A stretch of 64,000 nucleotides of DNA, taken from Nonomuraea turkmeniaca. Lineage in GTDB: Bacteria; Actinomycetota; Actinomycetes; Streptosporangiales; Streptosporangiaceae. The notes under the pieces were generated by a model, which did not search any database, was not told the DNA's origin, and saw only the letters and a program-made list of their open reading frames with translations. The position numbers and the translations under genes were made by a program. Shown one piece after another: positions 1-64,000 of the stretch (position 1 is its first letter; each line of letters starts with the position of its first letter). The stretch lies in assembly GCF_005889735.1 (NCBI RefSeq), contig NZ_VCKY01000025.1, positions 1-64,000 on the forward strand, given 5' to 3'.

Positions 1-42
1 CCGCCAGCGTTCGTCCTGAGCCAGGATCAAACTCTCCAAACA
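1..42 (-). rRNA. 16S rRNA, 5' end only
   Basis: The reverse complement contains the universal 16S start region (AGAGTTTGATCCTGGCTCAG, the 27F primer site) followed by GACGAACGCTGGCGG, the usual actinobacterial continuation. Aligning the GAG of this motif with E. coli positions 9-11 puts the mature 5' end near position 42. The rest of the gene lies beyond the window. It reads in the same direction as the upstream valS. Confidence 0.97.
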
Positions 43-130
43 ATGAACATGTCCGGACAGATCTGTCCAAGCAAAACCGTCAAAAATGACGGGGTCATAC
101 ATGTGATGATGCACATGCACTGGCTTTTAA

Positions 131-153
131 CACACTGTTGAGTTCTCAAGAAA
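131..153 (-). promoter_or_regulatory. rrn leader antitermination boxA region
   Basis: On the minus strand the leader reads TTCTTGAGAACTCAACAGTG about 90 nt before the 16S start, the conserved boxA-type element of actinobacterial rrn leaders that recruits NusB/S10 antitermination factors. Its place between the promoters (226-337) and the 16S start supports this. Confidence 0.8.
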
Positions 154-225
154 CGGACGCGTACATCCCCACCAGAATCTCTTCCGAGATGCCGATGTGG
201 AGGCTCCACATACTTCGTTTCTTCT

Positions 226-255
226 ACACTACCAGATCAGGACGATTCTTGTCAA
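226..255 (-). promoter_or_regulatory. rrn promoter proximal to 16S
   Basis: The minus strand shows a perfect -35 TTGACA (250-255), an 18-nt spacer and -10 TAGTGT (226-231). Transcription would start near 220, giving a leader of about 180 nt before 16S that includes boxA. Confidence 0.75.
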
Positions 256-307
256 ACCGCTCGTTCCGGGAGCTTTAGGACCTGCCTCTCTTCGAGGCAA
301 CCCTGCT

Positions 308-337
308 AACTTACCCTGACTTTGGGCTCTTGTCCAA
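308..337 (-). promoter_or_regulatory. rrn promoter distal to 16S
   Basis: A second SigA-like promoter on the minus strand: -35 TTGGAC (332-337), 18-nt spacer, -10 TAAGTT (308-313). With the 226-255 promoter this gives the tandem arrangement usual for rrn operons. The stretch 43-482 otherwise holds only leader sequence and the valS 3' flank. Confidence 0.6.
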
Positions 338-482
338 CCGCGTGGTGGACACGACCCGAAGCCTGGGCTTGATCAGAGGGATGTCAGGGCTAACCAGCCC
401 CGCGTTGAAAACTGTAGCAGCCTCTGCGGGTGCGGATGGTCCATCTTCGGTAACGAATGGACCTTCCCATCGTACGTACGGT

Positions 483-3056
483 TCAAACCCCGAGCCCGGC
501 GAGCTGTGCCTCCAGCCGCGCGATGTCGGCGGACGCCTGGTCGGCACGGGTCCGCACCTTGGCCACCACGTCGTCCGGCGCCTTGGCCATGAACTGCTCG
601 TTGCCCAGCTTGGCCGCCGCCTGTGCGGCCTCCTTGCGCGCGGCGGCCAGGTCCTTCTCCAGCCGCTTGCGCTCGGCCACGACGTCGATGGCGCCCGCGG
701 TGTCGATCTCCACGGTCACATCGCCCACCGAGAGTTGTGCTGTGGCGTTGAACGACTCCGCCGGCTCCGTCAGGCGCAGCAATGCCCGGACGGCCGTCTC
801 CTGACCCGCCAGCGGCGTGCCGACGAGACCGAGGCGGGCGGCCACCTTCTGGCCGGGCTTGAGCCCTTGGTCCGAGCGGAACCTGCGGACCTCGGTCACC
901 AGCTCCTGCAGTGCGCCGATCTCCGCCTCGGCGGCCGCGTCCGCGTAACGAGCATCCGCGACCGGCCACGGCGCCACGACGATCGACTCGCCGCCGGTGA
1001 CGGCCCGCCACAACTCCTCGGTCACGAACGGCACCAGCGGATGCAGCAGGCGCAGCAGGGCGTCGAACACATGGCCCAGCACCAGCCGCGTGTGGTCCAG
1101 CCCCTCGCCGAGCTGGATCTTGGCCAGCTCCAGGTACCAGTCGCAGACCTCGTCCCACGCGAAGTGGTAGAGCATGTCGGCCGCCTTGGCGAACTCGAAC
1201 TCCTCGAAGGCCTCGTTCGCGGCCGTCACCACGGTCTGCAGACGCGACAGGATCCACCGGTCGGCTGCTGTCAGATCGGCGCCGTCAAGTGACCCGACGG
1301 TGGCACCGTTCATGAGCGCGAATCTGGTGGCGTTCCAGATCTTGTTGCAGAAGTTGCGTGAGCCCGCCGCCCATTCCTCGCTCACCGCGACGTCGGCGCC
1401 GGGGTTGGCGCCGCGCAGCAGGGTGAAGCGGGTGGCGTCAGCGCCGAAGCGCTCGATCCAGTCGAGCGGGTCGACCACGTTGCCGAACGACTTGGACATC
1501 TTCTTGCCGTATTGGTCGCGCACCATGCCGTGCAGCGCCACGACGCGGAACGGCGGCTCGCCGTCCATGGCGTACAGCCCGAACATCATCATCCGGGCGA
1601 CCCAGAAGAACAGGATGTCGTAGCCGGTGACGAGCACGGACGTCGGGTAGAAACGGGCCAGCTCCGGCGTGGTGTCCGGCCAGCCCATCGTCGAGAACGG
1701 CCACAGCGCGGACGAGAACCAGGTGTCGAGGACGTCGGAGTCCTGCGTGTAGCCGGCGGGCGGTTCCTCGTCGGGGCCCACGCACACGACCTCACCGTCC
1801 GGCCCGTACCAGACCGGGATGCGATGCCCCCACCACAGCTGGCGGGAGATGCACCAGTCGTGCATGTCGTCGACCCAGTCGAAGTAACGCTTGGCCAACT
1901 CCGGCGGGTGGATGCGGGTGCGCCCGTCGCGAACGGCGTCACCGGCCGTCTTCGCCAGCGGTCCGACGTTCACGAACCACTGCAGCGACAGCCGCGGCTC
2001 GACGACGGTCTTGCAGCGCGAGCAGTGACCGACCGAGTGCAGGTAGGGGCGCTTCTCGGCGACGATCATGCCTTCGGCGCGGAGCGCGGCGACGACGGCG
2101 GGCCGGGCCTCGAAGCGGTCGAGCCCCTGGAACGGCCCGTGCGCGGTGATCACGCCGCGCTCGTCCATGACCGTCAGCGACGGCAGGGAATGACGCCGCC
2201 CGATCTCGAAGTCGTTGGGGTCGTGGGCCGGCGTGACCTTGACCGCCCCCGTGCCGAAGGCGGGATCGACGTGCTCGTCGCCGACCACAGGGATCCGCCG
2301 GCCGGTGAGCGGCAGCTCGACCGTCGTGCCGATCAGGTGGGCGTAACGCTCGTCCGAGGGGTGGACGGCCACGGCCGTGTCGCCGAGCATGGTCTCGGCT
2401 CGCGTGGTGGCCACGACGATCTCGTCGGAGTAGCGGATCGAGACCAGCTCGCCCTCGTCCTCACTGTGCTCCACCTCGATGTCGGAGAGCGCGGTGAGGC
2501 AACGCGGGCACCAGTTGATGATGCGCTCGGCGCGGTAGATCAACCCGTCGTCGAACAGGCGCTTGAAGATCGTCTGCACGGCCCGCGACAGGCCTGTGTC
2601 CATGGTGAAGCGCTCGCGCGACCAGTCGACGCCGTCGCCCAGCTTGCGCATCTGGCCGAGGATGCGGCCGCCCGACTCCTCCTTCCACCGCCAGACCCGC
2701 TCGACGAACGCCTCACGTCCCAGGTCGTGCCGCGACAGACCCTCCTTGGCCAGCTCGCGCTCGACGACGTTCTGCGTCGCGATGCCGGCATGGTCCATGC
2801 CGGGCAGCCACAGCGTCTCGCGCCCCTGCATACGGGCCCGGCGCGTGAGCGCGTCCTGGATGGAGTGGTCGAGCGCGTGCCCGATGTGCAGGACGCCTGT
2901 CACGTTGGGCGGAGGAAGGACGATGCTGTACGGCTCGCGCGAGCTGCCCGGGTCGGCGCCGAAGTGGCCTTCGGATACCCAGCGGTCGTAATTGCGGGTC
3001 TCGACGTCGGCCGGTGTGTATTGCGTAGGCAGCTCTGGCGTTGTCACAGTGACCAA
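483..3056 (-). CDS. valS: Valyl-tRNA synthetase
   Basis: Cytosolic class Ia synthetase that charges tRNA-Val, 857 aa, close to the usual length for short bacterial forms. The ATP-site HIGH motif is at residues 57-60 and KMSKS at about 519-523. The editing (CP1) domain lies between them, and the tail after about residue 790 is a charged Ala/Lys/Glu-rich coiled coil typical of ValRS. The [16 protein letters not shown]-type editing-site motif (here [14 protein letters not shown]) is present. It follows clpX in the same direction, and an rrn operon comes next. No T-box leader is seen upstream. Confidence 0.98.
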
Positions 3057-3512
3057 TTCTAGGGAGGCGAGCGAGCGGATAATGCCCCGAGCCCCGAAGC
3101 CGCTCCATGCCCCGGTCCACGCCCCGGTCCACGTCAGGTCTCCCGGCCGTCACGCTCCCGCTCGCCACGGCCCCATACGGCCCAGTGGCAAGGGAGCGCG
3201 CTGTCCGTGGCTTCAGCACCACGCTGTCGAGCTCCATGCCGCGGCGAGTGCAGCCCCCACGGCAACAAGCCCTCGCGGCTCTGACCACGCCATCTATGGG
3301 CAGCACCACCGGCGGCGGCCCACGTTACGACACGACCAGCGTGATCGTGCGCGCGCCCAGGTCGCGTCGGAAGCCGGCGACCAGAGCGACGGCCGCCCAA
3401 GACCTTGAAGGCTCAGGACGCGGATGGCGCCCGCGTGGCGTGAAGGCTCAGGACGCCGAAAGCGCCCGCGTGGCGGGCTGCCACGGGGCGCTCGGTGTGC
3501 GGGAAAGGCGGG
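3057..3512. other. Intergenic stretch valS-clpX with direct repeats
   Basis: This gap of about 456 nt has no convincing gene. It holds a 12-nt direct repeat (GCCCCGGTCCAC, at 3109 and 3121) and a 35-bp tandem pair at 3406-3475. The valS promoter should lie in its left part, but I could not assign clear hexamers. No U-tailed hairpin for clpX was found. Confidence 0.5.
3406..3475. repeat. Two 35-bp tandem repeats downstream of clpX
   Basis: Two adjacent 35-bp units (3406-3440 and 3441-3475) both begin TGAAGGCTCAGGACG and end GCGCCCGCGTGGCG. They differ only at a few central bases. The right unit ends about 37 nt from the clpX stop codon. Function unknown; it looks like a recent local duplication. 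Confidence 0.85.
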
Positions 3513-4796
3513 TCAGGCCGACTTCTCGCGAGGCGTGCGCTGCTGCTTGGCGGCCAGCTGGTCGCGAGGTACGAGCGTCGGGATCGCGTGCTCGATCACC
3601 GACTCGCGGGTGATGACCACCCGGGCGACGTCTTGCCTGGACGGCACCTCGTACATGACCGACTGGAGCACCTCCTCCAGGATCGCGCGCAGGCCGCGGG
3701 CGCCGGTGCCGCGCAGGATGGCCTGGTCCGCGATGGCCTCGAGCGCGCCGTCGGTGAACTCCAGCTCCACGCCGTCGAGCTCCAGCAGCTTGCGGTATTG
3801 CTTGACCAGCGCGTTGCGCGGCTCGGTGAGGATCTGGATGAGGGCCTCGCGGTCGAGGTTGTGCACAGAGGTGATGACCGGCAGGCGCCCGACGAACTCG
3901 GGGATCATGCCGAACTTCAGCAGGTCCTCAGGCATCACGTCGCCGAAGATGTCGGCCGTGTCGACCTCTTCCTTCGACCGGATGATGGCGTTGAAGCCGA
4001 TGCCCTTCTTGCCGATGCGCGACTCGATGATCTTTTCCAGACCCGCGAACGCGCCGCCGCAGATGAACAGCACGTTGGTCGTGTCGATCTGGATGAACTC
4101 CTGGTGCGGGTGCTTGCGGCCGCCCTGCGGAGGCACCGAGGCCGTGGTGCCCTCCAGTATCTTCAGCAGCGCCTGCTGGACACCCTCGCCTGAGACGTCA
4201 CGCGTGATCGACGGGTTTTCGCTCTTGCGGGCGATCTTGTCGACCTCGTCGATGTAGATGATGCCGGTCTCGGCCTTCTTGACGTCGTAGTCGGCGGCCT
4301 GGATGAGCTTGAGGAGGATGTTCTCCACGTCCTCGCCGACATAGCCCGCCTCTGTGAGCGCGGTGGCGTCGGCGATGGCGAAGGGCACGTTGAGCATCTT
4401 CGCCAGGGTCTGCGCCAGCAGTGTCTTGCCAGATCCTGTCGGCCCGAGCAACAGAATGTTGCTCTTGGCCAGCTCCAGGCCGTCGTCCCTGCCCCGGTCG
4501 CCGGACTGCACCCGCTTGTAGTGGTTGTAGACCGCCACCGAGAGGGCCTTCTTCGCCTTGTCCTGACCGATGACATAGGCGTCGAGGAACTCGTAGATCT
4601 CTCTCGGCTTGGGCAGGTTGTCCCACTTGAGCTCGGAGGACTCGGACAGCTCCTCCTCGATGATCTCGTTGCAGAGATCAATGCACTCATCGCAGATGTA
4701 GACGCCTGGACCGGCAATGAGCTTCTTGACTTGCTTCTGGCTCTTTCCACAGAAAGAGCACTTCAGCAGGTCTCCCCCGTCGCCGATGCGTGCCAC
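3513..4796 (-). CDS. clpX: ATP-dependent Clp protease ATPase subunit ClpX
   Basis: AAA+ unfoldase that feeds substrates to ClpP1P2. With the GTG start at 4796 the product is 427 aa, the usual ClpX length. This start follows AAAGGAG by 8 nt and gives the conserved N-terminus [18 protein letters not shown]; the frame is open to 4853 but those 19 codons are unlike the family. The zinc-binding domain has cysteines 13, 16, 35 and 38. Walker A GPTGSGKT is at about 118-125, followed by Walker [11 protein letters not shown]. It lies downstream of clpP1-clpP2 in the same direction, with its own leader containing a GNRA-capped hairpin. Confidence 0.98.
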
Positions 4797-4824
4797 CCCA
4801 GATACTCCTTTGCGTGGGACCGCC

Positions 4825-4840
4825 CTGCTCTCGCGAGCAG
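4825..4840 (-). other. Small GNRA hairpin in clpX 5' leader
   Basis: On the minus strand CTGCTC-GCGA-GAGCAG forms a 6-bp stem with a GCGA tetraloop, 14 nt upstream of the clpX Shine-Dalgarno. It could stabilise the leader or be part of an operator. This is inferred from sequence only. Confidence 0.4.
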
Positions 4841-4930
4841 TGTCTCCGGACATCCTCCGGACTTGGCCGAACCGCTCAGGTTTCGACGTTACCGTCTTCT
4901 GGGCCCTCAGTGAGCCCCCTAGCGGCGAGT

Positions 4931-4969
4931 CGCACCGGAACGTGCCCTATTGGGCAGCGCCCCGGTGCG
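4931..4969 (-). terminator. Nested hairpin after clpP2
   Basis: CGCACCGG (4931-4938) pairs with CCGGTGCG (4962-4969). Inside it TGCCC pairs with GGGCA around a TATT loop (4943-4956). It starts 11 nt past the clpP2 stop and separates the clpP1P2 transcript from clpX. There is no U-tract, as is common for actinobacterial terminators. Confidence 0.6.
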
Positions 4970-4980
4970 TCACATCCCGC

Positions 4981-5604
4981 CTAGGAAGCCACGGCCTGAG
5001 CTCGTTTCTTCCTGGACGGAATGATGTCGTCGATCAGACCATACGCCTTTGCCTCGTCCGCGTTGAGAATTTTGTCGCGTTCGATGTCCTTGCGGACCTC
5101 AGCGGAGGACTTGCCCGTGTGCCGGGCCACGATGTCCTCCAGCAGAGTCCGCATGCGCAGGATCTCTCTAGCCTGGATCTCGATGTCGCTGCCCTGGCCG
5201 CCGCCCTCGGTGGACGGCTGGTGGATCAGCACCCGGGCGTTGGGCAGCGCGAACCGCTTGCCCGGGGTGCCGCCGGACAGCAGCACGGCCGCGGCGGACG
5301 CGGCCTGGCCGAGGCAGACGGTCTGAATCTCCGGCCGGACGAACTGCATCGTGTCGTAGATCGCCGTCATGGCCGTGAAGGAGCCGCCGGGCGAGTTGAT
5401 GTAGATGCTGATGTCACGGTCGGGATCGAGCGACTCCAGCGTCAGCAGCTGGGCCATCACGTCGTTGGCCGACGCGTCGTCGATCTGCACTCCGAGGAAG
5501 ATGATGCGGTCCTCGAAGAGCTTGTTGTACGGGTTCATCTCCTTCACGCCGTAGGACGTGCGCTCGACGAAGGAGGGGAGAACGTAACGGCTCTGGATAT
5601 TCAT
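4981..5604 (-). CDS. clpP2: ATP-dependent Clp protease proteolytic subunit ClpP2
   Basis: Serine peptidase subunit of the hetero-tetradecameric ClpP1P2 protease, 207 aa. The nucleophile Ser103 sits in GQAASAAA and the catalytic His128 in LIHQPS. The SPGG oxyanion loop is at 71-74. The tail is basic (RKKRAQ). It starts 11 nt after the clpP1 stop, so the two are cotranscribed as in other actinobacteria, where both rings are needed for activity. Confidence 0.97.
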
Positions 5605-5615
5605 GTCAGCTCCCC

Positions 5616-6248
5616 CTAGGAGACCGGGCCCTGTGAGGGCACCTGACGCGCGCTCCGGACGACGTGGTCGATGAAGCCGTAGTCCTTGGCTTCCTCGGCC
5701 GTGAACCAGCGGTCGCGGTCGGAATCGGCCTCGATCTGGTCCAGCGGCTGCCCCGTGTGGAAGGCGATCCGCTCGGCCAGTGTCTTCTTCACGTAGAGCA
5801 TCTGCTCGGCCTGGATGGCGATGTCGGCAGCGGTGCCGCCGATGCCGCCAGACGGCTGGTGCATCATGACGCGGGCGTGCGGCAGGCCGAAGCGCTTGCC
5901 CCTGGCCCCGGCGGTGAGCAGGAACTGCCCCATCGAGGCCGCCATGCCCATCACAACCGTCGATACGTCGTTCGGCACGTATTCCATCATGTCGTAAATC
6001 GCCATACCTGCACTCACCGAGCCCCCCGGCGAGTTGATGTAGAGCGAGATGTCGCGGTCGGGGTCGTCGGCCGCGAGGAGCAGCAGCTCGGCGCAGATGC
6101 GGTTGGCGATCTCGTCGTTGACCTCCTGCCCGAGCACGATGATGCGTTCCCTGAGCAGGCGCTGGTAAAGCTGGTCTTCAAGCCGGAAGGCGGAGCCGTT
6201 CTCACGGCCTCGAGACTCAGGCTGATAGAAGGTCGGCGGGCTGGTCAC
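5616..6248 (-). CDS. clpP1: ATP-dependent Clp protease proteolytic subunit ClpP1
   Basis: Partner subunit of ClpP2. I chose the GTG start at 6248 because GGAAGGTG lies 5 nt upstream and the product (210 aa, starting [10 protein letters not shown]) has normal length; the frame stays open to 6353 with non-family sequence. Catalytic Ser105 is in GMAASMGQ and His130 in [12 protein letters not shown] marks the oxyanion site. It is the first gene of clpP1-clpP2, and a ClgR-type box lies about 90 nt upstream. Confidence 0.96.
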
Positions 6249-6336
6249 AGCGTCACCTTCCGATGCGTCGTAATCGATTGGCTTTGCTTGTGACCTTAAC
6301 GCGCGCCGCCCACAGGTCATGCCCGGTCCCCGTACT

Positions 6337-6350
6337 GTTCGCTGACGGCG
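6337..6350. promoter_or_regulatory. Candidate ClgR operator upstream of clpP1
   Basis: GTTCGC-TGACG-GCG matches the GTTCGC-N5-GCG operator described for Streptomyces ClgR, activator of clp and lon genes. It lies 89 nt upstream of the clpP1 start, a plausible activator position. Confidence 0.6.
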
Positions 6351-6626
6351 CATGTTCGGGCCTTGTACGCGTCCGCCGGGTTCGTACGGGAAGTCGACGA
6401 CGCCCCTGGCGCGCCCTGAGACGGCGGTCTACGGCCGGCGGGCGGCGAGTCGGCGGTCGGGAGCGGCCTCGCCCCTTCAGCGCTCCTCCTGAGCCGCCTG
6501 AGCGCCCCAGCGCCATCCGGATGGCCCAGACGCCCCGCGGCACGATGGCAGTCGGCATGCCGGGCGACGGCTGCGCGCATCTCGGCACACCGGACGACAG
6601 GAGGGGCCGCTGCGCCACTGGCACGT

Positions 6627-6661
6627 CGAAGCCCCCGGACCGTTTCGGCGCGGGGGCTTCG
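6627..6661 (-). terminator. Terminator of tig
   Basis: CGAAGCCCCCG (6627-6637) pairs perfectly with CGGGGGCTTCG (6651-6661), an 11-bp GC-rich stem with a 13-nt loop, about 20 nt past the tig stop codon. Confidence 0.8.
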
Positions 6662-6680
6662 CGTTGGAGGGCGGGAGGGC

Positions 6681-8057
6681 TTACGCCTCGGGCTTCTCCT
6701 CGGCCTCTGCCTCTTCCTGAACGGCCTCTTCACCGCTGATCTCGGTGTAGATCGCCTTGAGGTCGACCTCGTTGCCCTCGGAGTCCACGATCTTGGCGGA
6801 GTCGCCGATCACGGACTTGGCCTTGTCGCGGACGATCTCGACCATGGCCATCGTGAGCTGGTCGTTGTCGGCCAGGTGCTTGGCCAGCTCGTTGGGCTGG
6901 ACGCCCATGTCCATGGCGCGGCGCACCACGAAGTTGGTCAGCTCCTGCTCGGAGACGCCCAGATCCTCGGCCTTGACGATCTTGTCGAGCACGAAGCCGA
7001 CCTTGAGCGCGCGGGCGGAGTTCGTCTCGAACTCGGCGAAGCGCTCCTCCTCCGTCGTCTGGTAGAGGCGGAAGAAGGCGTCGCGGCTCAGGCCGCTCTC
7101 GGCCACCTGGTGGTTCAGGTTGTGCTTACGGGCGTCGATCTCGGCCTTGAGCGCGCTCTCCGGCAGCGGGATGTCGATCTGCTCGAGCAGCGCGTCGAGC
7201 GACTTCTCGCGGGCCTGCACGACCTGGTCGATGAGCTTGTTGCGGCGGGCCTGCTCGCGGATGCTGGCCTTGAGCTCGTCGAGCGTGTCGAACTCGCTGG
7301 CCAGCTGGGCGAACTCGTCGTCCAGCTCCGGCAGGACCTTCTCCTTGACCGACTTGACGGTGATGATCACGTCGGCTTCCTCGCCGGCGTTCTCGCCGCC
7401 GACCAGCTCGGTCTTGAAGCTCTTCTCCTCGCCCGCGGACATGCCCTCGAGCGCGGCGTCGAGGCCCTGCAGCACGGAGCCGGCGCCGACCTCGTAGGAC
7501 ACCTCGCTGGCCTGCTGCTCCTCGATGTTCTTGCCGTCGATCTCGGCGCGCAGGTCCATGACGACGAAGTCGCCGTTGGCGGCCGCCCGCTCGACACCGG
7601 TCAGCGTGGCGAAGCGCTGGCGCAGCGCGTCGAGCTGCGCGTTCACGTCTTCGTCGGAGACCTCGGCGGAGTCGACGGTGACCTCGATGCCCGCGTAGTC
7701 GGGCACCTCGAAGTTGGGCCGGATGTCGACCTCGGCGGTGAACTCGATCTGCTCGCCGTCGTCGATCTTCGTGACCTCGATGTCCGGCTGGCTGACCGGG
7801 AACACGTCGACCTCGTCGACGGCCTGGCCGTACAGCTTGGGCACCGCGTCGTTGAGGGTCTCCTCCAGCACTACCGCCCGGCCGAAGCGCTGCTCGATGA
7901 TGCGGGCCGGAACCTTGCCAGGTCGGAACCCGGGGACGCGCACCTGCTGCGCGACCTTCTTGTACGCCGCATCCATGCTCGGGCGCAGCTCGTCGAACGG
8001 CACCTCGACAGTGAGCTTGACCCGCGTGGGGCTGAGCTCCTCGACAGCGGTCTTCAC
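6681..8057 (-). CDS. tig: Trigger factor
   Basis: Ribosome-bound chaperone and peptidyl-prolyl isomerase, 458 aa. The N-terminal ribosome-binding domain carries a family signature loop (VPGFRPGKVP, residues 42-51). An FKBP-like PPIase domain follows at about 160-245 (GDFVVMDLRAEIDG...), then a helical C-terminal chaperone domain. The C-terminus is a very acidic Glu/Ala tail, common in actinobacteria. It is the most upstream gene of the tig-clpP1-clpP2-clpX-valS block and has its own terminator. Confidence 0.97.
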   Translation of the reverse strand: MKTAVEELSPTRVKLTVEVPFDELRPSMDAAYKKVAQQVRVPGFRPGKVPARIIEQRFGRAVVLEETLNDAVPKLYGQAVDEVDVFPVSQPDIEVTKIDDGEQIEFTAEVDIRPNFEVPDYAGIEVTVDSAEVSDEDVNAQLDALRQRFATLTGVERAAANGDFVVMDLRAEIDGKNIEEQQASEVSYEVGAGSVLQGLDAALEGMSAGEEKSFKTELVGGENAGEEADVIITVKSVKEKVLPELDDEFAQLASEFDTLDELKASIREQARRNKLIDQVVQAREKSLDALLEQIDIPLPESALKAEIDARKHNLNHQVAESGLSRDAFFRLYQTTEEERFAEFETNSARALKVGFVLDKIVKAEDLGVSEQELTNFVVRRAMDMGVQPNELAKHLADNDQLTMAMVEIVRDKAKSVIGDSAKIVDSEGNEVDLKAIYTEISGEEAVQEEAEAEEKPEA

Positions 8058-8224
8058 GGAATGGTCTCCTTGATCAAGCTACGAGTGATCGCGGGCGCGT
8101 CCAATCGGTACGGCTCACGCGCCGCGCCCACATGTGCGGTGTTGGGCATGCTCCGCCAGGCGGCGTCCAACGCCGATGGTCCAGTCTAGGGCAGATGCAC
8201 ACCCAACAACGACGTCCGCCGCCG

Positions 8225-9091
8225 TCAGAACTCCTCCGAGATCGTCCGCAGTAGCTCGATCGTCTCATCCGGGGTGGTGCTCACCGCGCACAGCCGTTCC
8301 ATCACCTCGGTGTATCGGTCCACGTCCTCACGCTTGTCCAGGTAGAGCGCGCTGGCGAGCTGCTCGACGTACACGACGTCGGGCAGGTCGGGATCGGGGA
8401 AGCGCAAGATGCTGAAAGCCCCGCCCTCGGCACTGTGCCCGCCGAAGCTGAACGGCATGATCTGGATCGTGATGTTCGGCTGGCGCATGAGGTCGATGAG
8501 GTGCTCCAGCTGAGCCCTCATCACCTCGGCTCCGCCGATCGGCCGCCGGAGCGCGGCCTCGTCGATCACCGCCCAGAAGACCGGCCCGTCCGGCTTGTCC
8601 AAGATCCTCTGGCGCTCCAGCCGGAGATCGACCCGCCTGGCGATCTCCTCGGCTCCGATGCCCGCCGCTCCGGCGGTCACCACAGCCCTGGCGTACTCCT
8701 TGGTCTGCAACAGTCCCGGCACGAACTGGACTTCATAGGTCCTGATCCTGGCGGCCGCCTCTTCGAGGCCGACGTACGCCTGGAACCACGTGGGCAGGAC
8801 ATCGTTGAACCGGTGCCACCAGCCCGGCTCGTTGGCGGTGGCGACCAGGTCGAGCACGGCGGAGCGGGCCTGCTGATCCACGACCCCGTACAGGGTCAAC
8901 AGGTCTGCCACGTCGCGTTCTTTGAACCCCACTCGGCCCAGCTCCATGCGGCTGATCTTGGATTCCGAGCCCCGGATGAGGTGGCCCGCCTCCTCACGAG
9001 TGACGTTCTTCGCTTCCCTGAGCTTGCGCAGCTGGGAGCCCAGGAGGATGCGCAGCGCCGTCGGCCCGGAACCCGGCTGGTTCTGCGTCAC
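8225..9091 (-). CDS. XRE-family regulator with DUF5753 (Scr1-like)
   Basis: DNA-binding regulator of a family greatly expanded in filamentous actinobacteria. The GTG start at 9091 has AGGAGG 4 nt upstream and gives 288 aa; the frame is open to 9127. An N-terminal helix-turn-helix (about 15-70, with GSESKISRMELGRVGF) is followed by the DUF5753 sensor-like domain (about 90-280, containing FVPGLLQTKEYARAV). It is divergent from an RsbW-like ATPase gene, and palindromes fill the shared promoter region (9211-9296). Such pairs act in developmental or toxin-antitoxin-like switches; the target here is unknown. No DUF397 partner is present. Confidence 0.9.
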   Translation of the reverse strand: MTQNQPGSGPTALRILLGSQLRKLREAKNVTREEAGHLIRGSESKISRMELGRVGFKERDVADLLTLYGVVDQQARSAVLDLVATANEPGWWHRFNDVLPTWFQAYVGLEEAAARIRTYEVQFVPGLLQTKEYARAVVTAGAAGIGAEEIARRVDLRLERQRILDKPDGPVFWAVIDEAALRRPIGGAEVMRAQLEHLIDLMRQPNITIQIMPFSFGGHSAEGGAFSILRFPDPDLPDVVYVEQLASALYLDKREDVDRYTEVMERLCAVSTTPDETIELLRTISEEF

Positions 9092-9210
9092 TTTGCCTCC
9101 TATCAAGGTCCGCACACACAGTGACACCTCTCCGCCTTGAATGACAAGGTCTCAACCTGGTGTCCGGTTCTGGAGATCTGTGCCCAGAAACGCCGCTTGC
9201 TATTGCACAT

Positions 9211-9226
9211 TGCAGCTGCACGTGCA
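9211..9226. promoter_or_regulatory. Overlapping palindromes TGCAGCTGCA / TGCACGTGCA
   Basis: Two perfect 10-bp palindromes overlap by four bases (9211-9220 and 9217-9226) in the gap between the XRE gene and the ATPase gene. They are possible binding sites for the XRE regulator. Confidence 0.45.
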
Positions 9227-9266
9227 TTTGGGTCTTGCAGCGGCGGCGGTCGTGACCCATGATGGC

Positions 9267-9296
9267 TTAGTGCATATTGGGCCAAACATGCACTAA
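9267..9296. promoter_or_regulatory. Inverted repeat operator before the ATPase gene
   Basis: TTAGTGCAT (9267-9275) and ATGCACTAA (9288-9296) form a perfect 9-bp inverted repeat with 12-nt spacing. The spacer contains the smaller palindrome TTGGGCCAA. It lies 30 nt upstream of the ATPase start, so a bound regulator would control that gene. Confidence 0.6.
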
Positions 9297-9325
9297 CCAA
9301 GGCTGAACGGGGAGGTATCGGCGGC

Positions 9326-9805
9326 ATGGTGGAGGATCCTCTGGCCACTGCCGATTGCCTGCAGATCACCCGCGAAGTGGGCTTCGACCACCTGCTCATG
9401 GGCGGTGGGAAGCCGTACACGACCGCGTGTCCGTTGCCTTTCCAGGCCGACTCGGTGAAGACCGCCAGGGACGTGACCCGCTCCACGCTGCGAGGCTGGG
9501 GGCTCCACGACCTGAGCGACGACGCCGCGCTCGTGGTGTCTGAGCTGGTGACCAACGCGGTCAGGTACGCGATGTACGCGGCCGGGCGCCGGGAGATCGA
9601 GTTACTGCTCATGCGGGTCGCTCCGCACGTGCTGCTGGCGGTGGCCGACCCGAGCGACGAGGTGCCGCGCCGCAAGGAGCCCGATTTCATCTCCGAGAAC
9701 GGGCGTGGCCTTTACATCGTCGAAACGTACAGCCAGTGCTGGGGCTGGGACCCCCTGGCTCGCGGCGGCAAGGCCGTCTGGGCGCTCTTCCGCACCGAAT
9801 CCTGA
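9326..9805 (+). CDS. RsbW-like ATP-binding anti-sigma-type protein
   Basis: A 159-aa GHKL-fold (HATPase_c_2) protein of the RsbW/SpoIIAB type found in many copies in streptomycetes. The N-box region is ALVVSELVTNAVRYA (about 72-86), followed by the G1-like VADPSDE and the glycine-rich ENGRGLYIVETYS. The ATG start has GGGGAGG 10 nt upstream. Such proteins may be kinases of anti-anti-sigma factors, but many have no known partner. The divergent XRE/DUF5753 neighbour is a recurrent association. No sigma factor lies nearby. Confidence 0.85.
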   Translation: MVEDPLATADCLQITREVGFDHLLMGGGKPYTTACPLPFQADSVKTARDVTRSTLRGWGLHDLSDDAALVVSELVTNAVRYAMYAAGRREIELLLMRVAPHVLLAVADPSDEVPRRKEPDFISENGRGLYIVETYSQCWGWDPLARGGKAVWALFRTES

Positions 9806-9892
9806 GCCTTCCTTTAGATCTGTTGCACTTCGCCGAAGTGGGCCACCACCCGCCGCACGTCGGTTGGTGGGCCTTCTCCATGGGCTCGTTCG

Positions 9893-9915
9893 TGACCAGG
9901 ATGCTAGATTGGTCA
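9893..9915. promoter_or_regulatory. Candidate TetR operator
   Basis: TGACCA (9893-9898) and TGGTCA (9910-9915) form a 6-bp inverted repeat with 11-nt spacing, 28 nt upstream of the TetR start. Position and size suit autoregulation. Confidence 0.35.
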
Positions 9916-9942
9916 TCGGTCAACAGTCACGAGGAGGGCTTT

Positions 9943-10638
9943 GTGGGTGCCGATCATCGCGGGCGGGCCGATCGGATCCTGGACGCGGCCAAGGAGTTGT
10001 TGCTGCGCTGGGGGTACCGGCGGGTGACGATCGATGAGATCGCCAAGCTCGCCGGGGTCGGGAAAGGCACGGTCTACCTGCACTGGCGTACCCGCGAGCA
10101 GCTGTTCTTCGCGGTCGGCGCCAGAGAGGCGGCGGCCATGCTGGACGCGGTCGTCGCGGGCATGCGGGCCAATCCAGATGAGATCGCGCTGCATCGGTAC
10201 ATGCGCCGGTTCTTCCTGGAGGCGATGCGGCGGCCGGTGCTGCGGGCGATCTTCACTCGGGACGCGGAGACGCTCGACAAGTTCCTCGCCAGTCCCGCCA
10301 GGCAGCCGCTCGTGGGTGCCAAGTTGCTCGCCTCGCGCGAATACCTCGGTGTGCTGGAAGGGCATGGGTTGCTGCGGGACGGCCTGCGGCCCGAGGACCT
10401 GGACTATCCGCTGCCGACGATCGTGTTCGGGTTCTTCGGGATCGAGCCGCTGCTGCCGGCCGAGGTCACGCTCGGCCTGGAGGAGAAGGCCGATGTCCTC
10501 GCCGACACGCTGCGGAGGACGTTCGAGCCGGAGCGGCTGCCCGACTGCGCGCCGGCGGCCGAGCGGGCGATCGAGATCTTCGAGGGGCTCTCCCGTGACT
10601 TCCGCGACGCGGCTTATGGAGGCGGAAATGGGACATGA
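9943..10638 (+). CDS. TetR-family transcriptional regulator
   Basis: A 231-aa regulator. The GTG start follows GAGGAGG by a few nt; an ATG further upstream in the same open frame lacks a good ribosome site. The N-terminal HTH reads RVTIDEIAKLAGVGKGTVYLH, a classical TetR DNA-binding helix pair. The C-terminal domain is a ligand-binding helical bundle of unknown specificity. Its last bases overlap the start of the downstream VOC gene, so the two form an operon and the VOC protein may handle the ligand. Confidence 0.9.
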   Translation: MGADHRGRADRILDAAKELLLRWGYRRVTIDEIAKLAGVGKGTVYLHWRTREQLFFAVGAREAAAMLDAVVAGMRANPDEIALHRYMRRFFLEAMRRPVLRAIFTRDAETLDKFLASPARQPLVGAKLLASREYLGVLEGHGLLRDGLRPEDLDYPLPTIVFGFFGIEPLLPAEVTLGLEEKADVLADTLRRTFEPERLPDCAPAAERAIEIFEGLSRDFRDAAYGGGNGT

Positions 10639-11572
10639 CGTCAGCGGGCTGCACCACGTGGGGCACATCGTCCACGACATGGGGCAGGCGCTCGAGCGGT
10701 ACCGGCGGATGGGGTTCGCGCTGCCGGGGCCCGCGTATCCGGTGGTGGGCGAGCCTCCCGAGCCGGTCGGGGTGGGCAACACGCACGCCTACTTCGCGGG
10801 AAACTTCGTCGAGCTGGTCGCCGTCGCGGGCGCGGGGCGGGTTCCCGCGGACGCGCGGCTGATCCCGCTGCGGGCGCCCGCTGAGCGGCTGCCCGCGCTC
10901 AAGGAGGCCGTGCGGGGCACGGCGGCGAACCTCGAGGCCTGCTTGCGGCGCTTCGAGGGCGTGCACATTCTCATGTTCGACTCCCCCGGCATCGACGGCG
11001 CCGCCGCGCGGCTGGCGGCGAGCGGTGTCGGGCACGGCGGGGTGCAGGCGGCCCAGCGGCCGGTCGAGACGGCTGACGGCGTGCGGATGGAGCCCGTGCG
11101 ATGGTTGGAGATCGACGGCGTCGGGCCGGGCCTCGTGCCGGAGGGGCGGGTCGGGCTGGCGGAGAACACCTCCGCCCATGACACCGCCGGCCATCCCAAC
11201 GGCGCGGTGGAGCTGGTCGAATGCGTGTTGTGCGTGGCCGACGACGAGCTTGACGCCGCCGAACAGCGTTATCAGCGTTATGTGGGGCGTACGGCGTCGC
11301 GGGACGGGGCCGTGCGGACGTTCACACTGGGCGAAGGGCGCGGTCGGATCACGCTGGTCGGCGCTTCGGGGCTGGACGGGCTGCTGCCGGGCGAGGGTGC
11401 CACGGCGTTGCCCGGGTTCGCGGCCTACGCGGTGGCGGTGCGGGACGTCGCGGCGACCGGGCGGTTCCTGCGCGAGGCCGGGGTGCCGGTCGCCAAGACC
11501 GACGCGGGCGAGATCTTCGTGCCCGCCCGCGAGGCGCTCGGCACCGCGATCCTCTTCCGCCAGGTGGGGTGA
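10628..11572 (+). CDS. VOC / glyoxalase-like domain protein
   Basis: A 314-aa vicinal-oxygen-chelate fold protein. The first module (GLHHVGHIVHDMGQALERYRR) and a second half ending at FRQVG resemble the glyoxalase-like family (PF13468 type) rather than glyoxalase I itself. The ATG at 10628 follows GGAGG by 5 nt and overlaps the TetR stop, indicating translational coupling. Substrate unknown; such proteins bind a metal and small hydrophobic ligands. Confidence 0.8.
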   Translation: MGHDVSGLHHVGHIVHDMGQALERYRRMGFALPGPAYPVVGEPPEPVGVGNTHAYFAGNFVELVAVAGAGRVPADARLIPLRAPAERLPALKEAVRGTAANLEACLRRFEGVHILMFDSPGIDGAAARLAASGVGHGGVQAAQRPVETADGVRMEPVRWLEIDGVGPGLVPEGRVGLAENTSAHDTAGHPNGAVELVECVLCVADDELDAAEQRYQRYVGRTASRDGAVRTFTLGEGRGRITLVGASGLDGLLPGEGATALPGFAAYAVAVRDVAATGRFLREAGVPVAKTDAGEIFVPAREALGTAILFRQVG

Positions 11573-11591
11573 CGACAGGACGCCGGGACCG

Positions 11592-12092
11592 TTATTCGCC
11601 GGTAACGCCGTCGATACGTTCACGTAGAAGATCGGCGTGACCGTTGTGGCGGGCGTACTCCTCGATCATGTGGACGAGGATCCAGCGGTGTGTGCAGTCC
11701 TGGCCGTTGCGGTCGCCGACGGCGTCCAGCGGGTTGGCGGCCGAGATCGCGCGGGCGCGCTCGATCTCGGCCTGCCATGTGGCGAACGCCTCCTCGACCG
11801 AGGCGGTGTCGACGTCGTTGAAGTCGGCGTCGTTGTCGCGGTCCTTGTCCCACAGCCGGGGGATGTCCTCGCCGTTCAGCACGCGGCGGAACCAGACGCG
11901 CTCGACGTGCGCCATGTGCCTGACCAGGCCGAGGAGGGACATGGTCGAGGGCGCCGCGGAGCGCAGCCGCAGCTGCTCGTCCGACAGGTCCGCGCACTTG
12001 ACGGCCAGGGTGGCGCGGTGCCATTCGAGCCAGTTGTTGAGCACCGTCAACTCGTCGCCGGTGAGCGGTGGTGGGGTACGGGGGTCGATCAC
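11592..12092 (-). CDS. DinB-family (DUF664) protein
   Basis: A 166-aa four-helix-bundle protein. The signature MSLLGLVRHMAHVERVWFRR (about 51-70) supplies the first metal-binding histidine, and HMIEEYARHNGHADLLRE (about 140-157) the last two. This is the DinB/mycothiol-dependent enzyme fold common in actinobacteria, where members act in thiol transfer or detoxification. The substrate cannot be read from sequence. It is convergent with the VOC gene. Confidence 0.88.
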   Translation of the reverse strand: MIDPRTPPPLTGDELTVLNNWLEWHRATLAVKCADLSDEQLRLRSAAPSTMSLLGLVRHMAHVERVWFRRVLNGEDIPRLWDKDRDNDADFNDVDTASVEEAFATWQAEIERARAISAANPLDAVGDRNGQDCTHRWILVHMIEEYARHNGHADLLRERIDGVTGE

Positions 12093-12173
12093 GAGGCCTG
12101 ACCTTACCTTTCTTGGGGGGCGGTGCCGGCTCTTCCGCCGCCTGTTCAGGCGTGCGCCGGGACCTGCCGTTCG

Positions 12174-12821
12174 TCACGCCACCTTGGACGCCGACGCTTT
12201 CCAGGTGTTGCAGGCGCTCGGGCCACCCGCCTTGTAGCCCTGGTCGAACCAGTAGAGCTGGTTGCCCTTCAGCTTCCAGCCCTTGGCGGGGCGGCCGAGC
12301 GCCTTGGCGGCGGCGCCAGCCAGGCAGTCCTGCTGGTAGGAGTACCGTCTTTCTTGCTGCTCGAGCAGCTTCTCGTCGCCGCCGTAGTCCAGGGTCTTGG
12401 CGGCTGTGGCGATGCCGGTCTGGACCTGCACGACCTCGCCGTAGACGGAGGCCATCGCGTGGAAGACGGGCAACTCGTTCTTGGTCTTGACCCAGTCGTC
12501 GGCGAGGCCGACGTAGATGCCCTCGCCGGTGACGAAGGGCCAGGACTTGTACTTCTTCTTGCCGTCCTTGTGGTAGGAGATCTCGACCTTGACCGCGTCC
12601 TTGCGCCATGCCTTGCCGAGGCAGCCGACCAGGGTCCGGATGTACTTCTCCGTGGCGGCCTTCGTGGTGCCCTTCTTCGCGGTGCACGACGTCTTGGCGA
12701 GCTTGCCCGCCTTGTAGAGGTCGTTGGCGATGAGCTCGGCCGCGGTGATGGGGTCTGCCGCGGCCGTGCCGGAGAAGACGATGAACCCGGCGGCTGCGCC
12801 GGCTACTACGCGCATGATCAT
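12174..12821 (-). CDS. Secreted, degenerate neutral zinc metallopeptidase-like protein
   Basis: A 215-aa protein with a signal peptide ending near the AAA of residues 20-22. The segment VFHAMASVYGEVVQVQTGI aligns with the HExxHxxQ..GI helix of the putative neutral zinc metallopeptidase family (PF04228), and YQQDCLAGAAAKALG with its ELQADCxAGxWA helix. The Glu and His of HExxH and the third ligand Glu are all missing, so catalysis is unlikely. Two cysteine pairs could form disulfides (CTAK..VGCL, DCLAG..SACN). It lies between DinB and a cell-wall gene. The family link is my reading of the motifs, not a search. Confidence 0.65.
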   Translation of the reverse strand: MIMRVVAGAAAGFIVFSGTAAADPITAAELIANDLYKAGKLAKTSCTAKKGTTKAATEKYIRTLVGCLGKAWRKDAVKVEISYHKDGKKKYKSWPFVTGEGIYVGLADDWVKTKNELPVFHAMASVYGEVVQVQTGIATAAKTLDYGGDEKLLEQQERRYSYQQDCLAGAAAKALGRPAKGWKLKGNQLYWFDQGYKAGGPSACNTWKASASKVA

Positions 12822-12846
12822 GGACGGGGATCCTAGCGGCGCGCGA

Positions 12847-13803
12847 TCAGTTCATCGAGATGTGTACGTGGTCGAAATGGTTCTCGGTAATGCTGCCGCG
12901 GTCCGACATCGCGCTCCAGCCCGAGCCGTGGTTGATGCGCTGCTTCCAGATCACGTACTTGACGCCGAGCTTGTTCATGTTCTTGATCGTCCATTCCGCG
13001 ATCCGGTCGCCGAGCGCGAGGTTCGCGGCCGTGGGCATCGAGCCGCCGGTGCTCATCATGAAGTCGCAGGCGCGCCCGAGCGGGTGCTCGCCGCTGGAGC
13101 CTGAGCGGAAGCAGCCTACTTCGTACGGCAGCGTGAAGTTCTTGCGCACCTGCTCCCGCATGATCCGGGTACGGGAGGTGATGTTGTCGGTGCCTGAGGG
13201 AAGTTCGGGGGCCCAGCTGCCGTCGGAGTTGCGGCCGGTGCCGAACGGCACGAGATCCTCGAGCTTCTCCTTGATGTCGTCGATGACGTCCTCGGCGTCG
13301 TCGCGCTGCCTGTCCACCTCGGCCGCGCTCTGGCGGATCTCGGCCGCCAGCGCGGCGGCCTCCTCGGCGGCCTTCTGCCTGTCGTCGCGGGCCTTGGCCA
13401 CATCCAGCACGAACGCCTGCTGCTCGGTGGTCAGCTGGTTGAGGACGGCCGCGCTGCCGCCGTCCTCGGGCAGGACGAATCCTGGGACCGGGGGATTGCC
13501 GTTCTGGTAGCGCAGCATGGCGATCTCGGAGACCCGCTGCTGGGCCGTGGCCAGCCTCCGCTCGGCGGTGAACAGGCGCTTGTTGGTCGTCTTGACGGCC
13601 TGCTGGGCCTTGGCCAGTTCGACGCGCTTGAGGTTGTACTGCTCGATGAGCTTGTCGACCTTGCTGTTGAGCGTCTTGAGCTGAGTGCGGAGCTGGGACT
13701 CCGTCGGTTTCGGCGCCGCCGACGCCGCGGTCGCCGGGAAGAAGGCGACGGCAGCGGCGGCGATGAGGCCGATGGCAAAGCTCGCGGGGGACGAAGCCGC
13801 CAC
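12847..13803 (-). CDS. Secreted coiled-coil protein with peptidase-like C-terminal domain
   Basis: A 318-aa exported protein starting with GTG. It has a signal peptide (about 1-29, ending ASAAP), a long coiled coil (about 35-185, with the NlpC/P60-associated pattern of RIP-like hydrolases), and a C-terminal domain (about 210-318) with SGEHPLGRACDFM and ENHFDHVHISMN. The spaced H, D and HVH residues are like those of M15/VanY-type D,D-peptidases and the ARB-07466-like domain. It probably remodels or binds peptidoglycan. Control by the upstream cyclic di-AMP riboswitch fits, since that riboswitch class governs actinobacterial cell-wall hydrolases and Rpf proteins. Confidence 0.85.
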   Translation of the reverse strand: MAASSPASFAIGLIAAAAVAFFPATAASAAPKPTESQLRTQLKTLNSKVDKLIEQYNLKRVELAKAQQAVKTTNKRLFTAERRLATAQQRVSEIAMLRYQNGNPPVPGFVLPEDGGSAAVLNQLTTEQQAFVLDVAKARDDRQKAAEEAAALAAEIRQSAAEVDRQRDDAEDVIDDIKEKLEDLVPFGTGRNSDGSWAPELPSGTDNITSRTRIMREQVRKNFTLPYEVGCFRSGSSGEHPLGRACDFMMSTGGSMPTAANLALGDRIAEWTIKNMNKLGVKYVIWKQRINHGSGWSAMSDRGSITENHFDHVHISMN

Positions 13804-13814
13804 GTAGATGTTTC

Positions 13815-13945
13815 CTCTCCCTCTGCCGACCGGGTTAGCTGACGGGTTCGGGATGGGAGGTCCCTACCACCGAAGTGGATTCACCCCAAGTGCATTGGGT
13901 CCCCGGCTCCTGGGCAACACGCCCAGGATTAGGCGAGCAACAGCC
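13815..13945 (-). ncRNA. Cyclic di-AMP (ydaO-yuaA) riboswitch
   Basis: The minus-strand leader carries the conserved blocks of this class in order: CTCGCCTAATCC, GCCGGGGACCCA, TTGGGGTGAATCC, GGTAGGGACC, and TCCCGAACCCGTCAGCTAAC. Stems such as CCTGGGC/GCCCAGG and CCAC/GTGG lie at the expected places. It ends just before the ribosome site of the coiled-coil cell-wall gene. In this class c-di-AMP usually turns expression off. A TAATAT -10-like box lies at 13969-13974. Confidence 0.94.
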
Positions 13946-13980
13946 GTTTACGGCCGGTGCTTATCGGGATATTAGTGGTA

Positions 13981-14034
13981 GATCACAAGTCATGCGAGCT
14001 TAAGGCGACATAAATTAGTGATCTACTTGTGATC
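13981..14034. terminator. Inverted repeat at the galT 3' end
   Basis: GATCACAAGT (13981-13990) and ACTTGTGATC (14025-14034) are perfect 10-bp complements. The second arm overlaps the last galT codons. It may terminate galT or be an operator for the riboswitch-controlled gene. The 34-nt spacing makes a strong terminator doubtful. Confidence 0.35.
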
Positions 14035-15088
14035 GAAGCATGCGGGCGGCCTCCTCCGGCAGCACGTCGTTGACGAAGGCCCCCATCGCCGACTCCGACC
14101 CCGCCAGGTACTTCAGCTTCTCCGGCGCCCGCCTGATGCTGAACAGCTCCAGGTGCAGGTACGCCAGCTCACGACCGTCCCGCACGGGCGCCTGGTGCCA
14201 GGCCGCGATGTACGGCATCACGACGCCGAACAGGCCGTCGAACGCCCGGAGCACCGACGTGTAGAGCGGCGCGAACGCGGCGCGCTCCGCCTCCGTCAGG
14301 GCCGCCAGGTCGGGCACCTGCCGGTGCGGGTAGATGTGCACCTCGAACGGCCAGCGCGCGGCGGCCGGCACGAACGCGGTCCACAGCTCGTTGGCGGCCA
14401 CCACCCGCGTGCCGGCGGTGCGCTCGGCTGCCAGCACGTCGGCGAACAGGTTCCCCTTGTAGCGGGAGGCGGCGCCCAACTGCAGCTTGGTCCGCGGGGT
14501 GACGTACGGGTAGGCGTAGATCTGGCCGTGCGGGTGCGCGAGCGTGATGCCGATCTCCGAGCCCCGGTTCTCGAAGCAGAACACCTGCTCCACGCCCTCG
14601 ACGGCGGACAACTCGGCCGTGCGGTCGGCCCACGCCTCCATGACCAGCTCGACCTGGGCGTCGGACAGCCTTGAGAAGGACGAGGAGTGTTCGGAGGTGA
14701 AGCAGACCACCTCGCAGCGGCCCGCCGCCGAACGGACCTCACTCAGGCCCCCCACATCCTCATAAGTCCCAAAATTTCCGGAAAAAGAGGGGAAGCGGTT
14801 CTCGAACACCACCACGTCGTACTCGTGCGCCGGGATCTCCGTCGACCGCGTGTCCGACGAGGGGCACAACGGGCACTCGGCCGCCGTGCCGGTCGGCTGG
14901 TGCGTCCGCGTCTGCCGGTGCCCCGCGATCGCGATCCACTCCTCCGTCAGCGGGTCGTAACGCAGCTCGGAGGCCACCGGCCGGGGGTCGAGGGTCCGCC
15001 GGTCGATCGCGCTCCTGTCGGCGTCGTCCCGCCGGTCGAAGTAGATCAGCTCCCGGCCGTCGGCCAGATGGGTGATGGTGCGCTTCAA
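14015..15088 (-). CDS. galT: Galactose-1-phosphate uridylyltransferase
   Basis: Leloir-pathway enzyme that exchanges UMP between UDP-glucose and galactose-1-phosphate, 357 aa. The active-site HPHGQIY has its HPH at 185-187, and the zinc CPLC is at 72-75. SSFSR-type phosphate contacts and a C-terminal HIT-like half are present. Its start overlaps the DeoR-type regulator stop (ATGA). galK and galE are not in the window on this side. Confidence 0.95.
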   Translation of the reverse strand: MKRTITHLADGRELIYFDRRDDADRSAIDRRTLDPRPVASELRYDPLTEEWIAIAGHRQTRTHQPTGTAAECPLCPSSDTRSTEIPAHEYDVVVFENRFPSFSGNFGTYEDVGGLSEVRSAAGRCEVVCFTSEHSSSFSRLSDAQVELVMEAWADRTAELSAVEGVEQVFCFENRGSEIGITLAHPHGQIYAYPYVTPRTKLQLGAASRYKGNLFADVLAAERTAGTRVVAANELWTAFVPAAARWPFEVHIYPHRQVPDLAALTEAERAAFAPLYTSVLRAFDGLFGVVMPYIAAWHQAPVRDGRELAYLHLELFSIRRAPEKLKYLAGSESAMGAFVNDVLPEEAARMLRSQVDH

Positions 15089-15864
15089 AACGAGCCCTCC
15101 GCGATGATCAGTTCTCCGGCCGCTTCGGCCAGGTGCGTACGTGCTTCCTCAGGCAACCCCGCGTCGCTGATGACCACGTCGGCCTCGGTCAACTCGGCGA
15201 TGGTGCTGATGCCCACCGTGTTCCACTTGGTGTGGTCTGCGGGGACCACCAGGCGGTGCGCGGCCGTCACCAGCTCCCTGTCGGTCTCGGACTCGAGCAG
15301 GTTGGGGGTGGTGAACCCGGCCCGCACGCTCATCCCGTGCACGCCGAGGAAGAGCGTGTCCACGTGCAGGCGCCGGATCGCGGCCACGGCCACGGGCCCT
15401 ACTAAGGCGTCCGACGGCGTGCGTACGCCGCCGGTCAGCACCACCGTGCGGTCGGCGCGCGGGTTGCGGTGGAAGACGTCGGCGACGGGGATGGAGTTCG
15501 TGATCACGGTGAGCTCGGGCACGCCGATCAGGTGGTGCGCCAGCGCCCAGGTGGTGGTGCCCGCGGACAGCGCCACGGCGGTGCCGGGGCGCACCAGCTG
15601 CGCCGCGGCGCGGCCGATGGCCTGCTTCTCCTGCTGCTGGCGGGCGGACTTGGCGGCGAAGCCCGGCTCCTCGGTCGATCCCGGGCCGAGGGCGGTCGCC
15701 CCGCCGTGCACCTTTTCCAGCAGGCCGCGCTCGGCCAGCACCTCGAGGTCGCGGCGGATGGTCATGTCAGAGACGCCGAGTTCGCGGACGAGGTCGGCCA
15801 CCCGGACGCCGCCGTGGCTGCGGACACGTTCGAGGATGGTCTGCTGACGTTGCTGTGCTAGCAC
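15085..15864 (-). CDS. DeoR/GlpR-family sugar regulator
   Basis: A 259-aa repressor of the galT operon by position. The GTG start at 15864 has GGAAGGAG 5 nt upstream and gives the family N-terminus (VLAQQRQQTILERV); the open frame runs to 15978. The winged HTH contains VADLVRELGVSDMTIRRDLE, the DeoR signature. The C-terminal ISOCOT-like domain (TNSIPVADVF, LTGGVR, FLGVHGM, ADHTKW) binds phosphorylated sugars. It overlaps galT by 4 nt. Confidence 0.92.
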   Translation of the reverse strand: MLAQQRQQTILERVRSHGGVRVADLVRELGVSDMTIRRDLEVLAERGLLEKVHGGATALGPGSTEEPGFAAKSARQQQEKQAIGRAAAQLVRPGTAVALSAGTTTWALAHHLIGVPELTVITNSIPVADVFHRNPRADRTVVLTGGVRTPSDALVGPVAVAAIRRLHVDTLFLGVHGMSVRAGFTTPNLLESETDRELVTAAHRLVVPADHTKWNTVGISTIAELTEADVVISDAGLPEEARTHLAEAAGELIIAEGSF

Positions 15865-15888
15865 GCCCGCTCCTTCCAACAGATTCCA

Positions 15889-15914
15889 CCAAATTATGAC
15901 ACGAATATGTTTGG
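15889..15914. promoter_or_regulatory. Candidate DeoR operator
   Basis: CCAAA (15889-15893) and TTTGG (15910-15914) flank an AT-rich core 25 nt upstream of the DeoR-type start. Unusually low GC for this genome suggests a promoter or operator. Confidence 0.35.
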
Positions 15915-16010
15915 GGATTGTTAGGTCAGGTGGTGTTGCTTGCCTGGTCGGCGCAGGCGCGAGACGGTGAGGGATCAATGCCGTAGCACCCGATCACCGG
16001 AGGCGAGCGT

Positions 16011-16088
16011 ATGGCCAGGCGCGCACGCAAGGGCAAGGCACGCAAGAAGAAGAAGGCGAACCACGGCAAGCGGCCCACCGCACGCTGA
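16011..16088 (+). CDS. Probable 50S ribosomal protein bL37 (25 aa)
   Basis: A 25-codon gene with a strong GGAGG 7 nt before ATG. The product is extremely basic (MARRARKGKARKKKK, then ANHGKRPTAR). The ending ANHGKRP matches what I recall of bL37, the short actinobacteria-specific ribosomal protein found in mycobacterial ribosome structures. An 11-bp terminator hairpin follows 4 nt after the stop, so the gene is a monocistronic unit. The identity rests on memory of the motif; that it is a real gene is more certain. Confidence 0.75.
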   Translation: MARRARKGKARKKKKANHGKRPTAR

Positions 16089-16091
16089 CCA

Positions 16092-16120
16092 GGGTGGCCG
16101 CCGACCGCCGGCGGCCACCC
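16092..16120 (+). terminator. Terminator between bL37 and trpB2
   Basis: GGGTGGCCGCC (16092-16102) pairs perfectly with GGCGGCCACCC (16110-16120) around a 7-nt loop and is followed by GATTT. It lies between converging genes and can serve both. Confidence 0.88.
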
Positions 16121-16124
16121 GATT

Positions 16125-17435
16125 TCATCCCGGCAGCTCGGTGAGCGCCTGGTCGATGCGGTCCTGCGGGAGCGTGTAGTCCTCCATCCGACCGGCCAGG
16201 TGGCGGTCATAGGCGGCCAGGTCGAAGTGGCCGTGGCCGCAGAGTGCGGTGAGGATGACCTTCTCCTCGCCGCTCTCCTTGCAGCGCAACGCCTCAGCGA
16301 TGGTCTCCGCGAGCGCGTGCGTGGGCTCGGGGGCGGGCACGATGCCCTCCGTCCTGGCGAAACGCACGCCGGCCTCGAAGCATTCGCTCTGGGAGCGGGT
16401 GACGGCCTCGAACAGGCCGAGCTCGTACATGTGCGACAGCAGCGGCGACATGCCGTGGTACCGCAGGCCGCCCGCGTGGATCGGGTCCGGCACGAACGAG
16501 TGCCCCAGCGTGTGCATCTTGAGCAGCGGCGTGAGCCCGGCAGTGTCGCCGAAGTCGTAGGCGTAGACGCCGCGGGTGAACGACGGGCAGGCGGCCGGCT
16601 CGACCGCGCGGAACACGGTCTGGAGCCGTCCCGCCAGCTTCTCCCGCAGGAACGGGAACGTCAGCCCGGCGAAGTTGGAGCCGCCTCCCGTGCAACCGAT
16701 GACGAGGTCGGGCATCTCGGGCAGCTGTTCGAGCGCCTCCTCGCCGATCACCGTCTGGTGCATGAGCACGTGGTTGAGCACCGAGCCGAGCGCGTAGCGG
16801 GCGTCGGAGGTGGCGGCGGCCACCTCGACTGCCTCGCTGATCGCGATGCCCAGGCTGCCGGGCGAGTCGGGGTGGTCGGCCAGCACCTTGCTGCCCGCGC
16901 CCGTCATGGTGGACGGGCTGGCGTGCACGGTGGCCCCGTACACCTGCATGAGGGAGCGGCGGTAGGGCTTCTGGTCGTAGGAGGCGCGTACCATCCAGAT
17001 CTGGCATTCGACGTCGAACTGCGAGCAGGCGAAGGCCAGCGCCGATCCCCATTGCCCCGCGCCCGTCTCGGTGGTCAGCAGCCGCACACCCTCCTTGGCG
17101 TTGTAGTACGCCTGCGGCACGGCCGTGTTCGGCTTGTGGGAGCCCGCGGGCGAGACGCCCTCGTACTTGTAGTAGATCCTGGCCGGCGTGCCGAGCGCTT
17201 TCTCCAGCCGCCGCGCCCGGATCAGCGGCGTGGGCCGCCAGAGCCGGTAGACGTCGAGCACCTCCTGCGGGATCGGGACGAACCGCTCCCCACTGACCTC
17301 CTGCGCGATCAGCTCCATGGGAAAGAGCGGGGCAAGGTCGTCCGGTCCTACGGGCTGCCGCGTGCCGGGATGCAGCGGCGGAGGCGGCGGAGCGGGCAGG
17401 TCGGGAACGATGTTGTACCAGTTGCTGGGGATCAT
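16125..17435 (-). CDS. trpB2: TrpB2-type tryptophan synthase beta subunit
   Basis: PLP enzyme that makes tryptophan from indole and serine, 436 aa from the ATG at 17435. I chose this start because [14 protein letters not shown] matches the TrpB2 N-terminus; the frame is open to 17510. The Schiff-base lysine is in GSHKPNTA and the phosphate loop is CTGGGSNF. The TrpB2 group lacks the tight TrpA interface and often occurs outside trp operons, as here. No trpA is nearby, so it may salvage indole or act on another substrate. Confidence 0.93.
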
Positions 17436-17582
17436 CGCCCCAGTTTGCGCCTGGAACGGGACGCATTCCAGCATCCCACGGTGTGTTGGTTGAATGACTT
17501 CACAACACACGTCCGGGTCATCCGTGCAGTCATCTTCGACCGTGGGTGGAGGGGCGCTGGGGGCGATCGCGGAGGGCCGGGA

Positions 17583-18218
17583 TCAACCCGCCGCTCGGCC
17601 GCTGACGGCGAGTCGATGCGGATGATCGGACCGGACGACGACGTCGGCCGCCTCCTGGGGGCGGACGTCCCGCTCATACCGCTCGTACGCGGGGAGCCGC
17701 CACCGCTCGCCCCCGGGCGTACCGCGCTCGAGTGCCTTGGCCGACAGCCACAGGTGCACGCTCACCTCGAACGTCAGCCCTCGCCCCAGCAACAACGTCC
17801 CGTCGACGAGCACCACCCCGCCCCGGGGCAGCTCCTGGTACGGCAGCCGATACGCCCGATCCACCCGGCTGTCCCAGAGCGCCGGCAACACCCGCCCCGG
17901 CCCGCCCGCGTCCAGCGGCTCGCGCACCTCCCTCCGCAGGCCCTTCACATCGAGCCAGTCCTCGTAGAAGGCGTCGGGATCGGTCCTGCCGTGCTCCAGC
18001 CGCAACGACGCGGGCCGCAGGAAGTCGCCGGCGGACACGCGCATCACGGGCCGCCCGCGCAGCCGGAGCGGCGCGACGAGCTCGTCAGCGAGCGCCTCGG
18101 GCCGCGCGGCAGGCGCCCCGTCCACGGCCACCCGCACCCACTGCTCCCGGGGCCGTCCGGAGATGAGCTCGGCCAGTTCCTCGACGAGGACGTCACGGGA
18201 GATCGGTCGCGCACGCAT
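17583..18218 (-). CDS. Uridine kinase-like P-loop family protein, Walker A degenerate
   Basis: A 211-aa protein from the ATG at 18218. Its layout is that of the nucleoside kinase-like NTPases found in actinobacteria (VRVAVDGAPAARPEALADEL, then VVLVDGTLLL and DVVVRSDHP). The canonical GKS/T of the P-loop is replaced by AAR, so ATP binding may be lost or altered. DFLRPASLRLEHGRTDPDAFYEDWLD resembles the uridine kinase substrate segment. It is divergent from the GRAM gene. Function is uncertain. Confidence 0.7.
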   Translation of the reverse strand: MRARPISRDVLVEELAELISGRPREQWVRVAVDGAPAARPEALADELVAPLRLRGRPVMRVSAGDFLRPASLRLEHGRTDPDAFYEDWLDVKGLRREVREPLDAGGPGRVLPALWDSRVDRAYRLPYQELPRGGVVLVDGTLLLGRGLTFEVSVHLWLSAKALERGTPGGERWRLPAYERYERDVRPQEAADVVVRSDHPHRLAVSGRAAG

Positions 18219-18291
18219 CGTCCCCAGCTTACGATCTCCGATTCTTCGGGGACCTTGTTGGCATGCCCTTGCTGGGCTGAGGATGTGCGGC

Positions 18292-18639
18292 ATGGATGAG
18301 CAGGAATTGGCCAAGATCTTCCGTGACACGGACCTCGTTCCCGCCCCTGGGGAGTCGGTGCTGCACAAGGGGGTGGCGAATCTCTGGGCCGGGCCTGAGG
18401 CGGTGGGTGGCCGGCTGTGGCTGACCAGCCGGGTGCTCGTGTTCCGCTCGCATGCGGTGAACGTCCAGACGGGTGTCTGGGCGTGGCCTCTCGAGGAGAT
18501 CGTGTCGACCGCACCGGTCAACACGCTCGGCATCGTCCCGAATGGGCTGGAGGTCGTACTGCGGAACGGGGAGCGGGTGCGATTCGTCGTACGCAAGCGG
18601 CGTGCCTGGATGCAGGCCATCCAGCACGCGAACGGCTGA
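18292..18639 (+). CDS. GRAM-domain protein
   Basis: A 115-aa, single-domain protein. Residues about 20-110 show the GRAM/PH-like beta pattern (GGRLWLTSRVLVFRSH, WPLEEIVSTAPVNTLGIVPNGLEVVLRNG, RFVVRKRRAWMQAI). Bacterial GRAM proteins are poorly known; the fold binds lipids or peptides in eukaryotes. The ATG at 18292 is preceded by GAGG; another ATG three codons earlier is possible. Confidence 0.8.
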   Translation: MDEQELAKIFRDTDLVPAPGESVLHKGVANLWAGPEAVGGRLWLTSRVLVFRSHAVNVQTGVWAWPLEEIVSTAPVNTLGIVPNGLEVVLRNGERVRFVVRKRRAWMQAIQHANG

Positions 18640-18656
18640 CCTCCGAGTCGGCCGGC

Positions 18657-19235
18657 TCAGGCGAGTGCGCTGATGGCGCGCCGCGTGCACCTCGAGCGCC
18701 AGGCGGTCACCACGGACTGCGCAAGCCCGGGAGAGACCCCGTCGCTGGTGTCCACCTCGTAGTCGTACGGACCGAACGTGTGGATGCCGTCCGTCTCGAC
18801 GTGACCGCGGCCCTCCCCGATCCGCCGATCCCCGCGCTCACGTTCCCTCCGGTCGATCTCCGCGAGGTCGCAGTGCACGCCGACGAGGAACACGTCGAAC
18901 CCCTCCAGCAGGCGGGCGAGATAACGCCGCCACTCGGGGAACTCGATGACATGCTCGACGATCAGATCGTTGCCGGCAGCCGCCAGAGCAGGCAGGCACC
19001 GATGAAAGCCGTCGAAGAACCGCGGCCGCATCTCCTGCCACCACGCGAACGGCCCGACATGGTCGCGCCGCTCGGGCAGCATCCCGCTCTCGACGAACTG
19101 GTCGGAGGAGACATACAGAAACGGCTCGTCCAGCGTGCGCTGCAGGATTTTGGCCAGGGTCGACTTCCCGGAACTCGACGCCCCGTTCAAGATGATGACC
19201 CGCCCCGGGCCGCGCTCCGGCGGAATGGGCTCCAC
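18657..19235 (-). CDS. Chloramphenicol phosphotransferase-like P-loop kinase
   Basis: A 192-aa protein. The GTG start at 19235 follows a GGAGGGAGAGG tract; the frame is open to 19310. Walker A is GASSSGKST at about 17-25. LVGVHCDLAEIDRRERERGDRRIG matches the CPT family pattern (VGVxCPLxxLxxRExxRGDRxxG). Streptomyces venezuelae CPT phosphorylates chloramphenicol, but most homologues have unknown small-molecule targets. It stands alone on the minus strand downstream of tRNA-Gly. Confidence 0.85.
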   Translation of the reverse strand: MEPIPPERGPGRVIILNGASSSGKSTLAKILQRTLDEPFLYVSSDQFVESGMLPERRDHVGPFAWWQEMRPRFFDGFHRCLPALAAAGNDLIVEHVIEFPEWRRYLARLLEGFDVFLVGVHCDLAEIDRRERERGDRRIGEGRGHVETDGIHTFGPYDYEVDTSDGVSPGLAQSVVTAWRSRCTRRAISALA

Positions 19236-19311
19236 GCCTCTCCCTCCACCAGGACAGCCACGCGAACCGCCGATCGGGCACGGAAGATCGGAAATAGTAG
19301 CGTAGATCACG

Positions 19312-19345
19312 AAGGCCAGGTCGCCTCAGGGGATGACCTGGCCTT
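19312..19345 (-). terminator. Terminator of tRNA-Gly
   Basis: AAGGCCAGGTC (19312-19322) and GACCTGGCCTT (19335-19345) form a perfect 11-bp stem with a 12-nt loop, just after the tRNA 3' end on the minus strand. Confidence 0.8.
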
Positions 19346-19356
19346 TCGCCGTCAGA

Positions 19357-19426
19357 GCGGACGACGGGAATCGAACCCGCGTAGCTAGTTTGGAAGACTA
19401 GGGCTCTACCATTGAGCTACGTCCGC
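19357..19426 (-). tRNA. tRNA-Gly (anticodon TCC)
   Basis: On the minus strand the sequence folds as GCGGACG / CGTCCGC acceptor, a GCTC-GAGC D arm, an anticodon arm CTAGT-CTTCCAA-ACTAG with anticodon TCC, and a T arm with GGTTCGATTCC. CCA is not encoded. It decodes GGA/GGG. Confidence 0.96.
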
Positions 19427-19515
19427 GCGAACCGGTCGAACTCTGGTCTAGACTTCATCCGGTCGTCAGGGCGTAAGCGTACCGGAGTCCCGGAGCGTAT
19501 GCGCACTCGGCGAGA

Positions 19516-19592
19516 CGGGGCGTGGCGCAGCTTGGCAGCGCGCTTGCTTTGGGAGCAAGAAGTCGCAGGTTCAAATCCTGTCGCCCCGACCA
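19516..19592 (+). tRNA. tRNA-Pro (anticodon TGG), CCA encoded
   Basis: The acceptor CGGGGCG/CGCCCCG, D arm GCGC-GCGC, anticodon arm CTTGC-TTTGGGA-GCAAG (anticodon TGG) and T arm GCAGG-TTCAAAT-CCTGT are clear. CCA is encoded at 19590-19592. It is divergent from tRNA-Gly. Confidence 0.96.
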
Positions 19593-19597
19593 GCTCA

Positions 19598-19626
19598 AAG
19601 GCCCCTCCCGATTCGGGAGGGGCCTT
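19598..19626 (+). terminator. Strong terminator of tRNA-Pro
   Basis: AAGGCCCCTCCCG (19598-19610) pairs perfectly with CGGGAGGGGCCTT (19614-19626), a 13-bp stem with a 3-nt ATT loop, 5 nt after the CCA end. Confidence 0.92.
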
Positions 19627-19668
19627 CTGCTTGTCTATCTGCTTGACGACGCGTGCGTGGCGTGCGAA

Positions 19669-20340
19669 TCAGCTGCTGTCACGGGACGGACGGTCTCGCT
19701 TCCGTCGAGCTCCGGACTCAGAGGGTGGTCGCTCGATCTCAGGAGAGCTCTGCTGCTGGGCCGCAAACAACTGGTCCGCCACCTGGCTGGGTTCGGGCTG
19801 AAGATTGAGGACACGCATGGCGGTGAAGGACTTGAGCCGATCACGTAGCACGGGGTCGTCCACCCGATCGATCAGTTCGAGAGCCTGAGCAAGGGCGCTA
19901 TCGGCCTGGATGTTCTCGTGTATGCGCTCTGCTTGCACGGTCAGGTGCTTTCGGGCACGGTTCGCGTGCAGGGCGAATGCACCTCCACAGGTAGTGATGA
20001 GCAGACCGCTAAGGCTCGTGAGCAGGGGGAGATAGCTCCAATCGGGGTTTCCTGCGTTGATGAGAGCCAAAACGCCGCCGGTGAGCAGAATCACCGCGCC
20101 GGCGGACATGAAGATCACACTCAGCCGAAACGTGGCTTCAGCTTGCTTCAGAGCCTGTCGTAGGAAGTCGAAGAAAAAGGATTGACGCTGTTTGGCCAGC
20201 TCGGTCTCGGCCGAAGGCTGTGACTCCGGAGGGAGATAGATGTGTTGATCTCTACCGACCTGATACACCTGGCCAGTGGCTTCGAACCTCACGGGCGGGA
20301 GCTCTCCACCGTTGCCGCCGTCTGCTGTGCTGTCCGCCAT
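19669..20340 (-). CDS. Two-TM membrane protein, possible TRADD-N-associated type
   Basis: A 223-aa protein. The ATG at 20340 has GGAGGAGG 5 nt upstream; the frame is open to 20523. The N-terminal part (about 17-36) has the pattern ATGQVYQVGRDQHIYLPPE, similar to actinobacterial QxGRDQ motifs at the N-termini of STAND/conflict proteins, some of which resemble RHIM amyloid motifs. A basic amphipathic helix then leads into two TM segments (about 69-91 and 97-118), and the tail is a helical region rich in charged residues. The TM pair preceded by FFFDFLRQALKQAEATFRLS recalls the TRADD-N-associated membrane domain. That assignment is from memory and tentative. Its third-position GC is lower than that of its neighbours, which suggests transfer next to the tRNA. 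Confidence 0.6.
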   Translation of the reverse strand: MADSTADGGNGGELPPVRFEATGQVYQVGRDQHIYLPPESQPSAETELAKQRQSFFFDFLRQALKQAEATFRLSVIFMSAGAVILLTGGVLALINAGNPDWSYLPLLTSLSGLLITTCGGAFALHANRARKHLTVQAERIHENIQADSALAQALELIDRVDDPVLRDRLKSFTAMRVLNLQPEPSQVADQLFAAQQQSSPEIERPPSESGARRKRDRPSRDSS

Positions 20341-20789
20341 CTGTGCCTCCTCCGATCGCAGCATGGCCACTGCGCTGCGGTGGCATCCAAGCGTAGACAT
20401 CGCTGGAGGAGCTTGGGGTGGGTCAGCTGTCATCAGTTGGCCCGGGGTCTCTACGCACCTCCTGGGCAGTGCAAGCGTCCGCCTGGTCTTGGTGTCGCCA
20501 CTGGCCCGCCCGGAGCGCCACACGGCGACGTACGGCGGTAGGGGCGGGATCGCCTTGGTGGCCCCCGCACAGGTCCACGCAATCCCACCTGAACGCTCTC
20601 AGCTCCTCCGTATGACGGCAGCCGTGTCGACGGATCCCGTGCGGATGAAGTGCCGGGCCGCTGGAGCTGCGCTCGTGTGCTGAACCCGATCGGCGCCCCC
20701 ACCATGAGGCCGATGAGCCACGCCTGGATGCGCCTTCCGCCCGTCATGGGTTGATGACGAACGCTCGCCCCCTGGTCGGGTGGCCGCGG
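20341..20789. other. Intergenic stretch with no gene seen
   Basis: This gap of about 450 nt lies upstream of the membrane protein and downstream of mmcQ. Open frames occur on both strands but lack ribosome sites and family-like sequence. I see no tRNA-like end or direct repeat of the tRNA-Pro 3' end. Confidence 0.4.
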
Positions 20790-21149
20790 TCAGGGCATGC
20801 GGGCGATCAACGTCTTCGGGGCGATCTGGCGGTAGGCGTCGGCGACGATCTCGGCCACCTCCGCCCAGTCCACCTCAGGAACGTCCAGGTAGACGCCGAG
20901 CCAGCCACGATGACCCACGTACGGCGGCCGGAAGAACCGCTCGGGGGCCTCGGCCACCAGCTCCGCCTGCGCCCCGGGAGGGGCCGCGCACCAGAACGCC
21001 AGGCGGTCGTCGTGGTGGTGGTCGGCGAACATGACGAACGTCTTCTTGTCCCGGATGAACCAGGTCGGCTCTCCGTGGCTGAGCCGTTCGGTGACCTCCG
21101 GGAGCGCGAGGCAGAGGTCGCGCAGCCGGTCCAGGGCGGCGGTGTCCAC
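20790..21149 (-). CDS. MmcQ/YjbR-family protein
   Basis: A 119-aa, CyaY-like alpha/beta protein. Signature parts are LPEVTERLSHGEPTWFIRDKKTFVMF, the HHHDDRLAFWCAAPPG stretch, and GWLGVYLD near residue 84. Bacterial members are called DNA-binding on weak evidence. The GTG start lies 6 nt after the rip1 stop on the same strand, so it is probably cotranscribed with the protease. Confidence 0.88.
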   Translation of the reverse strand: MDTAALDRLRDLCLALPEVTERLSHGEPTWFIRDKKTFVMFADHHHDDRLAFWCAAPPGAQAELVAEAPERFFRPPYVGHRGWLGVYLDVPEVDWAEVAEIVADAYRQIAPKTLIARMP

Positions 21150-21155
21150 GGAGGG

Positions 21156-22460
21156 TCAGCCCGTCAGTGTGAGGGGGTTGACGAGGTCCGCGTAGACCAG
21201 CAGGCCGGCCATGATCATCATGACGATGGCGATCGCGTACGTCAGCGGCAGCACCTTCGCGATGTCGACGGCCTTCGGCTCGGGACGGCGCATGATCTTG
21301 GCGTACGCCCGCTTGAGGCCCTCCCACAGCCCACCGGCGATGTGGCCGCCGTCGAGCGGCAGCAGCGGGATGAGGTTGAACATGCCGATCGCCAGGTTGA
21401 AGCCGGCCAGCAGGTTGACGAAGATGGCGATCTTCTTCTCGTTGGACAGGTCGGAGGCGAGGATCTCGCCGCCCATGCGGCCCGCGCCCACGACGCCGAC
21501 CGGGCCCTCGGGGTCGCGTTCCTCGCCCGAGAAGGCCGCGTGCCAGACGCCGACCATCTTCTCCGGCAGGTTGAGCAGGGAGCCCGCCACGCGGGCCGTC
21601 AGCGCGCCCATGTAGCCGACGACCTCGCCCATGCTCTGCTGCTCCATGACCTCCGTCGGCAGGACGCCGAGGAAGCCGACGTTCTTGTCGATCTTCTGGG
21701 GGTCCTGGAGGTTGGGGCGGTCCTGGGCGATGAGGGTGACGTCGAGCGTCATCGGCTTGCCGTCGCGGACGATGCCGAGCTGGACCGGGCCGGGGCCGTG
21801 GCCGCGGATCAGGCGGGTGGCGTCCTCCCAGGTGGTGATCTTCTGGCCGTCGAAGGCGACCATGCGGTCGCCGGGCCTCAGGCCGGCCTGGGCGGCGGGG
21901 GTCTGCTGGTCGGTGGGCTTGCACGCGGTGCGCTGCTCAGAGATCGGGATCACGCACGTGTTGGTCTCGGGGGACACGACGGGGGCCCAGGTGGGCAGGC
22001 CGATGCCGACCAGCAGGATGCTGAAGAACACGAACGCGAGCACGAAGTTCATCAGCGGCCCGCCGGACATGATGATGACCTTCTGCCACCACTTCTTGCG
22101 GTAGAAGACGCGGTCCTCGTCGCCGGGCCGGACCTCCTCCTGCGCGGCGTCGCGGGCCGACTCGATGAGGGCCTGGAACGGGCCCGTCGAGGTGCTCCTG
22201 ACCTTGGTCGGGTCGTCGCCGGGGCGCGGCGGCAACATGCCGATCATGCGGATGTAGCCGCCGAACGGGATCCACTTGATGCCGTACTCGGTCTCGCCCT
22301 TACGCCGGGACCACGCGGTCGAGCCGAAGCCGACCATGTATTGGGTCACCTTGACACCGAAGATCTTGGCGGGCACGAGATGGCCGATCTCGTGCAAGGC
22401 GATGGAGACCATCAACCCGAGCAGGAAGATGAGGATCCCCACCAGATAGAGCCAGTTCAT
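21156..22460 (-). CDS. rip1: Site-2 metalloprotease (Rip1/RseP family)
   Basis: Intramembrane zinc protease that cleaves anti-sigma factors inside the membrane, 434 aa. The zinc motif HEIGH is at about 24-28 in the first TM helix. A PDZ domain spans about 175-275 (AGLRPGDRMVAFDGQKI). The third ligand lies in PLLPLDGGHIAGG, in a C-terminal TM helix. M. tuberculosis Rip1 releases several ECF sigma factors. dxr and ispG, which usually flank this gene, are not next to it here. Confidence 0.95.
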   Translation of the reverse strand: MNWLYLVGILIFLLGLMVSIALHEIGHLVPAKIFGVKVTQYMVGFGSTAWSRRKGETEYGIKWIPFGGYIRMIGMLPPRPGDDPTKVRSTSTGPFQALIESARDAAQEEVRPGDEDRVFYRKKWWQKVIIMSGGPLMNFVLAFVFFSILLVGIGLPTWAPVVSPETNTCVIPISEQRTACKPTDQQTPAAQAGLRPGDRMVAFDGQKITTWEDATRLIRGHGPGPVQLGIVRDGKPMTLDVTLIAQDRPNLQDPQKIDKNVGFLGVLPTEVMEQQSMGEVVGYMGALTARVAGSLLNLPEKMVGVWHAAFSGEERDPEGPVGVVGAGRMGGEILASDLSNEKKIAIFVNLLAGFNLAIGMFNLIPLLPLDGGHIAGGLWEGLKRAYAKIMRRPEPKAVDIAKVLPLTYAIAIVMMIMAGLLVYADLVNPLTLTG

Positions 22461-22554
22461 CTATGTGCGCTCCAGGGCAAGGCGGACGGTCGCGACAGCC
22501 CCAGGGTAGTCGAACTCCCCCGACTCGACGCGGCGGTCGCGGAGGCGGGTATGG

Positions 22555-23670
22555 CTACGGCCGCCAGATCAGGACGAGGGCGCAGTCGTCGTTGTGGCCG
22601 GAGGCCATGGCGTTGACCAGGGCTCTCGCGCCGTCGCGGAACCCGGACGGCAGCAGCCGCTCCGCCTCGCCGAGCAGCCGGTCCAGCCCGGCGTCGATGT
22701 CGCGGCCCGGCTGCTCGATCAGCCCGTCGGTGAACAGCAGCAGCGCGTCGCCCTTGCGCAGCGTGCCGCTGTCGGGCTCGCAGTGCAGGTCGGGCACCAC
22801 GCCGAGGACCACGCCCTTGGCTGAGGCGACCTGCCAGTTGCCCGTGCCCGCGTCGAACTTCACCACCGGCGGATGCCCGGCCGACGTGATCGTGTAGTCG
22901 CCCGTGGCCAGGTCGAGGCGCACGTGCACGGCCGTGACGAATCCCTCGTCGCCCCGCTGACGGTGCAGGTACGTGTTGCAGGCAGGCAGGAAGTCGTCGA
23001 CCGAGCCGAGCAGCCCGCCGAACGTCCCCGACAGCAGCAGCGCCCTGGTGCCCGCGTCCACACCCTTGCCGGACACGTCCACGAGGGCGATCTCCACAGT
23101 GTCCCCGTCGCGCATGGAGACCAGGAAGTCGCCGCCGAACGAGGACCCGCCGGCCTGCTTGAGCACCACCTTGCCGCCCCAGTCCTTGGGCAGCGGGGGC
23201 AGCTCGCCCTGGCTCTTGAGCCGGTCACGCAGCTCCAGCAGCATCGCGTCGCCACGCAGCCCCTGCACGCCGAGCTTGCCCCTGGTGCGCGCCATGAGCA
23301 CGGCGAGCACGGTGGTGAACCCGATGGTCACGGTCAGCCCCAGCCCGATCCTGCCCACGCCGAGCATGATCGCGATGAAGCCGAGCGCGGCGCCGACCGC
23401 CAGGAGCAGCTTGACCAGGCTGCGCAGCCGCAACTGGAGCCCGCCGACCAGGGTGACGAGGATGAGCAGCGAGGGTGAGAAATACTCGGTCGAGACCCTC
23501 GCGGCCAGCAAGCCGATGACGATCGCGAGCGTGGACAGGGCGATGAGCAGGTTGCGGTCGCGGGCCAGCGGACCCCTGCGGATAAAGCGGACAATGGACA
23601 CGAGGAAGGGCACCCGCACCAGGACCGCACGGACCCGTGGCGGGATCAGCGGCGCCGGATGGGAACTCAT
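22555..23670 (-). CDS. Membrane SpoIIE-type PP2C phosphatase
   Basis: A 371-aa protein from the ATG at 23670; the frame is open to 23715. The N-terminal part has about four TM helices (30-125). The cytosolic PP2C/SpoIIE domain (about 160-371) shows FGGDFLVSMRDGDTVEIALVDVSGKGVDAG, TSAGHPPVV, LLLFTDGLIE and GHNDDCALVLI, with the metal-binding aspartates intact. Such phosphatases dephosphorylate STAS anti-anti-sigma factors and so activate stress or developmental sigma factors. No partner gene is adjacent. Confidence 0.93.
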   Translation of the reverse strand: MSSHPAPLIPPRVRAVLVRVPFLVSIVRFIRRGPLARDRNLLIALSTLAIVIGLLAARVSTEYFSPSLLILVTLVGGLQLRLRSLVKLLLAVGAALGFIAIMLGVGRIGLGLTVTIGFTTVLAVLMARTRGKLGVQGLRGDAMLLELRDRLKSQGELPPLPKDWGGKVVLKQAGGSSFGGDFLVSMRDGDTVEIALVDVSGKGVDAGTRALLLSGTFGGLLGSVDDFLPACNTYLHRQRGDEGFVTAVHVRLDLATGDYTITSAGHPPVVKFDAGTGNWQVASAKGVVLGVVPDLHCEPDSGTLRKGDALLLFTDGLIEQPGRDIDAGLDRLLGEAERLLPSGFRDGARALVNAMASGHNDDCALVLIWRP

Positions 23671-23776
23671 GATGCGCCTGACTGTATCGGTCTGGCCCGT
23701 GTTTTGGCAGCCCACTTGACCAAGGCCTTGATCATTAAGGACCGATATTCAGTGGCCCTCCCCCTATGCCCACTCC

Positions 23777-23782
23777 TACCGT
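23777..23782 (+). promoter_or_regulatory. -10 box of leaderless Eis-like gene
   Basis: TACCGT lies 6 nt before the ATG at 23789, the spacing expected when transcription starts at the first base of the start codon. Confidence 0.6.
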
Positions 23783-23788
23783 GGACGG

Positions 23789-25015
23789 ATGACGTACCCG
23801 ATCCGTCCGATTGGTGAGGCCGAATGGCCGGCGTTCACCCGGGTTCTCGAAGAGGGGTTCAATTGGACCCCGCATCCCCAGCAGGCTGAGCGCTGGAAGG
23901 CCGAGACGGAGTTCGACCGCACCCTCGCCGTCTTCGACGGCGATCTCATGGTGGGGGTCACCGCCGTGTTCAGTTTCCGGATGACGGTCCCCGGCGGGCA
24001 GCTGCCCGTCGGCGGCGTGACCGCCGTCAGCGTGCTGCCCTCGCACCGCCGCCGCGGGGTGCTGACCTCGATGATGCGCAGGCAACTGGCCGACATCCGC
24101 GAGCGCGGCGAGCCCGTCGCCGCGCTGTACGCCTCCGAGTCGGTGATCTACGGCAGATACGGCTACGGAAGGGCCGCGAGCCTGCTGTGGTTCCGCGTCC
24201 ACAAGCACGCCTCGGCGTTCGTCAAGAACGCGCCGGTCGACCCGTCGCTGCGGATCAGGGTCGCCAAGCCCGCCGACGCGCGTGCCGACCTGGAGAAGGT
24301 GTACGCGTCCGTGGTGACCGCACGCCCGGGGCGCTACGAGCGCAGTGCGGCGTTCTGGGACAGCTCGCTGGGCGACGAGGAATTCGACCAGCGGGGGTCG
24401 GGGCCGCTGCGCGCGGTGCTGGCCGAGGACGACCGGGGTGTGCGCGGGTACGCGCTGTTCCGGGTCAAGGGCTCCTGGGACGAGCACGACCTGCCCACTG
24501 GAGAGGTGCAGCTGCAGGAGCTGGAGGCGGCCGACCCGGCGGCCTACGCCCTGCTGTGGCGCAGCGTCCTCGACCGCGACCTCACCATGTCGGTGCGGGC
24601 GCCCAGGCCGGTGGACGACCCGCTGATCTCGTTGCTGGCCGACCAGCGGCAGCTACGCGCCGGCTGGAGCGACGAGCTGTGGGTACGCCTGGTCGAGGTA
24701 GACCGCGCGCTGGCCGGCCGCGCCTACTCCGCGCCGGTGGACGTCGTGATCGAGGTGGAGGACGAGGTGTGCCCGTGGAACGCCGGCCGCTGGCGGCTCA
24801 CCGCGGACACGACGGGCGCCGAGTGCAAGCAGGTCGACGAGGAGCCCGACCTGACGGTGCCGGTGGCCGCGCTCGGGTCGGCGTACATGGGCGACGGGCA
24901 GCTCACCCAGCTGCTCGACGCGGGGCTGCTGCGCGAGCACCGGCAGGGCGCGGTGCGCGCGCTGGCCACCGCCATGTCGTGGAGCCCCAAGCCATTCGCC
25001 GGACGGGTCTTCTGA
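23789..25015 (+). CDS. Eis-family GNAT N-acetyltransferase
   Basis: A 408-aa protein with the Eis layout: an N-terminal GNAT domain with the acetyl-CoA loop VLPSHRRRGVLTSMMR (about 84-99), a central GNAT-like domain, and a C-terminal sterol-carrier-protein-like domain (about 300-408). The C-terminus ends in a phenylalanine, as in M. tuberculosis Eis, where the terminal carboxylate takes part in catalysis. Eis acetylates aminoglycosides and other amines at several positions. Likely leaderless (TACCGT 6 nt upstream). The in vivo substrate is unknown. Confidence 0.93.
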   Translation: MTYPIRPIGEAEWPAFTRVLEEGFNWTPHPQQAERWKAETEFDRTLAVFDGDLMVGVTAVFSFRMTVPGGQLPVGGVTAVSVLPSHRRRGVLTSMMRRQLADIRERGEPVAALYASESVIYGRYGYGRAASLLWFRVHKHASAFVKNAPVDPSLRIRVAKPADARADLEKVYASVVTARPGRYERSAAFWDSSLGDEEFDQRGSGPLRAVLAEDDRGVRGYALFRVKGSWDEHDLPTGEVQLQELEAADPAAYALLWRSVLDRDLTMSVRAPRPVDDPLISLLADQRQLRAGWSDELWVRLVEVDRALAGRAYSAPVDVVIEVEDEVCPWNAGRWRLTADTTGAECKQVDEEPDLTVPVAALGSAYMGDGQLTQLLDAGLLREHRQGAVRALATAMSWSPKPFAGRVF

Positions 25016-25103
25016 CCTCGTGGGAAATCTGCTGAGCAGCCGTCGCTACGGTCTTGGCCGCCCAGTGGGGGCGGCGGTCCGCTCATGCGGGTTTCCTACG
25101 AGC

Positions 25104-25109
25104 TAGGCT
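25104..25109 (+). promoter_or_regulatory. -10 box of leaderless small gene
   Basis: TAGGCT lies 6 nt before the ATG at 25116. Confidence 0.5.
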
Positions 25110-25115
25110 CCAAGC

Positions 25116-25268
25116 ATGGCGCTGCAAAGCTTGCAGATCACCGCGACGATCGCCATGCGTGCCCGCGACGTGTCGAGATCGTCGAAGGAGCAGCAGGAGG
25201 CCGCCGACCGGCGGCCCCTGCGCGACGAGATGCCCAGGCGGGAGTCCAAAGGCAAGAGTCGAAGCTAG
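25116..25268 (+). CDS. Small uncharacterised protein (50 aa)
   Basis: A 51-codon frame starting MALQSLQITATIAMRARDVS and ending in a basic, charged tail (RRESKGKSRS). Nearly all third codon positions are G or C, and a TAGGCT box at leaderless spacing precedes it, so it is probably a real gene. Its TAG stop directly abuts the rpiB stop on the other strand. The N-terminal half could form an amphipathic helix; no function is recognised. Confidence 0.55.
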   Translation: MALQSLQITATIAMRARDVSRSSKEQQEAADRRPLRDEMPRRESKGKSRS

Positions 25269-25736
25269 TCACGGCAGCGAGGGCAGCTGGCCGATCGTCT
25301 CGTAGGTGGCCAGCTGCGCGATCCGCCTGCTGTGCCGCTCGCTGCCGGAGAACGTCGTGGTCAGGAAGACCTCGACGAACCTGGTGGCCTCCTCGAGGGA
25401 GTGCATGCGCGCCCCGACGCTGACCACGTTGGCGTTGTTGTGCTCGCGGGCCAGGCCGGCCGTCTCCTCACTCCAGGCCAGGGCCGCGCGGATGCCGCGC
25501 ACCTTGTTGGCGGCGATCTGCTCGCCGTTGCCCGAGCCGCCGATCACGATCCCGAGGCTGGCGGGGTCGCCCGCGACGCCCTCGGCGGCACGCAGCACGA
25601 ACGCGGGATAGTCGTCCTCGGCGTCATAGACGAAGGGACCGCAGTCGGTCACTTCGTGCCCGTGGTCCTTCAGCCAGGACACGAGGTGGTTCTTGAGCTC
25701 ATAGCCGGCATGGTCGGCACCGATGTAGACACGCAC
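25269..25736 (-). CDS. rpiB: Ribose-5-phosphate isomerase B
   Basis: Pentose-phosphate enzyme that interconverts ribose-5-phosphate and ribulose-5-phosphate, 155 aa. MRVYIGADHAGYELK is the phosphate and catalytic N-terminus. GGSGNGEQIAANKVRG has Glu rather than Cys as the base, as in M. tuberculosis RpiB. The start is GTG. In M. tuberculosis rpiB also lies beside the DsbA-like nitroreductase and pepN genes; here three other genes have entered between. Confidence 0.96.
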   Translation of the reverse strand: MRVYIGADHAGYELKNHLVSWLKDHGHEVTDCGPFVYDAEDDYPAFVLRAAEGVAGDPASLGIVIGGSGNGEQIAANKVRGIRAALAWSEETAGLAREHNNANVVSVGARMHSLEEATRFVEVFLTTTFSGSERHSRRIAQLATYETIGQLPSLP

Positions 25737-25826
25737 CCGACCAGTCTTCCACAGCCCTGAGGATCGAGCTCGCGGGCTAGAGTAAGGGCCTCACCCGTTG
25801 CCCAGTCCTTACGAAGGCAGAAACCC

Positions 25827-26312
25827 ATGCGAGAGATCCGCGTCGTCGGCGATCCGGTCCTGCGCACGCCCGCCGAACCGGTCACGGACTTCGACCGCGA
25901 GCTGCGCCGCCTGATCGAGGAGATGTTCCAGGCGATGTACACGGTCAACGGCGTCGGCCTGGCCGGTCCGCAGATCGGCGTGTCGCGGCGATTGTTCGTG
26001 TACGACATCAACAAGCGCAAGGGCCACGTGATCAACCCGATCCTGACGGTCGACGACCCCGAGGAGATCGTCGACGAGGAAGGGTGCCTGTCGGTGCCCG
26101 ACCGCCAGACGCGCCTGCCCATCTACGCCCCGGTCGCGCGGGCCTCGGGCGTGACCGTCGAAGGGTTCGACCGGCTGCAGCGGCCGGTGCGGATCAAGGC
26201 CCGCGGCTCGCTGGCCCGCTGTTTCCAGCACGAGACCGAGCACCTCGACGGCAAGCTGTACGTCGACCGCCTCCCCAAGAACGAAGCGCGCAAGATCGTA
26301 CTCAAGGCATAG
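25827..26312 (+). CDS. def: Peptide deformylase
   Basis: Metalloenzyme removing the formyl group from new proteins, 161 aa. The three motifs are intact: GVGLAGPQIG (42-51), EGCLSVP (85-91) and QHETEH (134-139), giving the Cys and two His ligands and catalytic Glu. A -10 TAGAGT at 25778-25783 suggests a leader of about 40 nt with GAAGG before the ATG. The stop overlaps the -10 box of the next gene. Confidence 0.97.
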   Translation: MREIRVVGDPVLRTPAEPVTDFDRELRRLIEEMFQAMYTVNGVGLAGPQIGVSRRLFVYDINKRKGHVINPILTVDDPEEIVDEEGCLSVPDRQTRLPIYAPVARASGVTVEGFDRLQRPVRIKARGSLARCFQHETEHLDGKLYVDRLPKNEARKIVLKA

Positions 26313-26315
26313 GTT
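26310..26315 (+). promoter_or_regulatory. -10 box of leaderless SDR gene
   Basis: TAGGTT overlaps the def stop codon and lies 6 nt before the ATG at 26322, so the SDR can be transcribed separately from def. Confidence 0.5.
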
Positions 26316-26321
26316 GGGCGC

Positions 26322-27053
26322 ATGAGCGTACTTTCTGGGAAGGGCGCATTGGTCACAGGCGGCTCCAGAGGCATCGGCAAGGCCATCGTGGAGCGGTTGA
26401 GGCAGGACGGCGCCGAGGTCGTCTTCTGTTACGAGCACTCGGAGGAAGCGGCGCAGCAGGTCGCGAAGGAGACCGGCGCGCACGCCGTCCACGCGGATCT
26501 GGGCGCCAAGACCGACCTGGAGCGGCTGTTCGCCGCGGCGGAAGCGCGGCTGCCGGGGCTGGACATCCTGGTCAACAACGCCGCGACCACCGCCGCGCAG
26601 AAGCCCATGGCGGAGGTCACGGACGAGGACTACGAGCGGGCGTTCGCGGTGAACACGCGGGCGGTGTTCCTGGCCATGCAGTGGGCGGCGCGGGTGATGC
26701 GCGACGGCGGGCGCATCGTCAACATCTCCACGCTCAACACCCAGGTGCCCGCGCCCGCGCTGGCGCTCTACTGCGGCAGCAAGGGCGCGATCGAGCAGTT
26801 CGCCAAGGTGGCGGCGCGAGAGCTGGGCGGGCGCGAGATCACGGTCAACGTCGTCTCATCGGGCGCCACGGACACCGACATGCTGCGCAACGCCAATCCG
26901 CCGGAGGCGCTGGAGCAGACCTCGGCGTTCACGGCGCTGCAACGGCTCGGCCGGCCCGACGACATCGCGGCCGTGGTGGCGTTCCTGGCCGGTCCTGACG
27001 GCCGGTGGGTGACCGGCCACAACCTGCTCGCCAGCGGCGGGCTGATCGTCTAG
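26322..27053 (+). CDS. Short-chain dehydrogenase/reductase (FabG-like)
   Basis: A 243-aa classical SDR. The nucleotide loop is TGGSRGIG (12-19), NNAAT lies at about 85-89, the catalytic Ser is in VNISTLNT, and the YxxxK pair is in [12 protein letters not shown]. The GG-RGIG loop with no acidic residue after beta2 suggests NADPH preference. It could be a 3-ketoacyl reductase, but no fatty-acid genes are nearby. Its TAG stop shares the CTAG at 27050-27053 with the aldehyde dehydrogenase stop. Confidence 0.9.
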
Positions 27054-28453
27054 AGCTGGAGAGACTTGATCTCCAGGTACTCCTCCAGGCCGTGCTCGCC
27101 GAGCTCCCTCCCCACGCCGGACTGCTTGTAGCCGCCGAAGGGGGCCAGCGGGTTGAACTTGCCGCCGTTGATGGCGACCTGGCCGGTGCGCAGCCGGCGG
27201 GCGACCGCGACCGCATGCTCCTCGGCGCCCGACCAGACGGCGCCGGCCAGGCCGTATTTGGTGTCGTTGGCGATCTCGACGGCCTGGTCCTCGCTCGTGT
27301 ACGGGATCAGCGACAACACCGGGCCGAAGATCTCCTCCTGCTCGATCGTCATGCCCGGCTCCACACTCGCGAACACCGTGGGCTCGACGTAGTAGCCGCG
27401 CTCGTGCGGCCGCTCGGTCCCGCCCGCCACCAGCCGGGCGCCTTCCTCCTGGCCCCGGTTGATGTAGCGGACGACGCGGTCGCGCTGGACCTGCGAGACC
27501 AGCGGGCCGATCCTGGTGGACTCGTCGAACGGATCGCCGACGGTGTACTTGCCCGCGGCCGCGACGGCCAGGCGGACGGCGGTGTCGTACTGGTCGCGGT
27601 GGACGAGCATGCGGGTCCACGCCGAGCAGGTCTGGCCCGCGTTGACGAAGCAGTTGGCCACGCCGACCTTGACGGCCGTCTCCAGGTCGGCGTCGGGCAG
27701 GATGATGTTGGCGGACTTGCCGCCGAGCTCCAGCGCGACCCGCTTGACCGACTCGGCCGCCAGCGAGGCGACCCGGCGCCCGGCCGTCGTCGAACCGGTG
27801 AAGGAGACCATGTCCACTTCGGGGTGGGCGGCCATGGCCTCGCCCACGACCGGGCCGCGCCCGCTCAGCAGGTTGAACACGCCCGGGGGCAGGCCCACCT
27901 CGTCGAAGATCTCCGCCAGCGCGTACGCCGCCAGCGGCGCGACCTCGCTCGGCTTGAGCACGACGGTGCACCCGGCGGCCAGCGCGGGACCGACCTTGCA
28001 GATGATCTGGTGCAGCGGGTAGTTCCACGGCGTGATCGCCGCGACCACCCCGATCGGCTCCTTGACGACGAGCGAGTTGCCGACCCGCGACTCGCGCGGG
28101 TGGCTCTCCGCCAGCCGGGCATAGGACGCCAGCACGCCGGCCGGCATCAGCGTCTGGACCTTGAGCGCGAAGCCCAGCGGCGACCCCATGTCCGTCGCGA
28201 TGGTCTTGGCGATCTCGTCGGACCGCTGTCTGAGCAGCTCGGCCGCGTCGCCGAGGAGCTTGCCCCGCTCCGCGGCGGCCGTCTGCGACCAGGAGAGGAA
28301 GGCCCGTCTCGCGGCGTTGGCGGCCGACTCCACATCGTCGGCGCAGCCCGCGGGCACGCGGTCGATGATCTCTTCCGTGGCCGGGTTCACGACCTCGATG
28401 GGCTCGTCGGACAACGACGCGACCCAGGAGCCGCCGATGTACAGCTGACGCAT
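27050..28453 (-). CDS. NAD(P)-dependent aldehyde dehydrogenase
   Basis: A 467-aa ALDH superfamily enzyme starting [11 protein letters not shown]. The catalytic Glu is in [10 protein letters not shown], the nucleophile Cys in [12 protein letters not shown], and the nucleotide-binding [13 protein letters not shown] is present. [21 protein letters not shown] is the usual C-terminal part. The substrate is not determined; the length and motifs suit a broad aliphatic aldehyde or betaine-aldehyde-like enzyme. It is convergent with the SDR, with overlapping stops. CAAGAT lies 7 nt before the start. Confidence 0.93.
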
Positions 28454-28583
28454 GGCCACCATCTTGACAGTCCCCAGGACCGGCCGCGAGTGCCGGACCG
28501 AGGGCGGGATAAGGTCTGCTACACCGCTACCAGCTTCTTTTCCCCCGCCAGGGTATGGCTATTGCGCTGACAATACGCATTTG

Positions 28584-29204
28584 TCAATCGAAAGCCGGGC
28601 GGCGCGTCCGGGTGCGCTTCAACTCGAAGAAGTCATCGAACTCCGTGACCGCCAGCACGCCGTCCCACAGCCGGCCCGCGTCCTCGCCCCTGATGATCTT
28701 GGTGATCACCGGCCCGAAGAAGGCGTTGGCCCCCACCCGGATGATCGGCGTGCCGACCTCCTGCCCGACGAGCGTGATGCCCTCGTCGTGCGAGGCACGG
28801 ATGATCTCGTCCCACTCCTCGGACTCCATCGCGTCGGCGAGGTTCCCGTCGAGGCCGACGGCCTCGAGCGCGGCCTCGTTGATCTCCCGCAGGCGTTCGG
28901 GCTGCTTGCCGAGGCCCTGGTTGTGCAGGCGCGTGCCGAGCTCGGTGTAGAGGCGCCCGACGTACTCCTCCCCGTGCTTGGCCGCGGCCGCGGCCACCAC
29001 CCTGACAGACCCCATGGCCTTGGCGGCCCGTGCCTTGTAGTCCTCCGGGACGTCCTTGTCCTCGTTGAGGAAGTGCAGTGACATGAACCGGAAGCGGGGG
29101 TCGATGGGGCGGACCTGCTCGACTTCGAGCAGCCACCGCGATGTGACCCAGGCGAACGGACACGAGGGATCGAACCAGAGGTCCACGGGAATCTTCTCAG
29201 CCAT
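28584..29204 (-). CDS. DsbA-like mycothiol-dependent nitroreductase homologue
   Basis: A 206-aa thioredoxin-fold protein closely matching M. tuberculosis Rv2466c in layout (WFDPSCPFAWVTSRW, MSLHFLNEDKD, VGTPIIRVGANAFFGPVI, FFELKRTRT). The CPWC site of Rv2466c is CPFA here (Cys15, Ala18), so this is a monothiol version with no resolving cysteine. Rv2466c uses mycothiol and activates nitro prodrugs. It is divergent from pepN, the same neighbour as in mycobacteria. Confidence 0.92.
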   Translation of the reverse strand: MAEKIPVDLWFDPSCPFAWVTSRWLLEVEQVRPIDPRFRFMSLHFLNEDKDVPEDYKARAAKAMGSVRVVAAAAAKHGEEYVGRLYTELGTRLHNQGLGKQPERLREINEAALEAVGLDGNLADAMESEEWDEIIRASHDEGITLVGQEVGTPIIRVGANAFFGPVITKIIRGEDAGRLWDGVLAVTEFDDFFELKRTRTRRPAFD

Positions 29205-29294
29205 GTCTGGCCATAACCTGAAGGGGTTCGGGTCCTATTCCCACCGTGACAGGATGACGGACAACCCCGACGAAGTGGTGAAAAGGAGCGCAAC

Positions 29295-31859
29295 TTGGCA
29301 GGCAACCTGACCCGGGACGAGGCGCGAGAGCGCGCCCGGCTGTTGAGGGTCGAGTCGTACGAGGTCGCACTGGACCTGACGGAAGGGGACGAGCGCTTCG
29401 AGAGCGTCACGTCGGTCCGCTTCAGCAGCGCCACCTCGGGTGCGTCCACCTTCATCGACCTGCACGGCGCGCAGGTGCGCAAGGCGACGCTGAACGGCCA
29501 GGACCTCGACGTGGCGGCCTACGACGCGGAGAAGGGCCGGTTCCCGCTCCCGTCGCTCGCCGAGTCCAACGAGCTGCGGATCGACGCCGACTGCGCCTAC
29601 ATGCGCACCGGCGAGGGTCTGCACCGTTTCGTCGACCCGGTCGACCAGCGTGTCTACCTGCACAGCCAGTTCGAGACGGCCGACGCCCACCGCATGTACG
29701 CGTGCTTCGACCAGCCCGACCTCAAGGCCACGTTCCAGCTGACCGTGCTGGCCCCGGCGGACTGGGAGGTGATCTCCAACGCCGCCGCCGTCAACGTGGA
29801 GGGCCTGCCGGAGCAGGCCGGCAAGCACGGGACCGTGCACGCGGCCAAACGGTGGGAGTTCGCGGTCACGCCGGTCATGTCCACCTACATCACGGCGCTG
29901 GTGGCCGGGCCGTATCACAAGGTCACCTCGGAGCACGACGGCATCCCGCTCGGCCTCTACTGCCGGGCCTCGCTGGCCGAGCACCTCGACTCCGACAACC
30001 TCTTCGAGGTCACCCGGCAGGGCTTCGACTTCTTCCACCGGGTGTTCGGCGTGCGCTACCCGTTCGGCAAGTACGACCAGGCCTTCGTGCCCGAGTTCAA
30101 CGCCGGCGCGATGGAGAACGCCGGCTGCGTGACGTACCTGGAGGACTACGTCTTCCGCTCCCGGGTCACCGACGCGGTCGTCGAGCGGCGCGCGGAGACG
30201 ATCCTGCACGAGATGGCGCACATGTGGTTCGGCGACCTCGTCACCATGCGCTGGTGGGACGACCTGTGGCTGAACGAGTCGTTCGCCACCTACATGTCCG
30301 TGCTCGCCCAGGCCGAGGCCACCCGGTGGGGCAAGGGCGCGTGGACGACGTTCGCGAACGTGGAGAAGGCCTGGGCCTACCGCCAGGACCAGCTGCCGTC
30401 CACGCACCCGATCGCCGCGGACATCCCGGACATGCAGGCGGTCGAGGTCAACTTCGACGGCATCACGTACGCCAAGGGCGCCTCGGTGCTCAAGCAACTG
30501 GTCGCGTACGTGGGGCTGGACAACTTCCTGGCCGGCGTGCGCGACTACTTCGCCGAGCACGCCTGGGGCAACACCGAGCTGAAGGACCTGCTCGACGCCC
30601 TGGAGCGGACCTCCGGACGGGACCTGTCCGCCTGGTCGAAGGAGTGGCTGGAGACCTCCTGGGTCAACACGCTGCGGCCCTCGTTCGAGGTGTCGGAGGG
30701 CCGGTTCACCGCGTTCGACGTGCTGCAGGAGGCGCCGGCCGACTATCCGACGCTGCGCTCGCACCGCATCGCGATCGGCCTGTACTCCCTGGTGGACGGC
30801 AAGCTGACGCGGACCAAGCGGGTCGAGCTGGACGTGGTGGGCGCGCGTACGAGCGTGGCCGAGCTGGTCGGCGAGGAGCAGCCCGACCTGGTGCTGCTCA
30901 ACGACGACGACCTGACCTACGCCAAGGTCCGGCTCGACGAGGACTCGCTGCGCACGCTGGTGGACGGCGGCATCGTCACGTTCACCGAGTCGCTGCCGCG
31001 CGCGCTGTGCTGGTCGGCGGCCTGGGACATGACCCGCGACGGCGAGATGTCCACGCGCGACTACGTCAAGCTGGTCGTCTCGGGCGCGGGCACGGTCACG
31101 GACATCACGGTGCTGCAGACGATCCTGCGGCAGGCGCGTATGGCCGCCCAGCAGTACGCGGCCCCGTCGTGGCGGGCGGAGGGCCTGGCGCTGCTGGCGC
31201 GGGAGCTGCGCTCGCTGCTCGGCTCGGCCGAGCCCGGGTCGGACCACCAGCTGGCGTTCCTGCAGGCGTTCGCGCCGGTGGCCATCTCGGCGGAGGACCT
31301 GGACCTGCTGCAGCGCATCCTGGACGGCACGGAGGTGCCCGACGGGCTGAGCGTGGACGCCGACCTGCGCTGGACTCTGGTGCACGCGCTCGTCACCGGC
31401 GGCCGGATGGGCGAGGCCGACATCGAGGCCGAGCTGAAGCGCGACCCTACGGCGACGGGTGAGCGGTCGGCCGCGCAGTGCCGGGCCGCGGTGCCCACCG
31501 CCGAGGCCAAGAACGCGGCGTGGGACCGGATCCTGGGCGGCGAGCTGGCCAATCACATTGCCAGGGCGACGATCGGCGGCTTCCAGGACCCGCACCACCC
31601 CGAGCTCCTGGAGCCGTTCCGCGCGAAGTACTTCGCCGAGGTCGGGCGCGTCTACAAGGAGTGGACGTACGACCAGGCGTCGTCGTTCGCGGTGGGGTGC
31701 TTCCCCTCGCTGCTCATCGAGCCGGTGACCGTGCAGGCCGCCGAGGACTACCTGGCGGCCGAGCAGCCGCCGCAGGCGCTGCGCAGGATGATCCTGGAGG
31801 GCGCCGACGGCGTCCGCCGCGCGCTGCGTAACCGCGAGAAGGACGCCGCGTCCGCCTGA
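29295..31859 (+). CDS. pepN: Aminopeptidase N
   Basis: M1-family zinc aminopeptidase in the cytosol, 854 aa. The TTG start follows AAAAGGAG by 6 nt. Substrate motif GAMEN is at 271-275, zinc motif HEMAH at 305-309, and the third ligand Glu328 in LNESFATY. The C-terminal ERAP-like helical domain (about 530-840) is complete. A strong hairpin terminator follows 11 nt after the stop. Confidence 0.97.
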   Translation: MAGNLTRDEARERARLLRVESYEVALDLTEGDERFESVTSVRFSSATSGASTFIDLHGAQVRKATLNGQDLDVAAYDAEKGRFPLPSLAESNELRIDADCAYMRTGEGLHRFVDPVDQRVYLHSQFETADAHRMYACFDQPDLKATFQLTVLAPADWEVISNAAAVNVEGLPEQAGKHGTVHAAKRWEFAVTPVMSTYITALVAGPYHKVTSEHDGIPLGLYCRASLAEHLDSDNLFEVTRQGFDFFHRVFGVRYPFGKYDQAFVPEFNAGAMENAGCVTYLEDYVFRSRVTDAVVERRAETILHEMAHMWFGDLVTMRWWDDLWLNESFATYMSVLAQAEATRWGKGAWTTFANVEKAWAYRQDQLPSTHPIAADIPDMQAVEVNFDGITYAKGASVLKQLVAYVGLDNFLAGVRDYFAEHAWGNTELKDLLDALERTSGRDLSAWSKEWLETSWVNTLRPSFEVSEGRFTAFDVLQEAPADYPTLRSHRIAIGLYSLVDGKLTRTKRVELDVVGARTSVAELVGEEQPDLVLLNDDDLTYAKVRLDEDSLRTLVDGGIVTFTESLPRALCWSAAWDMTRDGEMSTRDYVKLVVSGAGTVTDITVLQTILRQARMAAQQYAAPSWRAEGLALLARELRSLLGSAEPGSDHQLAFLQAFAPVAISAEDLDLLQRILDGTEVPDGLSVDADLRWTLVHALVTGGRMGEADIEAELKRDPTATGERSAAQCRAAVPTAEAKNAAWDRILGGELANHIARATIGGFQDPHHPELLEPFRAKYFAEVGRVYKEWTYDQASSFAVGCFPSLLIEPVTVQAAEDYLAAEQPPQALRRMILEGADGVRRALRNREKDAASA

Positions 31860-31870
31860 TCCTCGTCCCT

Positions 31871-31902
31871 GAAGGCCCCCGCCACGCCTGGCGGGGGCCT
31901 TC
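31871..31902 (+). terminator. Terminator of pepN
   Basis: GAAGGCCCCCGCCA (31871-31884) pairs perfectly with TGGCGGGGGCCTTC (31889-31902) around a CGCC loop. The 14-bp stem insulates pepN from the sugar operon. Confidence 0.93.
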
Positions 31903-31927
31903 CGCGTTTCCGGGACGTTTCCGGCTC

Positions 31928-31991
31928 TTGACAGGAAGTGGCCCGCCAGCCATATTTCAGGACTAACTTTACTTCTAAAGAAAGTCCTGAA
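31928..31991 (+). promoter_or_regulatory. Promoter and ROK-type operator of the alpha-glucan operon
   Basis: A -35 TTGACA (31928-31933), 17-nt spacer and -10 CATATT (31951-31956) form a near-consensus promoter. Overlapping its -10 and start site is a 15-bp inverted repeat with only two mismatches: TTCAGGACTAACTTT (31956-31970) against AAAGAAAGTCCTGAA (31977-31991). The CTTT..AAAG core resembles operators of ROK repressors such as XylR/NagC-type proteins. The operator ends 6 nt before the ROK start, so the regulator should block its own operon until sugar is present. Confidence 0.8.
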
Positions 31992-31996
31992 CCTTC

Positions 31997-33181
31997 ATGG
32001 CAGCCACTGACCGCGGCGACCTCACCAGGACGGCGATCCTGGCCCTGCTGGGCACCGGCGGGCCGCTCAGCCGGACCGAGATAGCACGCGAGCTGGACCT
32101 CAGCCCGGCCACCGTCACGCAGCTCACGCGCGAGCTCATGGGGCACGGAATGCTGGAGGAGCTCGACCTCAAGCCGTCGCGCGGCGGGCGGCCCGCCGTT
32201 CGGCTCGGGCTGGTGGGCGGGGCCGGGCACGCACTGGGCGTCAAGGTGACGGCCGATCATCTGGTGCTGGTAGATGTGCGGCTGGACGGCGAGGTGCTCG
32301 GGTCGTGGGAGCGGCCGTTCGACCCGTCATCGGCCGACGCGCTCGACGAGCTGGCGGCGGCCGTGGAGTCGGCGGTGCCGGGCGACGGGCCGCCGCTGCT
32401 GGGCGTGGGGGTCGGGGTGCCGGGCAGCGTGGAGGACCAGGCGGCCGGCACGGTGAACGCGCCGACGCTGGGGTGGCAGGCGATGCCGGTCGGCGAGCGG
32501 CTGCGGCGCAGGTTGCGGCTCCCGGTGCTGGTGGAGAACGACGTGAACGCGCTGGCGGTCGCCGAGCGGCTGTACGGCCGGGGGCGTACGCACCGGGACT
32601 TCCTCGTGGTGACGATCGGCCGCGGCGTCGGCGCGGCGATCGTCGCCGACGGCCGGGTGTACCGGGGGGCGCGGGGCGGCGCCGGCGAGTTCGGCCACCT
32701 GCCGGTGGACCCGGACGGACCGATGTGCGGCTGCGGGGCCCGCGGCTGCCTGGAGGCGTTCGTGGGCTCGGCAGGTCTCCTCGCGGCGGCCCGCGCGAAG
32801 TCCGCCGGCCGAGTGGAGGCCCCGCTCGGGCAGGCCGCCGCGGCCGGCGACCCGGCGGCGCGTGCCGTGTTCGCCGAGGCCGGGGCGATCCTCGGGCGGG
32901 CCACCGCCGGGCTGATCAACGTCGTGGACCCGGAGGTCGTGGTCGTGCTCGGCGAGGGCACGGCGGACTGGCCGCTCTGGCGGGACGGCTTCGAACAGGC
33001 GCTCAGGGCGCAGCTCTACCCGGGACGGCGCGACATCTCCGTCGAGGTGGAGAGCTGGGACGACACGAGCTGGGCGCAAGGGGCGGCGGCGCTGGTGCTG
33101 GCGACCCCGTTCGACGCGGCTGGCGCGGCCGGAGAGCAGGGCCGCCTGGTGCGTGCCCGGCTGATCGGAGCCACGCCATGA
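31997..33181 (+). CDS. ROK-family transcriptional regulator
   Basis: A 394-aa repressor-type ROK protein. The N-terminal winged HTH (about 8-65, LSRTEIARELDLSPATVTQLTRELM) is followed by a sugar-kinase-like domain. ENDVNALAVAERLYG and the zinc motif GHLPVDPDGPMCGCGARGCLE mark the ROK fold. It is the first gene of the eight-gene alpha-glucan operon. The Kribbella and Listeria cyclic-glucan catabolic clusters also carry a regulator gene. The likely effector is an intermediate such as isomaltose; this is inferred. Confidence 0.93.
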   Translation: MAATDRGDLTRTAILALLGTGGPLSRTEIARELDLSPATVTQLTRELMGHGMLEELDLKPSRGGRPAVRLGLVGGAGHALGVKVTADHLVLVDVRLDGEVLGSWERPFDPSSADALDELAAAVESAVPGDGPPLLGVGVGVPGSVEDQAAGTVNAPTLGWQAMPVGERLRRRLRLPVLVENDVNALAVAERLYGRGRTHRDFLVVTIGRGVGAAIVADGRVYRGARGGAGEFGHLPVDPDGPMCGCGARGCLEAFVGSAGLLAAARAKSAGRVEAPLGQAAAAGDPAARAVFAEAGAILGRATAGLINVVDPEVVVVLGEGTADWPLWRDGFEQALRAQLYPGRRDISVEVESWDDTSWAQGAAALVLATPFDAAGAAGEQGRLVRARLIGATP

Positions 33182-33222
33182 GCGCCCGGTCCGCCCGCAC
33201 GAACGAGGAGACGATCTCATGA
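33178..33222 (+). other. 14-codon bridging frame between ROK and permease genes
   Basis: An ATG overlapping the ROK stop opens MSARSARTNEETIS, whose TGA overlaps the ATG of the permease. It contains the permease ribosome site (GAGGAG). It may carry ribosomes across the 37-nt gap, or be chance. Confidence 0.3.
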
Positions 33223-34160
33223 CCCTCACCGCGGCCCCGCCGGAGGAGCGGGTCACGCATCAGCGGGCCAGGCCACGCAAGGGCTGGCGGTACGCCGGCA
33301 CCGTCGCGGTGTTCCTGCTGCCGAGCCTCGTCCCCCTGACGCTCTACACGATCATCCCCATGCTCGGCTCGCTCTGGACAAGCCTGCACGAATGGGACCT
33401 CATCACCGAGATGCGCTGGGTCGGCCTGGGCAACTACATCGAGCTGATCGGCGATCCGGGGACCCGGGCGGCGTTCCTGCACACGCTCTCCTTCATCGCC
33501 GGCTACCTGCCGCTCGTCTACGCGGGCGGCCTCGGCCTGGCGTTGCTGCTCAACCGGGCGCCCCGATCGACTGGGTCCGGCCGGAGCCTGCTGCGCGGCA
33601 TCTACTTCCTGCCGGTGATCACCAGCTGGGTGGTCGTGGCGCTGATGTGGAAGTGGCTGCTCAATCCGGCCAGCGGCATCGTCAACTGGGCCCTCGGCCT
33701 GTTCGGGATCAGCGGGCCCGGCTGGTGGACCGACCCGGCCTGGGCGATGCCGTCGGTCATCCTGGCCTCGGCCTGGAAGGACCTGGGCTTCGTGATGATC
33801 ATCCTGCTGGCCGGGCTGCAGGCGATCCCCCGCGAGTACCAGGAGGCGGCCATGGTGGACGGCGCCACGGCGTGGCGCAGGTTCCGGCACATCACGCTCC
33901 CACTGCTGTCCCCCTCGACGTTCTTCGTGGTCGTGATCTCGCTGATCAACGGCTTCCAGGTCTTCGACCAGGTCAAGATCATGACGAACGGCGGTCCCGG
34001 CGGGGCCACGCAGGTCGTGGTGTCGCAGATCTACGACCTCACGTTCAGGTACGGCCGGGCCGGCGCGGCCTCCGCGTTGTCCTGGTTGTTGTTCGCAGTC
34101 GTGCTGATCGTGACGATCATCCAGATCCGGGGCCAGAAGCGGTGGGTGACGTATGGGTAA
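33219..34160 (+). CDS. CUT1 sugar ABC transporter permease (MalF-like)
   Basis: A 313-aa inner-membrane protein with six TM segments, the first at about 24-46. The EAA loop that docks the ATPase is EYQEAAMVDGATAWRRFRHI. It pairs with the next permease and the lipoprotein binder to import oligosaccharides. No ATPase gene is in the operon, so a shared MsiK-type ATPase elsewhere is expected, as is usual in actinomycetes. Confidence 0.95.
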   Translation: MTLTAAPPEERVTHQRARPRKGWRYAGTVAVFLLPSLVPLTLYTIIPMLGSLWTSLHEWDLITEMRWVGLGNYIELIGDPGTRAAFLHTLSFIAGYLPLVYAGGLGLALLLNRAPRSTGSGRSLLRGIYFLPVITSWVVVALMWKWLLNPASGIVNWALGLFGISGPGWWTDPAWAMPSVILASAWKDLGFVMIILLAGLQAIPREYQEAAMVDGATAWRRFRHITLPLLSPSTFFVVVISLINGFQVFDQVKIMTNGGPGGATQVVVSQIYDLTFRYGRAGAASALSWLLFAVVLIVTIIQIRGQKRWVTYG

Positions 34161-35025
34161 GGCGCGAGGACGGATCCGCGGCGAAACGAGGACATCCATC
34201 GGAGCACGCCGGGCGGTGCTCGGCCAAATAGCCCGCTATCTGCTGGTCGGGCTGGGCGCGCTGGCAATGTTGTTCCCGTTCGGGTGGGCGGTGATCACCT
34301 CCATCACGCCGAGCGACGCCGTGCTCGCCGTGCCGCCGGACTTCACGCCGGAGGGCGCGAGCCTGGACGCGTACGGCAAACTGCTGGAGACCCTGCCGTT
34401 CTGGCGGATCGTGCTCAACAGCGCCTGGATCGGTGCGGCCTCCACCATGCTGCAGCTGATCACCAGCGCGATGGCCGCCTACGCGTTCGCCCGGCTGCCG
34501 TTCCCCGGCCGGGGCGCGTTGTTCGCGGTGTACCTGACGACGTTGATGATGCCGCTGCCGGTGCTGGTCGTGCCGCTGTTCATCGAGATGCGCACGTTCG
34601 GGCTCGTGGACACGTACTTCGCGTTGCTGGCGCCGACGATCGCCTCGGCGTTCGGGGTGTTCCTGCTGCGGCAGGCGATCAACCAGGTGCCGCGGGAGTT
34701 CGACGAGGCGGCCGTCCTGGACGGCGCCGGGCATTTCCGGATCTTTCTGTACGTGGTGCTGCCGCTGATCCGGCCGGCGCTGGCCACGTTCGCCATCTTC
34801 GGCTTCATGGCCAGCTGGAACAGCTATCTCTGGCCGCTGATCATCATCAAGTCGCCCGAGTTCATGACCCTCCCGCTGGGCCTGGCCACGCTGCACGGCC
34901 AGTTCACCACGCAGTGGGACGTGGTCATGGCGGGCTCGGTGATCAGCGTCGTACCGATCCTCATCCTCTACGTCTTCGCGCAGAAGCACGTCATCGCCAG
35001 CGTCGCGCAGAGCGGGCTCAAGTAA
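34153..35025 (+). CDS. CUT1 sugar ABC transporter permease (MalG-like)
   Basis: A 290-aa second permease. It has six TM segments and the EAA loop EFDEAAVLDGAGHFRIFLYV. It starts 8 nt inside the end of the preceding permease gene, so they are translationally coupled. The basic N-terminus (KARGRIRGETRTSIGARR) lies in the cytosol. Confidence 0.95.
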   Translation: MGKARGRIRGETRTSIGARRAVLGQIARYLLVGLGALAMLFPFGWAVITSITPSDAVLAVPPDFTPEGASLDAYGKLLETLPFWRIVLNSAWIGAASTMLQLITSAMAAYAFARLPFPGRGALFAVYLTTLMMPLPVLVVPLFIEMRTFGLVDTYFALLAPTIASAFGVFLLRQAINQVPREFDEAAVLDGAGHFRIFLYVVLPLIRPALATFAIFGFMASWNSYLWPLIIIKSPEFMTLPLGLATLHGQFTTQWDVVMAGSVISVVPILILYVFAQKHVIASVAQSGLK

Positions 35026-35037
35026 AGGAATCCCCCC

Positions 35038-36312
35038 ATGTCTCATTTTCCAGGGTCGAGAAACGCCGCCATCGCCACTGTGGCAGCCGTAGCGCTGCTC
35101 GCCTCCGCCTGCTCCCAGGGGTCGGCCACCAGGGCCCCCTCCGGCGCCGACGGCAAGGCCACCGTGCGGTACTTCACCTTCTCCGCGGCCCCCGACCACC
35201 TCAAGGACCTCGACACGATCGAGAAGGCCTTCGAGAAGGAGAACCCGAAGGTGGACGTGGTCGTCGAGACCGCGCCCTTCGAGGAGTACTTCACCAAGCT
35301 CCAGACCAGCATCGCGGGCGGCACCGCGCCGGACGCGTTCGAGCTCAACTACGAGAACTTCGTCACCTACGCCAGCGCGGGCTCCCTGCTGGACCTCGGC
35401 ACGGTGGCCGGTGACGGCGACACCTCGGTCTACGCGCAGGAGTCGCTCAACGCGTTCCAACAGGACGGCAAGCAGTACGCGCTGCCGGCCTCCTTCTCCA
35501 CGGTCGTGCTCTTCTACAACAAGGACCTCTTCAAGAAGGCCGGGGTGGCCGAGCCCACGGCGGACTGGACGTGGGCCGACGAGCAGGCCGCCGCGGCCGA
35601 GCTGACCGACAGGAAGAAGGGCGTGTACGGCGACTTCCAGCCGGTGCAGTTCTTCGAGTTCTACAAGACGCTCAAGCAGGCGGGCGGCGAGTTCCTGTCG
35701 GCCGACGGCAAGAAGGCCACGTTCAACAGCCCCGAGGGCGTCAAGGCCGCCAAGTGGCTGGTCGGCAAGGTCGGCAAGTCGATGCCGACCGAGGCCGAGA
35801 TCGGCGGCGCCGCCGACTACGACACGAACCTGTTCAAGTCCGGCAAGCTCGCCATGTGGCACAACGGCATCTGGCAGTTCGCGGGGCTCAAGGACGTGCC
35901 GTTCGAGTGGGACGTGGTCGTCGAGCCCGGTGACGCGAACAAGGCCAGCGCGGTCTTCCACAACGCCGTCGCCATCTCCTCCGGCACCAAGGCCGGCAAG
36001 GACGCGTACGCGTGGGCCCGCTTCCTGTCGTCCTCGAACGTCGCCGCCACCACCCGCATCCAGTCGTCCTGGGAGCTGCCGCCGGTCGCCGACCAGCAGG
36101 TGCTCTCCGGCTACCTCAAGGACCCGAAGCCGGCCAACCGGCAGGCGGTGTTCGACTCGCTGAAGTCGATCGCGTTGCCGCCGGTCATCAAGCGCCAGCA
36201 GGAGATGCAGGACGCGGTGACCAAGCAGCTGACCGAGGCCGCCGCCGGCCGCACCTCCGTGGAGGACGCGCTCAAGGCCGCCGCCGCCGACGTCGACGCC
36301 CTGCTCGGCTGA
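35038..36312 (+). CDS. Sugar-binding lipoprotein of the ABC transporter
   Basis: A 424-aa family-1 extracellular solute-binding protein. The signal peptide ends in the lipobox LASAC with lipidated Cys25. GTAPDAFELNYENFVTYASAG and LPASFSTVVLFYNKDLFKKAG are typical of the maltose-type fold. It should bind the oligosaccharide made by the secreted GH31 enzymes of this operon, by analogy with the cycloalternan-binding protein of Listeria. AAGGAAT precedes the ATG. Confidence 0.93.
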   Translation: MSHFPGSRNAAIATVAAVALLASACSQGSATRAPSGADGKATVRYFTFSAAPDHLKDLDTIEKAFEKENPKVDVVVETAPFEEYFTKLQTSIAGGTAPDAFELNYENFVTYASAGSLLDLGTVAGDGDTSVYAQESLNAFQQDGKQYALPASFSTVVLFYNKDLFKKAGVAEPTADWTWADEQAAAAELTDRKKGVYGDFQPVQFFEFYKTLKQAGGEFLSADGKKATFNSPEGVKAAKWLVGKVGKSMPTEAEIGGAADYDTNLFKSGKLAMWHNGIWQFAGLKDVPFEWDVVVEPGDANKASAVFHNAVAISSGTKAGKDAYAWARFLSSSNVAATTRIQSSWELPPVADQQVLSGYLKDPKPANRQAVFDSLKSIALPPVIKRQQEMQDAVTKQLTEAAAGRTSVEDALKAAAADVDALLG

Positions 36313-36332
36313 GTTGTCTAGGAGAGATTTCG

Positions 36333-37415
36333 TTGTCCCTCGTCGCGCACAGCCTCGACGTGATCAAGAGATTGCAGTCGCCCACCGGGGCCTATCCGGC
36401 CTCGCCCACCTTCTCCGCCTACCGCGGCTACTCGTGGCTGCGGGACGGTGCGTTCATCGCCGAGGGGGTGAGCAGGCACGGCGACGTGGCCGGCGCTGAC
36501 GCCTTCCACACCTGGTGCGCCCGCGTGGTCGGCGACCGCGCGGGCCAGGTGGACTCGCTGGTCTCCCGGGCCGCGCGCGGCGATGCCGTGCCCGTCTCCG
36601 AGATGTTGCCCACCCGCTTCACGCTGGACGGGGTGGACGGCGCGGACGAGTGGTGGGACTTCCAGCTCGACGGGTACGGCACGTGGCTCTGGTCGCTGCG
36701 CGCGCACGCCGGCCGCCACGGCCGTGTGGTGCCCGGCGTCGAGAAGGGGATCAGGGCGGCCGCCAGGTACCTGACGGCGTTCTGGCACCTGCCCTGTTAC
36801 GACTGGTGGGAGGAGCACGTCGAGCAGCGGCACGTGGCCACGCTCAGCTCGGTCCACGCGGGCCTGCGGGCCGCGGTAGCGCTCGGCGTGCTGAGCGCGA
36901 CCGAGGAGGCGGCCGCGGTGGAGGCGGTCGAGGGCGTCACCGAGCTGGTCGAGCGGGAGGGCGTCACCGGCGGGCGGTTGCGGAAGTGGCTCGGCAGTGA
37001 CGCCGTGGACGCCAGCCTGCTGGCGTGCGTGGAGCCGTTCGGGCTGTATCCGGCCGGGCATCCGGTGGGGGCGGCGACGGTTGCCGAGGTCGAGCGGCAA
37101 CTCGCCCGCGATGGCGGCGTGTACCGGTACCTCGCGGACACCTTCTACGGCGGCGGGCGGTGGGTGCTGCTGGCCGGGTTCCTCGGCTGGAATCACGCCG
37201 CGGCAGGACGGACCGCCGAGGCCCGCCGTTACCTGGGCTGGATGGCGGCTCAGGCGACGCGGGAAGGCGATCTGCCCGAGCAGGTGTCGGATCTGCTGCT
37301 GGCGCCCGGGCGGCTCCAGGAGTGGCTCGACCGGTGGGGCCCCGTGGCGACGCCGCTGTTGTGGTCGCACGGGATGTATCTGATCCTCGCGGACGAGTTG
37401 GAGGTGCGGGCATGA
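36333..37415 (+). CDS. GH15-like glucohydrolase, candidate isomaltose glucohydrolase
   Basis: A 360-aa cytosolic (alpha/alpha)6 glycoside hydrolase. The TTG start follows AGGAGAG by 6 nt. GH15 marks are GYSWLRDGAF (32-41), WWDFQLDGYGTWLW (107-120), the acid pair WEE (E160/E161), and the base in GDLPEQV (E316). It is shorter than classic glucoamylases and has no signal peptide or starch-binding domain, which suits cleavage of a small imported sugar. Kribbella flavida has a GH15 isomaltose hydrolase next to a GH31 in the same setting. It overlaps the next gene by ATGA. Confidence 0.88.
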   Translation: MSLVAHSLDVIKRLQSPTGAYPASPTFSAYRGYSWLRDGAFIAEGVSRHGDVAGADAFHTWCARVVGDRAGQVDSLVSRAARGDAVPVSEMLPTRFTLDGVDGADEWWDFQLDGYGTWLWSLRAHAGRHGRVVPGVEKGIRAAARYLTAFWHLPCYDWWEEHVEQRHVATLSSVHAGLRAAVALGVLSATEEAAAVEAVEGVTELVEREGVTGGRLRKWLGSDAVDASLLACVEPFGLYPAGHPVGAATVAEVERQLARDGGVYRYLADTFYGGGRWVLLAGFLGWNHAAAGRTAEARRYLGWMAAQATREGDLPEQVSDLLLAPGRLQEWLDRWGPVATPLLWSHGMYLILADELEVRA

Positions 37416-39685
37416 TCCGGCATCGGCCGTTCGGGTCCGGGCACCCGTACGCGGCGACCGAGGACCAGCGGGTGCCCGCCAGGCCGCTGGACGGTGAGGC
37501 GGTGGAGCTGCGGGTCCGGGCGTCGGCGAGCGTCGTCGCGATGGTGTGCGAGTGGGCCGAGGACGGTGGCGCGCCGGCAGAGCTGCCGCTGGCCCGGCGC
37601 GACTCGGGGGTGAATGGCGCGGCGCAGCCCGGGACCGGGGCGGCGGCCGAGCCCGGGGCGGCCACGGAGGCGCAGCCCGGGGCGGTCGATGGCGGGCATC
37701 TCGCCGCCGCGCAGGCCAGGGCCGCGCGGGCCGCCGCCGGGTCGTGGGCCGTCCGGACGCCCGTTCTGCGGTCCGGGCATCGGTACGCCTACCGCTTCCG
37801 CGCCGACCTGGACGGGGGCGGGAGGCGTACCAGCAGGTGGTTCCACGTGTCGGCGGCGAGCTGGTCGGCCGACGGCGGGAAGCTGGACGTCACGGGTGCC
37901 GACCAAATCGTGCCAGGGAGCGTGCGATGGCTGGCGGACGCGGACGGCGTGCTGCGGGTGCGGTTCGAGGTGGCGCTCCGGCCGGAGGAGCACGTGGTGG
38001 GGTTCGGCGAGCGGTTCGACGCCGTCGACCAGCGCGGGCGGGACGGAGCTCGGCTCGACGCGGTCGTGTTCGAGCAGTACAAGGCGCAGGGGCGGCACGG
38101 GCGCACCTACCTGCCCATGCCGTTCGCGCTGGTCGTAGGGGGCGCGGCGAGCTGGGGTCTGCACGTGGCGACCTCGCGGCGGACCTGGTACGAGGCCGGC
38201 GAGCGGCTGTGCGTGGAGGCCGAGGTGGGCCAGGACGGCGTGCTCGGGGTGCGTTTCCACGACGGGCCCGAGCCTGCCGGCGTGCTGCGTGCGTTCCTGG
38301 ACGAGGTCGGGCGGCCCACGGAGTTGCCGTCGTGGGTGTTCCGGCTGTGGGCCAGCGGCAACGAGTGGAACACGCAGGAACGGGTGATGGACCGGATGGA
38401 CCGGCACCGCGAGCACGGCATCCCCGTCGGCGCGCTGGTCATCGAGGCGTGGAGCGACGAGACGACGTTCACGGCCTTCCGCGGGGCCGCCTATGAGGCG
38501 TCGGAGGAGCCGCATCGCCTGGCCGACTACACCTTCCCCGCCGACGGCCCGTGGCCCGACCCCAAGGGCATGGTCGACGAGTTGCACGGCCGCGGCGTCA
38601 AGGTGCTGCTCTGGCAGATCCCGCTGCAGAAGATGCGGCCGCACCCCCGGCACCAGGCGGCCGTGGACGCCCGGCAGCTCGTCGAGCACGGCTACGGGGT
38701 GCGGGAGGCGGACGGCCGTCCCTACCGGAACCGGGGATGGTGGTTCCCGCTCGCGCTCATGCCCGACCTGTCGTCGCAGGAGGTCCGCGACTGGTGGACG
38801 GCCAAGCGACGCTACCTGGTCGAGGAGGTCGGGATCGACGGGTTCAAGACCGATGGCGGCGAGCACGCCTGGGGGCACGACCTGCGGTACGCCGACGGGC
38901 GGGACGGCGCTGAGGGGAACAATCTGTTCCCCGTCCACTACGCGCGTGCCTTCGGCGACCTGCTGCGGGCGTGCGGGAAGGCGCCGGTGACGTTCAGCCG
39001 GGCCGGGTTCGCCGGGTCGCAGCCGCACGGGGCGTTCTGGGCCGGGGACGAGGACTCCACGTGGGAGGCGTTCCAGTCCTCGATCCGAGCCGGGATCACG
39101 GCCTCGGCCTGCGGGATCGTGTACTGGGGCTGGGACCTGGCCGGGTTCTCCGGCGAGGTGCCGGACGCCGAGCTGTACCTGCGGGCGGCCGGGGCGTCGG
39201 CGTTCATGCCGATCATGCAATACCACTCGGAGTTCAACCACCACCGCACGCCCCTCAGGGACCGCACGCCGTGGAACGTCGCCGAGCGGACCGGGGACGA
39301 GCGGGTGATCCGGGTGTTCAGGCGGCTGGTGGAGGTGCGTGAGCGGCTGGTGCCGTACCTGGCGGAGCAGGCGCGCAAGGCGGTGGACGGCGGGGCGCCG
39401 CTGATGCGCGGGCTGTTCTTCGACCACCCGCACGACCCGGACGTGTGGCGGTTTCCGCTGCAGTACAAGCTCGGTGACGCGCTGCTCGTCGCACCCGTGA
39501 CAGAGCGCAGCGTCTCGGAGATCTCCGTGTACCTGCCTGAGGGCGAGTGGATCGACGTCTGGACCGCACACGCCCTGGCCGGCGGGCAGGAAGTCACGCT
39601 GCCGGCCCCGCTCGACCGCCCGCCCGTGCTCTGCGCCGCCGAGCACTGGTCTCGCCTCTTCCCCGTCTTTGAAGCGCCCTCGTGA
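37412..39685 (+). CDS. Cytosolic GH31 alpha-glucosidase, candidate cycloalternan-degrading enzyme
   Basis: A 757-aa GH31 enzyme with no signal peptide. Nucleophile Asp481 is in GFKTDGGE and acid/base Asp546 in FWAGDEDSTW. It is clearly related along its length to the secreted GH31+CBM35 protein encoded next, as known cycloalternan-forming and -degrading enzymes are to each other. It should open the cyclic tetrasaccharide at alpha-1,3 bonds to give isomaltose. An Ala/Gly/Pro-rich insertion (about 65-112) interrupts the N-terminal beta domain. It is coupled to both neighbours by 4-nt overlaps. Confidence 0.87.
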   Translation: MIRHRPFGSGHPYAATEDQRVPARPLDGEAVELRVRASASVVAMVCEWAEDGGAPAELPLARRDSGVNGAAQPGTGAAAEPGAATEAQPGAVDGGHLAAAQARAARAAAGSWAVRTPVLRSGHRYAYRFRADLDGGGRRTSRWFHVSAASWSADGGKLDVTGADQIVPGSVRWLADADGVLRVRFEVALRPEEHVVGFGERFDAVDQRGRDGARLDAVVFEQYKAQGRHGRTYLPMPFALVVGGAASWGLHVATSRRTWYEAGERLCVEAEVGQDGVLGVRFHDGPEPAGVLRAFLDEVGRPTELPSWVFRLWASGNEWNTQERVMDRMDRHREHGIPVGALVIEAWSDETTFTAFRGAAYEASEEPHRLADYTFPADGPWPDPKGMVDELHGRGVKVLLWQIPLQKMRPHPRHQAAVDARQLVEHGYGVREADGRPYRNRGWWFPLALMPDLSSQEVRDWWTAKRRYLVEEVGIDGFKTDGGEHAWGHDLRYADGRDGAEGNNLFPVHYARAFGDLLRACGKAPVTFSRAGFAGSQPHGAFWAGDEDSTWEAFQSSIRAGITASACGIVYWGWDLAGFSGEVPDAELYLRAAGASAFMPIMQYHSEFNHHRTPLRDRTPWNVAERTGDERVIRVFRRLVEVRERLVPYLAEQARKAVDGGAPLMRGLFFDHPHDPDVWRFPLQYKLGDALLVAPVTERSVSEISVYLPEGEWIDVWTAHALAGGQEVTLPAPLDRPPVLCAAEHWSRLFPVFEAPS

Positions 39686-42600
39686 GCCGATTAAGGTCGG
39701 CCGTCATCGTGGTGGTGATCGCCTTGTCAACATCCTTCGTCTCTGTTCCCGCTCTCGCGCTCGCCGGTGTGCACCACAACCCGGCCGGAATCGACGACCT
39801 GTACTCGGCCGAACCGACCGAGCGGGTGCCGCGTGACCCGATGGCCGGCGAGGCGGTCCAGATCAAGGCGACGACCTGGCCGATCGAGCCAGGTCAGACC
39901 GTCTGGGTCACCTGGACCAGGAACGGGGCGAACCAGACCCCGATCGGCGCGGCCTGGGACTACAACAGCGGCGACAACAGCTACTGGAAGATCGACTTAG
40001 GGACGTTCGCCCGCGGCGACAAGATCACCTACACCGTGAACGCGGACGTGAACGGGGGCGGGCAGAAGAGCGTCGGCCCGTTCTCGTTCGCGGTCACCTC
40101 CTGGAGCACGGTGACGAACGTGACCGGCTTCACGGACAACGGCACGTCGGTGGATGTCACGACCGGCGACAGCGCCGGGAGCTTCACGCCGAAGATCCGC
40201 TACGCGTTTCCGGCGCTCGACCGGTTCAGGACCCAGATCGCCCCCAGCGGGCAAGGCCTGAACATCTCCGGAGTCTCCGGCTACACGGTGACCGACTCGG
40301 CGAGCACGCTCACGATCTCCACGAGCTCGCTCGTGCTGAAGATCCAGAAGTCGCCGTACCGGCTGTCGGTCTACAAGGGCGACGGCACAACGCTGATCAC
40401 CCGCCAGTACGACCCCGCCACGTTCAGGAACATCGGCTGGGCCAGCGACGGGTCCACCACGATCACCAAGATCGAGGACCACTTCATGTCGCCGGCCGGC
40501 GAGCGCTTCGAGGGCTTCGGCGAGCGCTATGACCGGCTGGACCAGCGCGGCACAGATGTGCACAACTACGTCTACAACCAGTACAGGGACCAGGGCGCCA
40601 CCCGGCGCACCTACCTGAGCGTGCCGTTCTTCCTGAACTCGGCCGGCTACGGCGTCTACATCCCGACCAGCCGGTACGCGATCTTCAACCTCAACACGCA
40701 CCTGCCCGACCTGGCCGGATTCACCGTGGACACCGGCGGCGGCCTCGACTCGACGCTGGACTACCACTTCTACGCGGGCACGCCGGCCGAGATCCTGGAC
40801 GACTACACGGCGGCCTCCGGCCGGCCGCTGCTGCCGCCGAAGTGGGCCTTCGGCGTGTGGATGTCGGCCAACGAGTGGAACACGCAGGCCGAGGTCAACG
40901 CCGAGCTGGCCAACGTGGCGGCGTACAAGGTCCCGCACACCGCGATGGTGCTGGAGCAGTGGAGCGACGAGGCCACGTTCTACGTGTGGCACGGCGCGAC
41001 GTACACGCCCAAGCCGGGCAGCGGCCGGCTCGCCTACAGCGACCTGACCTTCCCGGCGGGCACGGCGTGGCAGGACCCGAAGGCGATGGTGGACAACGCC
41101 CACAGCAAGGGGATCAAGGTGATCCTCTGGCAGATCCCGGTGTTCAAGGAGAACTTCGACGCCAACCCGCCGACCGCGCCGCAGCAGCACCTCAACGACA
41201 AGGCGTATGCGGAAGCCCAGGGCTATGTCGCGAAAAATCCGACTAACGCTCCCTACCGCATCCCGACCGGCCAGTGGTTCGGCGACAGCATGGTCCCCGA
41301 CTTCACCAGCACGGCCGCGACCGCCTGGTGGATGAGCAAGCGCGACTACCTGATCGACGACATCGGCATCGACGGCTTCAAGACCGACGGCAGCGAGGCG
41401 ATCTTCGGGCGGGGCGTGCGGTTCGCGGACGGCCGCACGGGCGACGAGATGCACAACGCCTACCCGAACAGCTACACGGGTGCATACAACGCCTATGTGA
41501 AGGGCAAGCGGCCCGACGGCACGGTCTTCAGCCGGGCCGGCACGGCAGGCGCCCAGACCAGGTCGATCTTCTGGGCCGGCGACCAGAACTCCAGCTTCGC
41601 CGCCTTCCAGGAAGCGGTCAGAGCGCAGCTCAGCGCGGGCCAGTCGGGGGTGCCGTACACGGCCTGGGACCTGGCGGGCTTCACCGGGACCTTCCCCAGC
41701 GCCGAGCTCTACCTGCGCTCCGCGGCCCAGGCGACGTTCTCGCCGATCATGCAGTACCACTCGGAGAAGGCCGCCCCGGGCACGTCGGAGGCCCGCACCC
41801 CGTGGAACGTGCAGGCCCGCACCGGTGACACGAGCGTCGTGCCGGCGTTCCGCAGGTTCGCCAACGTGCGCATGAACCTGATCCCCTACCTCTACACCGA
41901 GGCCAAGGCGAGCGCGACCACGGGCGTGCCGATGATGCGGGCGATGAGCTTCGCCTTCCCCGGCGACGCGACGGCCGCCGCCCTGGACCAGCAGTACCTG
42001 TTCGGCTCGCAGCTGCTCGTCGCGCCGATCACGACGCAGGGTGCGATCTCGAAGAACGTGTACGTGCCCGCCGGCGAGTGGCACGACCTGTGGAACGGCG
42101 GCCGCTTCACCGGCCCCGGCACCAAGACCTACCACGCCGGCCTGGACACGATCCCGGTCTACGCCAAGCCCGGGGCGATCATCCCGCTCAATCTCGACGC
42201 CGACTACCAGCTCGGCGGCGAGATCGGTAACAGCGTCGACAACTACACCAACTTGACCTTCCGGATTTATCCGTCAGGCACCACCTCATACGCCTATTTC
42301 GAGGACGCCGCGAACGCCACCCGCACCGTCACCTCGGCCGAGAACTGGGCCGGGCACGCGGTGACGGTCACCGTGCCGCCGCTGACCACGACCAGCACGC
42401 TCCAGGTGGCGAGCACGAAGCCGGCCTCGGTGACCGGCGCGACCGCCCGGGCCGCGCCGGCCGACCTCAAGGCCGCCGCCGAGGGCTGGTGGTGGGACCC
42501 GGTCCAGCAGCTCACCCACGTCAAGCTCGCGAGCAGCGGCTCCACCAGGACGGTCACGCTCAACGGGGTGGACAAGGCCGCCTACGAGGCCGAGTTCGCG

Positions 42601-42954
42601 ACGGGCACCGGCACCTCGACGAACACCGACCACGCCGGCTACACCGGGACCGGCTTCACCGACGGCTTCGCGACACCGGGCGACGCGGTGACGTTCCAGG
42701 TCAAGGCCGACGCGACGGGCGGCCACCAGCTCACGTTCCGCTACTCGGCCACCGTGAACGCCACCAGGACCGTTTACGTGGACGGCGTGTCCGCCGGCAC
42801 GCTCTCGCTCCCCGCGCTGGCGAACTGGGACACGTGGGGCACGGCCACGCTCGCGACGTCCCTCACGGCGGGCGCCCACGCCGTCAAGATCGCCTATGAC
42901 GCGGTGAACACCGGCGGGATCAATCTCGACAACCTGGTGGTGAGCCGGCCATGA
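39682..42954 (+). CDS. Secreted GH31 with CBM35, candidate 3-alpha-isomaltosyltransferase
   Basis: A 1090-aa secreted enzyme (signal peptide about 1-29; GTG start overlapping the previous stop). An N-terminal beta domain is shared with the cytosolic paralogue. The GH31 barrel has nucleophile Asp569 in GFKTDGSE and acid/base Asp634 in FWAGDQNSSF. A C-terminal CBM35 (about 968-1090, starting YEAEFATGTG and ending INLDNLVVSRP) follows. In Bacillus and Kribbella a GH31 isomaltosyltransferase with carbohydrate-binding modules builds the cyclic tetrasaccharide. Similarity to the cytosolic enzyme suggests that both recognise isomaltosyl units. An alpha-glucosidase role is the alternative. Confidence 0.83.
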   Translation: MSRLRSAVIVVVIALSTSFVSVPALALAGVHHNPAGIDDLYSAEPTERVPRDPMAGEAVQIKATTWPIEPGQTVWVTWTRNGANQTPIGAAWDYNSGDNSYWKIDLGTFARGDKITYTVNADVNGGGQKSVGPFSFAVTSWSTVTNVTGFTDNGTSVDVTTGDSAGSFTPKIRYAFPALDRFRTQIAPSGQGLNISGVSGYTVTDSASTLTISTSSLVLKIQKSPYRLSVYKGDGTTLITRQYDPATFRNIGWASDGSTTITKIEDHFMSPAGERFEGFGERYDRLDQRGTDVHNYVYNQYRDQGATRRTYLSVPFFLNSAGYGVYIPTSRYAIFNLNTHLPDLAGFTVDTGGGLDSTLDYHFYAGTPAEILDDYTAASGRPLLPPKWAFGVWMSANEWNTQAEVNAELANVAAYKVPHTAMVLEQWSDEATFYVWHGATYTPKPGSGRLAYSDLTFPAGTAWQDPKAMVDNAHSKGIKVILWQIPVFKENFDANPPTAPQQHLNDKAYAEAQGYVAKNPTNAPYRIPTGQWFGDSMVPDFTSTAATAWWMSKRDYLIDDIGIDGFKTDGSEAIFGRGVRFADGRTGDEMHNAYPNSYTGAYNAYVKGKRPDGTVFSRAGTAGAQTRSIFWAGDQNSSFAAFQEAVRAQLSAGQSGVPYTAWDLAGFTGTFPSAELYLRSAAQATFSPIMQYHSEKAAPGTSEARTPWNVQARTGDTSVVPAFRRFANVRMNLIPYLYTEAKASATTGVPMMRAMSFAFPGDATAAALDQQYLFGSQLLVAPITTQGAISKNVYVPAGEWHDLWNGGRFTGPGTKTYHAGLDTIPVYAKPGAIIPLNLDADYQLGGEIGNSVDNYTNLTFRIYPSGTTSYAYFEDAANATRTVTSAENWAGHAVTVTVPPLTTTSTLQVASTKPASVTGATARAAPADLKAAAEGWWWDPVQQLTHVKLASSGSTRTVTLNGVDKAAYEAEFATGTGTSTNTDHAGYTGTGFTDGFATPGDAVTFQVKADATGGHQLTFRYSATVNATRTVYVDGVSAGTLSLPALANWDTWGTATLATSLTAGAHAVKIAYDAVNTGGINLDNLVVSRP

Positions 42955-45794
42955 CCCGCGCGCTCGTCTTCTTGGCGGCTCTGCTCATGCCCTCGCTGGT
43001 GGCGTCGTCCGCGCAGGCGGCGGTCCAGCGGGTGGAGTTCACCAGCGGCTCGGCGTATCTGATCGTGGAGTTCCTCGACGACGACCTCGTGCACTTCGAG
43101 CTCGCCAACGGGACGAGCCCCGGCGTGAACACGTCGATCTTCAGCACCCCGCAGGTGGCGAAGAAGGACTACATGGGCCCGTCCAGCTTCACCCAGTCGG
43201 GTGACACGCTCACCACGCCCGCCATGAAGGTCGAGGTGACGGCCGGAACGTTGTGCGTCAAGGTCTCCGACCCGGCTCGGCTGCTCTACGAGGCGTGCCC
43301 GCGCAACCTCGCTCAGCCGTGGAAGGGCCTGGCCATCACCAAGGGCTCGATGCAGAACGCCTACGGCCTGGGCGAGCAGTTCTTCATGGGCGGCAGTGCC
43401 GACGGCGACTGGGTGGGCCGCACCCGCTCCCCCGGCGGACCGTACGGCAACGCCATGGTCTTCGACACCGACAACGGCCCGGTCGGCAACACGCAGATCC
43501 CGGTGCTGTTCGCGGTGGGCCCAGCCAATACGAACACAGCGAACCTCAACTACGGCCTGCTGCTCGACCAGGTCCACAAGCAGCAATGGAACCTGACCGG
43601 CGACCCCTGGACGGTGGACACCTGGGGCGACCAGCTCAGGTGGTACACGATGACCGGCCCCGACCTGCCGGACCTGCGCAAGGACTACATGGAGCTGACG
43701 GGCCGGCCGCCGGTGCCGCCGAAGAAGGCGTTCGGCATGTGGGTGTCGGAGTTCGGCTACGACAACTGGGCCGAGATCGACAACCGTCTCAACGGGCTGC
43801 GGGCGGACGCGTTCCCGGTGGATGGGTTCGTGCTGGACCTGCCGTGGTTCGGCGGGGTGACGGCCGGGTCGGACAACACCCGCATGGGCACGCTCTCCTG
43901 GGACACGAACGCCTTCCCCAACACCTCCGCCACGATCAACGACTACGCGACGAACAAGGGCATCGGCCTGATGACCATCGAGGAGTCGTACGTCGGCAAG
44001 AACCTGCCCGAACACACCGACCTCGCTTCGCGCGGCTACCTCGTGAGGTCCGGCTGCCCGGGCTGCGCCCCGGCCTACCTGACGACCAACGACTGGTGGG
44101 GCCGGGGCGGCATGATCGACTGGACCCAGGACGCGGCCGCCGACTACTGGCACACGCTCAAGCGGCAGCCCCTCGCCGAGCAGGGCGTCCAGGGCCACTG
44201 GCTGGACCTGGGCGAGCCGGAGATGTACGACGCCGGGGACTGGACCTCCGGCGTGCTGCCCGGCAAACATGCCCACGCCGACTACCACAACGTCTACAAC
44301 CTCAAGTGGGCCGAGAGCGTGGCCCGCGGCTACGCCTCCGGCACCAGGCGGCCCTTCATGCTCGCCCGCTCCGGCGCGGCCGGCATCCAGCGGCACGGCG
44401 TGGCCATGTGGTCGGCCGACATCGGCTCCAAGCTGACCGCGCTGGCCCAGCAGCAGAACGTGCAGATGCACATGTCGATGTCCGGCATCGACTACTTCGG
44501 CTCCGACATCGGCGGGTTCCGCAGGGAGATGCTCAATTCGGATCTGAACGAGCTCTACACGCAGTGGTTCGCCAATGGCTCCTGGTTCGAGGTGCCGGTG
44601 CGCCCGCACACCGAGAACCTGTGCAACTGCGCGCAGACCTCACCCGACAAGATCGGCCACAAGCCGAGCAACCTGGCCAACCTGCGTCAGCGATACGAGC
44701 TCGCGCCCTACTACTACTCGCTCGCCCACCGCGCCCACCTCTTCGGTGAGCCCGTGATCCCTCCGCTGGTGCACGCCTACCAGAACGACCCGAACGTGCG
44801 CGAGGCGGGCCACGAGAAGCTCATCGGCCGCGACCTCCTGGTCGGCGTGGCGGCCGGCGCCGGCGAGCGCGACCGCGACATCTACCTGCCCGCAGGGACC
44901 TGGTACGACTACGCCACCGGCGAGAAGCTCACCAGCTCCGGCCAGTGGTTCACCGACCGCCCGCTGTGGGTCGACGGGGTGTTCCGGTTGCCGGCCTTCG
45001 CCAGGGCTGGGGCGATCATCCCGAAGGCGCACGTGGACGACAAGACCATGAACGTCGTGGGCAAACGCACCGACGGCACGGCCAGGAACGAGCTGATCGC
45101 CCGCGTGTATCCGCACACCACGTCCACTGATTTCACCCTTTACGAGGACGACGGGGCCACGACGGCGTACCAGAGCGGCTCCGTACGCACGACCCGGATC
45201 AGCCAGCAGCTCAGCGGCAGCACGGCCACCGTCACCGTGGCCGCCTCCACCGGCGCCTACAGCGCCGCGCCCGCAAGCAGGTCGACCGTGGTGGAGCTGG
45301 TCGCCGACACCCAGGCGTCGGCCGTCACGCTGAACGGATCCCCGCTCACCCAGCACGCCACCAAGAGCGCCTTCGACGCCGCCGCCGGCGGCTGGTACAA
45401 CGCGGGCGGCAACCTCATCGTCGCCAAGGCGGCGAGCGCGAGCGTCACCGCGGCCAAGACGTTCGCGTTCACGCTCGGCCAGGCGCCGGCGTCGATGACG
45501 TTCAGGTGCGACAACGGCACCACGGACCCCGGACAGTCGATCTACGCCGTCGGCAGCGTCCCGCAGCTCGGGGCCTGGTCGGTGGCGAGCGCGGTCAAGC
45601 TGGCACCCACGGCATATCCGACCTGGACCGGCACGATCGGCAAACTGCCACCGAACACCGCCATCGACTGGAAGTGCGTCAAACGTCAGGAGTCCGGCTA
45701 CCCCGACACCGCGGACCAGTGGCAACCGGGCGCCAACACCTCCCTCACCACCCCCGCCACCGGCGACGGCGGCACGAGTACAGGAACCTTTTGA
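42951..45794 (+). CDS. Secreted GH31 with CBM20, candidate 6-alpha-glucosyltransferase
   Basis: A 947-aa secreted enzyme with a signal peptide of about 23 residues (ending SSAQA) and a start overlapping the previous stop. It belongs to a different GH31 subgroup from its neighbours: nucleophile Asp419 in HWLDLGEPE and acid/base Asp490 in MWSADIGS. The C-terminal domain (about 845-940; GQSIYAVGSVPQLGAWS, AIDWKCVKR, QWQPGANTS) is a CBM20 starch-binding module. Starch binding suits the first step, transfer of glucose to maltodextrin ends through alpha-1,6 bonds. Its exact reaction cannot be proved from sequence. Confidence 0.83.
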   Translation: MTRALVFLAALLMPSLVASSAQAAVQRVEFTSGSAYLIVEFLDDDLVHFELANGTSPGVNTSIFSTPQVAKKDYMGPSSFTQSGDTLTTPAMKVEVTAGTLCVKVSDPARLLYEACPRNLAQPWKGLAITKGSMQNAYGLGEQFFMGGSADGDWVGRTRSPGGPYGNAMVFDTDNGPVGNTQIPVLFAVGPANTNTANLNYGLLLDQVHKQQWNLTGDPWTVDTWGDQLRWYTMTGPDLPDLRKDYMELTGRPPVPPKKAFGMWVSEFGYDNWAEIDNRLNGLRADAFPVDGFVLDLPWFGGVTAGSDNTRMGTLSWDTNAFPNTSATINDYATNKGIGLMTIEESYVGKNLPEHTDLASRGYLVRSGCPGCAPAYLTTNDWWGRGGMIDWTQDAAADYWHTLKRQPLAEQGVQGHWLDLGEPEMYDAGDWTSGVLPGKHAHADYHNVYNLKWAESVARGYASGTRRPFMLARSGAAGIQRHGVAMWSADIGSKLTALAQQQNVQMHMSMSGIDYFGSDIGGFRREMLNSDLNELYTQWFANGSWFEVPVRPHTENLCNCAQTSPDKIGHKPSNLANLRQRYELAPYYYSLAHRAHLFGEPVIPPLVHAYQNDPNVREAGHEKLIGRDLLVGVAAGAGERDRDIYLPAGTWYDYATGEKLTSSGQWFTDRPLWVDGVFRLPAFARAGAIIPKAHVDDKTMNVVGKRTDGTARNELIARVYPHTTSTDFTLYEDDGATTAYQSGSVRTTRISQQLSGSTATVTVAASTGAYSAAPASRSTVVELVADTQASAVTLNGSPLTQHATKSAFDAAAGGWYNAGGNLIVAKAASASVTAAKTFAFTLGQAPASMTFRCDNGTTDPGQSIYAVGSVPQLGAWSVASAVKLAPTAYPTWTGTIGKLPPNTAIDWKCVKRQESGYPDTADQWQPGANTSLTTPATGDGGTSTGTF

Positions 45795-45857
45795 TACCGG
45801 CGGCGACATCGCCGTTTTGTCCTCCCGACTTTGGCCATGTCATCGAACCCCCGGTGT

Positions 45858-45863
45858 TAGCCT
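45858..45863 (+). promoter_or_regulatory. -10 box of leaderless kinase gene
   Basis: TAGCCT lies 7 nt before the GTG at 45871. It marks a promoter separate from the sugar operon. Confidence 0.6.
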
Positions 45864-45870
45864 CGATGAC

Positions 45871-47145
45871 GTGCTAGGCGCGGGGACCACCCTCAATGAC
45901 CGCTACGTGCTGGCCCACCGCCTCGGCGGTGGGGGCATGGGCGAGGTCTGGCGTGCCGACGACACGGTCCTCGGACGCACCGTCGCCGTCAAGGTGCTCA
46001 TCCCGGCCCTGACCGAAAACCCGACGTTCGCCCAGCGGTTCCAGAACGAGGCCAGGGCCATGGCCACGCTGACCCATCCCGGCGTGGTCGATGTCTACGA
46101 CTACGGCATCGCCGACGTCAACGGCCGCCAGGTGAGCTTCCTGGTCATGGAGCACGTGCCGGGCGAATCACTCGACCGCGTGCTGCGCCGCGGCCCGCTC
46201 GGCACGGACGCCACCATGCGGCTGGTCGCGGAGGTCGGCGACGCGCTGGCCGCCGCGCACGCGCAGGGCATCGTGCACCGCGACGTCAAGCCCGCCAACC
46301 TCATGATCAGGCCCGACGGCGGCGTGGCGCTCACCGACTTCGGCATCGCCCACTCGGTCTCGGCCGGACACCTGACGGCCACGGGCACGATGTTGTGCTC
46401 GGCCGGCTACTGCGCTCCGGAAATGGCCACCGCCAGCGAGGTGACGCCGGCGGTCGACGTGTACGCGCTGGGCGTGGTGGCGTACGAGTGCCTGACCGGG
46501 CGCCTGCCGTTCCAGGGCGACACGCCCGTGCAGATCATCTTCAAGCACCTCAACTCTCCGGTCCCGCCGCTGCCCGGCGAGGTGCCGCCGGGGCCGCGGC
46601 AGGTGGTCGAGCGTGCGCTGGAGAAGGCCCCCGACCGGCGCTGGCCGTCGGCGGCGCTGATGGCCGAGGCCGCGCGCAGGGCGCTGGCCGCGCCCGGCAC
46701 GGCTCCCGCGCCACATCGCGGACGCGCCCTGCGCGCGGCGCTCACCGCGGCCGCCGCCGTGGCCGTGTCCGCCGCCGTGGCAGGCGCCGTCTGGCTGCGT
46801 CCGGCCACGCCCACGGTCATCGACGAGGTGCCGCCGACCGTCCACGGCACCTCGGTCACGGCGTCGCCCATCATGCCGACCGGCACCAGGCCGCAGTCCG
46901 GACCCCCGACCAGGCGGTCCCCGAGCGCCAAGCCGACCCGCGCGACGACCCCGGCGCCGACCCCGTCGGCGCCGGTCCCGACCACCACGCCGACCAGCAC
47001 GCCCACCTCCAGGCCGACCACGTCCGAGCCCACGCAGGAGCCGTCTCAGGAGCCGACCACGCCGGGCGCCGAGGAGCCGTCGTCGGAGCCCACGGAGCCC
47101 AAGCCGACGACCGACATCCAGTGCATACGAGAGCCGTGTCCGTGA
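45871..47145 (+). CDS. Membrane Ser/Thr protein kinase (PknB-type, no PASTA)
   Basis: A 424-aa Hanks-type kinase from the GTG at 45871, chosen because the TAGCCT box gives a leaderless start and MLGAGTTLNDRYVL fits the family. The glycine loop is 19-24, Lys41 in VAVKVL, HRD 136-138 and DFG 156-158. One TM helix lies at about 288-308. The outside tail is a Thr/Pro/Ser-rich stalk ending CIREPCP, whose two cysteines could form a disulfide. No PASTA or sensor domain is present, so the signal is unknown. Confidence 0.95.
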   Translation: MLGAGTTLNDRYVLAHRLGGGGMGEVWRADDTVLGRTVAVKVLIPALTENPTFAQRFQNEARAMATLTHPGVVDVYDYGIADVNGRQVSFLVMEHVPGESLDRVLRRGPLGTDATMRLVAEVGDALAAAHAQGIVHRDVKPANLMIRPDGGVALTDFGIAHSVSAGHLTATGTMLCSAGYCAPEMATASEVTPAVDVYALGVVAYECLTGRLPFQGDTPVQIIFKHLNSPVPPLPGEVPPGPRQVVERALEKAPDRRWPSAALMAEAARRALAAPGTAPAPHRGRALRAALTAAAAVAVSAAVAGAVWLRPATPTVIDEVPPTVHGTSVTASPIMPTGTRPQSGPPTRRSPSAKPTRATTPAPTPSAPVPTTTPTSTPTSRPTTSEPTQEPSQEPTTPGAEEPSSEPTEPKPTTDIQCIREPCP

Positions 47146-47174
47146 CCGCTCTCCGCTCGTGAGAAAGTCGTCGC

Positions 47175-48125
47175 GTGGACACCACTCGTGATCTCCTCAT
47201 CGCCCTGGCCCGCCGCTATGCCTTCGCCGACCTCGGCGCGCTCGCGCCGGCGGCGGAGATCGCCGAGGTGTGCGAGTTCGGGCACCGGCTGCTCTCGCTC
47301 GACGCGGAGGACTTCGCGGCCGAGGCCAAGGTGGTGCCCGCCGAGCTGAGGCGGCGGGCACGGGCCTGCCACATGCCGCAGACGCCGCGCGAGCAGCCGC
47401 GCGGGGCGCTGGAGTCGCTGCGGCCGGCCTACGGGCTGCTCCTCGAGGTGATCGCCGTACGCTGGCACCGCCGCGAGCTGAGCCCGATGATCGCGGCCGT
47501 GCACATCGCCAGCGAATACCTGCCGCTCCTGGCCTTCGAGCCGCACCTCGGCCACGCCGGCGACCCCGCCCGCTGGCCCGCCGGCCTGAGCGCGACCGGC
47601 AGCAGGTTCGGCGTCATCGGCGACCGCGAGTGCGACCACACCAAGTCGGAGCAGTCCGCCACCAACCGCACGCTGCGGGTGTCCACCGAGCCGAACGAAG
47701 GCTGGCGCGCCTACTTCGACCGCCAGCACAGCCAGGTGGCCGGCGCGCTGGCCGTGTGCGTCGCCACCTGCCGCAACCCGTGCGCGGCCATGGACTGGGT
47801 CCCTCCGGAGCCCCGCGCCGACCTCCAGCTACGCGCCCGCACCGCCCTCGCCTTCGCCGACACGCCCCTGGTGAGACTGCGCCACGCCGCCCCAGTGGGC
47901 CACGGCTTCGGCGTCCCCTCCCCGGAGGAGGTCCTCGACGCCTGGCAGCGCAGCCGCACGGCCCTGGACAAGAACCCGGTAGGCGCCGCAGCCGTCAAGG
48001 ACGACGACTTCCCCCTCCCGGGCCTGCCGTCCCTCTTCTCGGCGATCGCCGCCGCGCCCATCGAGCCCAGCACACTACTGAACGGCGTGAGCAGCCACAT
48101 CGTCACGTTGCTGGAACGCCTCTGA
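47175..48125 (+). CDS. Conserved hypothetical protein (316 aa)
   Basis: A mostly helical, soluble protein with a GTG start and no recognised domain. There is no signal peptide or TM segment. Visible features are a CDHTKSEQSATNRTLRVSTEPNEGW segment split by charged residues, a short Cys pair (CVATCRNPC), and a Pro-rich C-terminal third. High third-position GC supports coding. It begins 29 nt after the kinase stop on the same strand and may share its transcript. Confidence 0.75.
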   Translation: MDTTRDLLIALARRYAFADLGALAPAAEIAEVCEFGHRLLSLDAEDFAAEAKVVPAELRRRARACHMPQTPREQPRGALESLRPAYGLLLEVIAVRWHRRELSPMIAAVHIASEYLPLLAFEPHLGHAGDPARWPAGLSATGSRFGVIGDRECDHTKSEQSATNRTLRVSTEPNEGWRAYFDRQHSQVAGALAVCVATCRNPCAAMDWVPPEPRADLQLRARTALAFADTPLVRLRHAAPVGHGFGVPSPEEVLDAWQRSRTALDKNPVGAAAVKDDDFPLPGLPSLFSAIAAAPIEPSTLLNGVSSHIVTLLERL

Positions 48126-48254
48126 ACCACGGAGCCGGTCAAGCATGCGTTCGTCACGGCGAGCAACCCGTGAGCCTTCACGACCGGCCATGACAGACGG
48201 CAAGGGTTTACGGCGCGTGCGGTGACGCTGGGCGACCGTAAAGAATGCTGGGTT

Positions 48255-48620
48255 CTAGGATCGGCGCGACGTGGCTGCCTCGCCGAGCGAGGCGATGCCG
48301 TACAGCAGGCCGCCGATGAAGTCGCCGACGGAGAACGAGGTGGCCATGGACATCGCGGTCAGCCGGCAGGCGTTGTCGCTGAGGCGACGTCTGGCCTGCT
48401 CCCCCGTGACGATCTCCAGCCCCCGCCCCTTGACGTCGACGAGGATCACGACTGCGTTGCCGGCCTCCTCGCCGAGGGCGGCGTGCAGGCGTTCGGCGAA
48501 GTGGCGGCGGCCGCCGACCGGCTCCCCGAGAAACAACCCGAACCGGAGCCCGCTGCGCTGCTCGGCAGTGCGCAGGGCCTTCCTGATGTCGTCCGCCTGA
48601 GCGGTGGTCAGTCCTCGCAT
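48255..48620 (-). CDS. DUF5130/TPM-like protein
   Basis: A 121-aa protein. The pattern RSGLRFGLFLGEPVGGRRHF..ERLHAALG and NAVVILVDVKGRGLEIVTG..ARRRLSD matches the TPM fold of the actinobacterial DUF5130 family. TPM domains occur in phosphatase-like and thylakoid repair proteins; the bacterial role is unknown. Its GTGAGG ribosome site overlaps the stop region of the upstream small membrane protein gene, 9 nt away, so the two form an operon. Confidence 0.8.
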   Translation of the reverse strand: MRGLTTAQADDIRKALRTAEQRSGLRFGLFLGEPVGGRRHFAERLHAALGEEAGNAVVILVDVKGRGLEIVTGEQARRRLSDNACRLTAMSMATSFSVGDFIGGLLYGIASLGEAATSRRS

Positions 48621-48629
48621 CGTGCAGCC

Positions 48630-48920
48630 TCACCATCCGGCCGACGCGCCGCCGGCGTGCCGGCCAGGCTCCGCCGTCTCGGCCGCGGCCACCCAGTCGG
48701 TCTCGGGGACGGTGGTCCAGTGCGCCACCCGGTCGGCCAGCACCAGACCCGACGTGCTCACGCCGCGCTCGCTGCCCGACGGACCGCCTAGCCACACCGG
48801 GCCGGACTCCATCCGCCGCTGCGCACCGCGCCCCGGCACCATGACAAGCAGGCTGATCAGTACGAACAGCCCCATGGACACCCCGATGAGAAAGAGCAGG
48901 ATCTCTGCCGCGCTGTTCAC
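48630..48920 (-). CDS. Small single-TM membrane protein
   Basis: A 96-aa protein with one TM helix at about 5-28, a basic stop-transfer patch (PGRGAQRRM), then a soluble Gly/Ser-rich tail ending GGASAGW. PVWLGGP and the terminal GGASxxW pattern recall small actinobacterial membrane proteins encoded next to DUF5130 genes. The function is unknown; the pairing suggests the TPM protein works at the membrane. Confidence 0.75.
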   Translation of the reverse strand: MNSAAEILLFLIGVSMGLFVLISLLVMVPGRGAQRRMESGPVWLGGPSGSERGVSTSGLVLADRVAHWTTVPETDWVAAAETAEPGRHAGGASAGW

Positions 48921-48998
48921 ACCATGAACGTAAACCTCGTGGGCGGGTCCGGCCAGACCCCATCCGGACGACGGGTTAGGATCTTGGATGACCGTAAG

Positions 48999-49012
48999 CT
49001 TCTCTAGAGAAG
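48999..49012. promoter_or_regulatory. Perfect palindrome CTTCTCTAGAGAAG
   Basis: A 14-bp perfect palindrome lies in the 200-nt divergent region between the small membrane protein and NERD genes. This region is less GC-rich than its surroundings. A regulator site is likely; the protein is unknown. Confidence 0.5.
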
Positions 49013-49109
49013 AACGTTAGTAATACCCCGAAACCGGGCGTAGAACACGATGAGCTGGGCCATAAAACTATGGACAGGGCAACACTAGGAATCCGTCAGA
49101 TTCGCGGGC

Positions 49110-49115
49110 TACGGT
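49110..49115 (+). promoter_or_regulatory. -10 box of leaderless NERD gene
   Basis: TACGGT lies 7 nt before the GTG at 49123. It overlaps the earlier in-frame GTG at 49114, which argues for the downstream start. Confidence 0.5.
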
Positions 49116-49122
49116 GAGTGAC

Positions 49123-49950
49123 GTGGACTCCGACAAGCAGCGAGAAGACGGTCACCACGCGTCACCGATATGGGTGAGTGACCGGCCGGAGAGCGAGCAG
49201 ACCCCCGCAGCGAAGCCATCGGCGCCCACCTCCACGTACGCGCCGATTGAGCGCGCGTCCGTGCGTAGCCTGCTGCAACAACCGCGTTTCCGCCGCCTGC
49301 GCAACCGTGTGCTGATGGCGATCGGCGTGGCCTTGGTGGTGGGCTTCCTCGTGAGCGAATGGCGGGTCGGCGTGACCGCGGGCGTGGTCGCGGCGATTGT
49401 GGAGGCGGTTTACCGCGCGCGTTCCAACTCGTCCGTGCCCGCGTGGCGGCGCGCGTCCGTGGCGGAGCGGCGCACCGAGGCGCAGTTGCGCAAGCTGGAG
49501 CGCCTGGGTTACCGCACGCTGCACGCCAGGGCGATCCCGAACAGCGAGGCCCAGATCGACCACCTCGTGGTGGGCCCGACCGGCGTGTACGCGGTCGACT
49601 CCGAGAAGTGGGACAAACGCCTTCCGGTACGCGTCCAGATGGGCAAGAAGCTCTACCACGGCCCCTTCGACCAGAAGGTCAGGCTCAACGAGGCCAAGTG
49701 GGAGGCGTCGCAGGCCAGTGAGCTGATCAGCAAGGGCTTCGGCCGCGAGGTGTCCGTGGTGCCCTCGCTCGCCATCTACGGCCCGGCCGTGCCCTGGAAG
49801 ATCATGACGATCCGCGGCGTGGACGTCTACCAGGGCGACCGTGCCCGCAAGTGGATCACCAAGCGGGAGCGGGCGCTGACCCCCCACGAGATCGACCGGA
49901 TCTACGACATCGCCGCCAGGGAGCTTCCCGCCCGGTACGGCGAGGGCTGA
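49123..49950 (+). CDS. NERD-domain membrane protein
   Basis: A 275-aa protein (start chosen from the leaderless box; an alternative GTG lies three codons upstream). A polar N-terminus is followed by two close hydrophobic segments (about 60-90) and then a NERD nuclease-related domain (about 115-235). Nuclease-like residues appear in IPNSEAQIDHLVVGPTGVYAVDSEKW, where D-H and D-S-E-K resemble the PD-(D/E)xK core. NERD proteins may process DNA or RNA; the role here is unknown. Confidence 0.88.
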   Translation: MDSDKQREDGHHASPIWVSDRPESEQTPAAKPSAPTSTYAPIERASVRSLLQQPRFRRLRNRVLMAIGVALVVGFLVSEWRVGVTAGVVAAIVEAVYRARSNSSVPAWRRASVAERRTEAQLRKLERLGYRTLHARAIPNSEAQIDHLVVGPTGVYAVDSEKWDKRLPVRVQMGKKLYHGPFDQKVRLNEAKWEASQASELISKGFGREVSVVPSLAIYGPAVPWKIMTIRGVDVYQGDRARKWITKRERALTPHEIDRIYDIAARELPARYGEG

Positions 49951-49957
49951 CCACTCG

Positions 49958-50635
49958 CTACGACAGGTTCAGTCGTGCGCCGAAGTCGTCGAGCGCGGTG
50001 ACCAGATCCGCGCTCGGCGGGAGGTCTCGCGGCAGGCGGGAGTACACCGCGGTGCCGAAGCCGGCGATCCGCACGATGTGGTCGATGAGCGCCTCCCTGT
50101 CGCGCGGCCACGGGAACGACGGCTGGGCGATCAGCAGCGAGACGCACCCGTGCACGGCCGACCAGAGGCCGAGCGCGAGCTCCTCCGGGTCGCCCTCCAG
50201 CACCCGCGTCTCCACGCAGGCGGCGACCGCGTCCACCATGTGGCGGAAACACTCGGCGGCGGCCGGCGGGACGCCGGGCCCGGGTGAGGGCCGCAGCATC
50301 AGCACCCGGTACTGCACGGGATGGTCGAGGGCGAAGCGGGCGTAGGCACGCCCGCACCGGCCCAGCGCGAGGAACGGGTCGCCGCCCAGGTTCGCGCCGA
50401 AGAGCCGGCCGAGCTCGTCCCACACCCGCAGGCACACGGCCTCGACCAGCTCCTCCTTGTCGGCGAAGTGCAGGTAGACCGATGGTGTCGACACGCCGGC
50501 CCGCTCGGCGACCGCGCGGAGCGTGAGCGCGTCCTCGGTGCCCGCCTCCGCCAAGAGGTCCTCGGCGGCGCGCAGGATCTCCTCGCGGAGCAGCGCGCCT
50601 TCTCCGCGCCTGGCGCGTACCCGTCTGGTGGTCAT
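49958..50635 (-). CDS. TetR-family regulator with WHG-type C-terminal domain
   Basis: A 225-aa repressor, start ATG at 50635 (a GTG three codons upstream is possible). The HTH is LTLRAVAERAGVSTPSVYLHF. The C-terminal part, with LGLWSAVHGCVSLLIAQ, is of the WHG class. It is divergent from a thioesterase gene, and a near-perfect 27-bp palindrome lies between them, so it probably represses both genes. The ligand may be an acyl compound, judging from its neighbour. Confidence 0.92.
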   Translation of the reverse strand: MTTRRVRARRGEGALLREEILRAAEDLLAEAGTEDALTLRAVAERAGVSTPSVYLHFADKEELVEAVCLRVWDELGRLFGANLGGDPFLALGRCGRAYARFALDHPVQYRVLMLRPSPGPGVPPAAAECFRHMVDAVAACVETRVLEGDPEELALGLWSAVHGCVSLLIAQPSFPWPRDREALIDHIVRIAGFGTAVYSRLPRDLPPSADLVTALDDFGARLNLS

Positions 50636-50645
50636 GGATCTCACG

Positions 50646-50675
50646 TTGACGCCGTTAGGTTAACGCTGTCAATCT
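50646..50675 (+). promoter_or_regulatory. TetR operator inside the thioesterase promoter
   Basis: TTGAC-N2-CGTTA-N3-TAACG-N2-GTCAA (50646-50672) is an almost complete 27-bp palindrome. It overlaps a promoter with -35 TTGACG (50646-50651), an 18-nt spacer and -10 CAATCT (50670-50675), whose start point falls on the thioesterase ATG at 50683. Binding would cover the whole spacer. Confidence 0.82.
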
Positions 50676-50682
50676 GACATCC

Positions 50683-51492
50683 ATGGGGACTTTTCGGGAA
50701 GCGACGGCGTTGACCGCACGGGGTGGCGGTGAGTTCGGCACCACCCTGGACGCCGAGTGGAGCGTCGGGACGCGGCTGCACGGCGGCTATTTGCTGGCCG
50801 TGCTCGGGCGGGCCGCCGGCGAGAGCGCCGGCGGCGACGGCCACCCGCACGTGACCGCCGTCAGTGGCACCTTCGTCGAGCCGCCTGAGCCGGGCGACGC
50901 GCTCGCGCGCGTGGAGACGCTCCGCGTGGGCAGGAGCGTGGCGCAGGTCAGGGCCGCGCTGGTGCAGGAGGGCCGGACGCGGGTGGAGGCGCACATCACG
51001 CTGGGCCTGCTGGACGACGCCGATCCCTGGTGGTCGTCCCAGGAGGCGGTCGAGCTGCCGCGCGAGGAGGACTGCTTCCTGGTCCCCGTCGAGGCGCCGG
51101 GCGCCGGGTTCTCCGTCCCGCTGATGGCGGTGGTCGAGGAGCGCATGGACCCGGCGAAGCTGGGCTTCGCGTTCGGCGCGCCGTCGCGGCACGGCGTCAT
51201 CAGCTCGTGGCAGCGGCTGGCCGACGGCTCGGACTGGGATCCGCTGAGCCTGTTGGTGGCGCTCGACCCGGTGCCGCCGGTCTCGTACGATCTGGGGCTG
51301 CCCGGCTGGGTGCCCACCATCCAGCTGTCGGCGTACATCCGCAGGCTGCCCGCGCCGGGCCCGGTCAGGGTGCGGCTGGCCGCCACGGACGTCGGCGGCG
51401 AGCGCATGGACGAGGTCGCCCACGTCTGGGACGACAAGGGCCGGCTGGTGGGCCAGGCGACCCAGCTCGCCGCCGTGCGGGTGCCTGCCTAG
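50683..51492 (+). CDS. Acyl-CoA thioesterase family protein (double hotdog)
   Basis: A 269-aa TesB-like protein with two hotdog halves. The first carries the WSVGTRLHGGYLLAVLGRAA helix and VSGTFVEPPEPGD; the second SAYIRRLPAPGPVRVRLAAT and DEVAHVWDDKGRLVGQATQL. It probably hydrolyses acyl-CoA, or is an acyl carrier of unknown range. It is controlled by the divergent TetR, judging from the operator. The transcript appears leaderless. Confidence 0.88.
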   Translation: MGTFREATALTARGGGEFGTTLDAEWSVGTRLHGGYLLAVLGRAAGESAGGDGHPHVTAVSGTFVEPPEPGDALARVETLRVGRSVAQVRAALVQEGRTRVEAHITLGLLDDADPWWSSQEAVELPREEDCFLVPVEAPGAGFSVPLMAVVEERMDPAKLGFAFGAPSRHGVISSWQRLADGSDWDPLSLLVALDPVPPVSYDLGLPGWVPTIQLSAYIRRLPAPGPVRVRLAATDVGGERMDEVAHVWDDKGRLVGQATQLAAVRVPA

Positions 51493-51523
51493 CCTGGCTT
51501 CTATTGCGCCACGATCCGGTAAC

Positions 51524-51548
51524 CAACCGTCCGATGCGTGGACGGTTG
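51524..51548 (+). terminator. Hairpin between the thioesterase and ilvD genes
   Basis: CAACCGTCC (51524-51532) and GGACGGTTG (51540-51548) form a perfect 9-bp stem with a 7-nt loop, 32 nt past the thioesterase stop. It is most simply a terminator. An ilvD leader role is less likely, since no leader peptide was seen. Confidence 0.6.
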
Positions 51549-51608
51549 TCTCAGTTGCCGGGCGGTGGTCGTAACATGTGAAGACTCGCTAGCGATGGGA
51601 GATGCCCA

Positions 51609-53447
51609 ATGCCCGCCCTCAGGTCACGTACAGTCACCCACGGCAGGAATATGGCCGGTGCCCGGGCCCTGCTCCGGGCGACCGGCGTAGCCGGGAGTGA
51701 CTTCGGCAAGCCCATCATCGCGGTGGCCAACAGCTTCACCCAGTTCGTGCCGGGGCACGTTCATCTCCGCGAGGTCGGGGACGTCGTCTCGGCCGCGATC
51801 AGGGAGGCGGGGGCGATCCCCCGCGAGTTCAACACGATCGCGGTGGACGACGGCATCGCGATGGGCCACGGCGGCATGCTCTACTCGCTGCCGTCGCGTG
51901 AGCTCATCGCCGACGCCGTGGAGTACATGGTCGAAGCGCACTGCGCGGACGCGCTGATCTGCGTCTCCAACTGCGACAAGATCACGCCGGGCATGCTGCT
52001 GGCGGCGTTCAGGCTGAACATCCCGACGATCTTCGTGTCCGGCGGGCCCATGGAGGCCGGCAAGACGCCCGGCAAGAAGCTCGACCTGATCGACCCGATG
52101 ATCGCCTCCGCCGACGACTCCGTCTCCGACGCCGAGTTGCTGGAGATGGAGGAGAACGCCTGCCCGACGTGCGGGTCCTGCTCCGGCATGTTCACCGCCA
52201 ACTCCATGAACTGCCTGGCCGAGGCCATCGGGCTGGCGCTGCCCGGCAACGGCACGATCCTGGCCACGCACAAGGCGCGCAAGACGTTGTTCGAGGACGC
52301 CGGGCGGCAGCTCGTCGAGATCACCCGCCGCTACTACGAGGACGGCGACGAGTCGGTGCTGCCGCGCTCGATCGCCACCCGCGAGGCGTTCGAGAACGCC
52401 ATGACGCTCGACGTCGCCATGGGCGGCTCCACCAACACGATCCTGCACATCCTGGCCGCCGCCCGCGAGGCGCAGGTGGACTTCGGGCTCAAGGAGATCA
52501 ACGAGATCTCGCTGCGGGTGCCGTGCCTGTGCAAGGTCGCCCCGGCCACGGACAAGTACCACGTCGAGGACGTCCACCGCGCCGGCGGCATCCCGGCCAT
52601 CCTGGGCGAGCTCGACCGGGCCGGGCTGCTGCACCGCGACGTGCCCACCGTGAACGGTGGCTCCCTCGCCGACATGCTGGCCGCCTGGGACGTGAAGTCA
52701 CCGTCGGCGAAGCCCGAGGCCGTGGAGTTGTGGCACGCGGCGCCCGGCAACGTGCGCACGGTCAAGGCGTACTCGCAGGACAACCGCTGGGACGACCTCG
52801 ACCTCGACCGCGCGGCCGGATGCATCCGCGACCTCGAACACGCCTACACCGTGGACGGCGGGCTGGCCGTGCTCTACGGCAACATCTCGCGGGACGGCGC
52901 GGTCGTGAAGACGGCCGGGGTCGACGAGTCGATCTGGACGTTCAGCGGGCCCGCGGTGGTGTTCGAGTCGCAGGAGCAGGCCGTCGAGGGCATCCTCGGC
53001 GGGAAGGTCAAGGCCGGCGACGTGGTGGTCATCCGCTACGAGGGCCCCAAGGGCGGCCCCGGCATGCAGGAGATGCTCTACCCGACCTCGTTCCTCAAGG
53101 GCAGGGGCCTGGGCAAGGTGTGCGCGCTGATCACCGACGGCCGCTTCTCCGGCGGCACCTCGGGGCTGTCGATCGGCCACGCCTCGCCTGAGGCGGCCGA
53201 GGGCGGCGCGATCGCGCTGGTCGAGGACGGCGACATCATCGACATCGACATCCCGAACCGGTCGATGGAGCTGCGCGTGCCCGAGGACGAGCTGGCCGCC
53301 CGACGCGAGCGGCTGCTGAAGGAGCTGGGCGGATACCGGCCGCGGGACCGCAACCGGCCGGTGAGCGTGGCGCTGCAGGCGTACGCGGCGATGACGACGT
53401 CCGCCTCCACGGGCGCCTCCCGCGACCTGTCGCAACTCGGTCACTAG
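51609..53447 (+). CDS. ilvD: Dihydroxy-acid dehydratase
   Basis: Iron-sulfur enzyme of valine, leucine and isoleucine synthesis, 612 aa. Cluster cysteines are in [12 protein letters not shown] and [17 protein letters not shown]. The C-terminal swivelling domain has [20 protein letters not shown]. The length suits the long [4Fe-4S] type. Ribosome site GGGAGAT precedes the ATG. It is monocistronic, closed by a very strong hairpin. Other ilv genes are not in the window. Confidence 0.97.
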
Positions 53448-53450
53448 GAG

Positions 53451-53488
53451 CTGTACGGCAGGCGACAGGATTGTCGCCTGCCGTACAG
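53451..53488 (+). terminator. 17-bp hairpin terminator of ilvD
   Basis: CTGTACGGCAGGCGACA (53451-53467) and TGTCGCCTGCCGTACAG (53472-53488) are perfect complements around a GGAT loop, starting 3 nt past the stop codon. This is the longest perfect stem I found in the window. Confidence 0.95.
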
Positions 53489-53516
53489 ACTTTCGAAAAA
53501 TGTCGGTGGTCATCCC

Positions 53517-53522
53517 TATTCT
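53517..53522 (+). promoter_or_regulatory. -10 box of leaderless WYL gene
   Basis: TATTCT lies 6 nt before the ATG at 53529, just past the ilvD terminator. Confidence 0.55.
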
Positions 53523-53528
53523 TGGGGT

Positions 53529-54023
53529 ATGACGACAGTCGTGAAGCACGATACTCGCCCGCTGACGACCGCCGAGATCGCCGCCCTCGCACTCTCCCTC
53601 GCCCACCTCGGAGCAGGCCCCCAAGCTGTCACCGCCCGGCGCGGCCTCCAGCACGCGCTCGAGCACCTGGAGCTCGACGACGACGTCATCACCACCACGC
53701 TCACGACACTGACCGAGCCGTTGCCCTTGGAGGTCGCCTCCCGGGCCAGGCTCATGGCCGACGCCATCACCAGCCGGCTCATGATCCGGCTGCACTACCG
53801 AGACGCCTCGGGCACCGTCACCTCGCGCGACGTCGAGCCGGTGACATGCCTGGTCCACCGCGAATACTGGTATCTGGTCGGGGTGTGCAGGATGCGCCGG
53901 GCGATCAGGGCGTTCAGGTTCGACCGGATCATCGCGGTCGAGCCCACGCTCACGCCCTCCCGTCCGCATCTCGCCGACCGGTTCCTGCCGTTCCAGCGCC
54001 GCCGGCGCAGCAGGGCGGCGTGA
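53529..54023 (+). CDS. Stand-alone WYL-domain protein
   Basis: A 164-aa protein. A helical N-terminal part (about 1-75) precedes a WYL domain (about 78-145: IRLHYRDASGTVTSRDVEPV, REYWYLVGVCRMRRAIRAFR, FDRI). The name-giving triad reads WYL in YWYLVGV. WYL domains bind nucleic acids or ligands and usually sit after an HTH; here no clear HTH is seen, although the N-terminal helices resemble a degenerate one. It has a basic C-terminus (RRRRSRAA). The target is unknown. Confidence 0.85.
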   Translation: MTTVVKHDTRPLTTAEIAALALSLAHLGAGPQAVTARRGLQHALEHLELDDDVITTTLTTLTEPLPLEVASRARLMADAITSRLMIRLHYRDASGTVTSRDVEPVTCLVHREYWYLVGVCRMRRAIRAFRFDRIIAVEPTLTPSRPHLADRFLPFQRRRRSRAA

Positions 54024-54091
54024 GGAAACTGGCCCGCTCTTGACCATCCGCACCCCCGGCCTTTGGGGTTGCGGGTGGCAGGCTCCCGCAC

Positions 54092-54961
54092 ATGCGTGTA
54101 CGGGGGATCTGGCCCTTTGCCCTACTGATCATGGTGCCCGGGTGCGCCGCACCGTCGTCGGGGACGCCGCGCGCGGCCGCCGCGGTGGTCCATGAGCAGG
54201 CCCCCATCGTCGTCGAGAGCGCGCTGCCTTCGGAGGAACGGCGCGCGCTCGACCGGGCGCTGGAGCGTTACCTGGCCGACCGGCCAGGGCGGGCTTCGGT
54301 GGCCGTGTACGACAGGACGACCGGCGTCAGGTACGCCTTTCGCGAGCGCACGCCGTACATGCTGGCCAGCGTGGCCAAGGTGGACATCCTGCTGGCGTTC
54401 CTGCTGGGCAAGCAGCGCGAGGGCCGGCAGCTGACCGCGTACGAGCGCCGGCTGGCCGATCGGATGATCCGCAACAGCGACAACGACTGCGCGCACGAGC
54501 TGTACATGACGATCGGCGGGCAGAAAGGACTGGCCCGGGTCCTGCGGGAGATGGGCATCGAACACACCCGGCCCGGCCCGGGTCTCTCCTGGGGATCGAC
54601 GAGCAGTCGCCCGTCCGACCAGGTCGAGGTGCTGGAGCGGCTCACCGACCCGGACGGCCCGCTGTCGGCCCCCCATCGGCAGTACGCGCTGGGGCTCATG
54701 TCGTCGGTCGTGCCCGAGCAGGTTTGGGGCGTCAGCGCGGCCGGCGGCGAGGTGGCGCTGAAGAACGGGTGGCTGCCCGCTCAGGTGCACGGCGGCCTGT
54801 GGACGATCAACAGCGTGGGACGGCTCCGCGTGCGCGGGCACCAGCTGCTGATCGCCGTTCTGTCGGAGCGCAGCCCGGACATGGAGACCGGGGTCGCCAC
54901 CGTGGAGCACCTGGCCAGGGAGACGGTCAACGCCCTGACCCGCACCGGGAAGACGGCCTAG
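54092..54961 (+). CDS. Lipoprotein with class A beta-lactamase-like fold
   Basis: A 289-aa lipoprotein with lipobox VPGC (Cys18). The serine hydrolase motifs are SVAK (Ser93, Lys96), SDN (129-131) and KNG in ALKNGWLP, in place of KTG. The Glu166-type ExxLN motif of true class A beta-lactamases is not evident, so beta-lactam hydrolysis is doubtful. It may act as a D,D-peptidase-like or cell-wall enzyme. Its TAG stop shares the CTAG at 54958-54961 with the FmdB stop. Confidence 0.85.
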   Translation: MRVRGIWPFALLIMVPGCAAPSSGTPRAAAAVVHEQAPIVVESALPSEERRALDRALERYLADRPGRASVAVYDRTTGVRYAFRERTPYMLASVAKVDILLAFLLGKQREGRQLTAYERRLADRMIRNSDNDCAHELYMTIGGQKGLARVLREMGIEHTRPGPGLSWGSTSSRPSDQVEVLERLTDPDGPLSAPHRQYALGLMSSVVPEQVWGVSAAGGEVALKNGWLPAQVHGGLWTINSVGRLRVRGHQLLIAVLSERSPDMETGVATVEHLARETVNALTRTGKTA

Positions 54962-55161
54962 GAGCAGCAGCCCCCGCCGCAGCAACCGCCGCCGGCCGCC
55001 CGAGGTGCGGCCGCGCCGCCCGTCATGGCCACCGTGGACAGCAGCTTCACCGTGTCGTCGTGGCCTTCCGGGCAGGCCGCTGGGTCATCGGAGGCTGACA
55101 TGGGACGGGACACCTCGAAGGTGGAACCGCAGGCGCGGCAGCGGAAGTCGTAACGCGGCAT
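54958..55161 (-). CDS. FmdB-type zinc ribbon protein
   Basis: A 67-aa protein. MPRYDFRCRACGSTFEVSRPM is the FmdB/CxxC_CXXC_SSSS zinc ribbon start, with the second cysteine-histidine pair in CPEGHDD. The tail ends GGGCCGGGCCS, four cysteines in two pairs that could bind another metal. It sits 3 nt after the GNAT stop on the same strand. The role is unknown; relatives are linked to regulatory or metal-handling functions. Confidence 0.9.
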   Translation of the reverse strand: MPRYDFRCRACGSTFEVSRPMSASDDPAACPEGHDDTVKLLSTVAMTGGAAAPRAAGGGCCGGGCCS

Positions 55162-55164
55162 GAC

Positions 55165-55971
55165 CTAAGAGTAAGTGATGTGCGCGTAGTCGGACACGGG
55201 CTCGTAGCCGACGGCCTGGTAGATGGCGTTGCTCGTCGGGTTGTCCAGGTCGGTGAAGAGCACCACCTGGTCGCAGCGTTCGGCCAGCCCGCTCTGGCTG
55301 GCATAGGCCGTGACGGCGGCGCCGTACCCGCGCCTGCGACACGACGGCGGCGTGTAGACGGGCCCGATGCGGCAGACCCCGCCGGCGGCGGGCGAGAGCC
55401 CGGCGAGCGAGACGGGCACGCCGTCCGCCTCCCACAGGAACAACTCCCGAGCCGCGAGCCGCTGGGCGACCCGCTCTGCGGCGTCGCCCTCGGGCAACGC
55501 CACCTCGTCGCTGAAGGACTGGTACCAGCTCACCAGCAGCGGATAGTCGGCCGGCACGGCGAGCCGTCCCCGCCCCGGCACGTCGGGAACGGCGAGCGTG
55601 CCGAGCTGGTAGAGCCGTTCGGAGATCACCCGGCTGGGCGGGCCCAGCAGGCGCACGACCTCGTCGGTGAGCTCCACCCGGCCTACCACCGCGGGGATGT
55701 CCCGGCCGAGCGCCTCCACCAGCGGCGCGACGGCCTCGACCGGCATGACGGCGAGCCCGATCGGGTACGGCGGGGTCCGGAAGGCCGCCCCGCGCACCTC
55801 TCCGTCCACCGTCCACCAGCCGAACCGAGGATCCTTGGCGGGCATGCCGGCGCGCAGATTGGCCAGGACGGTCAGCGGGACGGTGTTGCCCACCGGGTCG
55901 CCGAGCAGGAAGGGCTCGGCGACCGTGGCGTACTCCTCGGTGTCCGAGGTGAAGGTCCACATGCCTGGCAT
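55165..55971 (-). CDS. GNAT-family N-acetyltransferase
   Basis: A 268-aa protein. The C-terminal GNAT domain (about 155-268) has the acetyl-CoA loop VYTPPSCRRRGYGAAVTAYAS and the end LFTDLDNPTSNAIYQAVGYEPVSDY. The N-terminal half is an extra GNAT-like lobe found in actinobacterial homologues that use varied amines. It is probably cotranscribed with fmdB. Substrate unknown. Confidence 0.9.
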   Translation of the reverse strand: MPGMWTFTSDTEEYATVAEPFLLGDPVGNTVPLTVLANLRAGMPAKDPRFGWWTVDGEVRGAAFRTPPYPIGLAVMPVEAVAPLVEALGRDIPAVVGRVELTDEVVRLLGPPSRVISERLYQLGTLAVPDVPGRGRLAVPADYPLLVSWYQSFSDEVALPEGDAAERVAQRLAARELFLWEADGVPVSLAGLSPAAGGVCRIGPVYTPPSCRRRGYGAAVTAYASQSGLAERCDQVVLFTDLDNPTSNAIYQAVGYEPVSDYAHITYS

Positions 55972-56019
55972 GGTGTCAGGCCGGGACCGCCTCGTCCAAA
56001 GCGGTTTTCCGGGCCCCTT

Positions 56020-56529
56020 TTATGCTGCGGCCTCGAGGTAAGGCGCCCACTGGGGGTCTCCGACGAGCGACGCGCCGATCAGCCTCCAGTGGGCGCCCCG
56101 TGGCACCGCAGGGCTGACGCGTAGCGTCCACCCGATCTCCTCCAGGTATTTGTCGGCCTTCCTGTGGTTGCACGTCGTGCAGGACGCAACGCAGTTCTCC
56201 CACGTGTGGGCGCCACCCCGGGACCGCGGGATGACGTGGTCGATGGTCTCGGCCCGCTGGCCGCAGTAAGCGCAGCGGAAGTTGTCGCGGCGCATGAGCG
56301 CGGCCCTGGTCAGGGGGATGCGCGACCGGTAGGGGATGCGGACGTATCTGCGGAGCCTGATCACCGAAGGCACGTCGAGCGTGCAGCTCGCGGAGCGCAG
56401 CACCGCGCCCCGACCGTCGCGATGCACGACGTCGGCCTTCTCCCGCAGCACGAGCACGATGGCACGGTGCAGCGAGAGGGTGGTCAGTGGCTCGTAAGTG
56501 GCATTGAGCAGCAGGACTTGGCGCGTCAT
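56020..56529 (-). CDS. HNH endonuclease-domain protein
   Basis: A 169-aa protein; the ATG at 56529 follows GGGAGAGG by 4 nt, and the frame is open to 56577. It begins MTRQVLLLNATYEPL, typical of the actinobacterial chromosomal HNH family. The HNH core has CAYCGQ, DHVIPRSRGG, WENCVASCTTCNHRKAD: two CxxC zinc pairs, and the catalytic His in DHV. The role is unknown; the gene is widely conserved in actinobacteria and not tied to a mobile element here. Confidence 0.93.
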   Translation of the reverse strand: MTRQVLLLNATYEPLTTLSLHRAIVLVLREKADVVHRDGRGAVLRSASCTLDVPSVIRLRRYVRIPYRSRIPLTRAALMRRDNFRCAYCGQRAETIDHVIPRSRGGAHTWENCVASCTTCNHRKADKYLEEIGWTLRVSPAVPRGAHWRLIGASLVGDPQWAPYLEAAA

Positions 56530-56796
56530 CGTGCCTCTCCCTGCTGCGCGCGTATCAAAGGGGACATGCCGCGGCATGTCCCGCCTGTCGGCCCCTCCTG
56601 GGGCACTCGTGCTTCCGTCACGTGGACCTCCGCCGGACGGCCCAGCGGATGGTCACCACGGCACCGTCCTGTCACCAAGTTTGGCGTTTGCACCGTCGTC
56701 CCCGCCACCCCAAAAAGTTCCGGCCGGAATGACTAGAGGGACGCACGATACGTTTTATGCCCGCTTCACCAGCGCTTTACCCCTCCACGTTGGCAG

Positions 56797-56802
56797 TAGG
56801 GT
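56797..56802 (+). promoter_or_regulatory. -10 box of leaderless prolyl oligopeptidase gene
   Basis: TAGGGT lies 7 nt before the ATG at 56810, which fixes that start within a frame open back to 56498. Confidence 0.55.
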
Positions 56803-56809
56803 TCCCTGC

Positions 56810-58867
56810 ATGACGCGAGAGCCGTACCCGACAGCACGCCGCGAAGACATCGTCGACATCCTGCACGGAACACCCGTTCCAGACCCATATAGGTGGCTCG
56901 AGGATCCCGACGGTCCGGAGACGAAGGGGTGGCTGCTCGCGCAGGCCGAGCTGTTCGCCCGGAAGAGGGGGCCGCAGCGGTTCAAGAGCCGCATCGCCGA
57001 GCTCCTCAGGTCCGGCTCGGTCGGCACCCCGGCCTGGCGCGGTGGGCGGCACTTCTTCAGCCGCCGCACGCCCGACCAGGAGCACGCCGTCTACTACGTC
57101 GTCGAGCCGGACGGGACCGAGCGGGCGCTGGTCGACCCCATGGGGATCGACCCGTCCGGGCTGACCACGCTCGACGCCGTGCAGCCCGACAAGGAGGGGC
57201 GCCTGCTGGCGTACCAGATCTCGGTCGGCGGCGACGAGGAGTCGGCCCTGTACGTCATGGACGTGGCGACAGGCGCGCGGATCGAGGGCCCGATCGACCG
57301 CTGCCGCTACTCCCCCATCGCCTGGCTGCCCGGCGGCGAGGCGTTCTACTACGTGCGCCGGCTGCCGAGCACCGAGGTGCCGGAGAACGAGACGCAGTTC
57401 CACCGCCGCGTCTACCTGCACCGCGTCGGCACCTCCACCGAAGACGACGTGATGATCTTCGGCCATGGCCTGAAGATGACCAACTACTACGGCGTGTCGG
57501 TCTCGCGGGACGGCCACTGGCTGCAGGTGTCCGCGCACGAGGGCACGGCGCCGCGCAACGACCTCTGGGTGGCCGACCTGACCACCTCCCCGATCGACCG
57601 GCCGGAGCTGACGGTGGTCCAGGAGGGCGTGGACGCGCAGACGGGGCTGGCTTTCGGCCGCGACGGCAGGCTCTACGTGCACACCGACCGCGAATCGCCC
57701 AGGGCCAGGGTGTGCGTCACCGACCCGGCCACGCCCGGCTACGACACGTGGCGCGAGCTGATCCCCGAGGACCCCGAGGCGGTGCTGAGCGACTTCGCGA
57801 TCCTCGACGACCTCGAACGCCCCATCATGCTGGTGGGCTGGACGCGTCACGCGATCAGCGAGATCACCGTCCACGACCTGGCGACCGGCGAGCGGATCGG
57901 CGAGGTGCCCACGCCCGGGCTCGGCACGATCGGCGGCATCGCCGAGCGCCCCGAGGGCGGCCACGAGGCCTGGTTCGGCTACACCGACAACACCACTCCG
58001 CCCACCATCCAGCGTTACGACGCCAGGACGGGCGAGACCACGCTGTGGGCGGCCTCGCCGGGGGCCGTCGAGGTGCCGGAGGTGCGGACCCGTCAGGTCG
58101 TCTACCAGTCGAAGGACGGCACGGACGTCCGCATGCTGATCATCTCACCGATCGAGGAGAGCTCGGGCCCGCGGCCCACGATCCTGTACGGCTACGGCGG
58201 CTTCGGCCTGTCGATGACCCCCGGTTACTCGGCGTCGGTCCTGGCCTGGGTGGAGGCCGGCGGCGTCTACGCCATCGCCAACCTGCGCGGCGGCGGCGAG
58301 GAGGGCGAGGACTGGCACCGCGCGGGCATGCTCGCCCACAAGCAGAACGTGTTCGACGACTTCCACGCGGCCGCCGAACACCTCATCGAGACCGGGGTGA
58401 CGACGTCCGCGCAGCTCGGGATCTCCGGCGGCTCCAACGGCGGGCTGCTCGTGGGCGCCGCGCTGACGCAGCGGCCCGAGCTCTACGCGGCCGTGGTCTG
58501 CTCCGCGCCGCTGCTCGACATGATCAGGTACGAGCAGTTCGGCCTCGGCGCCACCTGGAACGTCGAGTACGGCACCGCCGAGGACCCCGAGCAGTTCGGC
58601 TGGTTGCTGGGCTACTCGCCCTATCACCACGTCCAGGAGGCAGTGCCGTACCCGGCGACCCTCTTCACCGTCTTCCAGTCCGACACGCGCGTGCACCCGC
58701 TGCACGCGTGGAAGATGTGCGCGGCGCTGCAGCACGCCTCGACGGGTGACCGGCCCGTGCTGCTGCGCAACGAGGCAGAGGTGGGGCACGGGGCACGCGC
58801 GGTGAGCCGCACGGTGGACCTGTCGGCCGACACGCTGACCTTCCTCGCCACGCACACCGGACTCTAA
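56810..58867 (+). CDS. Prolyl oligopeptidase family protein (S9A)
   Basis: A 685-aa cytosolic serine peptidase cutting after proline in short peptides. [28 protein letters not shown] is the classic start. A seven-bladed propeller (about 70-400) precedes the alpha/beta-hydrolase domain. The nucleophile Ser542 is in GGSNGG, the Asp in FQSDTRVHP and the His in GHGARA. The stop codon overlaps the -10 box of the AraC-type gene. Confidence 0.95.
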
Positions 58868-58870
58868 TCT
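58865..58870 (+). promoter_or_regulatory. -10 box of leaderless AraC-type gene
   Basis: TAATCT overlaps the previous stop codon and lies 6 nt before the ATG at 58877. Confidence 0.55.
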
Positions 58871-58876
58871 GGACGC

Positions 58877-59668
58877 ATGAGCACGCTGGGGCTGGCCATG
58901 GTGGAGGCCGCCCCCAGCGCTGCGTTGCGGCCCTACGTGACGCGGCTGTGCGCCTACCGCGAGCACTACGGCTCCCCGGTCACGCGATCGGAGGCCGCGC
59001 TGCCCGGGGCGGTGCTGATCCTCGCGTTCGGCACGCCGATGGAGGTGGGCGGGGAGCGGCACACGGCGTTCGCCGGCGGGCTGGGCGACCGGTTCACCGT
59101 CACCCGTGTCAGCGGGCCGTGCGAGGGCGTGGAGGTGGTGCTCACGCCGTTCGGTGCCAGGCGCCTGTACGGGCTGCCGATGCGGCACCTGACGAACCTC
59201 ACGGTCCCGGTCGGAGACCTGCTCGGTCCGTGGGCGGACATGGTGGTGGGCCGGCTGGCCGAGACACGGTCGTGGCCGGAGCGGCTGGCGCTGGCCGACC
59301 GGCTGCTCGCGGCCCGCATCCACGCAGGCCCCGCGCTGGGGCCCGAGGTGCCGTGGGCGTGGGCGCGGCTGCTGGCGTCGGGCGGGCGGCTGAGCCCTCC
59401 CTCGCTGGCGGAGTCGCTCGGCTGGAGCCACCGGCACCTCGTGGCACGTTTCCAGGACCAGATCGGGTTGCCGCCGAAGACGGCCGCCCGGGTCATCAGG
59501 TTCGAGCGGGCCGCGCGGCTGCTGCGCTCCGGCACACCCATCGCTCAGGTGGCGGCGGAGTGCGGCTTTTACGACCAGGCGCACATGAACCGGGAGTTCC
59601 GGGTGCTCGGGGACACGACGCCCGGTCAGATTCATCCAAGACCGGAGGACGAAGGCCGGGCATCCTGA
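58877..59668 (+). CDS. AraC-family regulator (DUF6597-type N-terminal domain)
   Basis: A 263-aa regulator. The N-terminal ligand domain (about 10-130) has LPGAVLILAFGTPMEV and GVEVVLTPFGARRLYGLPM. The C-terminal double HTH (about 165-258) has SLAESLGWSHRHLVARFQDQIGL and IAQVAAECGFYDQAHMNREFR. It is followed 5 nt later by a VOC gene and then a cupin, so it probably controls these small ligand-binding or detoxifying proteins. Confidence 0.93.
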   Translation: MSTLGLAMVEAAPSAALRPYVTRLCAYREHYGSPVTRSEAALPGAVLILAFGTPMEVGGERHTAFAGGLGDRFTVTRVSGPCEGVEVVLTPFGARRLYGLPMRHLTNLTVPVGDLLGPWADMVVGRLAETRSWPERLALADRLLAARIHAGPALGPEVPWAWARLLASGGRLSPPSLAESLGWSHRHLVARFQDQIGLPPKTAARVIRFERAARLLRSGTPIAQVAAECGFYDQAHMNREFRVLGDTTPGQIHPRPEDEGRAS

Positions 59669-59673
59669 GCGTC

Positions 59674-60024
59674 ATGGAGCGAACCGTTTACGCACAAGCC
59701 CGCTACGAGGACTGCCAGGCCGCGATCGACTTCCTGACCAGCGCGTTCGGGTTCCAGGTGCACGAGGCGTCCAAGAGCGACGAAGGCAAGGTCCACCACG
59801 CCGAGCTGCTGGTCGGCAACGACATGATCATGATCGGCGAGGGGCGGCCCGGCGGGCCCGGCATCTACGTCGCGGTCGGCGACGTCGACGCCCATCATGA
59901 CCGTGCCGAGGCGGCGGGGGCCGCGATCACCATGGAACTGGTCGACCAGCCGTACGGGTCGCGCGAGTACGGCTGCACGGACCCGCAGGGCAACACCTGG
60001 TGGTTCGGAACGTACCGGCCATGA
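59674..60024 (+). CDS. VOC-family protein
   Basis: A 116-aa single-module glyoxalase/bleomycin-resistance-type protein. It runs YAQARYEDCQAAIDFLTSAFGFQV to QPYGSREYGCTDPQGNTWWFG, the YDQ-type VOC ending. It is cotranscribed with the AraC-type gene, and its stop overlaps the cupin ATG. The ligand is unknown. Confidence 0.9.
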   Translation: MERTVYAQARYEDCQAAIDFLTSAFGFQVHEASKSDEGKVHHAELLVGNDMIMIGEGRPGGPGIYVAVGDVDAHHDRAEAAGAAITMELVDQPYGSREYGCTDPQGNTWWFGTYRP

Positions 60025-60440
60025 GCCTGCTCAAAGCGGAGGCGTTGCTCGGGCGGACGGCCGGGCGGATGGAGGGGTCGTTCCTGGTCGCGGAGTGGAG
60101 CGACCCCGGCTCGACCCCCGGATACATCGCCCCGCCGCACCGGCATCTACGCGATGACGAGATCTGGTACGTGCTGGAGGGCACACTGAGGTTCCGGCTG
60201 GGCGACGACGAGGTGGAGGCCGAAGCGGGCGCGGCGGTGGTGGGGCCCGCGGGGATGCCCCACACGTTCTGGAACCCGTCGCGCTCGCCGGCCCGATACC
60301 TGGTGGTGATGTCGCCGGGGACGGTGCGGCTGATCGAGGAGGTCCACTCGATGCCGGACCGCTCGGGGGAACGGCTGCGGGAGCTGTTCGAACGGCACGG
60401 ATGCGAGTACCTGCCGGACTTGTGGGCGGAGAGGGGCTAG
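60021..60440 (+). CDS. Cupin-domain protein
   Basis: A 139-aa single-cupin protein. Cupin motif 1 is PPHRHLRDDEIWYVLEGTLRF (His and Glu metal ligands), motif 2 is AAVVGPAGMPHTFWNPS. The start overlaps the VOC stop (ATGA). Its TAG stop shares the CTAG at 60437-60440 with purU. The role is unknown, but the AraC-VOC-cupin set looks like a small stress or degradation module. Confidence 0.88.
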   Translation: MSLLKAEALLGRTAGRMEGSFLVAEWSDPGSTPGYIAPPHRHLRDDEIWYVLEGTLRFRLGDDEVEAEAGAAVVGPAGMPHTFWNPSRSPARYLVVMSPGTVRLIEEVHSMPDRSGERLRELFERHGCEYLPDLWAERG

Positions 60441-61312
60441 CGCGGGAAGACGATGGTCTTGTGGCCGTCCAGCAGCACCCGCTGCTCGGCGTGCCACTTG
60501 ACCGCCCTGGCCAGCGTCACGCACTCCACGTCCCGCCCGATCGCCGCCAGGTCCTCCGGCGAGTGGCTGTGGTTGACCCTGGCCACCTCCTGCTCGATGA
60601 TCGGCCCCTCGTCCAGGTCGGAGGTCACGTAGTGGGCGGTGGCGCCGATCAGCTTGACCCCGCGGTCGTACGCCTGGTGGTAGGGCTTGGCGCCCTTGAA
60701 CGACGGCAGGAACGAGTGATGGATGTTGATCGCCCGCCCGGCCAGCTTCCCGCACAGGTCCTGTGAGAGCACCTGCATGTAGCGGGCCAGCACCACCAGG
60801 TCCACCTGGTAGTGCTCCACCAGCGCCAGCACCTCGGCCTCCTGCCTGGGCTTGGTCTCCGAGGCGATCGGCAGGTGGTGGTAGTCGATGCCGTACGACT
60901 GCGTGAGCGGCCGCAGATCGGGATGGTTGGACACGACGGCCACGATGTCGATGTCCAAAGTCTTGGCCTTGACCCGGTACAACAGGTCGTTGAGGCAGTG
61001 GTCGAACTTGCTGACCATGATCAGCACCCGTGGCTTCCTGGCCACGTCGCGCACCGTGAACTCCATGGCGAAGTCGGGCGCCAGCGCCGCGAAGGCGGCG
61101 TTGAGATCGTCCTCCCCCAGCGGCCCGGCGAACTGCACGCGCATGAAGAAACGCTGCGCGACCCTGTCACCGAACTGCTGGCTCTCGATGATGTTGCATC
61201 CCTTCCCCGCCAGCAGGCCGGAGACGGCGGCCACCACACCGGGCCGGTCGGGGCAGGACAGCGTCAGGATGTATTCGGCTGGGCTGGTCACTTCGTTCAC
61301 TCTCGCGGACAT
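60437..61312 (-). CDS. purU: Formyltetrahydrofolate deformylase
   Basis: Enzyme releasing formate from 10-formyl-THF to balance one-carbon pools, about 291 aa from the ATG at 61312. A GTG at 61291 (VTSPAEY) fits the family start about as well, and the frame is open to 61372. An N-terminal ACT domain (ILTLSCPDRPGVVAAVSGLLA) is followed by the formyltransferase-like domain. The catalytic set is in NIHHSFLPSFKGAKPYHQAYDRG and VTSDLDEGPII (Asn, His, Asp). It is convergent with the cupin gene. Confidence 0.95.
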   Translation of the reverse strand: MSARVNEVTSPAEYILTLSCPDRPGVVAAVSGLLAGKGCNIIESQQFGDRVAQRFFMRVQFAGPLGEDDLNAAFAALAPDFAMEFTVRDVARKPRVLIMVSKFDHCLNDLLYRVKAKTLDIDIVAVVSNHPDLRPLTQSYGIDYHHLPIASETKPRQEAEVLALVEHYQVDLVVLARYMQVLSQDLCGKLAGRAINIHHSFLPSFKGAKPYHQAYDRGVKLIGATAHYVTSDLDEGPIIEQEVARVNHSHSPEDLAAIGRDVECVTLARAVKWHAEQRVLLDGHKTIVFPR

Positions 61313-61564
61313 GAGATCGTCGGGTGCCTTGCGGCTGATCTGGGCAGAGTACCGGTCTCCGGGCGCGTGCACCGCTATCTCCCCCGGTTAAGTGCCGGTG
61401 GCCCGAGCTTCCGGACACGATTGAGCGTACCCGGCCCGACGCGGCGTCTCCGGCGTCGCACTGATCGCCCGGATCTTGGGTAGCTATCGGGCATTACGGA
61501 CATTCGCCGGGGAATCTGGCGCGTCTCGCCACAACCAAGCGAGCAAGGATGGAGTGCATGCCTT

Positions 61565-62506
61565 TTGGACGCCGCCGTTCTGATCGTGGTCGCGGGCTTG
61601 TTCGCGGTCGTGTCCGGGGTCAACGACGGGGGTGCCCTCCTCGCAACCGGGCTCAAGCTGCCCACGGTGCGCCCGGGCGCCGGCATCCTCGCCCTGGTCG
61701 TGATGGTGGCGGTCGTGCCGCTGGTCACGCATCAGGTGGCGCGGACTTTCGTGACCAGGCTGGCGAGCTTCCACGACCCCGGCGGCAAGATCGCGACGAC
61801 GATCGCGGTGATCTCGGCTCTGGCCGTGGTGGCCGTGCTCAGCGCGAAGGGCCGCCCGACGAGCCTCACCCTGGCCATCGTGGGCGGCCTCACCGGTGCT
61901 GGGCTCGGGTGGGGGCTGCCGGTCTCGCCGGGTTCGGTGGCTCTGGTCCTGGCGTTCGGCCTGGCGGCGCCTGCCGTCGGCGGGCTGCTGGCGTGGGCGC
62001 TCATCCGGGTGCTGGTGGCGGTGACCACGGCGCAGGGGATGGCGCACTGGCATCGGGCGGGGTTCCTGCTCCAGACCGTCGCGTACGCGGCCAACGACGG
62101 CCAGAAGATGCTGGCCGTGTTCATGATCGCACTGGGGTTCTCGGACGCGCCGCTCGCGTACACGTCGCTGGTGGCCGCCCTGTTCGCCCTCGGCACCATG
62201 TACGGGCTGCCCAAGGCCGGGCGCACGCTGAGCCGCGAGATCATCGTCTTCCGGCCGACGCACGGCGTCGCCGCGGAGCTGGCCGCGGGCGTGGCGGTGA
62301 TCGGCTGCGCGGCCGTCGGCATGCCGGTGAGCATGACCCAGGCGGTCGCCGGGGGGCTCGTCGGCGCGGGCATCGCCCAGGGCGGCGGCCGGGTCCGCTG
62401 GTACGCCGCCGTCAAGATCGTTACGGCCTGGATGCTGACCCTGCCCACGAGCGCGCTGCTGGGCGGGGTGGCGGCCTTCGTGGTGAAGGGGGTGACGCAG
62501 TGGTGA
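61565..62506 (+). CDS. PiT-family inorganic phosphate transporter
   Basis: A 313-aa membrane protein with about nine TM helices. It carries the two inverted PiT signatures, GVNDGGALLATGL near the N-terminus and AANDGQKMLAVFMIALG near residue 175. The start TTG gives MDAAVLIVVAGLF, the usual beginning. The GGAG upstream is 12 nt away, so the start is moderately certain. It is paired with a DUF47 protein gene 25 nt downstream, as is common for PiT transporters. Confidence 0.92.
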   Translation: MDAAVLIVVAGLFAVVSGVNDGGALLATGLKLPTVRPGAGILALVVMVAVVPLVTHQVARTFVTRLASFHDPGGKIATTIAVISALAVVAVLSAKGRPTSLTLAIVGGLTGAGLGWGLPVSPGSVALVLAFGLAAPAVGGLLAWALIRVLVAVTTAQGMAHWHRAGFLLQTVAYAANDGQKMLAVFMIALGFSDAPLAYTSLVAALFALGTMYGLPKAGRTLSREIIVFRPTHGVAAELAAGVAVIGCAAVGMPVSMTQAVAGGLVGAGIAQGGGRVRWYAAVKIVTAWMLTLPTSALLGGVAAFVVKGVTQW

Positions 62507-62531
62507 ACGCGTACGGGAAGGCAGGCGGGCG

Positions 62532-63164
62532 ATGAAGCGGCTGCAGCGGATCAGGGACCTCATGGCCGGCCGCATGGACAGAGTGGTCACCGAGGCCCTG
62601 CTCGGGCAGCTTCAGGCCACCAAGGAAGGCGCGTGGCTGGCGATGGCCATGATCGGCGGCGAGGTGGGCCGTACGGGGGCGCACGAGCAGATGCGCTCGA
62701 TCGAGCACCTCGGCGACGAGGAGCGGGCCCGCCTCATCGAGGAGCTCAAGACCGCCCTGGTCACCCCCATCGATCCGGAGGACCTGTTCCGGCTGTCCCG
62801 CTCGATCGATGACGTGCTCGACTCGCTGCGGGACTTCGTCCGCGAGTCCCACCTCTACCGGGTCCCTGACCAGATCCGCTTCACTCCCCTGCTCGACCAG
62901 GTCATCGTCGGCATCGACGCGCTCGAGAACGCGGTTCGCGACCTCGCCTCCCGGCCTTCCGGAGTGACGGCCGACGCGCTGGAGGCGAAGAAGGCGGGCG
63001 GGGCCATCCGGCGGATGTACCAGTACGAGATCTCGCGGATCTTCTCGGGGGAGCTGACGGCGGACGCCATGAAGGAGCGAGAGCTGGTACGCCGCCTGGA
63101 GATCGTCGGCGTGGCCATCGGCGAGGCGGCCGACGCCATCGCCGATGGTGCGATGAAACGCTGA
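62532..63164 (+). CDS. DUF47/PhoU-like protein
   Basis: A 210-aa all-helical protein of the PhoU-like superfamily (DUF47), partner and probable regulator of PiT transporters. Conserved spots are the DPEDLFRLSRSIDDVLDSLRD helix, the DQVIVGIDALENAVRDL stretch, and EIVGVAIGEAADAIADG near the end. The gap to the PiT gene contains AAGGCAGG and a 10-codon frame from GTG to TGA that may help coupling. Confidence 0.9.
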   Translation: MKRLQRIRDLMAGRMDRVVTEALLGQLQATKEGAWLAMAMIGGEVGRTGAHEQMRSIEHLGDEERARLIEELKTALVTPIDPEDLFRLSRSIDDVLDSLRDFVRESHLYRVPDQIRFTPLLDQVIVGIDALENAVRDLASRPSGVTADALEAKKAGGAIRRMYQYEISRIFSGELTADAMKERELVRRLEIVGVAIGEAADAIADGAMKR

Positions 63165-63724
63165 TCCCCGGCCATCCCGTGAGCCGCCGCGGCCGGGTCC
63201 GGGCACCGCGGATCCAGACCCTCCCGCGGGCCGCGGCGGGGTCGGGCAATGCGGATCGCCCAGCCGGCGGTCTGATCCGGCCCAGCACCTGGCAACCCGA
63301 GCAATTTGCCTGGCACGGCAAGCGTCAGCGCGCCCGCCAGCCATCTTGCCCCGCCGCCGACCGCGCCTGCCCTCTGGGCGATGCCCTCACTCAGCAACCC
63401 CACCATGAGCGGCCCGACACAGCAGGCCAGCGGCCCTGGAGCGGGCCCGAGATCCCCGCACCCCGGCGCCCCCGACCCTGGACCGGGCCCGAGATCCCAC
63501 ACGTCGGCGGCGCACCGCCCCAGTGGCGTGCCAGGGTGCCCGCACCCCTCGGCAGCGCACGGCCCACTGGCGTGCCAGGATGCCCGCATCCCAGCAGTCC
63601 CAGCCAGCGCGTCGCGCAGCATGCCGATAGTGAGACCGTCCGCTTTCCCGCCAGGAGGCGGTCCACCGGCGAACGCGACCCGGGCTGTCGACTCCCCAAC
63701 CGGTCGCGGGCGGATGCTCGGGGA
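63165..63724. other. Intergenic stretch with GC-rich imperfect repeats
   Basis: About 560 nt with no gene I can support. Open frames here are rich in Pro/Ala/Gly and lack ribosome sites. It contains two pairs of direct repeats listed separately. Some GGGCC palindromes could form hairpins but none looks like a classical terminator. Confidence 0.5.
63434..63591. repeat. Two pairs of direct repeats
   Basis: Pair A shares CCCTGGA/CGCGGGCCCGAGATCCC-type sequence at 63434-63457 and 63476-63498 (period 42). Pair B shares GGCGTGCCAGGRTGCCCGCA at 63524 and 63569 (period 45), preceded by CCCAGT/CCCACT. The similar periods suggest local duplication of a unit of about 43 bp. Confidence 0.75.
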
Positions 63725-64000
63725 TCAGCGGGTGGGGGCGAAGGCGTTGACGCCGGTCAGTTCGGCCGAGAGCTGCCACAAACGTGCCGCCTCGTCCGGG
63801 TCCACCGCGTAAGAGCGGACTCCCGGCCCGGGCTCCTCGTCCGTGATCAACTCCGCGATCTCGCAGTCCTCGCAGTAGACGCCCCCCATGCCGGCCAACT
63901 GCGGTGAGGTGGCCGCCCACACCTGAGTCGCCGCACCCTGCTCAGGTGTCTTGAAGCTGGGGTCCAGCGCGTTGCCCGCCTCGTCGATCCACCCGGCCGC
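63725..64000 (-). CDS. Short-chain dehydrogenase-like protein, 3' part
   Basis: Partial: the frame is open through the window edge at 64000, leaving 91 codons. Reading in: AAGWIDEAGNALDPSFKTPE, then QVWAATSPQLAGMGGVYCED, EEAARLW-type helix and FAPTR end. KTPEQGAATQVWAATSP followed by GGVYCEDC is the usual C-terminal part of actinobacterial SDRs of the retinol dehydrogenase/WW-oxidoreductase type. The Rossmann and YxxxK parts lie outside the window. Confidence 0.85.
   Translation of the reverse strand, partial: AAGWIDEAGNALDPSFKTPEQGAATQVWAATSPQLAGMGGVYCEDCEIAELITDEEPGPGVRSYAVDPDEAARLWQLSAELTGVNAFAPTR

Follow-up and report, generated by a model that had tools for sequence, protein, structure and literature searches.

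The window analysed here is a 64,000-nt stretch of Nonomuraea turkmeniaca DNA (positions 1 to 64,000 of contig NZ_VCKY01000025.1). Between positions 31928 and 45794, we found eight plus-strand reading frames without internal stops, arranged behind one promoter-like site and one operator (Table 1), as the sequence-only reading had described. The gaps between successive genes are 37, -8, 12, 20, -4, -4, and -4 nt; the three junctions at -4 nt correspond to the stop/start overlaps previously noted among the last four genes. Domains were called by Pfam for seven of the genes, and the GH15 assignment was made by PDB match. The TTG start of the GH15 gene behind AGGAGAG was our choice (the longer listed open reading frame spans 36012 to 37415). 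Signal peptides and the lipobox were assessed by eye from the N-termini: the lipoprotein carries the lipobox LASAC, and no signal peptide was seen for AIMA. The GH31 Asp motifs are present. The eight-gene run does not include an ATPase gene, and none of its proteins was named above the cutoff by NCBIfam release 20.0.

Table 1. Features of the locus, with positions counted from the first nucleotide of the window
Feature	Position	Strand	Evidence
Sigma70-like promoter, TTGACA-17-CATATT	31928-31956	+	Motif scan
Operator, inverted repeat TTCAGGACT...AGTCCTGAA	31956-31991	.	Core CTAACTTTANNNCTAAAGAAAG at 31963-31984
ROK-family regulator, N-terminal winged helix, 394 aa	31997-33181	+	Pfam PF00480, 181 bits
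ABC permease, MalF-like	33219-34160	+	PF00528
ABC permease, MalG-like	34153-35025	+	PF00528
Solute-binding lipoprotein, probable cycloalternan binder	35038-36312	+	Closest PDB chain 5f7v (Lmo0181)
GH15, predicted isomaltose glucohydrolase, probably cytosolic	36333-37415	+	PDB match 5z3a
GH31, predicted 1,3-alpha-isomaltosidase (AIMA), probably cytosolic	37412-39685	+	5x3i, 932 bits; PF21568
Secreted GH31+CBM35, predicted cycloalternan-forming enzyme (CAFE)	39682-42954	+	Lmo2446 (4kmq), 1128 bits; PF22681
Secreted GH31+DUF5110+CBM20, probable 6-alpha-glucosyltransferase (X6GT)	42951-45794	+	71% identity to K. flavida partner gene
Terminator-like hairpin after last gene	45798-45814	+	Hairpin scan

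The promoter-like site was the sole sigma70-like match in positions 31700 to 47600 (mean of shuffled sequences, 0.3). In relatives, visual inspection showed the same layout ahead of the ROK gene. Terminator-like hairpins occurred at chance level (5 found versus 4.4 expected). Regarding the operator, the core has a single match in the 11.35-Mb genome when up to 3 mismatches are allowed (0 for a reversed control), and it recurred before the ROK gene, at up to 4 mismatches, in 46 of 55 distinct upstream sequences of relatives, being absent in 9. For this comparison, 65 loci were offered; five without a usable ROK start were left out (L059, L092, L098, L151, and L155), and six of the remaining loci were second copies of the same record. 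The operator weight matrix was trained on the sites that it then recovers, while the pattern count in the genome itself is independent of the matrix. The uniqueness of the core in the genome and its recurrence before ROK in relatives uphold the operator that had been proposed ahead of this gene. The long palindrome, searched with one mismatch permitted per arm, was found in the window only; the conserved part of the operator is the shorter core.

We compared five of the encoded proteins with PDB chains; for four of them, the nearest chain was that of a structurally solved protein of the cycloalternan (cyclobis-(1->6)-alpha-nigerosyl [CNN]) pathway. The lipoprotein matched Lmo0181 with 333 bits (next match, 93 bits), and it belongs with the permeases to a predicted importer with a cycloalternan-binding protein. 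The GH15 protein matched 5z3a with 433 bits, and all five of its matches at an E value of 1e-5 or below were entries under the names of that protein, which points to the isomaltose glucohydrolase of the actinobacterial form of the pathway. The sequences of 5x3i, the PDB match of AIMA, and of 5z3a are encoded in the Kribbella flavida genome (four stretches, exact matches). In the GH31 tree, AIMA fell in a well-supported clade with its K. flavida and Bacillota counterparts, consistent with a role as the intracellular 1,3-alpha-isomaltosidase of the pathway. CAFE likewise clustered with its K. flavida and Bacillota counterparts (support, 97/93), and its match to Lmo2446 covers positions 20 to 1088; we predict that it is the 3-alpha-isomaltosyltransferase, i.e., the cycloalternan-forming enzyme.

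That the operon serves the use of alternan, dextran, or branched starch ends from the environment, with secreted GH31 proteins that hydrolyze their substrates and form no cyclic sugar, is a very improbable explanation of these genes. Transfer and hydrolysis cannot be told apart from a GH31 sequence alone, and the nearest NCBIfam models are those of alpha-xylosidases and alpha-glucosidases, all under the cutoff. However, the match of CAFE to Lmo2446 extends over almost the entire protein, and the nearest solved relative of the lipoprotein is by far a cycloalternan binder, 5F7V being a CNN complex according to PMC7676653.

The phylogenetic check suggested in the sequence-only reading thus favored cycloalternan enzymes for CAFE and AIMA, but not for X6GT, which formed a GH31 clade of its own (100/100) outside the 5x7o-type 6-glucosyltransferase clade in a careful tree. 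This separate clade, together with CBM20 in place of CBM35, led us to reject X6GT as a 6-alpha-glucosyltransferase of the 5x7o/CtsZ type. The best PDB match of X6GT reached only 184 bits, and its identity to the Listeria partner was 28% over part of the length only. An AlphaFold2 model based on 18 homologs was of low quality (mean pLDDT, 55.9; pTM, 0.46). The closest solved chains were the candidate alpha-glycosidase 6jr6 and the 4-alpha-glucosyltransferase 4b9y, both of which ranked above 5x7o in a profile search, and a quick tree joined X6GT to 4b9y (a starred grouping, in which long branches meet). X6GT might accordingly reshape maltodextrin as an alpha-glucosidase or 4-alpha-glucosyltransferase; the 6-linked donor would then be supplied by a different enzyme or by isomalto-ended glucans in the environment. 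We regard this as rather unlikely: an AU test did not reject a single clade of X6GT and the Bacillota 6-glucosyltransferases (P = 0.21; neither shown nor rejected), X6GT is paired with CAFE in 28 of 28 relatives and carries a starch-binding CBM20, and the same partner gene, which overlaps the forming-enzyme gene, is present in K. flavida, reportedly a CNN maker. A 6-glucosyltransferase role thus remains probable for X6GT on the basis of K. flavida orthology and gene neighborhood rather than the GH31 tree, and it is the weakest assignment at the locus because the protein lies in its own GH31 clade despite 71% identity to the K. flavida gene.

The CNN reaction scheme is established for K. flavida, Listeria, and Bacillus globisporus. 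Parts of it are given in PMC7676653 and PMC9061262. We consider the locus likely to be a complete CNN operon for starch use, with the activities, product, transcript, and inducer inferred from sequence. Outside the cell, X6GT would transfer glucose units one at a time on starch or maltodextrin chains to create a 6-linked end, and CAFE would remove isomaltosyl units and join two of them into a ring of alternating alpha-1,3 and alpha-1,6 bonds. Import of the ring would be the task of the lipoprotein and the two permeases; inside, AIMA would split the 1,3-bonds to yield isomaltose, which the GH15 enzyme would convert to glucose. The ROK protein would repress the run at the operator until released by a pathway sugar. 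This route from starch to a cyclic sugar and back into the cell, as originally proposed, is supported by the four matches to solved members, with the 6-glucosyltransferase step placed only by orthology and neighborhood.

Both halves of the pathway are fused here in one codirectional run, as had been read from the sequence. The uniqueness that this reading implied did not hold. In one scan, each of 42 actinobacterial loci contained both the synthesis and the digestion half, which were codirectional in 31 (the gaps at L094 and L100 are inflated, since tblastn breaks CAFE into two pieces there). In all 28 relatives with CAFE, AIMA starts 2.2 to 2.6 kb upstream and X6GT approximately 3.7 kb downstream on the same contig and strand, distances being measured between the starts of the matched stretches. 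By score, in several scans, a GH31 of the AIMA/CADE type accompanied CAFE in all 57 genomes where CAFE was complete or cut by a contig end; G758, with only a partial CAFE match, was left out of this count. Single codirectional clusters also exist in two Bacillota genomes (G835 and L. costaricensis, the latter with the synthesis genes first). Fusion is therefore a conserved layout common to many relatives, and the split in K. flavida and most of the Listeria-order genomes is real but not typical.

The CNN pathway of K. flavida, with Kfla1895/Kfla1896 and a 6GT/IMT cluster, was reportedly described by Tagami (2016). This species has the same enzyme set (identities: AIMA, 59%; GH15, 60%; CAFE, 72%; X6GT, 71%), but its halves are separated, as claimed, by 2.35 Mb, and the second of the two loci carries a ROK gene of its own. 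Within Kribbella's genus, the halves are 7 to 15 kb apart on opposite strands in 10 of the 11 genomes with CAFE. A Listeria cycloalternan pathway with Lmo2446 and Lmo0181 was reportedly described by Light (2016). In the Listeria order, 11 of the 12 genomes with CAFE confirmed the split ascribed to this pathway, the halves being far apart on a contig or on different contigs. Two genomes of this order resemble our locus in CAFE (approximately 47% identity) and in the lipoprotein and permeases (42 to 53%), whereas two catabolic loci (L133 and L137) have a second GH31 instead of a GH15 match, and the Listeria 6GT comes from another GH31 clade. In the Bacilli genome G835, the cluster is similar to ctsUVWXYZ, which Aga (2002) is said to have described in B. 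globisporus: importer, digesting-type GH31, CAFE, and 6GT are codirectional. It differs in a 5x7o-type 6GT (1884 bits) and in having no GH15 match, with genes of 615 and 642 aa between the lipoprotein and GH31. PMC7676653 also covers the Listeria pathway, and it describes the seven-gene cluster cmmA-G of Arthrobacter globiformis, which forms, imports, and digests a cyclic glucotetraose (cyclic maltosyl-maltose [CMM]). Our locus shares this one-cluster organization but not the enzymes or the ring (GH13 there, GH31 and GH15 here), and membership in the CMM pathway was rejected on these grounds. The open-literature matches listed contain no description of a cluster of our kind in Nonomuraea or Herbidospora, a scope outside which most subscription papers fall.

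The AIMA-type digesting GH31 also occurred without CAFE, in 14 of 197 relatives (four further genomes matching the AIMA N-terminal family below the cutoff were not counted) and, within Kribbella's genus, in 10 of 38 genomes. Six of these AIMA-only genomes belong to Nonomuraea and have the same locus with neither secreted gene; every GH31 candidate was scored in these six, while absences are weak evidence in the Listeria-order and two further genome scans, where scoring covered the top two or three candidates in each genome. These six genomes with the import and digestion half alone argue against a strictly private sugar, a claim of the sequence-only reading that is weakened likewise by the counts above. 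In two of them, the 3' end of X6GT is left between AIMA and the kinase gene: 99 nt in G025 (92 of 99 identical to L069) and 71 nt in G043 (65 of 71), with scores of 81.5 and 56 versus shuffle maxima of 16.5 and with different break points. The synthesis half was therefore lost by deletion in at least these two Nonomuraea. G005 has a weaker 24-nt remnant (16 of 24 identical), and no remnant was detectable at the junction in G010, G013, or G030. AIMA of G010 ends in residues unlike those of its relatives.

It is quite improbable, given the two remnants with different break points and the weaker one, that the digestion-only Nonomuraea never had the synthesis half and that it was inserted here several times in others. 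Compatible with such gains are the three genomes without a remnant, the AIMA-only genomes found also outside the family, and the AIMA tree, on which gain and loss are indistinguishable: the synthesis-half label changes 9 times, with a forced minimum of 6, and it is only weakly clustered (30 and 40 of 500 shuffles were as low). We tentatively propose, with belief and doubt nearly in balance, a public-goods operon: its 3' secreted half may have been deleted repeatedly at one place in Nonomuraea with the coregulated import and digestion half kept intact, yielding producers and scavengers of one ring sugar among close relatives, and the actinobacterial 6-glucosyltransferase may have been drawn from a GH31 lineage distinct from the one used in Bacillota. 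The AIMA-only Nonomuraea are candidate scavengers of the ring sugar of other cells.

What is new here is the occurrence of Nonomuraea genomes with only the import and digestion half at the same locus, some of them with deletion remnants. The analysis also marks a separate GH31 clade, without a name in NCBIfam release 20.0, as the candidate actinobacterial 6-glucosyltransferase. Cyclic sugars are thought to store the glucose of starch in a form edible to few neighbors. Close relatives, some of which have lost the secreted half of the operon, provide natural producers and candidate scavengers with which this private-sugar idea may be tested directly.

The operon under study consists of eight co-directional genes with one operator and one promoter-like site: a ROK regulator, MalF- and MalG-like permeases, a lipoprotein, a GH15, and three GH31 enzymes, i.e., AIMA (cytosolic, digesting), CAFE (secreted, CBM35-bearing, predicted to form cycloalternan), and X6GT (secreted, CBM20-bearing, probable 6-alpha-glucosyltransferase). 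The intergenic gaps are 37, -8, 12, 20, -4, -4, and -4 nt, and no broken frame was found among the eight genes. An M1 aminopeptidase gene precedes the operon, which is followed after 22 nt by an ORF for a Ser/Thr kinase, the next one listed. The genome measures 11.35 Mb; the closest of the named loci is that of Nonomuraea sp. G32 (CAFE, 94% identical).

Five proteins (lipoprotein, GH15, AIMA, CAFE, and X6GT) were compared with the PDB. The nearest chain to the lipoprotein was Lmo0181 (5f7v, 333 bits; runner-up, 93), and GH15 best matched isomaltose glucohydrolase 5z3a (433 bits), the protein named in all five of its matches. AIMA matched 5x3i (932 bits) and CAFE matched Lmo2446 (1128 bits), while X6GT had no close solved match (best, 184 bits in the PDB sequence comparison and 251 bits in a profile search). 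A single Kribbella flavida locus encodes exact stretches of both 5x3i and 5z3a. Asp motifs typical of GH31 were found in all three GH31 proteins of the operon, and mutant PDB chains in the alignments agree with the residues within these motifs that we take to be catalytic. The match to the Bailinhaonella X6GT stops at query residue 842, with the C-terminal CBM20 part absent. CAFE is split into two pieces in two Nonomuraea-group records (L094 and L100), which is a frameshift or an assembly error.

One of the refuting conditions set by the sequence-only reading was a grouping of the secreted enzymes with plain alpha-glucosidases or xylosidases. The reading withstood this for the CBM35 enzyme, because in a careful tree that compared 42 GH31 proteins (long-branched L003 omitted and two weak genome matches unused) CAFE formed a single group spanning Actinomycetota and Bacillota (support, 97/93), AIMA joined Chloroflexota relatives and next the Bacillota digesting enzymes (96/93), and two other GH31 proteins of this genome (L001 and L002) fell outside both groups. 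X6GT and the gene that partners the forming enzyme in K. flavida formed a 100/100 group apart from the Bacillota 6-glucosyltransferases; a common clade with the latter was not rejected by the AU test (P = 0.21). In a quick tree of 45 rows, which added L003 and parts of 4b9y and 6jr6, X6GT paired with 4b9y, where long branches meet. In the Chloroflexota contigs L102 to L108, importer genes are accompanied by a CAFE/AIMA-like GH31, and most of these contigs also carry ROK and GH15 (L103 is a short contig without matches to either); none has a strong CAFE, and L102, L104, L107, and L108 clustered with AIMA in the careful tree.

A scan of named genomes, which detects only genomes carrying exact short peptides (K. 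flavida is absent from its matches), yielded 54 loci. A strong CAFE is present in 42 from actinobacteria and in one from Listeria; the other 11 lack one. The digesting GH31 shared the locus with CAFE in all 42 actinobacterial cases, 31 of which were co-directional and 11 on opposite strands, separated by 4.4 to 7.8 kb. Among 197 relatives of this genome, 28 had a strong CAFE, and in every one of them AIMA and X6GT adjoined it, sharing its contig and strand; a further 14 had AIMA above the cutoff and no CAFE. An even sample of the class (394 genomes) contained CAFE in 6, two with the halves on separate contigs, and an AIMA-type match (≥408 bits) in 25. In the genus of K. catacumbae (38 genomes; CAFE in 11, AIMA in 21), the halves lay 7.2 to 15.0 kb apart on opposite strands in 10 of the 11 CAFE genomes, whereas those of K. 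flavida, the sole such case, were 2.35 Mb apart. Within the Listeria order (246 genomes), CAFE was found in 12, and in 11 of these the digesting gene lay far away or on a different contig; L. costaricensis has a single run of eight genes. A thirteenth genome (G758) has only a partial CAFE-like match (query residues 263 to 715), perhaps a decayed copy. One of 398 Bacilli genomes (G835) carries ROK, permeases, lipoprotein, two other genes, GH31, CAFE, and a 6-glucosyltransferase of the 5x7o type, all co-directional; the Bacillus globisporus cts cluster is of the same kind. The locus of another (G859) is interrupted by contig ends, and its layout is not readable.

The operator core occurs once in this genome at ≤3 mismatches. 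At ≤4 mismatches over 19 fixed positions, it was present in 46 of 55 distinct ROK-upstream sequences, including that of this operon, and missing from 9. Sites scoring >30 occur at the CAFE promoters of three loci (L147, L148, and L085), and L147 has one copy ahead of CAFE and another ahead of ROK. The CAFE loci of K. flavida (L134) and L149 contain no catabolic-type operator scoring >10 and do contain a second ROK gene, which also precedes CAFE in many opposite-strand loci of other actinobacteria. These promoter sites and second ROK genes suggest three possible modes of coupling: the two halves may be linked by fusion or by a common operator, or the CAFE half may be under a second regulator.

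Six genomes of the genus Nonomuraea had AIMA and no detectable CAFE or X6GT. In five (G010, G013, G025, G030, and G043), read on both sides, the order is M1, ROK, permeases, lipoprotein, GH15, AIMA, and then the kinase gene; in G005, the locus is split over two contigs and the kinase follows AIMA. G025 retains the final 99 nt of X6GT (92/99 identical to locus L069; score, 81.5) and G043 the final 71 nt (65/71; score, 56), against a shuffle maximum of 16.5 for each; the remnant in G005 is weak and spans 24 nt (16/24). No X6GT remnant was detected at the locus in G010, G013, or G030, and for these three of the six genomes loss of the synthesis half is putative. On a quick AIMA tree (55 rows; 43 with CAFE, 12 without), the CAFE label switches nine times, at least six of them on starred branches, and clusters weakly (30 and 40 of 500 shuffles were equally low). 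When 26 producers in the family were compared pairwise (325 pairs), the distances of CAFE correlated with those of X6GT at r = 0.93, and both correlated with those of AIMA (0.79, 0.74), as expected for one inherited unit.

Elsewhere in the window, the ORF downstream of a c-di-AMP riboswitch (318 aa) had no Pfam match at 1e-8, and two tRNA genes lie on opposite strands with ~90 nt between them.

Coordinates of features in the window and in the compared loci
Feature	Source	Position	Strand	Detail
Eight-gene operon	window	31928-45794	+
c-di-AMP riboswitch	window	13810-13945	-	RF00379, 87.4 bits
ORF downstream of riboswitch	window	12847-13803
tRNA-Gly(tcc)	window	19355-19426	-
tRNA-Pro(tgg)	window	19516-19592	+
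Second ROK gene preceding CAFE	L134 (K. flavida)	10235-11488	-
Co-directional actinobacterial locus, synthesis genes first	L147	4824-19427	-	CAFE, X6GT, ROK, permeases, lipoprotein, GH15, AIMA
Bailinhaonella X6GT	L086	13202-15724
Two-piece CAFE	L094	10043-13260
Two-piece CAFE	L100	10082-13281
Partial CAFE-like match	G758, contig C1	2390664-2392004

Judged from sequence comparison, the most economical account is that the operon belongs to the known cycloalternan pathway, is passed on by inheritance, and can lose its secreted half; such loss may occur where the sugar is supplied by other cells.
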